Below are positions 1-32,860 of a stretch of 32,860 bases of DNA, in pieces. The translations under genes were made by a program, and so were the position numbers. Position 1 is the first letter of the stretch. Each line of letters opens with the position of its first letter. This DNA comes from Halococcus saccharolyticus DSM 5350 (GTDB taxonomy: Archaea > Halobacteriota > Halobacteria > Halobacteriales > Halococcaceae), in assembly GCF_000336915.1 (NCBI RefSeq), contig NZ_AOMD01000011.1:4081-36940 (forward strand), read 5' to 3'. The notes under the pieces were generated by a model. It searched no databases. It saw only the letters and a program-made list of their open reading frames with translations, and was not told where the DNA came from.

Positions 1-31
1 CAGCCCGCTCAGAGATGTGTATAAGAGACAG
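1..31. other. Tn5/Nextera adapter remnant, left end
   Basis: Positions 13-31 are exactly the 19-bp Tn5 mosaic end AGATGTGTATAAGAGACAG. Positions 7-12 (GCTCAG) resemble the end of a tagmentation adapter arm with one base changed. This is library sequence, not organism sequence. An apparent start codon at 17 (reading MYKRQ) lies inside it and should not be used as a gene start. Confidence 0.97.
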
Positions 32-331
32 ATCTTCTCCAGCGGCGTCTCCCTCATCGCCAACGAGGCGGAGCTCACCCAACGAAATCTGACCATCCTG
101 GCGGCCTCCATCGCGCTCGGACTGGCGGTCGAGTTCCGTCCGGAGGCGATTGCCGCCCTCCCCACCCTCGTCCAGTCCGTCGTGGGCTCCGGCATCACCA
201 TGGGGGGACTCAGCGCGCTCATCCTCAACGTTGTGCTCCCCGAAAGTGGCCGTGGCGTACCAGAAACCGAAGGCGGCACCGACACCAACGTACAGATCTC
301 CGGGGAGGGTCCCGCCACGGACGAGGATTGA
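32..331 (+). CDS. NCS2 nucleobase permease, C-terminal fragment (5' truncated by contig end)
   Basis: About 99 residues of the C-terminal end of a uracil/xanthine-type permease (NCS2 family), an inner-membrane importer of nucleobases. The segment aligns by eye over its whole length with the C-terminus of the complete permease at 2794-4167. Shared landmarks are IF[ST]SG near the start, LTQRN, the GLxVxFRPE stretch, the GSGxxMGGL[SA]AL helix and a final L-P before an acidic tail. Two membrane helices remain. The rest of the gene lies outside the contig, so the start is not visible. It is on the opposite strand to the other permease and clearly diverged from it, so it is a paralogue rather than a recent copy. 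Substrate unknown; the urate locus nearby makes a purine likely, but that is inference. Confidence 0.85.
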   Translation: MFSSGVSLIANEAELTQRNLTILAASIALGLAVEFRPEAIAALPTLVQSVVGSGITMGGLSALILNVVLPESGRGVPETEGGTDTNVQISGEGPATDED

Positions 332-416
332 CGTGGCGGGCCGATCAACGCTCCACCCATCCAGTCTGATTCCGTGACTCCGGCCGCTGCCGCTGTTGCC
401 GTCGAACGTGAGCGCG

Positions 417-2054
417 TCAGAGCGGGATGTTGCCGTGGTCTTTCGGCCGCCTATCGGTCCGCTTGCGGGCGAGTACGCCGAGATCGCTCACGAGGCGCTC
501 GCGTGTCTCGTGTGGTTCGATCACGCTGTCGACGTACCCGCGTTCGGCCGCCGAATAGGGATTGGCGAACTTTTCACGGTACTCGTCCATCAGCGTCTGG
601 CGCATGGTCTCGGGATCGTCGGCGGCAGCGAGTTCGTCGCGATACAGCACGTTGACCGCACTGCGTGGTCCCATCACGGCAGTTTCCGCGCCGGGCCACG
701 CGTAATTGGTGTCCGCACCGAGGAGCTTCGACCCCATCACGATGTACGCGCCGCCGTACGCCTTTCGGAGAATCACCGTCGACAGCGGCACGGTGGCCTC
801 GGCGTAGGCGTAGATCAGTTTCGCGCCGTGACGGATGATCCCGCCGTGCTCCTGATCAGTACCGGGCATGAATCCCGGAACGTCCACGAGCGTCACGATC
901 GGGATATTGAACGAATCGCAGTACCGAACGAACCGCGCGCCCTTCTGACTCGCCTCGATATCCAGGGTGCCCGCATTGACGCACGGCTGGTTCGCGACCA
1001 CGCCGACCGGCCGGCCGTCCATCCGCGCGAACCCGGTCACGAGGTTCCGTACGTACGCCGAATGAATCTCGAAGAAGGACCCTTCGTCGACGATACCGTC
1101 GATGACTGCAGTTACGTCATAGGGCTTTCGGGGATCGTCAGGAACGATCTCACTGATTGTGGCGTCGCAGTCGGGAGGGTCCCGGGGGTCGGCCCGTGGC
1201 GGCTCCTCGACGTTGTTCTGCGGCAGATACGAGAGCAGCTGCCGGATGGCGTCGAGTGCGGCTCCCTCGGTCTCGTAGGACAGATGGGCGACGCCACTCT
1301 CGGTGGCGTGGGTTCTCGCCCCGCCGAGCTCTGCCATCGAGATCTCCTCGCCGGTGACTGTCTCGACCACGTCCGGCCCGGTGATCATCATGTGACTGGT
1401 CTCTTCGACCATCACTGTGAAATCCGTCAACGCGGGCGAGTACGTCGCGCCGCCAGCACATGGGCCCATGATCGCCGAAATCTGCGGAACGAGTCCGCTC
1501 GCCCGGACGTTCTGCCGGAAGATCTTCGCGAACCCTGCGAGCGAGTCGAGTCCCTCCTGAATCCGTGCGCCCGCCGAATCGTTCAGCCCGACGATCGGCG
1601 CACCGTTGTCGATCGCTTTGTCCATCACCGTACAGATCTTGTCGGCGACGGCCTCGCCAACCGACCCTCCCAGAACGGTGAAATCGTGGGCGAACACGAA
1701 CACCGTGCGGCCGTCGACCTCGCCGTACCCCGTGACGACGCCGTCGCCTGGAACCCCGCGCTCGTCCATATCGAAGTTCGTCGAGCGGTGTTCGACGAAC
1801 GTGCCGAGTTCGCGGAACGTGTCGTCGTCGAGGAAGTAATCGATCCGCTCGCGCGCAGTCAGCTTCCCCTTCTCGTGTTGGGCTGCGATACGCTCGGCAC
1901 CGCCGCCACGTTTGGCTTCCGTCCGCCGGCGACGGAGTTCCTCGGTGGGTGACTCCTCGATGGCTAACTCCTCGATCGGCGACTCCTCGGTAGCGGCAAC
2001 GAGCGCTGCTGCCTCGATCTCGGCGAGCCGGACGGCCGAAACCTCGATCCCCAC
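417..2054 (-). CDS. Acyl-CoA carboxylase, carboxyltransferase (beta) subunit
   Basis: Carboxyltransferase subunit of a biotin-dependent acyl-CoA carboxylase (propionyl/acetyl-CoA type). It transfers CO2 from carboxybiotin to the acyl-CoA. Both crotonase-like halves are present. The N-terminal half has KLTARERIDYFLDDDTF, GDGVVTGYGEVDGR and the acyl-CoA oxyanion region LNDSAGARIQEG and MGPCAGGATYSPALTDF. The C-terminal half has NQPCVNAGTLDIEASQK, DVPGFMPGTDQEHGGIIRHGAK and KAYGGAYIVMGSK. I choose the GTG at 2054 (545 aa) because GGAGGGG lies 4 nt upstream; an in-frame ATG at 2165 would add 37 atypical residues. The N-terminus carries a short repeat EESP[I/T]EEL before the conserved domain. No biotin carboxylase or biotin-carrier gene is visible nearby, so the partner subunits must be encoded elsewhere. 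Substrate (acetyl, propionyl or other) cannot be fixed from the sequence. Confidence 0.92.
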   Translation of the reverse strand: MGIEVSAVRLAEIEAAALVAATEESPIEELAIEESPTEELRRRRTEAKRGGGAERIAAQHEKGKLTARERIDYFLDDDTFRELGTFVEHRSTNFDMDERGVPGDGVVTGYGEVDGRTVFVFAHDFTVLGGSVGEAVADKICTVMDKAIDNGAPIVGLNDSAGARIQEGLDSLAGFAKIFRQNVRASGLVPQISAIMGPCAGGATYSPALTDFTVMVEETSHMMITGPDVVETVTGEEISMAELGGARTHATESGVAHLSYETEGAALDAIRQLLSYLPQNNVEEPPRADPRDPPDCDATISEIVPDDPRKPYDVTAVIDGIVDEGSFFEIHSAYVRNLVTGFARMDGRPVGVVANQPCVNAGTLDIEASQKGARFVRYCDSFNIPIVTLVDVPGFMPGTDQEHGGIIRHGAKLIYAYAEATVPLSTVILRKAYGGAYIVMGSKLLGADTNYAWPGAETAVMGPRSAVNVLYRDELAAADDPETMRQTLMDEYREKFANPYSAAERGYVDSVIEPHETRERLVSDLGVLARKRTDRRPKDHGNIPL

Positions 2055-2262
2055 ACTACCCCTCCACGTTTCCGAATCTCTGCCGAATCGTTCTCGGTGT
2101 GTCCTCGCTGGCAAGTGCCACAGCAGTGCTGTAGCTGATCGGTGCTGGTGCAATCGAGAGCGCACACGTATGGTTTGTCAATGACATCCGTTTGGATTGT
2201 TTTCGTTCCAGAACCCGCCGCAAATGATTCGATCCGACACGTTGGGGGCCCGAACGGACCGA

Positions 2263-2724
2263 TCAGCTGTCAGTGATCGCATCGAGGACCTCAGCGGCAT
2301 GACCATCCGGGGAGACGTCCTCAAACGCAGCCTCGATTTCGCCACTCGGATCGACGAGGTAGGTGTTGCGGGACGCGGTCGTGTTCGTCGTTCCATCGTC
2401 GTCGCTCGTCTCGTAGCTTTCGTAGGCCGCTGCGACCTCCCCGTCGATATCGCTCAACAGCGGGAACGGGATGTCGTTCGTCTGTTTGAATTCGTGGATG
2501 TCCTCTACCGAGTCCGTCGAGATACCGAACACCTGCACGTCCTGATCCTCAAACGCCTGCCACGAGTCCCTGAAGCTCCTGGCTTCGATCCGGCAGCCCT
2601 CTGTCCCGGCTTTGGGGTAGAAGTACACGACGCGGTGCTGTCCCGCGAAGTCCGACAGCTTCACTGGCTCGCCGTTCTCGTCGGAGAGTTCGAAACTGGG
2701 GGCTTGTGTGCCTGGCTCCAACAT
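2263..2724 (-). CDS. bcp: Bcp/PrxQ-type peroxiredoxin with a single cysteine
   Basis: Thiol peroxidase of the AhpC/TSA (Bcp/PrxQ) family, 153 aa, cytosolic, reducing H2O2 and organic peroxides. The thioredoxin-fold start (PSFELSDENG) and the active-site strand VVYFYPKAGTEGC are clear, with the peroxidatic cysteine at residue 44. In most Bcp proteins a resolving cysteine follows five residues later; here that position is Arg49 and the protein has no other cysteine, so it must be resolved by an external thiol or partner protein. A TATA-like TTTTATG (minus strand, 2747-2753) lies about 26 nt before the ATG, which fits a leaderless transcript. It sits 69 bp beyond the end of the permease gene on the same strand and close to urate oxidase, an H2O2 producer. 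Confidence 0.9.
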   Translation of the reverse strand: MLEPGTQAPSFELSDENGEPVKLSDFAGQHRVVYFYPKAGTEGCRIEARSFRDSWQAFEDQDVQVFGISTDSVEDIHEFKQTNDIPFPLLSDIDGEVAAAYESYETSDDDGTTNTTASRNTYLVDPSGEIEAAFEDVSPDGHAAEVLDAITDS

Positions 2725-2793
2725 ATCTTGTCAGTGTATCATCTGGCATAAAATCGTTTCGCTCGCGCGACTCGCTCGAAATGGCGAAATCGC

Positions 2794-4167
2794 TCAGTCG
2801 TCGCCAGTTTCCTTCGCGACGGCCTCGCTGTCGGAGACGTTACCGACGGGGCTCTCCTGTGGGAGCATGAGATTGAGGACGAGCGCAGCGAGTCCGCCCA
2901 TGACGACGCCCGAGCCGAACAGCGTCTGCACCATCTCGGGGAGGTTCTGCACCAGTTCGGGCCGGAAGGTGACGCCCAGCCCGAGTGAGACTGCGGCGGC
3001 GATGATGGTCGTGTTGCGCTGGGTGAGGACGACCTCGCGGTGGATGATGTTGAGACCGCTGGTGAAGATCTGCGCGAAGAGGATGAGCGTGCCGCCACCG
3101 AGGACGGGATCGGGAACCGTCGTGATCACCGCACCGACCTTCGGGATGAACCCACCGACGAGGAGGATGACACCGCCGATCCCGACGATGAACCGACTGG
3201 CGACGCCGGTGAAGCTGATCAGCCCGACGTTCTGCGCGAAGGCCGTGTTCGGGAACGCCCCGAAGATGGCCGCGATACCGCTCATGACCCCGTCGCCGAG
3301 TAGCCCGCCGCGGATCTGGCGGTTCGATGCGTTCCGTCCTGTCTCGGCGACGATCGCCGAGACGTTGCCGATGGTCTCCATGGCAACGATGAGGTAGACG
3401 GCCGCGACGGCGAGGATCGCGCCCGGATCGAACACGATGCCGAACTTCAGCGGGACGGGCACGGCGAACCAGCCCGCCTGTGCGATCGGCGAGAAATCGA
3501 CGATTCCGAGAAACACCGCGACGACGTAGCCGAGGAAGATCCCGAAGAACACGCTCGCGATCCGAAGGATACCCCGGAAGAACTGGTTCAACGCGAGCGT
3601 TACGAGGAAGACGAGTGAGGCCACGCCGAGATTCATCAACGAGGCGTAGCCTGCCGCGCCCGGTCCGGCCGACGCGCCGGCCGCGTAGTCGATACCCGTC
3701 GGGATCAGCGTCAGCCCGATGAGCATCACGACGGTGCCGTTGACCACCGGTGGAAAGAGCGGCTTGAACCGCTCGTAGTTCGCCCCGATGAATATCTGGA
3801 GGACCGATCCGACGAGCGCAGCCCCGAATATTGCTGGCAGCCCCCCATCTTGGCCGACGAGAAGCAACGTACCGAGGAACGCGAAACTCGTCCCCATCAT
3901 GATCGGCAGCCGAGCGCCGACGGGACCGACGGGATAGGCCTGCACCAGGCTCGCGACACCCGCTACGACGAGCGCCATCTGGACGAGGAACGTCGTCTGC
4001 CCGGTTGCGAGTCCGATCGTGGATGCGATGATCAGCGGAACGGCGATGTTCCCGAGCACCATCGCAAGCACGTGCTGGAAGGCAAGCGGGATCGCTTCCC
4101 CGAGCGGTGGCTTCTCCTCGATGTCATACACGACGCTCGACCGCCCACTCTCGTCTGTCTGTGCCAT
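2794..4167 (-). CDS. NCS2 xanthine/uracil/urate permease
   Basis: Complete 457-aa membrane transporter of the nucleobase:cation symporter-2 family, with some 12-14 hydrophobic segments. The family signature is seen as QNVGLISFTG at residues 312-321. The residues matching essential sites in the E. coli xanthine permease XanQ are present: a His in TM1 (QHVLAMV, His32), Glu264 (AMETIG), and Gln312/Asn313 of the signature. The signature ends in Thr-Gly, closer to xanthine/urate than to uracil carriers, and the next genes degrade urate, so urate or xanthine is the likely substrate (inference). The start is ATG 4167, with a weak AGGTG 6 nt upstream and a TATA-like GTTAAGTG at about 4199-4206. Two inverted repeats lie just upstream (4224-4261). 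A diverged paralogue is truncated at the left contig end. Confidence 0.93.
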   Translation of the reverse strand: MAQTDESGRSSVVYDIEEKPPLGEAIPLAFQHVLAMVLGNIAVPLIIASTIGLATGQTTFLVQMALVVAGVASLVQAYPVGPVGARLPIMMGTSFAFLGTLLLVGQDGGLPAIFGAALVGSVLQIFIGANYERFKPLFPPVVNGTVVMLIGLTLIPTGIDYAAGASAGPGAAGYASLMNLGVASLVFLVTLALNQFFRGILRIASVFFGIFLGYVVAVFLGIVDFSPIAQAGWFAVPVPLKFGIVFDPGAILAVAAVYLIVAMETIGNVSAIVAETGRNASNRQIRGGLLGDGVMSGIAAIFGAFPNTAFAQNVGLISFTGVASRFIVGIGGVILLVGGFIPKVGAVITTVPDPVLGGGTLILFAQIFTSGLNIIHREVVLTQRNTTIIAAAVSLGLGVTFRPELVQNLPEMVQTLFGSGVVMGGLAALVLNLMLPQESPVGNVSDSEAVAKETGDD

Positions 4168-4223
4168 GTGACACCTGGACTTGGGTCCACCGTACAGTCA
4201 CTTAACGATGCTGGTTTCAACAG

Positions 4224-4261
4224 TCACCGATCGACACGGTGATTGGTATCGATTCGATACC
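4224..4261. promoter_or_regulatory. Two adjacent inverted repeats upstream of the permease gene
   Basis: TCACCG-7-CGGTGA (4224-4242) is followed two bases later by the 17-bp palindrome GGTATCGA-T-TCGATACC (4245-4261). They lie 57-94 bp upstream of the permease start, outside the TATA/BRE region, a position that in archaea suits an activator. The regulator is unknown. Confidence 0.4.
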
Positions 4262-4491
4262 GACGGACGTTCCGTACCGTCTCCTTACGGTTCAGGCCCG
4301 GACGTTGTGCAGAAACGATTGGCCGTTCCGTTGTCAAATCCTGGCACGTAGACGAGCCCAATTTTGTCGCGTTGGTCGTTTCGTGCTCTTGCTCCGAACG
4401 ATCGCAGACGGGCTCCTATGCCGCCGTGGTCGACCTCCCGCGGACAAAACACGGCAGTTCTAACGAACGTGCCGTGTCCAGGCGTACCCGA

Positions 4492-4842
4492 TCAACTTCC
4501 TCGATACGTGGTGTAGCTGCCGGGTGACAGTAGCAAGGGGACGTGATAGTGCTCGCTGGCGTCGTCGATAACGAACCGCACCGGCACCGTCTCCAGGAAT
4601 GTCGACTCAGACGAGCGCTGCCGATAGTACTCACCAACCTCGAACAGGAGCTGGTACGTTCCGGCTTCCATCTCCTCGGGAGTCAGCAGTGGCTCATTGA
4701 GGCGGCCGTCGTCGTTGGTTGTCCCGTCGGCGATCGTCTCGGCGTTGCCGTCGGCATCCAGCCGCTGGAGCGTCACCGTGACGCCTTCGGCGGGTCCCTC
4801 TTGGCTCGTGTCGAGCACGTGCGTCGTGAGCTCTGCGGCCAT
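4492..4842 (-). CDS. uraH: 5-hydroxyisourate hydrolase (transthyretin-related)
   Basis: 116-aa HIU hydrolase, second step of urate breakdown (5-hydroxyisourate to OHCU), soluble, normally a homotetramer. All family hallmarks are visible: LTTHVLDT with catalytic His8, the DDGR segment with Arg47, HYHVPLLLSP with His98, and the C-terminal tetrapeptide YRGS. Length matches bacterial HIUases (about 110-120 aa). The ATG is 4 bp downstream of the urate oxidase stop codon, and GAGGAG overlaps that stop codon as a ribosome binding site, so the two genes are translationally linked in one operon. Downstream, 324 bp separate it from the permease start with no gene seen. Confidence 0.96.
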   Translation of the reverse strand: MAAELTTHVLDTSQEGPAEGVTVTLQRLDADGNAETIADGTTNDDGRLNEPLLTPEEMEAGTYQLLFEVGEYYRQRSSESTFLETVPVRFVIDDASEHYHVPLLLSPGSYTTYRGS

Positions 4843-4846
4843 CGGT

Positions 4847-5827
4847 TTACTCCTCGTCGAGGTCGTCGCGGTTCATCGAGAACTGCTGGTAGCCCGTCGG
4901 GCGGGCGGGCTCGCGCAGCACTCTGACGTCCTCGTCGCCGTCGATCTCTTCGCGGACCGCGATCCAGGTCTGATTGTTGGCCTCGAAATTGACCGATTCG
5001 AGCTGCGGGAACCGTTCGAGCACGCGCAGACCGATCTGGTAGATGAGGTCCTGAATGGATCGCGAGTAGACTTCATCGAACATGACGTGGGCGATGTCGC
5101 GCACCTGTTCGGACGCGACGTAACGCTGTGGCTCCTCGCCGAGGCAGTCCTCCGGATCCTCGTAGTTCCAGAAGATGTCCATCGAGACGTACAGCGTGCG
5201 ATCCTCGCGCTCGGGCAGGGTCGTGTGCTCGTCCTGAACGTAGTCGGTGAACGCACTGCCCTTCACCTTGACCAGCTGCAGGTCGGTGATACCGCTGTTC
5301 TGTTCTTCGATCTGCGGGCCATCGTCGCCGCGGGTAAGGTAGACCTCACCGAAACCGGACTCGTTGTCCGAAACGCGGAAGACGAGTTCGCTCGGCTCGA
5401 AGTCACCGTCGCCGGTGGGCACGTCGAGCTCGTCGAACGGGATCTGGTCGGCCGACATCTGGATGGCGTCGATCTGGGAGTACTGCTCCAAGAACCGACG
5501 CCCCGTGAAGTCGAGGAACCCCTCGACCGTCGCGCCGTCGTACTCGCCCAGCTGGTACTGAACGAAGTTCTTCATCGAGTCCGTCGCGACCAGATTGCTG
5601 TTGTCCGCCTCCTCGAAGTTCTTGAAGAACTCGTCGCCTTCGAGCCGAACGCGAACGTCCAGGCCGAGCAGCGTGTTATCCCGACCGTCGAACGAGGATT
5701 CCGGAATCGTCCGGACGTTCTCGAGCGGCGACGCGTAGGTTCGGTAGATACCGATCTTTTCCTTACCGTAGTTCATCAGCCGCTCACCCTCCTCTGGTTC
5801 GGGCGAACGGTGTTTATTGGTCGTCAT
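4847..5827 (-). CDS. uox: Urate oxidase (uricase)
   Basis: Cofactor-free uricase, first step of urate degradation: urate + O2 to 5-hydroxyisourate + H2O2. Recognised by YGKEKIGIYRTYA at the N-terminus, the DNSNLVATDSMKNFV segment (DNS.VVATD..KN in the family, carrying the catalytic Thr), and the second-half motif SAFTDYVQDEHTTLPE. Tunnelling-fold duplication gives about 310-325 aa, as here. Start choice is uncertain. ATG 5827 (326 aa) has a TATAAAAG box at 5863-5870 that places transcription about 12 nt upstream. ATG 5776 (309 aa) has a GGAGGGTGA ribosome site 7-11 nt upstream and begins right at the conserved domain. An in-frame ATG at 5920 lies upstream of the TATA box and is unlikely. The gene overlaps no neighbour and leads the uox-uraH pair. 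Confidence 0.93.
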   Translation of the reverse strand: MTTNKHRSPEPEEGERLMNYGKEKIGIYRTYASPLENVRTIPESSFDGRDNTLLGLDVRVRLEGDEFFKNFEEADNSNLVATDSMKNFVQYQLGEYDGATVEGFLDFTGRRFLEQYSQIDAIQMSADQIPFDELDVPTGDGDFEPSELVFRVSDNESGFGEVYLTRGDDGPQIEEQNSGITDLQLVKVKGSAFTDYVQDEHTTLPEREDRTLYVSMDIFWNYEDPEDCLGEEPQRYVASEQVRDIAHVMFDEVYSRSIQDLIYQIGLRVLERFPQLESVNFEANNQTWIAVREEIDGDEDVRVLREPARPTGYQQFSMNRDDLDEE

Positions 5828-5862
5828 ACCCAACTGTGTGGTTGTCCCACCCACTACAAAAG

Positions 5863-5870
5863 CTTTTATA
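5863..5870 (-). promoter_or_regulatory. TATA box for the uricase-HIUase operon
   Basis: The minus strand reads GAGTATAAAAGC. The box centre is about 39 nt upstream of ATG 5827, predicting a start of transcription near 5840 and a very short leader. Confidence 0.6.
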
Positions 5871-6097
5871 CTCGGTTCATCATGAGGATTTAGGCGTTTC
5901 GACGGTCCGAGTACACACAACCCGACCGGTTCAACGACTGAAACCGTCTCTCGTACCTCGATCGACGTCCGTTATCCGAGTATGAGATTTCAAGAACACG
6001 AATGGGACAGTGCACCGGGAAACGGCGCGAGTATCTCCCTCCCGTTCGCAGATTCGATCGGAATCCCCGTCAAGAAGCGTCGAGACGTCTGTGTGTC

Positions 6098-6601
6098 TCA
6101 AGCGCGCAGCATATCGTCGAGTCGGAGTCGAGCGATCTCATGGACTTCGTTGAGAGCGGTGTGGAACTCCTCGGGTTTCGAGTGACCGACCCGTTCTTCC
6201 ATCGCTTCTCTGATCGCGTTCGGTGATTCGTCCCGCACCGCCATGATGAACGGGAACCCGAACTTCTCCCGATACTCCTCGTTCAACCGTTGGAACGCCT
6301 CGTACTGGTTCGGGCTCAGCTGATCGAGCCCGGCGGAGGCTTGCTCCTCTTCCGACGCTTCGGTCATCTCGGTCTGTTCACCGAGATCGGGGTGTTCCCG
6401 CAGTAGTGCCGTCTTTTCGTCCCGCGACGCGTTCCGGACGGCGCTTTCCATCGCTCCGTGCAGGTCCTCGACCGAAGCGAACGGCCGTTCCGACTGGGCT
6501 TGCTCGGCAACCCACGGCGACGACTCGTACACGTCACCCAGAATTTCTACGAAGGTCCCGTCATCGGTCTGGTTTAACTCTTCGATCGTGAGTTCGCTCA
6601 T
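6098..6601 (-). CDS. uraD: 2-oxo-4-hydroxy-4-carboxy-5-ureidoimidazoline (OHCU) decarboxylase
   Basis: 167-aa all-helical UraD protein, third step of the urate pathway, giving S-allantoin from OHCU. The catalytic motif REHPDLG is present with the essential His70, and the second family motif NEEYREKFGFPFI lies near residue 108. The N-terminal LNQTDDGTFVEILGDVYESS matches the usual L[ND]..[DS]...F...L...YE.SPW start of the family, including the Ser-Pro-Trp that follows. A 20-residue Glu/Ala-rich insertion after the His motif is somewhat acidic, as expected for a halophile. ATG 6601 is preceded by TTTAAG at 6629-6634, about 30 nt upstream, so the transcript is probably leaderless. The gene is separate from uox-uraH (270 bp away) but on the same strand, and divergent from the hydantoinase. 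Confidence 0.95.
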   Translation of the reverse strand: MSELTIEELNQTDDGTFVEILGDVYESSPWVAEQAQSERPFASVEDLHGAMESAVRNASRDEKTALLREHPDLGEQTEMTEASEEEQASAGLDQLSPNQYEAFQRLNEEYREKFGFPFIMAVRDESPNAIREAMEERVGHSKPEEFHTALNEVHEIARLRLDDMLRA

Positions 6602-6628
6602 CGCTTTTCGGTAGTGCGTCTATGCGTC

Positions 6629-6634
6629 ACTTAA
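6629..6634 (-). promoter_or_regulatory. TATA box for uraD
   Basis: The minus strand reads CGATTTAAGTGA, 28-33 nt before the ATG at 6601. It predicts a leaderless transcript. Confidence 0.5.
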
Positions 6635-6726
6635 ATCGTTCTCTTCGGTTGCGGGTTGTTCACTTGCTACCGATATGAAGATCGACTCTTCTCGACACGC
6701 TCGAAAAAGATGACGGAGATTGCTGG

Positions 6727-6741
6727 AAATATTCAATATTT
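6727..6741. promoter_or_regulatory. Perfect AT-rich palindrome between uraD and the hydantoinase gene
   Basis: AAATATT-C-AATATTT is a perfect 15-bp inverted repeat in the middle of the 233-bp divergent promoter region. It stands about 125 bp from the uraD start and 93 bp from the hydantoinase start. It could be an operator shared by both genes; no regulator is identified. Confidence 0.4.
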
Positions 6742-6803
6742 GACAAATTCCCTTTGAGAACGTGGATATAAGTGAAGCTGACGCCCAGCGTTAGCTCCCA
6801 ACC

Positions 6804-6809
6804 ATTATA
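6804..6809 (+). promoter_or_regulatory. TATA box for the hydantoinase/allantoinase gene
   Basis: ATTATA is centred about 28 nt before the ATG at 6835, with no ribosome binding site, consistent with a leaderless transcript. Confidence 0.55.
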
Positions 6810-6834
6810 CGTTGCTGAGTAGAATTGGCGATCG

Positions 6835-8211
6835 ATGTCCGTGGACACAGTCATCTCGAACGGAACCATCGTGACGGGCGAGAGCACGTTCGGCGGTTCC
6901 ATCGCGATCGACGATGGGACGATCGTCGGTATCGGTTCCGAGCACACGTTACCAAAGGCGTCCCGGACGATCGATGCGTCCGATCGTCTCGTGCTGCCGG
7001 GCGTCGTCGACCCGCACGTGCATATCGACGATCACGTTTCGCTCGATACGTACGAAACCGCTACCAGTGCCGCCGCACTCGGCGGGGTGACGACAGTCAT
7101 CGATTTCGGCTGGCAAGCATACGTCGGCGAGGAGAGTGCGTGGGACGAGGAGGGCTCACTACAGGAGGGTGTCGAGCGCAAGCGCGAAACGGCCGAGAAC
7201 CCGATGGTCGATTTCAGTCTGCACGGCGGGATTCTCCGCGAGGGATCGGACCTCTTCGACGAAATGGCTGATCTCGTCGATGCCGGCATCACCTCCTTCA
7301 AGATATACAGTACCTACGAGTTCGGTCTCTCGAACGGGTACATCCGGAAGGTATTCGAGAAGCTCCGAGACCTGGACGCCGTCGCGGTCGCCCACACCGA
7401 AGACGATAGCGTCTGTCGCTCTCTGACAGCTGAGTTCCGGGATGCGGGACACGATGATCCACAGCGGCTGCCCGAAGCACGACCGGACTACGCAGAGGCG
7501 ATGGCTGCCGACGATGTCGCCCGACTCGCTCGGGAAATCGGTACGAAGTACTATGGTTTCCACACCTCCTCTCGAAAAGCGGCGGATGCACTCGCACGAT
7601 ACCAGCGCGATGGAAGCTGTATCCGTGGCGAGGCGTGCGTCCACCACACGACCCTCACGGACGAGATACATCGGGAGTTGGGGAACCTCGCAAAACTCAC
7701 ACCCCCACTCCGGACTGCTGACGACAACGATGCGCTGTTCGAACACCTGCGCGAAGGGGCCCTGAGCGTCGTCTCGACCGACCACGTCGCACAGACACGC
7801 GACCGCAAAGAAAACACTGAGTGGTGGGAGAACCCGTTCGGAGCGAACGGTTTGCAGCGGAGTCTGTCAGTGTTCCACGACGAGGCGGTAAACGAACGTG
7901 GCTTTTCGTATCCATTCCTGGTTCGGACGATGTGTACCAATCCGGCACGAACCTTCGGACTCTCGGAAAAAGGAACACTCGAACCCGGGACCGACGCCGA
8001 TATCGTGGTCTTCGATCCCAACGACACCCACACGATCTCGGCGACGGACAACGCCTCGGTTGCCGACTACTCGATCTACGAGGGTCGTGAAGTAACCGGT
8101 CGTGTCGAAACGACATTAGTCCGTGGCGAGATCGTCGCCGACGACGGAGAGATCGTTGAGTCCGGTCACGGGACCTTCGTCCCGCGTGAGCGGCCGGATT
8201 GGAGCATCTGA
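6835..8211 (+). CDS. Allantoinase / dihydropyrimidinase-family cyclic amidohydrolase
   Basis: 458-aa binuclear-metal amidohydrolase that opens a cyclic ureide ring. All metal ligands of the family can be placed: HxH in DPHVHID (His61, His63), the lysine to be carbamylated in SFKIYSTYE (Lys156), His187 (VAHTED), His243 (FHTSS) and Asp316 (STDHV). The C-terminal GTFVPRERP is typical of hydantoinases/dihydropyrimidinases. By sequence alone it could open hydantoin, dihydropyrimidine or allantoin. Its place beside uricase, HIUase and OHCU decarboxylase makes allantoin hydrolysis to allantoate the best reading, the fourth step of the pathway. No allantoate amidohydrolase is present in this window. 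The transcript is probably leaderless (ATTATA box at 6804). Confidence 0.88.
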   Translation: MSVDTVISNGTIVTGESTFGGSIAIDDGTIVGIGSEHTLPKASRTIDASDRLVLPGVVDPHVHIDDHVSLDTYETATSAAALGGVTTVIDFGWQAYVGEESAWDEEGSLQEGVERKRETAENPMVDFSLHGGILREGSDLFDEMADLVDAGITSFKIYSTYEFGLSNGYIRKVFEKLRDLDAVAVAHTEDDSVCRSLTAEFRDAGHDDPQRLPEARPDYAEAMAADDVARLAREIGTKYYGFHTSSRKAADALARYQRDGSCIRGEACVHHTTLTDEIHRELGNLAKLTPPLRTADDNDALFEHLREGALSVVSTDHVAQTRDRKENTEWWENPFGANGLQRSLSVFHDEAVNERGFSYPFLVRTMCTNPARTFGLSEKGTLEPGTDADIVVFDPNDTHTISATDNASVADYSIYEGREVTGRVETTLVRGEIVADDGEIVESGHGTFVPRERPDWSI

Positions 8212-8570
8212 TGCCCGTAGTATCAACTCCCACAGGTACGATGATCTCACCGGAGCGGGACTGATTGCTGCTGAAGCGCTTGACCGAAACCTGCTGTTCC
8301 AACACGATGTCTGATGTTATAGCTTTCTCAGGTTCGGACTCGGATCTCAAAGACATCGATGCTTCGTATCCTGTCCAAGATATGAACAGCAGTTTCCGAG
8401 AAACGATCTTTCCAGAGGAAGAAATTCCGTTTCTTAGAACGATTGAGTCGTTTTGAACGGCCGTTTCATTCACAGTATCTTGCAGAATACTCTGGTTGAT
8501 GTGCCGGTAGCGCTCGTCTTCACACGTCTACTGCCTATTGATCTCGAGGACATCGATGTTTAGTACACGC

Positions 8571-8586
8571 CACCAGCATGCTGGTG
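8571..8586. repeat. 16-bp perfect palindrome CACCAGCATGCTGGTG
   Basis: Self-complementary over 16 bp with no spacer, flanked by imperfectly paired ACAC and GTGT. It lies in noncoding sequence, so function is unknown; it could be an element end or a protein-binding site. Confidence 0.5.
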
Positions 8587-9067
8587 CAATGTGTGTTTCA
8601 CTTCTGTTCGGTCATCGTCCCTTCGAACCTCTCTCGTCCGATCTGTTCGGTGTCGGAACGGTACGGTATGCTGCCTACCGGCAAGCTCGTCGGAATCAAG
8701 CGAACACGATTTCATCGGCGTAGCAGCGGTCCGTCTTGGCGTGCAGAACAATTCGCTCCACGACCGGATAGACCGTTGCGCCGATATACACTCTGGGGTC
8801 AGTATAGCGATCGTAACACCCTCGGTTGTCACTGCACCCGACTGTGCTGAGAAGTATCGTACTGTGTCTGATAGAAACAGGCGTTTCCTATACAAAGGAA
8901 TGAGCCTTCACTTGATCGTACGTCACACTGAGATTGACGACATTTTGCCCGACGATCCCCCCGCTTAGACTCGATCCCTGACTTTCGTATCGTCGTCGCC
9001 AGCGTTCGTGGTCATTTCTATGGCTACGTGATCGAACTGTTGATCTCATGTAACGCTAATACGACCA

Positions 9068-9558
9068 TTACTTGGTGGCCGGGTAGAGGAGATTCTCAGA
9101 CGCCATTACATCGCAACTATTTCGATTGGGGATCAATACTCCAATGAATGATGGTTGTTGTGAGTGATGTCGACGGTCTACCAGCGCTTGGTGCTTGGCC
9201 GACTGTTGTTCTGGAGCTCCTGGATGTGGGATATCCGCATACGTCGGTCTGAGACACCTCCCTACCGATGGTTCGGTCGAAACAGCTGTGGTGGCCGCTC
9301 GAATCGGTGTGAGCGAGAGTGGACCGATCCAGCGCGTCTCTATAGGGTTGACGAGCACCTTGATGTGGTACTCGTCGTGTGCCTCGTAGACCGTGAAGTA
9401 GTTGCCAGTAGCCGCGACGGTGGCTTCGCTGCTAGCGTACTCTTCGGTGAGTGTGTCAGGTTCGCGTTTTCAACGCGCATCTCTCGTTTAACGCTCCCAT
9501 CTTGGTCTATCACAACGACTTGCGATTCCGTCTTGTGTAAACCCACCCAAAATAGTCC
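9068..9558 (-). pseudogene. Decayed IS110-family transposase, N-terminal part
   Basis: On the minus strand one frame reads LHKTESQVVVIDQDGS and then VENANLT, the start of IS110-type DEDD transposases (usually VDLHK..SQVAV.DE.G). After a frameshift near 9450 a second frame continues with DTLTEEYASSEATVAATGN, YFTVYEAHDEYH and KVLVNPIETRWIG, then a weaker match ending ALVDRRH near 9165. The first catalytic Asp, normally in VDLHK, reads Gly here (VGLHK). The C-terminal half with the Ser motif is not found. It is therefore inactive: frameshifted, mutated in the active site and truncated. No IS ends can be named, as this family lacks clear terminal inverted repeats. Confidence 0.7.
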
Positions 9559-9616
9559 CTAATGCAGCCTCTGGTGTGACTGCGCGAACCGGAACGTCAC
9601 CCGGACTGGCTTGCTG

Positions 9617-9634
9617 TCCGGCTGCACAGCCGGA
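9617..9634. repeat. Hairpin TCCGGCTG-CA-CAGCCGGA
   Basis: Perfect 8-bp arms with a 2-nt loop, GC-rich, within low-GC noncoding sequence 60 bp upstream of the broken transposase start. No T-run follows, so it is not an obvious terminator. Confidence 0.5.
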
Positions 9635-9799
9635 TAGTGTTCTCTGGTTCCTTCGCCTATGAGATCCGTCAGTGCCCCACGCTTTGAGCGCAGTCTCGTT
9701 GACGGCCTTTACGACTCTCTCTCATATTTTACGTTCCAGGAACTGGAGCAGAGTCCTCATAGAGTCAGACCCTACAGATGAGCGTCCGAATCTACCGTC

Positions 9800-9898
9800 A
9801 TGCGGTCATGTCGGAAGTGTAGTAACGCAGCTATCGTTGTTACGGACAAATGTAAAGCATGTGACTATCCAGGGTCAGACCGACAACCGAGGCTTTGA
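9800..9898 (+). CDS. Possible 32-residue zinc-finger peptide
   Basis: A short ORF with two CxxC pairs: CRKC at residues 4-7 and CKAC at 18-21, separated by ten residues, followed by DYPG. This spacing would allow one zinc ion to be bound. Haloarchaea are known to make many very small proteins with paired CxxC motifs. Against it are the lack of a recognised family, the lack of an obvious TATA box or ribosome site, and its location in a decayed region. It could be a fragment of a larger lost gene. Low confidence. Confidence 0.28.
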   Translation: MRSCRKCSNAAIVVTDKCKACDYPGSDRQPRL

Positions 9899-9995
9899 GT
9901 GTGTGCCAGCTGGCGTCGACAAGTAACACACGGGGTCCCGATCGGGATGCATAGTGACACCAGCAATACTGTTATCAAAATCGAGTGCGCCAGCA

Positions 9996-10010
9996 TACTA
10001 CTCAGTAGTA
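9996..10010. repeat. 15-bp palindrome TACTACT-C-AGTAGTA
   Basis: Perfect 7-bp arms around one base, in AT-rich noncoding sequence about 300 bp past the 3' end of the IclR gene. Role unknown. Confidence 0.45.
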
Positions 10011-10308
10011 GTGAACACGTCACACTGTCTCATACGAAGAAACACTAGCATTATAATATGCTTTAGTTAACTATCATCGGAACTCTACTACATTTGGTAT
10101 ACTTTGAGACGATCAATGGCACGAATGGGGTCTCTTTGAATGAAAAACGTTAATTCATCATTGCTGAATTGTCTTCAGCATCGGGAACGGAAATGGTATT
10201 ATCGAAATGGTGTGGAAAAGCTATCGACACGACCGTGTACTACCTTTGCTTCGTTTTGGACGTCAGTTCCCGATGTGGCCTACTTCGTTCAGCAATAGTG
10301 AATACTAT

Positions 10309-11082
10309 CTATGAATACGTAACGTTCAGCTCGATCACGTTCACAGCTTCGAGCACTCGGCTCGGTAGCTCGTCAGTGAAACGCTCGTCTTGGATTCGGT
10401 TCGAGGGTCCGGAGACACTTATCGCACCGAGCACTCGATTCTTGTTGCTGAGAATCGGCGCTGCAACACACCGGAGACCGGTGATTCGTTCCCCGTCGTC
10501 GAATGCAACTCCTCGTTCGCGTATCTCAGCGAGTTCCTTGTCGAGGGTTTCTCGATCTGTGATGGTGTTCGAGGTCGAACCGACGAGACCGTGTCTCTCG
10601 ATGATTTCCTCAACTCGCTCCTCCGAAAGATGAGCGAGAATCGCTTTTCCGAGCCCAGTTCCGTGAAGGGGTACCCGTGTTCCGACGTGAGCTTCGACTT
10701 GAACCGCCTTCTTGCCGCGAGCTCGGTGGAGGTATGCCCCCCGTCCGTGTTCTTCGATCATCAAGTTCGCGAGTTCACCTGTGGTCGCTGCTAGGTCATC
10801 AACCTCCGGTTTGGCGATTCCGTAGATCTCCAACTGTGATCTGGCGTACGCGCCGTATTCGAGTGGCCTAATACCGACGTAATAGGTCGATCCGTCTTTC
10901 ACGACGTACTCTTCCTGAACGAGCGTGCTCAGATAGTTGTGAACCGTGCTCTTCGGAATATCGAGATAGGTGGCGAGTTCCGAGACCCCGGCACCGTCGA
11001 GTTCCTTGAGCGCATCCAGGATATTGAACCCGGTTTCGACCGACTTCACCGCGTGCTTTGCTCGCTTGGTCATAGTGATCAT
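10309..11082 (-). CDS. IclR-family transcriptional regulator
   Basis: 257 aa with an N-terminal winged helix-turn-helix (about residues 15-75; LATYLDIPKSTVHNYLSTL is the recognition part) and a C-terminal IclR effector domain. The latter shows VPLHGTGLGKAILAHL and the late segment GLRCVAAPILSNKNRVLGAISVSGP, both typical. IclR proteins usually sense small organic acids and control nearby catabolic genes. It lies 100 bp downstream of the FAH-family gene on the same strand, so it may be co-transcribed and control the sugar-acid locus (inference). An alternative start three codons later (ATG 11073) fits the weak TATA-like sequence at 11095-11106 better. Effector unknown. Confidence 0.93.
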   Translation of the reverse strand: MITMTKRAKHAVKSVETGFNILDALKELDGAGVSELATYLDIPKSTVHNYLSTLVQEEYVVKDGSTYYVGIRPLEYGAYARSQLEIYGIAKPEVDDLAATTGELANLMIEEHGRGAYLHRARGKKAVQVEAHVGTRVPLHGTGLGKAILAHLSEERVEEIIERHGLVGSTSNTITDRETLDKELAEIRERGVAFDDGERITGLRCVAAPILSNKNRVLGAISVSGPSNRIQDERFTDELPSRVLEAVNVIELNVTYS

Positions 11083-11182
11083 GACGCACCCATCTATCTT
11101 GAAAGGTTCGCTTGGTTGCGCCGATTGAGTTCCAAATGACTGAACACTCCAATCCTCTCTTCGTTACATACTCGTGACTCTC

Positions 11183-12049
11183 TCAGACCCGACGAACGGT
11201 GTTGGTGAGCGTTCCGATGTTTTCGATGGTGATCTCGATCTCATCCTCAGGATGGAGGGTGAACTCCTCGTCCGGAACGAGTGCCGTCCCCGTAAGCAGA
11301 ACGGCTGTTTCCGGGACAGGGTTGCTTTTCGTGAGAGCCGATGCGAGTTCGTCACAGGTCTTCACCATCTCAGAGGTGGCGGTCGTTCCTTCGAAGACCG
11401 GTTCGCCTCCTCGGGAGATGGTCATCTCGATTGCCAGGTCGTGAGGATCACCGACCGTATCCGGGGTAACGACGCACGGACCGATCGCGCAACAACGGTC
11501 GTACACTTTGGCCTGGGGAAGATAGAGCGGATTCCGGCCTTCGATCGATCGACTGCTCACGTCGTTACCGACTGTGTATCCCACGATGGAACCGTCGTAG
11601 AGGACGACGGCGAGCTCCGGTTCCGGAACGTCCCACTCAGAGTCGCTCCGTATGCCGACGTCCTTTTCGGGCCCCACCGTGCGCGACGGGGTCGCCTTGA
11701 GAAATATTTCCGGACGATCGTTGCCGTAGACCTGACTGTAGACGTCCGGGTTCCCACTTTCGGCTTGGCGCGCCTTCTCACTGATGTGGTAGGTCACGCC
11801 CGCTGCCCAGACCTCTTCGGCCACGACCGGCATCCGGTGGTGGCTCGTCGACTCGGAACTAACGGGCGGTGCGTTGGCGATCACGGCATCCACGATATCG
11901 TTGATGTCTCGGTCCACTACTGCTGCGGTTCGAGCGAGATCCATGAAGCCGGTTATCTCGGGACGGGCAGCTGTCAGGTCGTATTCGGCTCCGTCCGTTC
12001 GAACTACCAGGCGCGAATCACAGCCATCCGCTACTCTGTAGTATCGCAT
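11183..12049 (-). CDS. FAH-family protein, probable 2-keto-3-deoxy sugar-acid dehydratase (copy 1)
   Basis: 288 aa of the fumarylacetoacetate hydrolase superfamily. The C-terminal catalytic domain carries the metal-site motif VPEPELAVV (Glu143, Glu145), GYTVGNDVSSRSIEG (Asp163) and LPQAKVYDRCCAIGP (Lys181). Members of this family in haloarchaea include the 2-keto-3-deoxypentonate dehydratase of the oxidative xylose/arabinose pathway and diketo-acid hydrolases. The divergent aldehyde dehydrogenase next door fits the first role (dehydratase giving 2-oxoglutarate semialdehyde), by inference. A second copy of the same length is at 31663-32529, also divergent from an aldehyde dehydrogenase. A TATAATT-like box at 12077-12083 lies about 30 nt before the ATG, so it is leaderless. 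Exact substrate is not determinable here. Confidence 0.88.
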   Translation of the reverse strand: MRYYRVADGCDSRLVVRTDGAEYDLTAARPEITGFMDLARTAAVVDRDINDIVDAVIANAPPVSSESTSHHRMPVVAEEVWAAGVTYHISEKARQAESGNPDVYSQVYGNDRPEIFLKATPSRTVGPEKDVGIRSDSEWDVPEPELAVVLYDGSIVGYTVGNDVSSRSIEGRNPLYLPQAKVYDRCCAIGPCVVTPDTVGDPHDLAIEMTISRGGEPVFEGTTATSEMVKTCDELASALTKSNPVPETAVLLTGTALVPDEEFTLHPEDEIEITIENIGTLTNTVRRV

Positions 12050-12265
12050 ACGTCCTGGCTAACTCATCGGAGGACGTATAATTGTATCGCAAACCGTGAT
12101 GGATCGGCAACGTATCCCGACGAACGTGGCACCGTCGGGTTGCTACTTCCGATATCAGTACTCAATATCCCGACTATAGGCTCTGATTCGTTGGTGGACT
12201 GTTTCAGCCGCCGACGAGGACACGACGGAAGATCATAAGTAGGAGGGTGTCTACTACCTGGACGC
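12050..12265. promoter_or_regulatory. Divergent promoter region between FAH and aldehyde dehydrogenase genes
   Basis: The minus-strand TATA (ACAATTATACG) at about 12075-12085 serves the FAH gene and the plus-strand CATAAGTA at 12234-12241 serves the dehydrogenase. Each lies about 28-31 nt from its ATG. CCCGAC-12-GTCGGG (12117-12140) is an inverted repeat between them that could bind a regulator. Confidence 0.5.
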
Positions 12266-13717
12266 ATGTCGACCGAGTACGACAATTTCGTGGGCGGAGA
12301 GTGGCTTCCGTCCGACGACGGCGAGACGTTCACGGTACGCAACCCGGCGGCCACCGACGAGATCGTGAGCCGCTACCAGCGCTCGACGGAGGAGGATGTC
12401 GACGCGGCCGTGGCCGCGGCGGCAGCCGCCCAGCCCGACTGGGCCGCCATGCCGGGTCCCGAACGCGGCGCGATCCTCCGCCGAACCGGCGAGTTGCTCG
12501 CCGAGCGCAAGCAATCGCTCGTCACCACCCTCACCACCGAGGAAGGGAAGACCACCGCCGAGGCCACCCCCGAGGTCCAGCGCGCGATCGACATCTTCCA
12601 CTACTACGCCGAGAAGGCCCGCGACTTCGACGGCACGGTGAAGGCCGCCAGCGGCCGAGACAAGACCCTCCACACCCGCAAGGAGCCCATGGGTGTCGCC
12701 GCGCTCGTCACACCGTGGAACTACCCGATCGCCATCCCCGCCTGGAAGCTCGCGCCCGCTCTCGCCACCGGCAACGCCGTCGTCATCAAGCCCGCCTCCG
12801 AGGCCCCCAGCCTCGTCCGCGCGATCGTCGACTGTCTCGACGAGGCGGGCCTCCCCGCCGGCGTCGTCAACTTCCTCACCGGCTCGGGCAGCGAGATCGG
12901 CGGACCGCTCGTCTCCCACGACGACGTTGATGTGGTCTCCTTTACGGGGAGCACCCGGGTCGGCACTACCGTCTACGAGCAAAGCGTCGCCGACGGCAAA
13001 CGTGCCCAGTGCGAAATGGGCGGGAAAAACCCCGCCGTGGTGCTTCCCAGCGCCGACATCGACGAGGCGGTCGAGGTGGTCGGCGCGGGCGCGTTCGGCG
13101 TCACCGGCCAGGCCTGTACCGCGACCTCGCGCGCGATCGTCCACGAAGAGGTCTACGAGGAGTTCGTCGCGGGGATCGTCGACCACGCCCAGGAGATCAC
13201 GGTCGGTGACGGCCTCGACGGGGCGGACATGGGTCCACAGGTCAGCGAGAGCGAACTCGACGGCACGCTCCAGTACATCAACATTGCTCAAGACGAGGGT
13301 GCACGTCTCGCGGCCGGTGGCTCCCGCCTCGACGAGGGCGATCACGCCGACGGCCACTACGTCGAACCGACCGTCTTCGCCGACGTCGAGACCGGCATGC
13401 GGATCGCCCAGGAGGAGGTGTTCGGGCCGGTGCTCGCGGTCATCCCCGTAAGTGACTTCGATGAGGCCGTCAGCGTGGCCAACGACAGCGAGTACGGCCT
13501 CTCGGCGAGCGTCCTCACCGACAGTCTCAGCGAGGCCGAACGCTTCTCCAGGCAGATCGAAACCGGCGTGGTGAAAGTCAACGAGAAGACTACCGGCCTG
13601 GAGCTGCATGTCCCGTTCGGCGGGGTCAAACAGTCCTCGACCAACACCTACCGCGAACAGGGTGATGCCGGCCTCGAGTTCTTCACTACCACCAAAACCA
13701 TCTATACCAACTTCTGA
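12266..13717 (+). CDS. NAD(P)-dependent aldehyde dehydrogenase (2-oxoglutarate semialdehyde dehydrogenase-like)
   Basis: 483-aa cytosolic aldehyde dehydrogenase. Visible motifs are TPWNYPIAIPAWK with the oxyanion Asn152, the NAD-binding KPASEAPS and FTGSTRVG, the general base Glu250 in CEMGGKNP, the nucleophile Cys284 in TGQACTATSRA, and EEVFGPVLAV. Length is normal for the family. Pairing with a FAH-type dehydratase suggests oxidation of 2-oxoglutarate semialdehyde to 2-oxoglutarate, the last step of a Weimberg-like pathway; succinate semialdehyde is an alternative. High GC with very strong G/C third positions compared with the UxuA-like gene downstream. It is followed by a terminator-like hairpin at 13750. 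A paralogous N-terminus is at 32643. Confidence 0.93.
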   Translation: MSTEYDNFVGGEWLPSDDGETFTVRNPAATDEIVSRYQRSTEEDVDAAVAAAAAAQPDWAAMPGPERGAILRRTGELLAERKQSLVTTLTTEEGKTTAEATPEVQRAIDIFHYYAEKARDFDGTVKAASGRDKTLHTRKEPMGVAALVTPWNYPIAIPAWKLAPALATGNAVVIKPASEAPSLVRAIVDCLDEAGLPAGVVNFLTGSGSEIGGPLVSHDDVDVVSFTGSTRVGTTVYEQSVADGKRAQCEMGGKNPAVVLPSADIDEAVEVVGAGAFGVTGQACTATSRAIVHEEVYEEFVAGIVDHAQEITVGDGLDGADMGPQVSESELDGTLQYINIAQDEGARLAAGGSRLDEGDHADGHYVEPTVFADVETGMRIAQEEVFGPVLAVIPVSDFDEAVSVANDSEYGLSASVLTDSLSEAERFSRQIETGVVKVNEKTTGLELHVPFGGVKQSSTNTYREQGDAGLEFFTTTKTIYTNF

Positions 13718-13749
13718 AAACGGTTGTCTGAGGGGATCGATAGCGGGAG

Positions 13750-13769
13750 CACCGACATCTCGGTGTTTT
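13750..13769 (+). terminator. Hairpin plus T-run after the aldehyde dehydrogenase gene
   Basis: CACCGA-CATC-TCGGTG is followed directly by TTTT, 33 bp after the stop codon. This is a plausible transcription end separating the dehydrogenase from the next gene. Confidence 0.5.
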
Positions 13770-13874
13770 CCGTGGACGCTCTGCCGATCTCGGTGACAAC
13801 GATCGGTTTCTGTGAACAAGGTTGTCGTCGAACCGAGGGCAAAGACTAAGCTGGTGGTGCTGCATCGATACTGC

Positions 13875-14831
13875 ATGCGCCCGTCATTAGTTCTCCCACC
13901 GAATCGTGACGAACGCTGGGATCTTGCGAAACAGATCGGCGTCGAGACCGCTGTGGTCCACACGCTCGAAATCGGAGATAGGTCGCGCCCTTGGCGCTAC
14001 ACCGAACTCCTTGACCTCGTCCAGAACTTTCGGGAGTACGGGATCGAGGTCGGGGCGATTGAGGGATGCGTCCCCATTTCCGACACTACCCGCCTCGGTC
14101 GCGAAGGCAGAGACGAAGAAATCGAGCGATTCAAACAGTATCTCCGGAACCTCGGCGAGCTGAATGTACCCGTCGTCGCCTATGACTGGATGGCAGGGAC
14201 GCGCTGGGCACGTACTTCCACTGCGGTTCTCTCTCGGGGCGATTCGTTGACCACGGCCTACGACGACCAGTTGATGACGAGTGCACCCCCACAGGAGCTC
14301 GCCCCTGTTGCCGCCGAAGAGCTCTGGGAGGGTCTGAAGCACTTCCTGAACGAAGTTGTTCCGATCGCAGAGGAGGCTGGTGTGAAGCTGGCGCTCCATC
14401 CCGACGACCCACCTATTGATCGTCTCCGAGGTGTCGATCGGATCGTGACGTCACCCGACAACTACGGACGAATCATGGAGATATACGAGAGCGAATACAA
14501 CGGCATTACGTTCTGTCAGGGAAACTTCGCCGCGATGGGTGCCGACATCCCCGCGGCGATCAAACGGTTCGACGACCGGATCAATTTCGTTCACTTCCGG
14601 GACGTCCACGGAACAGCCGACCGGTTCGTGGAGACCTGGCACGACGACGGACCGACGGACATGCACGCCTGTATCGAGGCGTATCGTGAGATCGGGTTTG
14701 AGGGACCGGTTCGGCCGGACCACGTACCGACAATGGCCGGAGAGACGAACAGCAATCCGATGTACATGACGCTCGGGCGCCTCTTCGCTATCGGGTATCT
14801 GAAAGGATTGCTTGAATCGACGGACGGGTAG
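13875..14831 (+). CDS. UxuA-like (mannonate dehydratase family) sugar-acid dehydratase
   Basis: 318-aa TIM-barrel protein of the mannonate dehydratase family. Metal-site motifs in order are LALHPDDPP (His175), FCQGNF (Cys214), NFVHFRDVHG (His240) and RPDHVPTMAGE (Asp282/His283); then GRLFAIGYLKGL, the usual C-terminus. Known members dehydrate D-mannonate to 2-keto-3-deoxygluconate. The N-terminal 80 residues depart from classic UxuA and the protein is shorter than bacterial UxuA (about 350-395 aa), so it may be a subfamily with another sugar-acid substrate. I prefer ATG 13875 over ATG 13812, because the family starts near RPSLVLPPN and the upstream 21 residues look unrelated. It is followed by 131 bp and then the PPC-domain gene. 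Confidence 0.82.
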   Translation: MRPSLVLPPNRDERWDLAKQIGVETAVVHTLEIGDRSRPWRYTELLDLVQNFREYGIEVGAIEGCVPISDTTRLGREGRDEEIERFKQYLRNLGELNVPVVAYDWMAGTRWARTSTAVLSRGDSLTTAYDDQLMTSAPPQELAPVAAEELWEGLKHFLNEVVPIAEEAGVKLALHPDDPPIDRLRGVDRIVTSPDNYGRIMEIYESEYNGITFCQGNFAAMGADIPAAIKRFDDRINFVHFRDVHGTADRFVETWHDDGPTDMHACIEAYREIGFEGPVRPDHVPTMAGETNSNPMYMTLGRLFAIGYLKGLLESTDG

Positions 14832-14911
14832 CCGGACGCCAGGCTCCTTCCTACCGGAAACTCCGAGGGCCGATCCATCTATTATTTCACCGCCTATCGG
14901 CTTTCATCGAC

Positions 14912-14951
14912 ACACAAGATATAAGTGAGGTCCCGTAAACGTGTCTTGTGT
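14912..14951. promoter_or_regulatory. Promoter with flanking inverted repeat before the PPC gene
   Basis: A TATA-like GATATAAG at 14919-14926 lies just inside the left arm of the inverted repeat ACACAAG (14912-14918) / CTTGTGT (14945-14951). The ATG is at 14963, giving a predicted leader of roughly 14 nt. The repeat brackets the core promoter and so could be an operator. Confidence 0.45.
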
Positions 14952-14962
14952 AGGCAGACAAC

Positions 14963-15397
14963 ATGGAAACATTCGAAACCAACGACGATCACGTGATTGT
15001 GAGACTCGATTCCGGGGACATGGCGCTTGAATCGATCACCGAAGCCTGCGAGGAGCACGATATCGACACCGGTGCTATCGTCTCCGGCATCGGAACATTC
15101 AGAAATCTGAATATCCATTACGTACCGACGGCAGAGTTCCCCGACGAAAAGTCCGAACGAAACACCTTCCTCAATCTGGAGGGTGCGTGGGAGGTCGGCA
15201 CTATCGACGGCGCGATCGCCGATGGGGACCCTCACCTCCACGTCATTGCGTACAACGGTGACGAAACGGTGGCCGGTCATCTTGAGGATGGATGCGAGGT
15301 CCACATTCTTAGTGAACTGACCATCCGGAAGTTCGACGGGCCGGAGATGACCCGTCGACCCAATGAGAAGAACGTCGGTACGTTGCAGTTGAAGTAA
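14963..15397 (+). CDS. Stand-alone PPC/DUF296-domain protein
   Basis: 144 aa formed almost entirely by one PPC (plants and prokaryotes conserved, DUF296) domain. Recognised by VIVRLDSGDMALESI at the start, AIVSGIGTFRN, PHLHVIA (His91, His93), and AGHLEDGCEVHILSELTI (His106). In plants the domain is fused to AT-hooks and forms trimers; in prokaryotes it stands alone and its role is not established. The three histidines can be expected to bind a metal. No DNA-binding segment is added here. It is followed 29 bp later by the SDR gene on the same strand, so it is probably the first gene of a two-gene operon inside the sugar-acid locus. A metabolic or sensing role is inference. Confidence 0.85.
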   Translation: METFETNDDHVIVRLDSGDMALESITEACEEHDIDTGAIVSGIGTFRNLNIHYVPTAEFPDEKSERNTFLNLEGAWEVGTIDGAIADGDPHLHVIAYNGDETVAGHLEDGCEVHILSELTIRKFDGPEMTRRPNEKNVGTLQLK

Positions 15398-15426
15398 GGC
15401 GGTATCAGTCGAAGGATCCGTAATTT

Positions 15427-16191
15427 ATGACCGAATTTCCGGAAATCACAGTAGCAGGGAAAACGGCAGTTGTCGTCGGTGGGACGAGCGGCATCGGTGA
15501 GGGAATCGCGTTGGCGTTCGCCGACGATGGGGCCGACGTGGTCGCGACCAGCCGAACCGAAGCCGCCGTGGCCGACACCGCCGAGAAGATCAGAGGATAC
15601 GGCGTAGAGACCCTCGAACAGACGTGCGACGTCACCGACTATTCCTCGATCGAAGCACTGCGTGACAGCGTTCTTGAGACGTTCGGACAGGTCGACATCC
15701 TGGTCAATTCGGTTGGGACCGCCGCTCGGACGGAGTTTCTCGATCTGAGCGAGGAAGGATGGCTCGACGTGATCGACGTACTGCTCAACGGTGTGTTCCG
15801 TTCGTGTCAAGCGTTCGCTCGGGAGATGGACGAAGGGAGCATCATCAACATCTCGTCGATGTCGGCCGATCTGGCGCGGAGTCGTCTGATGCCGTACTGT
15901 GCCGCCAAAGCCGGCGTGAACAGTCTGACCCAGTGTGCAGCGAAGGAGCTGGCACCTGACGTGCGGGTGAACGCGATCGCTCCCGGATTCGTAATGACTC
16001 CGTTGACCAAGGAGGAGTACGCTGAGGGAACTGAGATACGAAAGCAAGTCGACGACCGAACACCGGTCGGACGGGTTGCCGACCGCGAGGAGATTGTAGG
16101 TTCCGCGATCTATCTCGGCAGCGAGGCCGCGAGTTTCACCACCGGCGAGGTAGTGTACGTTGACGGCGGCTTCACGAAAAACGCGTTGTGA
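15427..16191 (+). CDS. Short-chain dehydrogenase/reductase (SDR), sugar-acid oxidoreductase candidate
   Basis: 254-aa classical SDR. The cofactor loop is GGTSGIGEG (residues 18-26) and the NNAG-equivalent is NSVG (94-97). The catalytic set Asn121, Ser144, Tyr157 and Lys161 (PYCAAK) is complete, and the C-terminal VYVDGGF is standard. The residue after beta-2 is Ser-Arg (ATSRTE), which tends to favour NADP(H), though this is not decisive. Beside a mannonate dehydratase homologue it may interconvert a keto-sugar acid and an aldonate (as UxuB does for fructuronate) or oxidise a 2-keto-3-deoxy acid; both are inference. It ends exactly one base before the stop codon of the convergent Ldh2-family gene, with no spacer. 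Confidence 0.9.
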   Translation: MTEFPEITVAGKTAVVVGGTSGIGEGIALAFADDGADVVATSRTEAAVADTAEKIRGYGVETLEQTCDVTDYSSIEALRDSVLETFGQVDILVNSVGTAARTEFLDLSEEGWLDVIDVLLNGVFRSCQAFAREMDEGSIINISSMSADLARSRLMPYCAAKAGVNSLTQCAAKELAPDVRVNAIAPGFVMTPLTKEEYAEGTEIRKQVDDRTPVGRVADREEIVGSAIYLGSEAASFTTGEVVYVDGGFTKNAL

Positions 16192-17256
16192 TCAGTCGCG
16201 TGGGGAGGGCGATTCCACGACGTACTCCTCCGCGATCGTTTCCAGTTTCCGGAAGACGTTCGGATCGACCGGTACGCCTGTTTCGAGGTTCTCTTCCATA
16301 GCGCGTGCTTCGATCTCGCCAGGAAGCAGCACTTCAGGAACCCCCTCGTCGGAGGGCATGTTTTTGATGTCTTCGATCAGCCGATCGACATCAGCGATGA
16401 ACTCACCGACGGTCCGAAGCGTGGCGACATCAATGGAGAGATAAAAGTGACCGACTCCCATCGATGTCTCGAACTCGTCGTAAAGTGAACTAACCTCGAC
16501 GCTGTGGTTTGCGCCGGAGAGGAGCCCAGCAAGGAGTTCGACGACGACACCGAGGCCGTATCCTTTGGCCCCGCCGAGCGGCCGTAGTGCATTGATTTTC
16601 TCGGGATCGGTCGTTGGCTCTCCTTGGTCATCCACTCCCCAGTTTTCCGGAACCTGTTCTCCCTTCTCCGCCGCGACGTGATCGATCTTCCCCATCGCGA
16701 CGACACTAGTGGCCATGTCGAGTGTGATCGGGAACTCTTGAGAAGACGGCACCGACACCGCGATGGGGTTCGTGCCGAGGTACGGCTCCCGCCCTCCGAA
16801 CGGGATCACCTCCGCGGGAACGTTCGTCATCGCCATCCCGATACAGTCCTCGTCGGCTGCCATTTCCGTGTAGTACGCTGCCGTGCCGAAGTGGTTGCTG
16901 TTCCGTACCACCCCGACTGCTACCCCAGTTCGCTTCGACATGGAGATCAACCGCTCCATCGTTCGCTTTCCCGCACTTTGACCGGGACCGTTGTCGGCAT
17001 CGACGACCAGCGCACCTTCTGACCGTTCGTCGATGTCGATTTCCGGATCGCTGTTGAACCCGCCTGCATCCAAGTGAGCGACATACGGTTCAAGCCGCGC
17101 AACGCCGTGGGAACTGACACCCCGCAAGTCGGCCCTGACGAGTGCTTCTGCAACGATGTCATGGTGTGGCGCTGTAAGGCCGGCGTTGCGGAGGATCGCT
17201 GCTGCGAACGATTCTAACGATTCCGGGTCGAAACGAAGCGTCTCTGTCTGCGACAT
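16192..17256 (-). CDS. Ldh2/malate-type dehydrogenase (AllD/YiaK/ComC superfamily)
   Basis: 354-aa NAD(P)-dependent 2-hydroxy-acid dehydrogenase of the Ldh2 family, a fold distinct from ordinary lactate dehydrogenases. Motifs are DLRGVSSHGVARLEPY near residue 45, GVVRNSNHFGTAAYYTE, the cofactor region LGTNPIAVSVPS with LDMATSVVA, and GGAKGYGLGVVVELLAGLLSG. Family members include malate, ureidoglycolate (AllD), 2,3-diketo-L-gulonate (YiaK) and sulfolactate dehydrogenases. AllD would connect with the allantoin pathway 8 kb away, but the immediate setting (sugar-acid enzymes, ABC importer) favours a sugar-derived keto acid. A GAGGTGAG ribosome site lies 5 nt before the ATG and an AT-rich TTTTTTAAG box at about 17283-17291. 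It is convergent and abutting with the SDR gene. Confidence 0.9.
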   Translation of the reverse strand: MSQTETLRFDPESLESFAAAILRNAGLTAPHHDIVAEALVRADLRGVSSHGVARLEPYVAHLDAGGFNSDPEIDIDERSEGALVVDADNGPGQSAGKRTMERLISMSKRTGVAVGVVRNSNHFGTAAYYTEMAADEDCIGMAMTNVPAEVIPFGGREPYLGTNPIAVSVPSSQEFPITLDMATSVVAMGKIDHVAAEKGEQVPENWGVDDQGEPTTDPEKINALRPLGGAKGYGLGVVVELLAGLLSGANHSVEVSSLYDEFETSMGVGHFYLSIDVATLRTVGEFIADVDRLIEDIKNMPSDEGVPEVLLPGEIEARAMEENLETGVPVDPNVFRKLETIAEEYVVESPSPRD

Positions 17257-17598
17257 CGGTACTCACCTCTTTACAGAAGTGCTCTTAAAAAAGTGTTTTG
17301 TAGCCCTTCCAACGTTTACCTTGGCACGGCGTTGACGGTATCTCTGCCTGCTAATCCATAGAACATGGAGCAAGGGTAGGTGACAATTGTTTGTGTCATG
17401 AAAATGATTAATACTTCGAAGAACCGTCCTCACGATGAGGGGTACTTATCTCGACATCGCGTCGCATCCGTGAATGGATTCGAGCCAATAATCGGTACTC
17501 CAACCATTCCTCTTGCACGCTGCATCGAACAGTGATCGGTGTAGAGCATCAGTAGGGACAGATATATATAATAGAAGCATGCATTGGTAATCGAAGTC
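17257..17598. promoter_or_regulatory. Divergent promoter region between Ldh2 gene and ABC importer
   Basis: About 340 bp without a gene. On the plus strand ATATATATAAT (17562-17572) lies about 32 nt before the ATG at 17599. On the minus strand TTTTTTAAG (17283-17291) serves the Ldh2 gene. TGACA-8-TGTCA (17381-17398) and CCTCA-CGA-TGAGG (17427-17439) are inverted repeats in the middle and are candidate operators for a common regulator, possibly the IclR protein. Confidence 0.5.
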
Positions 17599-19176
17599 AT
17601 GCCAAACCGAGAAACCAGCGGTTCGAACCACGGTTCCATCCGTCGTCGAAAATTCCTCGCGAAAGGTACAGCAGTCGCTAGTGCGGCGCTTTTGGCTGGT
17701 TGTAGTGGTGGCGACGGTGGCGGTGATGGTGGCTCGAACAATGCAAGTGGGGGCGGTGGTGCGACTAATGACAGCTCAGACACGAGCAATAGCACCGGGG
17801 GCGGCGGTGCTACTGGGAACGCCTCCAACGCAAGCAACGCGAGCGGAGGCGGTGGTGGTAGTAGCGACTACAGCGGCCTCACTATCCAATATTGGAACAG
17901 GTTCCACAACAATTCTGGAGAGGCAAATAACGCTATAAGGCAGGCAATCGGTAGGTTCGAAGAAGAAACAGGGGCGACTGTTAACGTCCAGTATTCTTCG
18001 GGTGAGCCCGGTCAGCGATGGCTTACCCTTGCAAGGGAGGGGAATCGACCCCATATAATGGATCAGGTCGCTGGACAGGTTGGACCATTTGTTGAGTTAG
18101 AGATCATAAAGCCGTTTTCGGACTACAGCAGTCTGTTTAGCGACGATTTGATTGAGCAGACATCGTGGTTCATGGATAACGTTGGAAGCCAGACCTACAG
18201 CGGGTTTGGCGGAAACGCCTACGAATTCAAGTTCAGCACCGAGTCGCCGAGGCTATTTCTAGCGCGTCGAGATCACATCGAAGAAGCAGGTCTTGACCCT
18301 GAACAGGACTTCCCACCAACAAGCTTCCAAGAGAGCATCGAACTGGGACAGACTCTCCAAGAAGACGGCCCTGGCGACTTCGGCTTCCAGATCTACGGTA
18401 CGGATAGCGACGTCACAGACACATGTACTGAAGATTGGCCCATCGCACGAGGCGGTAGCGCTGGGAAGTTCCTCAATGAGGATTGGAGTGATACAAAGAT
18501 CGATAATGATGCCTTCAAGACGTCATACGAGAATTTCGTATCGATTTTGACCGAACACGAACTCTCAAGCCCAGGGACCGTGTCGATGTCTGATGAAGAT
18601 GCGACACAAGCACTCATCCGTGGCGATGCAAGCATGACCCAGGTTCCGTCAGCTACCTATGCAGACCTACTTTCGAATGCGGAACAGCAGGTGATGAACG
18701 GTAACTTCGTCTTCGGTCCTGCTTGGCGGGGTGACTCTGGTGCTAGGGGGATGAGTGGTGGTGACGGGATCACCTTCGTGAATCCGCCTGACGGAGCGAA
18801 TCAAGACGAGTGGCAGCGGGCACAGGAAGCCGCAGCAGATCTCTTGGAGAATTACTTGTACTTCTCTGACGACTTCCAAGCTCGAATGTTCAGCACCATT
18901 GGTGGTGGACCGATTCGGGAAGACGTCGGTCCGGAGGATATCAAAGGTGCCGTTGAGGACCCCACAGGATATAACCAAACCAACATAATTGATGCGTTCA
19001 ACACCTGCCTTCAGGATCAAGACCAGTACTTCCTCCAGGCAGCGGCACCGATGTTCGGGCAGATCCAGTACGAAATCATGCCGGGATACATCCAGCAAGC
19101 GTTGCAGGGACAGATGAGTGCCTCCGAGGCTCTGGATCAGGCGGCACAAGAAGCACGAAATCAGTTCTTCAACTAA
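17599..19176 (+). CDS. ABC sugar-type importer, substrate-binding lipoprotein
   Basis: 525-aa extracellular solute-binding protein family 1. The N-terminus has a twin-arginine signal (RRRKFLAKGT, residues 15-24) and a lipobox LLAGC with Cys35, so it is exported folded by Tat and lipid-anchored on the outer face. Residues 36-90 form a Gly/Ser/Asn/Thr/Asp-rich linker with repeated GGGG blocks, usual in haloarchaeal lipoproteins. The binding domain begins near LTIQYWNRFHNNSGEA and includes FEEETGATVNVQYSSG. This family binds sugars, oligosaccharides, glycerol-phosphate or polyols; the ligand cannot be told. ATG 17599 is chosen over an upstream TTG because a strong TATA (17562-17572) implies transcription starting near 17593. 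It is the first gene of the importer operon. Confidence 0.93.
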   Translation: MPNRETSGSNHGSIRRRKFLAKGTAVASAALLAGCSGGDGGGDGGSNNASGGGGATNDSSDTSNSTGGGGATGNASNASNASGGGGGSSDYSGLTIQYWNRFHNNSGEANNAIRQAIGRFEEETGATVNVQYSSGEPGQRWLTLAREGNRPHIMDQVAGQVGPFVELEIIKPFSDYSSLFSDDLIEQTSWFMDNVGSQTYSGFGGNAYEFKFSTESPRLFLARRDHIEEAGLDPEQDFPPTSFQESIELGQTLQEDGPGDFGFQIYGTDSDVTDTCTEDWPIARGGSAGKFLNEDWSDTKIDNDAFKTSYENFVSILTEHELSSPGTVSMSDEDATQALIRGDASMTQVPSATYADLLSNAEQQVMNGNFVFGPAWRGDSGARGMSGGDGITFVNPPDGANQDEWQRAQEAAADLLENYLYFSDDFQARMFSTIGGGPIREDVGPEDIKGAVEDPTGYNQTNIIDAFNTCLQDQDQYFLQAAAPMFGQIQYEIMPGYIQQALQGQMSASEALDQAAQEARNQFFN

Positions 19177-19200
19177 GATACTTCTCAAACTCAAACGAAA

Positions 19201-20136
19201 ATGCTAGATATACACGCGAATCTATCCGACGCGAGGCAACGAATGCGTGGTGTAAAGCAAGCGGCACGGCGGGACTGGATGACATACATCATGTTGGTTC
19301 CTGTCCTCTTAGTGATGGGAACACTCGTTTGGGGGTCACTAGTCAATGGTATCTGGATGACCTTTCACCAGTGGGACTTCCTCGGAGAGAGCCAATGGGT
19401 TGGGTTGGACAACTACCGATACGTTCTCGGATGGGATACGTTCTGGACATCACTACGAGCCACTGTCATCTTCGGACTGGTGACGTTCTCACAACTTCTG
19501 ATTGCGATAATTGCAGCCGTTACCGTGAGTCATGTGCGATTTCGGAACGTCATCAGGACCCTCTTCGTCATCCCATACGCGATTCCTGGTCTCGTGTCAG
19601 GGACGATGTGGGTCTATATTCTTGATCCTCAGCTGGGACCGATATTCCCCGTTTTGATCGATTACGGCATACTAGAAGAGACGATCTACTGGGGAACGAA
19701 CGGTGGTACTGCGATGGCGGTTATCATGTTCGCCTCTACTTGGGCCTACTGGCCACTTGCCTTCATCATAATCACTGCATCTCTGGAAGGAATTCCGGAA
19801 GCACACTACGAACTCGCTAGAGTGTATGGGGCGAGCAAAATCCAGACTTTCTTCCATGTCACTCTCCCACAGCTGAAAGGTGCAATCTTGGTTGCGATCA
19901 GTCTTCGAACGATTTACAACCTCACCAAAGTCAGCCAACCGCTTCAGATCACTGGAGGCGGGCCAGGCTTTGACACCTCAATCTTGGGGATCTTAGTATA
20001 CCGGTTTACCCAGGGAACTCGACGTTACGGTCTCGCGATGACCGTGGGTGTGATCCTGGTCGTTCTGACGTTGATCGTGGTACTACCCTACATCAGGTCG
20101 TTTGAACGAGATGCGGATACCGGAGGAATGGCATGA
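19201..20136 (+). CDS. ABC importer permease, MalF/UgpA type
   Basis: 311-aa inner-membrane permease with about six helices. The first segment is MTYIMLVPVLLVMGTLVWG and the last ends near VVLPYIRSF. The EAA loop that docks the ATPase is visible as PEAHYELARVYGASKIQTFF, followed by VTLPQLKGAI. Family 1 carbohydrate uptake transporters (CUT1) have this pattern. It lies 24 bp after the binding-protein gene, with no clear ribosome site, and overlaps the next permease gene by 4 bp (ATGA), so the three genes form one operon with coupled translation. Confidence 0.93.
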   Translation: MLDIHANLSDARQRMRGVKQAARRDWMTYIMLVPVLLVMGTLVWGSLVNGIWMTFHQWDFLGESQWVGLDNYRYVLGWDTFWTSLRATVIFGLVTFSQLLIAIIAAVTVSHVRFRNVIRTLFVIPYAIPGLVSGTMWVYILDPQLGPIFPVLIDYGILEETIYWGTNGGTAMAVIMFASTWAYWPLAFIIITASLEGIPEAHYELARVYGASKIQTFFHVTLPQLKGAILVAISLRTIYNLTKVSQPLQITGGGPGFDTSILGILVYRFTQGTRRYGLAMTVGVILVVLTLIVVLPYIRSFERDADTGGMA

Positions 20137-20987
20137 GACTCAGCGTCGACATTTTCGGCGGAGAACGATGGAGTATGGAGGACACAGTTTTTCAAGCGGC
20201 AGTTTACCTAGTGACTGTTGCACTGTTGCTCCTCGTACTCGTTCCGGTGTTGATTGTCATTTCCGTTTCGTTCACTCCTGCTTCGGGGCTGTTCGACAAT
20301 CCTGCAGTCTGGCTCCCGGAAACCATCACTCTGCGCTGGTGGACCTCCGGTTTCGCAGCACTACAAGAGGGGCTCGTGCACAGCGTTGTCATCTCAGTAG
20401 GAACGGCTCTCATCGCGATGGCAGTTACCATCCCCGGTGCGTACGTCTTCGGTCGCAAGGAGTTCTGGGGCAAACAGTTCGTCTTCTACGCTATCGTTTT
20501 GTCGCTGTTATTCCCGACTGTTGTTCTTGTCGTCCCAGTCACAACCCGATGGCTTGAGTGGGGTCTCTACAATTCGTACGTGGGCCTGTGGATCGCATTC
20601 CAGATTTTCATCACTCCCTTCGCGATCTGGATTCTCCGGGACTACTTCAGTAGTCTCCCCGAAAACCTCGAGGAGGCAGCACAGGTGTACGGCTGTACGG
20701 AGTTCGGTGCGTTCGTACGGGTCATCCTGCCAATCGCGAGGCCAGCGTTGATCGCAGTCGGCTTTCTGGCCTTCTTGAACGGATGGAACGAGTTCCTTTT
20801 CGCGAATCTTCTCACCACAAGTGACGGTGTCCAACCTGCAATCGTAGAACTGTATTCGACCCTGCATGGCGGACAGGGAGAGAGTATCGCTTGGGGGAGG
20901 CTGATGGCACAGTCGCTCATAATCGCTACCCCACCAGTGATCCTCTACTTCTTCTCTCAGCGAAGCCTCGGTGGTGTCTTCGGGTAA
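20133..20987 (+). CDS. ABC importer permease, MalG/UgpE type
   Basis: 284-aa partner permease of the CUT1 importer, about six helices. The EAA motif reads LPENLEEAAQVYGCTEFGAF followed by VILPIARPALIAVGF, and FLNGWNEFLFA is the family's conserved stretch after it. ATG 20133 overlaps the TGA of the upstream permease. The ATPase gene that would normally follow directly is displaced by about 860 bp of sequence containing a transposase remnant. A hairpin starts immediately after the stop codon. Confidence 0.93.
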   Translation: MRLSVDIFGGERWSMEDTVFQAAVYLVTVALLLLVLVPVLIVISVSFTPASGLFDNPAVWLPETITLRWWTSGFAALQEGLVHSVVISVGTALIAMAVTIPGAYVFGRKEFWGKQFVFYAIVLSLLFPTVVLVVPVTTRWLEWGLYNSYVGLWIAFQIFITPFAIWILRDYFSSLPENLEEAAQVYGCTEFGAFVRVILPIARPALIAVGFLAFLNGWNEFLFANLLTTSDGVQPAIVELYSTLHGGQGESIAWGRLMAQSLIIATPPVILYFFSQRSLGGVFG

Positions 20988-21012
20988 CAGTAGTTCTTTT
21001 CTGCCACTACTG
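20988..21012 (+). terminator. Possible hairpin at the end of the permease operon
   Basis: CAGTAG (20988-20993) pairs with CTACTG (21007-21012) across a 13-nt loop that contains TTCTTTT. It begins right after the TAA stop. The stem is short, so this is a weak candidate terminator. Confidence 0.3.
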
Positions 21013-21271
21013 ATGTTTCATCGGCTGCCGGTCTAATCATAGCTGATCGGCAGTTTCCATCGGGTTCTGTAGCGGTCACAACTGCAGCGCAGGGCGGTAG
21101 AGGGTGGTTGGATGGGTATGAAGTTCCGCTACCATCCAGACACCGGTCTTACGGCTGTGAACCCCGAAACCTCAGCGGTTGACCTTCTCACGGGTTACTC
21201 CTTCCCGCGGTCGAAGGTAACACTATCGACCTCGAGACCGTCTGGCCGAATCGTGACGTGGGCCGCTGTTG

Positions 21272-21754
21272 GAGAAACCGATCGAGGCTGTCACTGACGA
21301 GACCCTTGTCACCTACTCCGACAACTACATTCTCGCACAGTTCCACACTATCACCGCTACAATCCTCGAAGGAACTGTCGATGATCTCCTCGCCCAATAG
21401 GCTACGATGATCCTCGGCCTACGGCAGCCGAGGATCTTCTGCCTCAACTTCGTCGACAACCGCTACCACGGCCATCCCTACAGGGAACTCGCCGAGCTCT
21501 GCTCGACGATACCTCGCGATGGCACTTGGTCGTGCCATCGCCACTGTACACGTTCGTGTTGGTTCACCCGAAGTCGCGATCCGGCGTTTCAAGAGACGGC
21601 TCCGACGATCGTTCCGGTCGTCCGCCACGGCGAACGTCTTGCCACGACACTGAAGACGAATATTTCCTACTGGAGCGACTCCCGGAGCACTGACCGGCGT
21701 GAGTGCTGCTTAAATAGCTGCCTCCAGTCTAGTTCTGACTACCAATCGCAATAA
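21272..21754 (+). pseudogene. Decayed transposase remnant splitting the importer operon
   Basis: A single frame reads EKPIEAVTDETLVTYSDNYI, then LAQFHTITATILEGTVDDLL, an in-frame TAG at 21398, then LRQPRIFCLNFVDNRYHGHP, RELAELC and, later, ETAPTIVPVVRHGERLATTL. This pattern (LAQYHTL..., DDRYHG, APTVIPV) resembles haloarchaeal DDE transposases, from memory; the exact IS family is uncertain. No start codon, an internal stop and loss of similarity after about 21690 mark it as inactive. It lies between the second permease gene and the ATPase of the same transporter. The part from 21013 to 21271 holds no gene I can identify. Confidence 0.5.
21409..21436. repeat. 10-bp perfect hairpin inside the transposase remnant
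   Basis: GATCCTCGGC-8-GCCGAGGATC, loop CTACGGCA, lies just after the internal stop of the remnant. It is stable and GC-rich, and followed by TTCT. It may be chance within old coding sequence or an acquired terminator. Confidence 0.5.
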
Positions 21755-21816
21755 CCCGTGTCTAAAACCTCTTGCTACGCCGACGCGACGAGAACTACCG
21801 ATGGTCAGTCAAAAGG

Positions 21817-21822
21817 TTTAAT
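21817..21822 (+). promoter_or_regulatory. TATA box for the importer ATPase gene
   Basis: GGTTTAATTG is centred about 31 nt before the ATG at 21851, so the ATPase can be transcribed on its own with almost no leader. Confidence 0.5.
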
Positions 21823-21850
21823 TGCTCTCTCCTACGACTTTCCAAGGACC

Positions 21851-23008
21851 ATGGCAAAGAGTGTCGAAGGTGCCGCTAACGCAGAGCAGAACAAATCCAA
21901 CCGGGGAACGGAGGGATTGTCGGAACCTGTTATCAGGGTGGAGAACGTACGAAAAACGTTCGGTGGTGGCGAGATCGTCGCCTGCGACGATATTAACCTC
22001 GAGATCCAGAAAGAAGATTTCGTCGTCCTGCTTGGTCCGTCCGGCTGCGGAAAGACCACAACCCTGCGTTGTCTTTCCGGCTTGGAGAGACCGGACGAAG
22101 GACACATATTCATCGAAGGTGTGGACATGACGGGTGTTAAACCCAAAGACAGAGACCTGGCGTTCGTCTTCCAAAGCATTGCGCTCTTTCCACACAAGAG
22201 CGTGAGAGAGAACATACGGTTCGGTCTCGACATGTCCTCGGAGATGTCGAAGTCGGAGAAAAACGAAAGTGTCGAGGACATCGCCGAAATGCTCGGGATA
22301 GAGAACATGCTGGATCGAAAGCCCAGTGCCCTCTCGGGTGGACAGCAACAGCGTGTAAGTTTGGGGCGAGCGATGGTGATGGAACCCGCGGCCTTTCTCC
22401 TCGACGAACCCTTCTCGGCACTCGACGCGAACCTCCGCAAACAGATGCAGACCGAGGTCAAAGAGCTCCAACGCCGTCTCGAGACGCCGATGGTGTTCGT
22501 AACCCACGATCAGGAAGAGGCGATGGCCATCGGCGACAAGATCGTCGTAATGAACGATGGACACGTCCAACAAATCGGATCCCCGTATGCGGTGTTCAAC
22601 GAACCCGCCAATCAGTTCGTGGCCGATTTCATCGGTTCGCCGTCGGCCAACCTGTTCGAGAGCCGACTACAACAGTCGTCCGATGGTCATACGTTGGAGA
22701 ATGATCTCTTCTCCCTTCCTATCGATAGAGAGCTCGACAGTACTGCACAGAGTCTCGATACCGTTACGTTCGGAATCCGTCCACAGTACGTCAACGTCAC
22801 CGATACCGGAGACGCGCTGTTCACGGGCGACGTCACTCTAGTTGAGCCCCAGGGTGATCGTGATACCGTTTACTTCGACGTGAATGGTCACGAACTTCGA
22901 ACTGTTGTCCCACAGAATACCGTTACTGCCGAGCAGAACGAAGTGAACCTAGATATCGAACGGGACAAGTTCTGGATCTTTGACCGGGATGGAAAACGGC
23001 TGCTCTGA
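21851..23008 (+). CDS. ABC importer ATPase, MalK/UgpC type
   Basis: 385-aa ATPase that powers CUT1 sugar import. Walker A is GPSGCGKTT (62-70), the Q-loop FVFQSIALFP, the signature LSGGQQQRVSLGRAM, Walker B AFLLDEPFSALD, and the H-loop VTHDQEEAM. After these comes a C-terminal TOBE/OB regulatory region beginning near IGSPSANLFES. An N-terminal extension of about 27 residues (Ala/Glu/Asn-rich) precedes the domain. I prefer ATG 21851 to the GTG at 21758, as a TATA box at 21817 lies between them. Some MalK-type ATPases serve several importers, so pairing with the adjacent permeases is likely but not certain. Confidence 0.92.
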   Translation: MAKSVEGAANAEQNKSNRGTEGLSEPVIRVENVRKTFGGGEIVACDDINLEIQKEDFVVLLGPSGCGKTTTLRCLSGLERPDEGHIFIEGVDMTGVKPKDRDLAFVFQSIALFPHKSVRENIRFGLDMSSEMSKSEKNESVEDIAEMLGIENMLDRKPSALSGGQQQRVSLGRAMVMEPAAFLLDEPFSALDANLRKQMQTEVKELQRRLETPMVFVTHDQEEAMAIGDKIVVMNDGHVQQIGSPYAVFNEPANQFVADFIGSPSANLFESRLQQSSDGHTLENDLFSLPIDRELDSTAQSLDTVTFGIRPQYVNVTDTGDALFTGDVTLVEPQGDRDTVYFDVNGHELRTVVPQNTVTAEQNEVNLDIERDKFWIFDRDGKRLL

Positions 23009-24431
23009 GTGTTGCGTCGGGACGTGACTCCGTGGATCGGTCTCGGCATTTCACAAAGCTCGCCAGCAGACTGTTTTTGAGATATAAATTGGTAGGAAAA
23101 TTGACTACAAGCAATTACTGAAGAGAGTGATTAGACATCACGATTCTCAGACCTGTCACAGTCGGTGGCGAAACCCAGCCGACACGACAGTGTTGACACT
23201 CACCAAGCGGACGATTCCGGTCGATGGATTACCGCTCGAATCGATCGTTAAGTGGCTTGTTTGCGGCGGTGGTGCTCGCTGTATCATCCGGAAGGACTCG
23301 TCAAATCGCCACTACCAGAGGCGTCGCCGCACCGAGGCGCTCGGTTGAGATGGATACCGATATGGGGAAGGAAGATCTTGTCGTGATGGATTTCTTCGAT
23401 GAATTGTGGCCCTGTACTTCTGCGGTTGAAGATGAAGGAGTAGCATGATCAGAGTTAACGGCATCAGCGTCTATCGGTTTTTAGCGTGTTGATATTCAGA
23501 AACTTGATTTCCCTTGGGACGATCTCCGTACAGGGCGTGAACCGTTCCAAATTACCACCCTGCTTAATCGCAGAAGTACAGGGACATAATCCTCTGGATT
23601 AATAGACGGTGTTTCTACAGTCTTCACAAAAATTCCTCGAAGTACCCATATTTTGGGCAGACAGCAACCATCCAATCATGTACCATTCATACTAGCTAAA
23701 CTCTGTGATATGATGTGTAATTAATTCTAATCTTCTCAGATCAACGCAATGTCAACGCATTCACCTGTTCTTAGAATAGCTAGTTACAACGAACGTGGTG
23801 CTGTGAGTAATCGTTGCGGGAGTTCTGGGGGCTCTATTCACTGTTGGAGAGTCCTTCATCGTTTCAGGTTAACCATTGAGTCCGTTGATGGTGTCCAACC
23901 GACAGAAAATAGGCTGTTGTTAAGACTGGCCTACTCCGTGGTTGGCACTGTTGAACGCGAGTTTCGGAGTGGAACCCGTTACTGATGGTGATCATCCGTT
24001 CATTTGATGATCGCTATCTATGGAGTTTCTGGCGACCAGGTCTGTCTCCTGATCAAGGCTGTCCAACTATATGGTGCCATTTCGTCACCTACCTATGGCC
24101 GAGCGAGCGTTTAAGAATCAAATGCCCGGGTTACAACGGTGTACCATGGTTCGTACGCGCCAAAACGATCGTTCCCTACCAAACGCCACCTGAGTTTTCA
24201 CTTGCACGGATGCGGCTATACGATCTTTGCCTGTTATAATTAAAAACTCGCTAGATGTCGGGGTAACATCGAACAATTCGGTACTTGCATCTGTCTTGTG
24301 GCGGCATCCACGAAGACGATCATTTGGATCGTTGGTGGCTATCGTCCGGGTTAGAGCGCTTAATCGGCAACATCATCCGTCACTCTCCTGTAGTTTGTGT
24401 CGGTTGCGAGGACGGTGACCACGTGTCGGAT
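23009..24431. other. 1.4-kb low-coding region
   Basis: Lower GC than its flanks and without a recognisable protein on either strand. It contains the 174-bp inverted-repeat-bounded segment (23410-23583) and a T5 run at about 23075 that may end the ATPase transcript. GGCACTGTTGAACGCGA at 23944-23960 resembles the end of IS6-type elements, with no partner end found. Short ORFs here (for example 23749-23985) resemble nothing I know. Confidence 0.6.
23410..23583. repeat. MITE-like segment with 15-bp terminal inverted repeats
   Basis: CCCTGTACTTCTGCG (23410-23424) and its exact reverse complement CGCAGAAGTACAGGG (23569-23583) bound a 174-bp segment. The similarity extends weakly inward (GTTGAA versus the complement GATTAA). 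No transposase is encoded within and no clear target duplication is seen. A third partial copy, GTACAGGG, lies at 23528-23535. Confidence 0.5.
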
Positions 24432-25202
24432 TCAGACCGCCTCGACCCGCTCGAACAGATACGCACCGAGACCGACCATCACGACCGACGAGGCCACGAG
24501 CGCGCCGAAGTTTACGACGAGGGGATACGTCGACGTGCCGACCAGCGCCGCCCGGAGACCGTCGACGCCGTACGTCAGCGGATTGATGTACGCGAGCGGC
24601 TGGATCAGCTCGGGCAGCCCCTCGATGGGGACGATCGCACCCGACAGGACGAACAGCGGGAAGATGACGAACTGGACGATGAGCGAGAAGCCCTCGCTGT
24701 CGGAAAACTGTGACGCGAGTGCGATGCCGAAGCCGACGAACGTCACTGCGATCAACACGAGAAAGACCGCTGCGAGCGGTAGCGAGAGCCAGTCCGCGAG
24801 TTCGAACCCAAGCGGGATCGAGATCGCGAGGATGAGCACTGCTTGGACGATCGCCGTCGTCGACCCGCCGGCGATCCGCCCCAGCACGATCGAGGTGCGA
24901 CTCACCGGCGCGACGAGGATCTCCTTCAAGAAGCCGACGTCCTGATCCGAGAGGATCGAGATCCCCGCGATCGAGGCTCCGAACAGCATCGTGAAGCCGA
25001 CGATTCCCGGGACGAGATACTGGAGATACGCGACGCCCTCAGGGAGTCCGGGGATCGCCCCGCCACCGAGACCGAAGCCGAGGAGCACGAGGAACACCAA
25101 CGGGAAGACGAGCGAGCCGATGATCTGTGAGGGCGTCCGCAGGAACCGCTTCACGTCCCGAAGCCAGAGCCCATAGACGCCGAGGGGATCGACTAGGCTC
25201 AC
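24432..25202 (-). CDS. ABC-2 type exporter permease (DrrB-like)
   Basis: 256-aa membrane component of an ABC exporter with about six helices (for example IIGSLVFPLVFLVLLGFGLG and the final VASSVVMVGLGAYLFERV). The amphipathic start RDVKRFLRTPSQIIG, the long helix GIVGFTMLFGASIAGISILS, and the segment DQDVGFLKEILVAPVSRTSI are typical of the DrrB/NatB/ABC-2 group. The start is GTG 25202, overlapping the TGA of the ATPase gene by 4 bp (GTGA), so translation is coupled. A longer reading frame upstream belongs to the ATPase gene. Substrate (drug, lipid or polysaccharide) unknown. Confidence 0.93.
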   Translation of the reverse strand: MSLVDPLGVYGLWLRDVKRFLRTPSQIIGSLVFPLVFLVLLGFGLGGGAIPGLPEGVAYLQYLVPGIVGFTMLFGASIAGISILSDQDVGFLKEILVAPVSRTSIVLGRIAGGSTTAIVQAVLILAISIPLGFELADWLSLPLAAVFLVLIAVTFVGFGIALASQFSDSEGFSLIVQFVIFPLFVLSGAIVPIEGLPELIQPLAYINPLTYGVDGLRAALVGTSTYPLVVNFGALVASSVVMVGLGAYLFERVEAV

Positions 25203-26206
25203 TGTCTCGCCCTCGCGGTCCGCGAGGATTGCTCGTGCGACGCCGACTCCGTCGACGGTTCGTCGGCCTCGCGCTCGGTCAGCGTGCTGCCGGTGAGTGA
25301 GAGGAAGACGTTTTCGAGGCTCGGCTTCTCGAGATCGACGGACGTGATCGTCGTCTCCGTCTCGTCGGCAAGTCGGACGAGATCGACGACCCGGGTGCTG
25401 CCGTGTTCGAGCGTGATGGCGACCTCCTCGTCGGTCCGATCGCGCTCGCGCACCCACGGTCGGTCGTCGAGACGGTCGACGAACTCGTTTGCCGGCCCAT
25501 TGAGCCCGAGCGTGACGACATCGCCGCCCAGCGAGTCCTTGAGTCCCTCGGGCGAATCGACTGCGACGATCTCGCCCTGATCCATGATCGCGACCCGTTC
25601 ACACAGGAAGTCGGCCTCGTCCATGTAGTGAGTCGTAATGATGATCGTGACCCCCGATTCCTCGTTGAGTCGCTGGATGTACTCCCACGTGTCTCGACGG
25701 GTTCGGGCGTCCAATCCCGTGGTGGGTTCGTCGAGAAAGAGTACCTCGGGTTTGTGCATCAGCCCACGGCCGATTTCGAGGCGGCGCTGCATCCCGCCGG
25801 AGTAGCTCGCAACCTTGTTGTCTGCCTCGTCGGCGAGGTCGACGAGTTCGAGCACCTCGGGGATGCGCTCCTCGCGCTCTGCCTTTCGCTTGCTGTACAT
25901 CCGGGCGTGAAAGGCGAGGTTTTCTGCGCCCGTCAGCTCCTCATCGACTGCAGGCTCCTGGAAGACGATCCCGAGACTGTCGCGGACGTCTCCGGTTTCG
26001 TCGCGGATGTCGTGACCGTTGACCCATGCGGTCCCCGCAGTCGGTCCCAACAGCGTCACCAGCATGTTGATCAGCGTCGACTTCCCCGCACCGTTCGGGC
26101 CGAGAAGCCCGAAAACTTCGCCCTGTTCGACCGCGAACGACAGCTCGTCCACCGCGGTAACCGTGTCGAACTCCTTGGTTAGGCCGTCTACTTGGATTGC
26201 ATCCAT
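25199..26206 (-). CDS. ABC exporter ATPase (DrrA-like)
   Basis: 335-aa ATPase of the daunorubicin-resistance (DrrA) group. Motifs are Walker A GPNGAGKST (36-44), the Q-loop VFQEPAVDEELT, the signature YSGGMQRRLEIGRGLM, Walker B VLFLDEPTTGLD and the switch His in ITTHYMDEAD. A C-terminal extension containing DLEKPSLENVFLSLTG is the hallmark of DrrA-like ATPases. The last 25 residues are Ser/Glu/Arg-rich and poorly conserved. An ACTGAACGGTCAGT operator-like palindrome lies 19 bp upstream of the ATG, matching one before the TetR gene, so TetR repression is likely (inference). It is co-transcribed with the permease. Confidence 0.93.
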   Translation of the reverse strand: MDAIQVDGLTKEFDTVTAVDELSFAVEQGEVFGLLGPNGAGKSTLINMLVTLLGPTAGTAWVNGHDIRDETGDVRDSLGIVFQEPAVDEELTGAENLAFHARMYSKRKAEREERIPEVLELVDLADEADNKVASYSGGMQRRLEIGRGLMHKPEVLFLDEPTTGLDARTRRDTWEYIQRLNEESGVTIIITTHYMDEADFLCERVAIMDQGEIVAVDSPEGLKDSLGGDVVTLGLNGPANEFVDRLDDRPWVRERDRTDEEVAITLEHGSTRVVDLVRLADETETTITSVDLEKPSLENVFLSLTGSTLTEREADEPSTESASHEQSSRTARARQ

Positions 26207-26224
26207 CGAATCGTCCTCACACTA

Positions 26225-26238
26225 ACTGAACGGTCAGT
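26225..26238. promoter_or_regulatory. TetR operator-like palindrome 1 (exporter promoter)
   Basis: ACTGA-ACGG-TCAGT, 19 bp upstream of the exporter ATPase start. It shares the string TGAACnnTCAGTCTAT with the site before the TetR gene, differing only at the central two bases. Confidence 0.6.
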
Positions 26239-26318
26239 CTATGTAAGTCTGTTGCGTCAAAGTTCGATAACGATGCACACAGCTGTGGATTCGATGACCG
26301 AGCCGAAAGACTGAAACT

Positions 26319-26336
26319 TGACTAAACGTATAGTCA
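26319..26336. promoter_or_regulatory. TetR operator-like palindrome 3 (zinc-ribbon gene)
   Basis: TGACTA-AACGTA-TAGTCA, perfect 6-bp arms, ending 3 bp before the ATG at 26340. Binding here would cover the transcription start of a leaderless gene. The core ACTAAACGTATAGT fits the four-site consensus. Confidence 0.55.
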
Positions 26337-26339
26337 GAT

Positions 26340-26741
26340 ATGGCCCAGTCACTCTCGAAGAAGCGCCCGTGGCTTGCCGCGCTCCTCGCCGTTTTTGCGA
26401 CGGGAGCGGGGCACGTGTATCTTCGTCGATGGCTCCGGGCGTTCGGCTGGCTCGGGGTCGCGGGGCTCACCAGCTACCTGTTTGTGCCGACATCGGCGCT
26501 CGAAGCGTTCGTTGCCGGTGGCCAGGTCGCCTGGCTCGACCTCCTCCCACTGCTCGTGGTGACGACCCTCAGCGCACTCGACGCGTACCAGCTCGCGGTC
26601 GTCAACAACTACTTCCACCGCGTTCGCACTCACGGCGGGGACGGTCCGATGGCGTGTCCGTCGTGCGGTCGGCCGATCGACGACGCCGACCTCGAGTTCT
26701 GTCAGTGGTGTGCGTCCCCGCTCGTCGGCGAGGGGTCGTGA
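26340..26741 (+). CDS. Small membrane protein with C-terminal zinc ribbon
   Basis: 133 aa of no known function. Residues 10-32 and about 35-90 are hydrophobic and form three to four helices (for example WLAALLAVFATGAGHVYL and LDLLPLLVVTTLSALDAYQL). The GAGHVYLRRWLRAFGW start resembles the small-membrane-protein type with a G.GH.YLG.W.RG motif. The C-terminus is a zinc ribbon CPSC-14-CQWC (ACPSCGRP, EFCQWCASP) in the cytoplasm. It lies between the exporter and TetR genes and has an operator-like palindrome at its start, so it is probably part of the same TetR-controlled group. A role in the stress sensed by TetR is inference. Confidence 0.8.
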   Translation: MAQSLSKKRPWLAALLAVFATGAGHVYLRRWLRAFGWLGVAGLTSYLFVPTSALEAFVAGGQVAWLDLLPLLVVTTLSALDAYQLAVVNNYFHRVRTHGGDGPMACPSCGRPIDDADLEFCQWCASPLVGEGS

Positions 26742-26763
26742 AAACGATAGCCTTTTGATTCTG

Positions 26764-26777
26764 ATTGAACATTCAGT
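26764..26777. promoter_or_regulatory. TetR operator-like palindrome 2 (TetR autoregulation)
   Basis: ATTGAACATTCAGT (core TGAA-CA-TTCA) ends 4 bp before the TetR start at 26782. The position suits autorepression. Confidence 0.6.
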
Positions 26778-26781
26778 CTAT

Positions 26782-27381
26782 ATGAGCAGTGACGCAGACG
26801 ATCGGACCGGCACTCAGGCGGCGATCATGGAGGCAACCTACCGGGCGCTCTGTGATCACGGGTACGCCGACCTCACGATCCAGGCGATCGCGGACGAGTT
26901 CGCAAAGAGCAAATCGCTGTTGTACTACCACTACGACACCAAAGACGAGATCCTCGTCGAGTTCCTGTCGTACATGCTCGATCAGTTCACCGTCGAGGAC
27001 GCGATCGATACGACCGACAGCCCCGATGACCAGTTATGGTCGCTGATCGACAACTTCCTGCCGGCATCGCCCGATCCGGAACAGCACGAGTTCCAGGTCG
27101 CGCTGCTCGAACTGCGTTCTCAGGCGCTCTCGAACGAGGCCTACCGCGAGCAGTTCACTCGCGCCGATCGTCTCATAAAGGACACGCTCGCGGACGTTCT
27201 CACGGCCGGCATCGACGACGGCACCTTCCGGGATGTCGATGTCGAGCCGACGGTATCGTTGCTTGCCTCGACGATCGACGGTGCGATGTTGCGGCGTGCG
27301 ACCATCACCGGCAACAGTACGGCCGCGACCCGGGAGGCGCTGGCACAGTTCATCGAGATACAGCTTCTCGCCGAGGAGTGA
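26782..27381 (+). CDS. TetR/AcrR-family transcriptional repressor
   Basis: 199 aa. The N-terminal helix-turn-helix is classic: AIMEATYRALCDHGYADLTI then QAIADEFAKSKSLLYYHYDT, residues 14-53, followed by KDEILVEFL. The C-terminal part is all-helical and would hold the ligand pocket, with LELRSQALSNEAYREQFTRA near its middle. ATG 26782 is chosen because it directly follows the palindrome 26764-26777; a longer frame from 26710 overlaps the upstream gene. TetR proteins next to DrrAB-like exporters usually repress them until a toxic or lipid ligand is bound. The three nearby palindromes and one at 29467 support direct control. Ligand unknown. Confidence 0.93.
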   Translation: MSSDADDRTGTQAAIMEATYRALCDHGYADLTIQAIADEFAKSKSLLYYHYDTKDEILVEFLSYMLDQFTVEDAIDTTDSPDDQLWSLIDNFLPASPDPEQHEFQVALLELRSQALSNEAYREQFTRADRLIKDTLADVLTAGIDDGTFRDVDVEPTVSLLASTIDGAMLRRATITGNSTAATREALAQFIEIQLLAEE

Positions 27382-27445
27382 GCGGCAACTATCGCACAGC
27401 CATCGCCGACCGTCGCTAGGTGGGGTGGCTGTCACCTCACGACAC

Positions 27446-27748
27446 TTACGGCCGTTGCCAGCGGCCGGCACGCCACTCCCAGAGGAGTTCGAACCCGATC
27501 CATCCGAGCCCCCAGACGAGAACGACCGTCGACACGATCGCCGTCGTGGCGAGAATCCCTAGCGACCACGTGAGCGACACCAGTAGCGGGTAGAGCAGCG
27601 CCGCGAGGACGACCGCGAAGACGAGACTCCCGACCGCACATGCGTAGTGTTCGAGCGGTTGAATGCCTTCTGTCCCGTCTTTCCCGTTCCCAGAAATGGA
27701 TGACTGCTCCTTCTCGCTTGTTCCATGTGGCGTGTACACACCCAACAC
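27446..27748 (-). CDS. Hypothetical two-helix membrane protein
   Basis: About 100 aa. A polar N-terminus (PHGTSEKEQSSISGNGKDG) is followed by two hydrophobic helices, AVGSLVFAVVLAALLYPLLV and LGILATTAIVSTVVLVWGLG, and a short basic C-terminal tail with WEWRAGRWQRP. I do not recognise a family. The start is unclear: GTG 27748, GTG 27739 or TTG 27751 are all possible and no ATG is available near the N-terminus. Upstream, the 9-bp direct repeat GTTGATGGT occurs twice with a 14-bp period (27752-27774). It is convergent with the TetR gene. Confidence 0.55.
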   Translation of the reverse strand: MLGVYTPHGTSEKEQSSISGNGKDGTEGIQPLEHYACAVGSLVFAVVLAALLYPLLVSLTWSLGILATTAIVSTVVLVWGLGWIGFELLWEWRAGRWQRP

Positions 27749-27890
27749 CAAGTTGATGGTACGTTGTTGATGGTTGTTAACGGTTCCGGCGGTGGGTGAT
27801 GGAACGGCTGGCTACCGAACGATCGTGAGGACGAAAAAATAACAATAGGCTGACGATATATTCGGGTGTTCGTAGTGCGTAGCGGCAAGC

Positions 27891-28123
27891 GTGAGATGTG
27901 CCACGGCCGCAATTCAGACGAACTGACGAAATACTACGGCGACACTCGCGGTATCGAGGACCTCACGCTCGACGTGTGCGAGGGCGAGGTGTTCGGATCT
28001 CTCGGCTCGAACGGCGCGGGAAAGTCGACCACCATCCGGACGCTGATGGAAGTTTTAGTCGCCGACCGGTGGGAGCATCACCATGTGGGGCCACGACATC
28101 ACCGACCGGGCGCACGACTGAGC
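27891..28123 (+). pseudogene. ABC transporter ATPase remnant (frameshifted, truncated)
   Basis: A start resembling an exporter ATPase: AAIQT in one frame, then ELTKYYGDTRGIEDLTLDV, GEVFGSLGSNGAGKSTTIRT in a second, and SPTGGSITMWGHDITDRAHD in a third, before it stops at 28123. Intact relatives read GFLGPNGAGKS and continue LMGFLSPTGGS, so Phe and Pro in the P-loop have become Ser and at least two frameshifts have occurred. The remaining two thirds of the ATPase and its permease are missing. It ends 25 bp from the convergent AI-2E-family gene. Confidence 0.8.
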
Positions 28124-28148
28124 CATTGGCGAGGTCACGGCGACGGCG

Positions 28149-29213
28149 TCACATCGCCGAGCGGACCGGCGGCCGATACTCCGCGAACACCTCAACGAGC
28201 ACTTTGAGCAGGCCGAGGACAACCGGCCCGAAGAACAGCCCCATGAAGCCGAACACCGCGAGACCGCCGAAGAGGCCGAGGACGAACAGGCCGGGGTTGA
28301 GTCGTGCCTCGCGCCCACCGATCATCGGCCGAAGGTAGTTGTCAGAGAGACTCACGACGAGCGCACCGTAGCCGAACAGTGCCACCGCGATCACCGGCCG
28401 ATCGACCAGCACGAGATAGCCAGCAGCAGGGATCCAGACGACCGACGCGCCGATGATCGGCAACAGCGCCAGCACAGTGGTCGCGATCGTCCAGAAGATC
28501 GCGTTCGGTACCCCGAGGACCGCGAACCCGATGCCGACGAGCACGCCCTGGACGACGGCGACGAGGATGTTGCCGAACACGACCGCCCACATCAGCCGAT
28601 CGCTTCGCTCGTAGAGCCGGTCGATCGTCGTCTCTCTGACCGGCGAAACGGCCCGGAGCCACGCGGCGAGTGCCGGTCCATCGACGAGCAGGTAGTAGAG
28701 CACGAACAGCAGCACGGTGATACCGATCGCGATATCCGAGAGACTGCCGATGACGCTCACCAGGTTAGCGAGCACCTGGGTGAGGTTACCGAAGAGCGCC
28801 GTGGCGCTGTCCCCGCCGGAACCACCGAACACCGCGGACGCGTCGAAACCGGAACTGGACAGGATGCGCTCGATGTCCATGGGCACACCGGTTTGCTCGC
28901 TCAATCGGCTCTCGATCGCCCCGACGCTGAACTCACCGCGCTCGATCGCAACGAGAATCGTCGAGGCCTGTCGGACGCCGACACCGATGAGCACCCCGAG
29001 CGGAACGATCACGGCGAGAAACGAGCCGACGATGAGCAGTCCTGCCGAACCCCGACTCCCGACGTACTCCCGGAGACGACACTGGAGCGGATAGAGCAGG
29101 TAGGCGAGCAGGATCGCGAGCAGCAGATACTGCTCGTAGGGCAGCACCATGAGCACGGCGACCGCGCCGAAGAGAGCGATCGCGGCGAGGAGCAGACTTC
29201 GTTCGATGGACAT
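28149..29213 (-). CDS. AI-2E family (PerM/TqsA/UPF0118) membrane permease
   Basis: 354 aa with about seven to eight hydrophobic segments: two N-terminal helices (LLLAAIALFGAVAVLMVLPY and LLLAILLAYLLYPLQCRLRE), a hydrophilic stretch, then LVSVIGSLSDIAIGITVLLF, a loop with ERSDRLMWAVVFGNILVAVV, and C-terminal helices ending GLFGGLAVFGFMGLFFGPVV. The PIIGASVVWIPAAGYL segment and the GLF GGL...GP.V end are family features. Members export small molecules or act as Na+/H+ antiporters in some species; substrate here is unknown. ATG 29213 is preferred because a CTTATGAG box at about 29239-29246 gives a leaderless transcript; an upstream ATG at 29327 would add 38 unlike residues. Confidence 0.9.
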   Translation of the reverse strand: MSIERSLLLAAIALFGAVAVLMVLPYEQYLLLAILLAYLLYPLQCRLREYVGSRGSAGLLIVGSFLAVIVPLGVLIGVGVRQASTILVAIERGEFSVGAIESRLSEQTGVPMDIERILSSSGFDASAVFGGSGGDSATALFGNLTQVLANLVSVIGSLSDIAIGITVLLFVLYYLLVDGPALAAWLRAVSPVRETTIDRLYERSDRLMWAVVFGNILVAVVQGVLVGIGFAVLGVPNAIFWTIATTVLALLPIIGASVVWIPAAGYLVLVDRPVIAVALFGYGALVVSLSDNYLRPMIGGREARLNPGLFVLGLFGGLAVFGFMGLFFGPVVLGLLKVLVEVFAEYRPPVRSAM

Positions 29214-29700
29214 ATCGCTGCGCACGCATGGCGCACTCATAAGCGCCGGTGCCGATTCACCGGCGATCGAACTATCGGCGAGCAGGGTCGACGGATCGGC
29301 GGCCGTATCGTTCCGATGATTCTCCACCGATCACTCTTCCGATCACACACCGTAGAATGGACCGACGGAGGAGGGTTGCTAACCAGGCCGAGGCCGTGCG
29401 GTGATGCCACGCAACGGTTGGTTTGTGCTCCCCCGACAGCGGGATGGAGCGACGACGCACTCCAACCCTGACTAAACGTTTCGTCAGGATAAGTCTTGCG
29501 CCGCGGTTCAGTCGCACGTCGGGTACGTTGCTGTCGGGCGGCTCGCGATGTCCACGACTCGGTGGTCCCCTCGGTTCGGTGGCGCAGGCAACACGCCTAT
29601 GTGAATCGCCGTGGGACGTACGCCCGGACGCGACGGTTACGGGACGGTCGCCGTGCTGCGGGGGGAGCGGCGAACCGTCGGACGACGGAGATTTCGAGTC
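29214..29700. other. Intergenic region upstream of gnd
   Basis: About 490 bp between the divergent AI-2E and 6-phosphogluconate dehydrogenase genes. It holds the palindrome at 29467-29488 with a TATA-like GGATAAGTC directly behind it, which would start a transcript near 29515. No gene is convincing; an ORF 29546-29602 of 18 codons is too short to judge. Confidence 0.55.
29467..29488. promoter_or_regulatory. TetR operator-like palindrome 4
   Basis: CCTGAC-T-AAACGTTT-C-GTCAGG is a 22-bp palindrome with one mismatched pair. Its core ACTAAACGTTTCGT matches the sites at 26225, 26321 and 26764. It overlaps a GGATAAGTC TATA-like box and lies 212 bp before the gnd start. Confidence 0.55.
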
Positions 29701-30744
29701 ATGTCAGGTGCAAACCACGAACTCGCCATCGTTGGACTGGGCAAGATCGGCGGCAACCTCGCGCGCCAGGCCGTCGGGAAGGACATCCGAGTGGTCGGGT
29801 TCGACACCGCCGATCGACCCGACCTCGACGATGCTGGTGTCGAGGTCTACGACGCCGGCGAATACGACACGCTGGTTGAGGAACTCGACTCACCACGCGT
29901 GATCTACCTCTCGTTGCCCGCCGGTGGGCTGATCGATGACGAACTCGACGCTCTCCTCGATCATCTCGACGAGGGCGACGTCGTGATGGACGGCGGCAAC
30001 TCCTTCTGGCGCGACTCGATGCGCCGCGAGGAGCGCGCGTGGGAGGAGGGGGTCTACTACCTCGATACGGGGACCAGCGGCGGGCCACCGCGCGCGAGCG
30101 AAGGGGCCTGTTTCATGGTCGGCGGCCGGGAGGAGGGGTTCGAAATCGCCGAGCCCTACCTCGACACGCTGTCGGTCGACGGCGGTCTCCTGCATGTGGG
30201 GCCGCCGGGGAGTGGGCACTTCGTGAAACTCGTCCACAACGGGATCGAGTTCGGCATGTTACAATCGATCGCCGAAGGCGTCGAACTCCTCGAAGCCGGT
30301 GACTTCGATGTCGACATGGCCGATGTGTTCCACAACTGGTCGAACGGCGCGGTCATCGAGAGCTGGCTGGTCGAACTCATGGAGAAGGGTCTCCGCCACG
30401 AGGACCAACAGTCCGACGCCCCCGACTTCGAGGAGATCCCCCACTACATCGAGGATACTGGCGAAGTGAACTGGCTGGTCCAGGAGGCGTTCAAAGGCGA
30501 GACGCCGATTCCCGTGATCAGCCAGTCAGTGATCGAGCTGTTCAAATCCCGTGGCAACCAGCGCCACGCTCCGCGTGCGGTCGCGCTGATGCGACACGGG
30601 TTCGGCGAACATCCTTTCGGCGAGGACGAACACATCAGGGAAGAACGGTTCACCGGTCGGGTCCAGAACGATGTCCGGCACGAGCTCCGCGATCAGGAGG
30701 ACATGGACCCGCTTCGACCGGTCGACCGCTCCGACGACGGATAA
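29701..30744 (+). CDS. gnd: 6-phosphogluconate dehydrogenase (decarboxylating)
   Basis: 347-aa NAD(P)-dependent enzyme converting 6-phosphogluconate to ribulose 5-phosphate + CO2 in the cytosol. The dinucleotide loop is GLGKIGGNL (12-20), the substrate site GTSGGPPRASEGACFMVGG, and the catalytic stretch GSGHFVKLVHNGIEFGMLQS with Lys and Asn of the family. Length is that of the short (YqeC/GndA) type rather than the about 470-aa E. coli type. Haloarchaea such as Haloferax use a Gnd of this kind in their oxidative pentose phosphate pathway. ATG 29701 is taken because the family begins just before ELAIVGLGKIGG; the longer frame from 29611 adds Arg-rich sequence. It is followed 16 bp later by rpiA, its metabolic partner. 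Confidence 0.92.
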   Translation: MSGANHELAIVGLGKIGGNLARQAVGKDIRVVGFDTADRPDLDDAGVEVYDAGEYDTLVEELDSPRVIYLSLPAGGLIDDELDALLDHLDEGDVVMDGGNSFWRDSMRREERAWEEGVYYLDTGTSGGPPRASEGACFMVGGREEGFEIAEPYLDTLSVDGGLLHVGPPGSGHFVKLVHNGIEFGMLQSIAEGVELLEAGDFDVDMADVFHNWSNGAVIESWLVELMEKGLRHEDQQSDAPDFEEIPHYIEDTGEVNWLVQEAFKGETPIPVISQSVIELFKSRGNQRHAPRAVALMRHGFGEHPFGEDEHIREERFTGRVQNDVRHELRDQEDMDPLRPVDRSDDG

Positions 30745-30760
30745 TCCGAGGACACCACCA

Positions 30761-31636
30761 ATGGCAAAGGAGTTTACCTACACGGCCGACGGCGAAACGG
30801 TTCAGGAATGGGCGGAAACCGAGGACGAAGCGATCGAGCGAGCCTGCGAGGCGCTCGACGACCACGGGATCGATCTCGACGAGGAGGCGATCCGCGAGCA
30901 CATCGAAGTGGTCCCGTCGCCGAACCGGATCAAAAGCGGCGCGGAGGGGGTCTTCGACGAGCGCCGCCGTCGGGCCGGCGAGCGCGCGGCCCAAGAGCTC
31001 ATCGAGGACGGAATGGACGTCGGGCTCGGCACCGGGAGCACGACGGCGTGGACGGTCGCCGAGATCGGTCGGCTGCTCCGTGAGGGTGATTTGGAGGACG
31101 TCCGCGGCGTGGCGACCTCGCTCCAGTCACACGAACTCGCGAAGGAGGCCGACATCCCGCTCGTCACGCTCGACGCGGTCACCGAGCTCGACATCACGGT
31201 CGACGGCGCGGACCAGTACTCCGAGAACGAGCCCACCGTCATCAAGGGCGGCGGCGGCGCACACGCCCGCGAGAAGGTGATCGACGCGATGGCTGACGAG
31301 CTCGTCATCACCACCGACGAGGAGAAGGCGACCGATCCGCTCGACTACCCGGTCCCGGTCGAAGTGATGCCCGACGCCCGCGAGGTCGTCGCCGAATGGG
31401 TCCGCGAGGCCGGCGGCGAGCCCGACCTCCGGATGGCCGAACGCAAGGACGGGCCGGTGTTCACCGCGAACGGCAACCTCGTGCTCGACTGTGATTTCGG
31501 CGGGCTCGACGACGCTGCGGGCACGGCCCAAGAACTCGACGGAATCCCCGGCGTCCTCGACCACGGTATCTTCCTCGACATGGTCGATGCAGTCTATCTC
31601 GGGACTGACGAAGACGTCGACGTGCTGGAGTTCTGA
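30761..31636 (+). CDS. rpiA: Ribose-5-phosphate isomerase A with an N-terminal extension
   Basis: 291-aa isomerase of ribulose 5-phosphate and ribose 5-phosphate. The domain starts near residue 68 and shows DVGLGTGSTTAWTVAEI, ATSLQSHELAKEADIPL, the active site LDITVDGADQ, KGGGGAHAREK and TTDEEKATD. The catalytic Asp pair, Lys and Glu of RpiA are all kept; the usual DGADE reads DGADQ. Ordinary RpiA is about 220-235 aa. Here an extra 65 residues (MAKEFTYTADGETVQEW..., acidic, predicted helical with EDEAIERACEALDDHG) precede it in the same frame with no frame break. ATG 30761 is 16 bp after gnd. It would supply ribose 5-phosphate from the Gnd product. The extension's function is unknown. Confidence 0.92.
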   Translation: MAKEFTYTADGETVQEWAETEDEAIERACEALDDHGIDLDEEAIREHIEVVPSPNRIKSGAEGVFDERRRRAGERAAQELIEDGMDVGLGTGSTTAWTVAEIGRLLREGDLEDVRGVATSLQSHELAKEADIPLVTLDAVTELDITVDGADQYSENEPTVIKGGGGAHAREKVIDAMADELVITTDEEKATDPLDYPVPVEVMPDAREVVAEWVREAGGEPDLRMAERKDGPVFTANGNLVLDCDFGGLDDAAGTAQELDGIPGVLDHGIFLDMVDAVYLGTDEDVDVLEF

Positions 31637-31662
31637 GAGCGGGCGACCCTATCCCAGCCACC

Positions 31663-32529
31663 TCAGACCGTTACGACCGAATTCTCCAACCGTCCGACGT
31701 TCTCGATCTCGATCGCGACCTGATCGTCCGCTTGAAGAGTGAACTCCTCTGGCACAAGCGACGTCCCGGTGAGGACCACCGCCAGTTCGGGCAGGGTGTT
31801 GTGCCTGGTCGTGTACGAGACGAGTTCTTCCGGCGAGCGCACCATCTGTGAGGTTGAGGTGCTGTCGTCGAACAGCGTCTCGCCGTTGCGCTCGATCGTC
31901 ATCGAGAGCTTCAGGTCCCGTGGATCGTCGACGGTCGCGGGCGACGCGATGCAGGGTCCGATGGCACAGCATCGGTCGTAGACTTTAGCCTGGGGGAGGT
32001 AGAGCGGGTTCTCGCCCTCGATCGATCGGCTACTCATGTCGTTGCCGACAGTGTAGCCCACGATCTCGTCGCGGTAGATCACGACGCCGAGTTCGGGTTC
32101 GGGCACGTCCCACTCAGAGTCCTCGCGGATCCCGACGCCCTCGCCCGGCCCTACGGTGCGGGAGGGAGACGCCTTGAAGAAGACTTCCGGGCGGTCGCCC
32201 TCGAAGACGGCCTGGTAGATCTCGCTGCGGCCGCTCTCCTCCTCGCGGGCGTCGCTGCTGACCTCGTAGGTGACGCCGGCGGCCCAAACCTCGCCCGGGA
32301 TCGCCGGCAGGATCGCCTGCTCGGCCACCGACTCGGCGTCGAGCAGCGGCGCGTCAGCGGTCAGGCGCTCGGTCACGCCGTCGATGTCGGTGTCGATCAC
32401 GCCCGCGACCTGGGCGAGATCGCAAAAATCACGGAGACCGTCACGCGCCGCGGTGAGATCGTAGGCCTTCCGGTCGTCGCGACCGACGAGCCTCGTGCCT
32501 TGGTCGGTCGCCACGCGGTAGTAGTGCAT
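31663..32529 (-). CDS. FAH-family protein, probable 2-keto-3-deoxy sugar-acid dehydratase (copy 2)
   Basis: 288 aa, the same length as copy 1 at 11183-12049 and alignable end to end: M[RH]YYRVA, YDLTAAR, PEVFFKASPSRTVGP, DSEWDVPEPELGVV (Glu144, Glu146), VGNDMSSRSIEG and LYLPQAKVYDRCCAIGPC are shared. Fold and metal site are those of the FAH superfamily. As with copy 1, an aldehyde dehydrogenase runs away from it on the other strand, 113 bp apart. ATG 32529 is used; the frame continues upstream into unrelated sequence and the adapter, which is an artefact. It ends 26 bp after the convergent rpiA stop. Copy 2 is more GC-rich than copy 1. Confidence 0.9.
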   Translation of the reverse strand: MHYYRVATDQGTRLVGRDDRKAYDLTAARDGLRDFCDLAQVAGVIDTDIDGVTERLTADAPLLDAESVAEQAILPAIPGEVWAAGVTYEVSSDAREEESGRSEIYQAVFEGDRPEVFFKASPSRTVGPGEGVGIREDSEWDVPEPELGVVIYRDEIVGYTVGNDMSSRSIEGENPLYLPQAKVYDRCCAIGPCIASPATVDDPRDLKLSMTIERNGETLFDDSTSTSQMVRSPEELVSYTTRHNTLPELAVVLTGTSLVPEEFTLQADDQVAIEIENVGRLENSVVTV

Positions 32530-32642
32530 GCCAGCGGTACGACCTCCCTGCACAAAGCCGTCGGGGTCATCGACGCACGAACACCGCAGGCCTGAGATGG
32601 CAGGCCGAAAGAAGGGTATGTCTCGCGTCCCTTGATCTGGCG

Positions 32643-32835
32643 ATGGCAGAGACCTACGAGAACTACGTCGACGGAGAGTGGCGCGCGTCGGAGACTGGCG
32701 AGACGTTCGCGGTGGTGAACCCCGCGAACACCGACGAGACGGTGGCGGAGTGTCAGGATTCGAGCGCCGCGGACGCACGGGGAGCCATCGAGGCGGCCGC
32801 GGCTGCCGAGGACGCGTGGGCGGACACACCCGGCC
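32643..32835 (+). CDS. Aldehyde dehydrogenase, N-terminal fragment (3' truncated by contig end)
   Basis: The first 64 residues of an aldehyde dehydrogenase closely like the one at 12266: Y[ED]N[YF]V.GEW..S..GETF.V.NPA.TDE is shared. The rest, including the catalytic Cys, lies beyond the contig. Start ATG 32643 matches the start of the complete paralogue. It forms a divergent pair with FAH copy 2. Confidence 0.85.
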
Positions 32836-32860
32836 CTGTCTCTTATACACATCTCTGAGC
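32836..32860. other. Tn5/Nextera adapter remnant, right end
   Basis: Positions 32836-32854 are CTGTCTCTTATACACATCT, the mosaic end in reverse complement, followed by CTGAGC, the reverse complement of the GCTCAG seen at the left end. Open frames ending in this part (SYTHL, or starting MCIRD) are artefacts. Confidence 0.97.

Follow-up and report, generated by a model that had tools for sequence, protein, structure and literature searches.

The window is a 32,860-nt stretch of contig C11 of Halococcus saccharolyticus DSM 5350; subtracting 4080 from a C11 position gives the window position on this same contig. A cluster of permease, uricase, HIUase, OHCU decarboxylase and allantoinase-like genes had been claimed for positions 2263-8211, and all five are found there, between 2794 and 8211. 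The claimed start falls on a gene that the original prediction left unnamed, a Bcp/PrxQ-type peroxiredoxin (2263-2724, minus strand; NF006960, 119 bits for a cut-off of 140; Pfam AhpC-TSA, 124 bits for 26). The same strand carries an NCS2/xanthine permease (2794-4167; pbuX TIGR03173, 432 bits for 414), a 5-hydroxyisourate hydrolase (HIUase, PucM/UraH; 4492-4842; TIGR02962, 136 bits for 87), a cofactor-independent urate oxidase (uricase; 4847-5920; TIGR03383, 232 bits for 168) and an OHCU decarboxylase equivalent to UraD and the PucL N-terminus (6098-6601; TIGR03164, 191 bits for 96). Divergent from this uricase operon is the allantoinase-like cyclic amidohydrolase (6835-8211, plus strand). Short inverted repeats occur in two intergenic stretches.

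Further genes lie to the left of the window: an M20 allantoate amidohydrolase-type enzyme (C11:1009-2277, minus strand; NF006771, 409 bits for 399), a DUF3830 protein (C11:2482-2901, minus strand; PF12903, 124 bits for 26) and the last 25 residues of a malate synthase (C11:1-75, plus strand; 72% over 25 residues, 23 bits). A second NCS2 permease on the plus strand starts 957 bases before the window (C11:3123) and has its 3' end at window positions 1-331. It is broken at positions 1-31 by a Tn5/Nextera adapter, the N before the adapter marking an assembly gap.

Uricase, HIUase and OHCU decarboxylase across Halobacteria

The three genes for the conversion of urate to allantoin are all present, linked and above NCBIfam equivalog-type cut-offs. 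The uricase stop is separated from the HIUase start by 4 bases. The listed uricase ORF opens at a TTG codon, and the true start is likely near 5824. Its solved relatives are 4r8x (303 bits) and 5yja (299 bits), with which its YGK and TDSMKN stretches align; among solved uricases it is closest to the type that we take to come from Bacillus and Arthrobacter. The HIUase retains the C-terminal YRGS, aligned with 4q14, and the OHCU decarboxylase has 2o8i as its solved relative. We presume that the YGK, TDSMKN and YRGS motifs have functional roles in their enzymes. At the positions compared, namely these motifs and the six metal ligands of AllB in the amidohydrolase, the catalytic residues are intact, as had been predicted.

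We searched 391 Halobacteria, of which 36 possess a uricase and 355 do not. Gene calling was incomplete at some loci (the uricase was called in only 30 of the 36), so the neighbourhood counts were taken from tblastn; some of the 36 neighbourhoods end at contig ends. HIUase and OHCU decarboxylase are close to the uricase in all 36 genomes, which argues that the clustering is not due to chance. The order and strand of OHCU decarboxylase, uricase and HIUase are identical in 35 of the 36, four of these being other Halococcus. The same neighbourhoods contain an allantoinase-like gene in 32 cases, an NCS2 permease in 29 (at least 200 bits), an M20 gene in 27 and a xanthine dehydrogenase (XDH) large subunit in 15, three of these 15 at just 28-29% identity. 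A Bcp-type peroxiredoxin (at least 60 bits) occurs in only three, a weak link; such an enzyme could clear the H2O2 produced by uricase. An IclR gene (10309-11082), considered as a possible urate regulator, adjoins sugar-acid genes, and IclR genes are found in 21 of the 36 neighbourhoods. By sequence comparison, we confirm that H. saccharolyticus carries a real and conserved gene set for putative urate breakdown. Protein families, residues and linkage in 15 genera give good support to the predicted urate-to-allantoate route, linkage being the argument for its allantoinase step.

Candidate enzymes for allantoin, allantoate and their products

For none of the 25 families listed does the amidohydrolase pass an equivalog cut-off, and the D-hydantoinase model outscores the allantoinase model (299 bits for a cut-off of 393, against 268 bits for 358 with AllB TIGR03178). 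Its six carboxy-lysine binuclear metal-ligand positions (H, H, K, H, H, D) are all identical to those of E. coli AllB, following a ligand numbering that we assume for AllB; the same ligands are present in hydantoinases and do not discriminate between the two activities. On these sequence data we limit the product name to "allantoinase-like". The gene is found in all 36 uricase genomes (E-value at most 1e-100) and in 44 of the 355 others (Fisher 7e-29, kinship ignored). Copies at least 64% identical to that of the window exist in 25 genomes, 24 of which have a uricase. A tree of the amidohydrolases, built from fetched loci after dropping rows with stops or shorter than 350 residues, represents 12 of the 44 genomes that have a match but no uricase.

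Allantoate breakdown genes were described as missing. None is present in the window, but the M20 enzyme lies on the same contig only 1.8 kb outside it, and a genome search for allantoate amidohydrolase recovers this protein (TIGR01879, 356 bits for a cut-off of 204). It misses the AllC equivalog cut-off (TIGR03176, 232 of 598 bits). Among solved structures, an N-carbamoyl-L-amino acid hydrolase comes closest to it (238 bits), followed by a plant ureidoglycolate hydrolase (215 bits) and, lower, E. coli allantoate amidohydrolase (161 bits). The genome has a single TIGR01879 match over the cut-off and one more at 27 bits, which gives no support here to another M20 enzyme as ureidoglycolate amidohydrolase.

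For the following step, the original prediction had proposed searching for ureidoglycolate lyase. AllA (PF04115) is found in none of the 36 uricase genomes, the E. coli control being matched. None of them exceeds the AllE cut-off (TIGR03214), which one control does; weak AllE matches of up to 28 bits occur in 15 of the 36, with H. saccharolyticus at 19. Allantoicase (PF03561) matches none of the 36, nor any control. An Ldh_2 protein (16192-17256) scores 273 and 270 bits with the AllD models (cut-offs 356 and 496) and is level with the sulfolactate dehydrogenase model (272 of 500 bits). It belongs to a group of sugar-acid genes that includes a 2,5-dioxovalerate dehydrogenase and a mannonate-dehydratase-type gene; in view of this setting and its sub-cut-off scores, we did not adopt it as a ureidoglycolate dehydrogenase.

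DUF3830, an uncharacterised family of small proteins with a conserved LAGNH-type core (alignment of 77 rows, those below 100 bits or with stops left out), is present in all 36 uricase genomes and in 36 of the 355 others. The latter occurrence weakens a role as a urate-specific enzyme. One distant solved relative was found (3kop, E-value 0.0002), and the family is named in no paper that our literature search found. In the distance count, one genome was left out (G361, no tblastn match) and another has two loci (G380), giving 37 loci in the 36 uricase genomes. Just 16 of the 35 uricase-lacking loci counted have an M20 or allantoinase-like gene within 4 kb. Others neighbour SDR, asparaginase-like and ABC genes, or a HyuB/caprolactamase-beta-like gene (the SDR, asparaginase and HyuB-type examples labelled by family scan, the rest by reading). 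Bacterial plasmid records with a DUF3830 match number 25, of which seven were examined. Five have hydantoinase-, allantoinase- or racemase-type genes a few genes away and one has allE and a Zn-hydrolase gene nearby; the seventh, from Thalassospira, has none of these gene types near DUF3830. We tentatively suggest, as a rather doubtful assignment, that DUF3830 might be a cyclic-ureide enzyme of haloarchaea and bacteria, either filling the ureidoglycine/ureidoglycolate gap or acting on the substrate or product of the M20 enzyme. If so, these archaea would take urate all the way to glyoxylate by means of a hitherto undescribed enzyme family.

Xanthine oxidation, urea and glyoxylate

The proposed genome search for xanthine dehydrogenase was partly successful. 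XdhA-like genes are present on another contig, C30, and XdhA is the best-scoring model for both, but they miss its cut-off (664 and 634 of 780 bits), and no FAD subunit was called in the 20 kb read there.

Urease alpha has no match in H. saccharolyticus or in one other genome (G252) and scores no higher than 23.2 bits in three further Halococcus. None of the five uricase-bearing Halococcus has an allophanate hydrolase over the cut-off (best, 191 of 511 bits). We predict that urea is a waste product in these five, as neither enzyme is convincingly present. Across the 36 uricase genomes, urease alpha is matched with 56 bits or more in 21.

The genes reach beyond allantoate, and the end product is probably glyoxylate, given that Halococcus and a second genus have a malate synthase inside the locus or close to it. 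A malate synthase in the G156 locus passes the haloarchaeal AceB cut-off (NF041315, 823 bits for 780). The gene is found in the uricase neighbourhood of four other Halococcus, and in G182 and G360 it lies close to DUF3830 or to the allantoinase-like gene; it is absent from 32 of the 36 uricase neighbourhoods. Outside the locus, a malate synthase copy lies by an isocitrate lyase-type gene. The link in H. saccharolyticus consists of the 25 residues at the contig end, its own copy being broken by contig ends. Over 89 bases, this stretch of C11 is identical to the end of contig C21; the malate synthase copies are collapsed at contig ends, and C36 or C21 may lead into C11 or C1. In relatives, the surroundings of the second malate synthase copy contain no match to genes of C1. 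Malate synthase has a tartronate semialdehyde reductase-type protein as its neighbour on C36 and in G182; in G208 the two are 6 kb apart. TIGR01505 is the best-scoring model for all three, its cut-off of 341 bits being just missed (321, 323 and 335 bits, respectively); they are 41-43% identical to GlxR of the E. coli allantoin regulon. No glyoxylate carboligase (Gcl) or glycerate kinase (GlxK) was recognised among the proteins compared. Gcl was best matched (29%) by a TPP enzyme on C30, which was rejected as a carboligase since it passes the acetolactate synthase cut-off (615 bits for 509).

A putative purine-ureide catabolic island

We propose, with a probability of about 0.8, that the locus is part of a haloarchaeal purine-ureide catabolic island leading from urate to glyoxylate, ammonia and urea. 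The NCS2 permease would import urate or xanthine, and the Mo-hydroxylase pair on C30 would convert hypoxanthine and xanthine to urate. Uricase, HIUase and OHCU decarboxylase would then yield (S)-allantoin, the divergent amidohydrolase allantoate, and the nearby M20 enzyme ureidoglycine, ammonia and CO2. Ureidoglycine would give glyoxylate, ammonia and urea either spontaneously or through an unrecognised enzyme, for which DUF3830 is a candidate. Glyoxylate may enter central metabolism via the malate synthase of the locus, and perhaps also via tartronate semialdehyde reductase. Without a convincing candidate for either urease or allophanate hydrolase, these Halococcus would retain about two of urate's four nitrogens and give off urea. 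Gene identities, residues, linkage and patterns of presence and absence are supported by the sequence data; what the permease, the amidohydrolase and the M20 enzyme act on, how C30 contributes, where glyoxylate goes, how much nitrogen is gained and how the genes are regulated is what we infer.

The locus might instead stop at allantoin, the amidohydrolase and M20 enzyme serving a neighbouring hydantoin/dihydropyrimidine route and allantoin or allantoate being excreted. These two proteins do match hydantoinase and N-carbamoylase at least as well, and other haloarchaea as well as bacteria have these enzyme families, and DUF3830, where there is no uricase. We consider this unlikely in view of the universal presence of the allantoinase-like gene in uricase genomes, the near restriction of its closest copies to them, and an M20 enzyme that is the sole over-cut-off copy in its genome and recurs in three quarters of the uricase neighbourhoods. 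A role in urate detoxification or in purine salvage overflow, and not in nutrition, would fit the peroxiredoxin adjoining the cluster and the patchy occurrence of uricase (36 of 391 genomes). It is distinctly improbable, however, as permeases, XDH subunits, deaminase-like genes and, in some genomes, glyoxylate-handling genes co-cluster, as a catabolic island predicts. That unrelated genes were joined by assembly artefact or contamination is hardly credible. Adapter sequence with N does stand at both window ends and malate synthase copies are collapsed, but both adapter junctions are outside 2263-8211, gene order and strand are kept in nearly all uricase genomes, and the adapter is absent from all 35 other neighbourhoods.

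The cluster itself is already known, contrary to the original view that archaeal urate use is little described. A puc urate-to-allantoin cluster was named in four haloarchaea in 2013 (PMC3623002), and in 2021 HVO_B0299-B0310 of Haloferax volcanii was proposed as a purine degradation cluster running through allantoinase, amidohydrolase and xanthine dehydrogenase, the complete pathway being termed "highly speculative" (PMC8305020). The accessible text of the latter lists pucM, pucL1, pucL2, pucH1, amaB4, coxSLM and uraA4, the same enzymes as here; the Halococcus locus differs in that it contains a malate synthase end and that the XDH-like genes are on a separate contig. DUF3830 and glyoxylate use were not found in the available parts of these two accounts. 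In the literature found, as far as its text was accessible, archaeal purine catabolism is an annotation hypothesis, with no biochemical or growth test of the haloarchaeal pathway. What the present comparison would add is the likely pathway end, the urea prediction and the DUF3830 association.

The Bacillus subtilis puc system likewise provides permease, HIUase and OHCU decarboxylase functions. According to the available text of PMC8305020, its PucL is bifunctional, whereas uricase and OHCU decarboxylase are separate genes in Halococcus. The E. coli K-12 allantoin regulon (annotated allA, gcl, hyi, glxR, allW, allB, glxK, allE, allC, allD) shares ureide opening, an M20 enzyme, a tartronate semialdehyde reductase near ureide genes and, with other Halococcus, an NCS1 permease. 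Unlike the Halococcus locus, it has no annotated uricase; in the haloarchaea, in turn, no AllA, no AllE over the cut-off and, among the proteins compared, no Gcl or GlxK was recognised, and malate synthase is added.

From the locus and its relatives, specific predictions follow for end product and nitrogen yield. Malate synthase would take up the glyoxylate. Each urate would yield two ammonia and urea in these Halococcus, and a maximum of four ammonia where urease alpha is matched, as in 21 of the uricase genomes. DUF3830, present in every uricase genome among the 391, is singled out as the gene to test.

The urate gene cluster and its conservation

The window covers positions 4081 to 36940 of contig C11 in a genome of 3.45 Mb assembled into 36 contigs. 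Its minus strand carries genes for a peroxiredoxin (2263-2724), an NCS2 permease (2794-4167), HIUase (4492-4842), uricase (4847-5920) and OHCU decarboxylase (6098-6601), with an allantoinase-like amidohydrolase (6835-8211) oriented divergently. HIUase, uricase and OHCU decarboxylase all score over the curated family cut-offs, and the amidohydrolase below them. Between the uricase stop codon and the beginning of HIUase lie 4 bases. The uricase is 93% and 92% identical to those of Halococcus morrhuae and H. thailandensis, respectively.

Uricase is present in 36 of 391 Halobacteria genomes, representing 15 of 86 genera. Comparison of the 36 uricase neighbourhoods, some of them cut by contig ends, reveals both HIUase and OHCU decarboxylase in every one. 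HIUase is located 0.6-0.7 kb downstream of uricase in all of them. In 35, OHCU decarboxylase shares the uricase strand and lies 0.8-1.1 kb upstream; in the exception it is 4.3 kb away. Other neighbours are allantoinase-like genes (32), NCS2 (29), DUF3830 (PF12903; 28), M20 (27), IclR (21), the XDH large subunit (15, three at just 28-29% identity) and peroxiredoxin (3). At the whole-genome level, an allantoinase-like gene (E-value ≤ 1e-100) occurs in 36/36 uricase genomes versus 44/355 others (Fisher test, 7e-29, kinship ignored), and DUF3830 in 36/36 versus 36/355 (4e-31, likewise ignoring kinship). The clustering of urate genes in the original prediction is thus upheld; the locus is real, conserved and functionally coherent.

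The original prediction also called for a search of the rest of the genome for xanthine dehydrogenase. Four Mo-hydroxylase large subunits were found, two on contig C30 and the others on C21 and C5. Those on C30 form two tandem CoxS-CoxL pairs, for which the best model is XdhA at 664 and 634 bits, both below the cut-off of 780. Near these pairs lie a gene that shares its cluster with the NCS2-type permease of locus L034 and a second gene similar to it in sequence, NCBIfam giving a name to neither. The best models for the C21 enzyme are CO-dehydrogenase and glyceraldehyde dehydrogenase, both below cut-off. At loci L057 (5270-7722), L040 (3-1303) and L041, the XDH small and large subunits adjoin a pair of genes for a putative ATPase/SMC-like protein and a small protein.

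Both window ends are assembly gaps, marked by Tn5/Nextera adapter and N (13-31 and 32836-32854); the adapter is also seen near the end of C5 (L056, 10279). Elsewhere in the window, a sugar-acid cluster (10309-23008) comprises IclR, FAH, SDR, Ldh_2 and ABC transporter genes, with a haloarchaeal 2,5-dioxovalerate dehydrogenase (837 bits, cut-off 750) and a mannonate-dehydratase-type gene (214, cut-off 191). Paralogous FAH-family genes at 11183-12049 and 31663-32529, about 20 kb apart, are each near an aldehyde dehydrogenase-type gene.

Candidate enzymes from allantoin to allantoate breakdown

The window amidohydrolase shares all six metal-ligand positions of E. coli AllB, and its sequence alone does not separate it from hydantoinases. 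In 25 genomes the best allantoinase-like copy reaches 64% identity or more to that of the window, and 24 of these genomes possess uricase. In a tree of 56 relatives, 32 uricase-linked copies fall into three groups (24, 10 and 3 rows). These groups hold five unlinked rows, four from genomes with uricase elsewhere (G360, G182, G208 and G302) and the fifth from a genome without uricase (G339). As the tree was drawn mostly from uricase loci and covers 12 of the 44 uricase-lacking genomes with an allantoinase-like gene, only the 24/25 identity figure is free of that bias. Together, this figure and the tree favour allantoin as the substrate.

The absence of allantoate-breakdown genes, as originally claimed, is true of the window and probably not of the contig. 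C11 runs 4,080 bases further left, where we found a second NCS2 permease at the window edge, split by N and the adapter at window 13-31, then DUF3830 (C11:2482-2901), an M20 enzyme (C11:1009-2277) and an FAH-family gene; at C11:1-75 the contig opens with the 25 C-terminal residues of a malate synthase. The M20 enzyme scores over the cut-off of NF006771, which NCBIfam names "allantoate amidohydrolase" subfamily (409 against 399 bits), reaches 232 of the 598 bits required for AllC, and is the sole match over the TIGR01879 cut-off in the genome. It is accordingly a good candidate for the missing allantoate step.

Downstream, a ureidoglycolate lyase, which the original prediction also proposed to look for, was not found: PF04115 has no match in any of the 36 uricase genomes, this one included, with a positive E. 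coli control. AllE exceeds its cut-off in none of the 36 (weak matches in 15; one control genome over cut-off), and allantoicase matches none, nor any control genome. Ureidoglycine decomposes on its own, so that an enzyme may not be required at this gap.

In uricase genomes, 35 of 37 loci have DUF3830 and an M20 or allantoinase-like gene within 4 kb of each other. Among 7 examined of 25 listed bacterial plasmid records with DUF3830, five have allB, hydA, amidohydrolase or racemase genes a few genes away from it. Every position of its core HVRWSG, ENHT and LAGNH is at least 94% conserved in an alignment of 77 sequences selected by similarity. Since DUF3830 also occurs without such partners, a general function in the use of amides or ureides is no less likely than one at this gap. 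The family is named in no paper of the PMC library searched. Divergent members (28 and 32% identical) at L106 5999-6460 and L111 5947-6408 directly follow a HyuB/caprolactamase-beta-like gene, this neighbour being profiled in L111 only.

Predicted carbon and nitrogen products

Malate synthase occurs in the uricase neighbourhood of all four other uricase-bearing Halococcus; that of G156 is of the haloarchaeal AceB type (823 bits, cut-off 780). In another genus, about 245 bases lie between the end of the malate synthase match and DUF3830 in G182, and 5.5 kb separate malate synthase from the allantoinase-like gene in G360. In the window genome, C11 starts with a malate synthase C-terminus. Contig C36, 5,474 bases long, encodes pyruvate kinase and a tartronate semialdehyde reductase-type protein (321 bits, cut-off 341), and ends in a malate synthase N-terminus. 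E. coli GlxR, the gene of which belongs to the allantoin regulon, shares 42% identity with this reductase. A further malate synthase copy on C21 follows an isocitrate/methylisocitrate lyase family gene (methylisocitrate lyase model, 192 bits, cut-off 354).

The assembly is broken within the malate synthase copies, and as the C21 end shares 89 identical bases with the starts of both C11 and C1, the contig join is unproven. One contig of G208 holds pyruvate kinase, the reductase, peroxiredoxin, M20, NCS1 (in two pieces), allantoinase-like, DUF3830 and malate synthase start, its uricase being on a separate contig; by analogy, C36-C11 would be the likelier join. Near-identical copies at the C21 and C36 ends and the C1 and C11 starts (L065, L064, L066, L003), one beside the lyase-family gene and one beside the reductase gene, seem to have caused the breaks. 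G156 has two copies, 97% identical.

Malate synthase near ureide genes and the GlxR-like reductase point to glyoxylate as the likely carbon end product. Against this reading, malate synthase is found in 4 of the 36 uricase neighbourhoods and absent from 32; many uricase genomes have full-length-type matches (>640 bits) elsewhere.

As for nitrogen, urease alpha has no match in the window genome or G252, scores 21-22 bits in G208 and G235, and barely passes the Pfam cut-off of 23 in G156 (23.2 bits, just 37 positions covered). Allophanate hydrolase exceeds its cut-off in none of the five Halococcus. From these gene contents, urea is predicted to be a waste product in these Halococcus. Urease alpha reaches at least 56 bits in 21 of the 36 uricase genomes, two of these matches being cut short by contig ends. 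In G302, urease alpha and putative further urease genes on contig C4 (L076 8034-13295) adjoin a second allantoinase-like gene and a putative ABC transporter, 17-19 kb from uricase on that contig.

In the excerpts of earlier work available, a haloarchaeal puc cluster is described (PMC3623002, 2013), HVO_B0299-B0310 are listed with the complete pathway termed "highly speculative" (PMC8305020, 2021), an expression table gives a different hydantoinase/amidase gene set for Haloferax volcanii (PMC6801745), and uricase is reported from halophilic bacteria and Streptomyces (PMC11891729). The literature searched, with subscription journals mostly outside it, yielded no experiment on the use of urate by archaea. 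The additions made here are the M20 enzyme beyond the window edge, the likely link to glyoxylate, the prediction on urea and DUF3830 as a lead.
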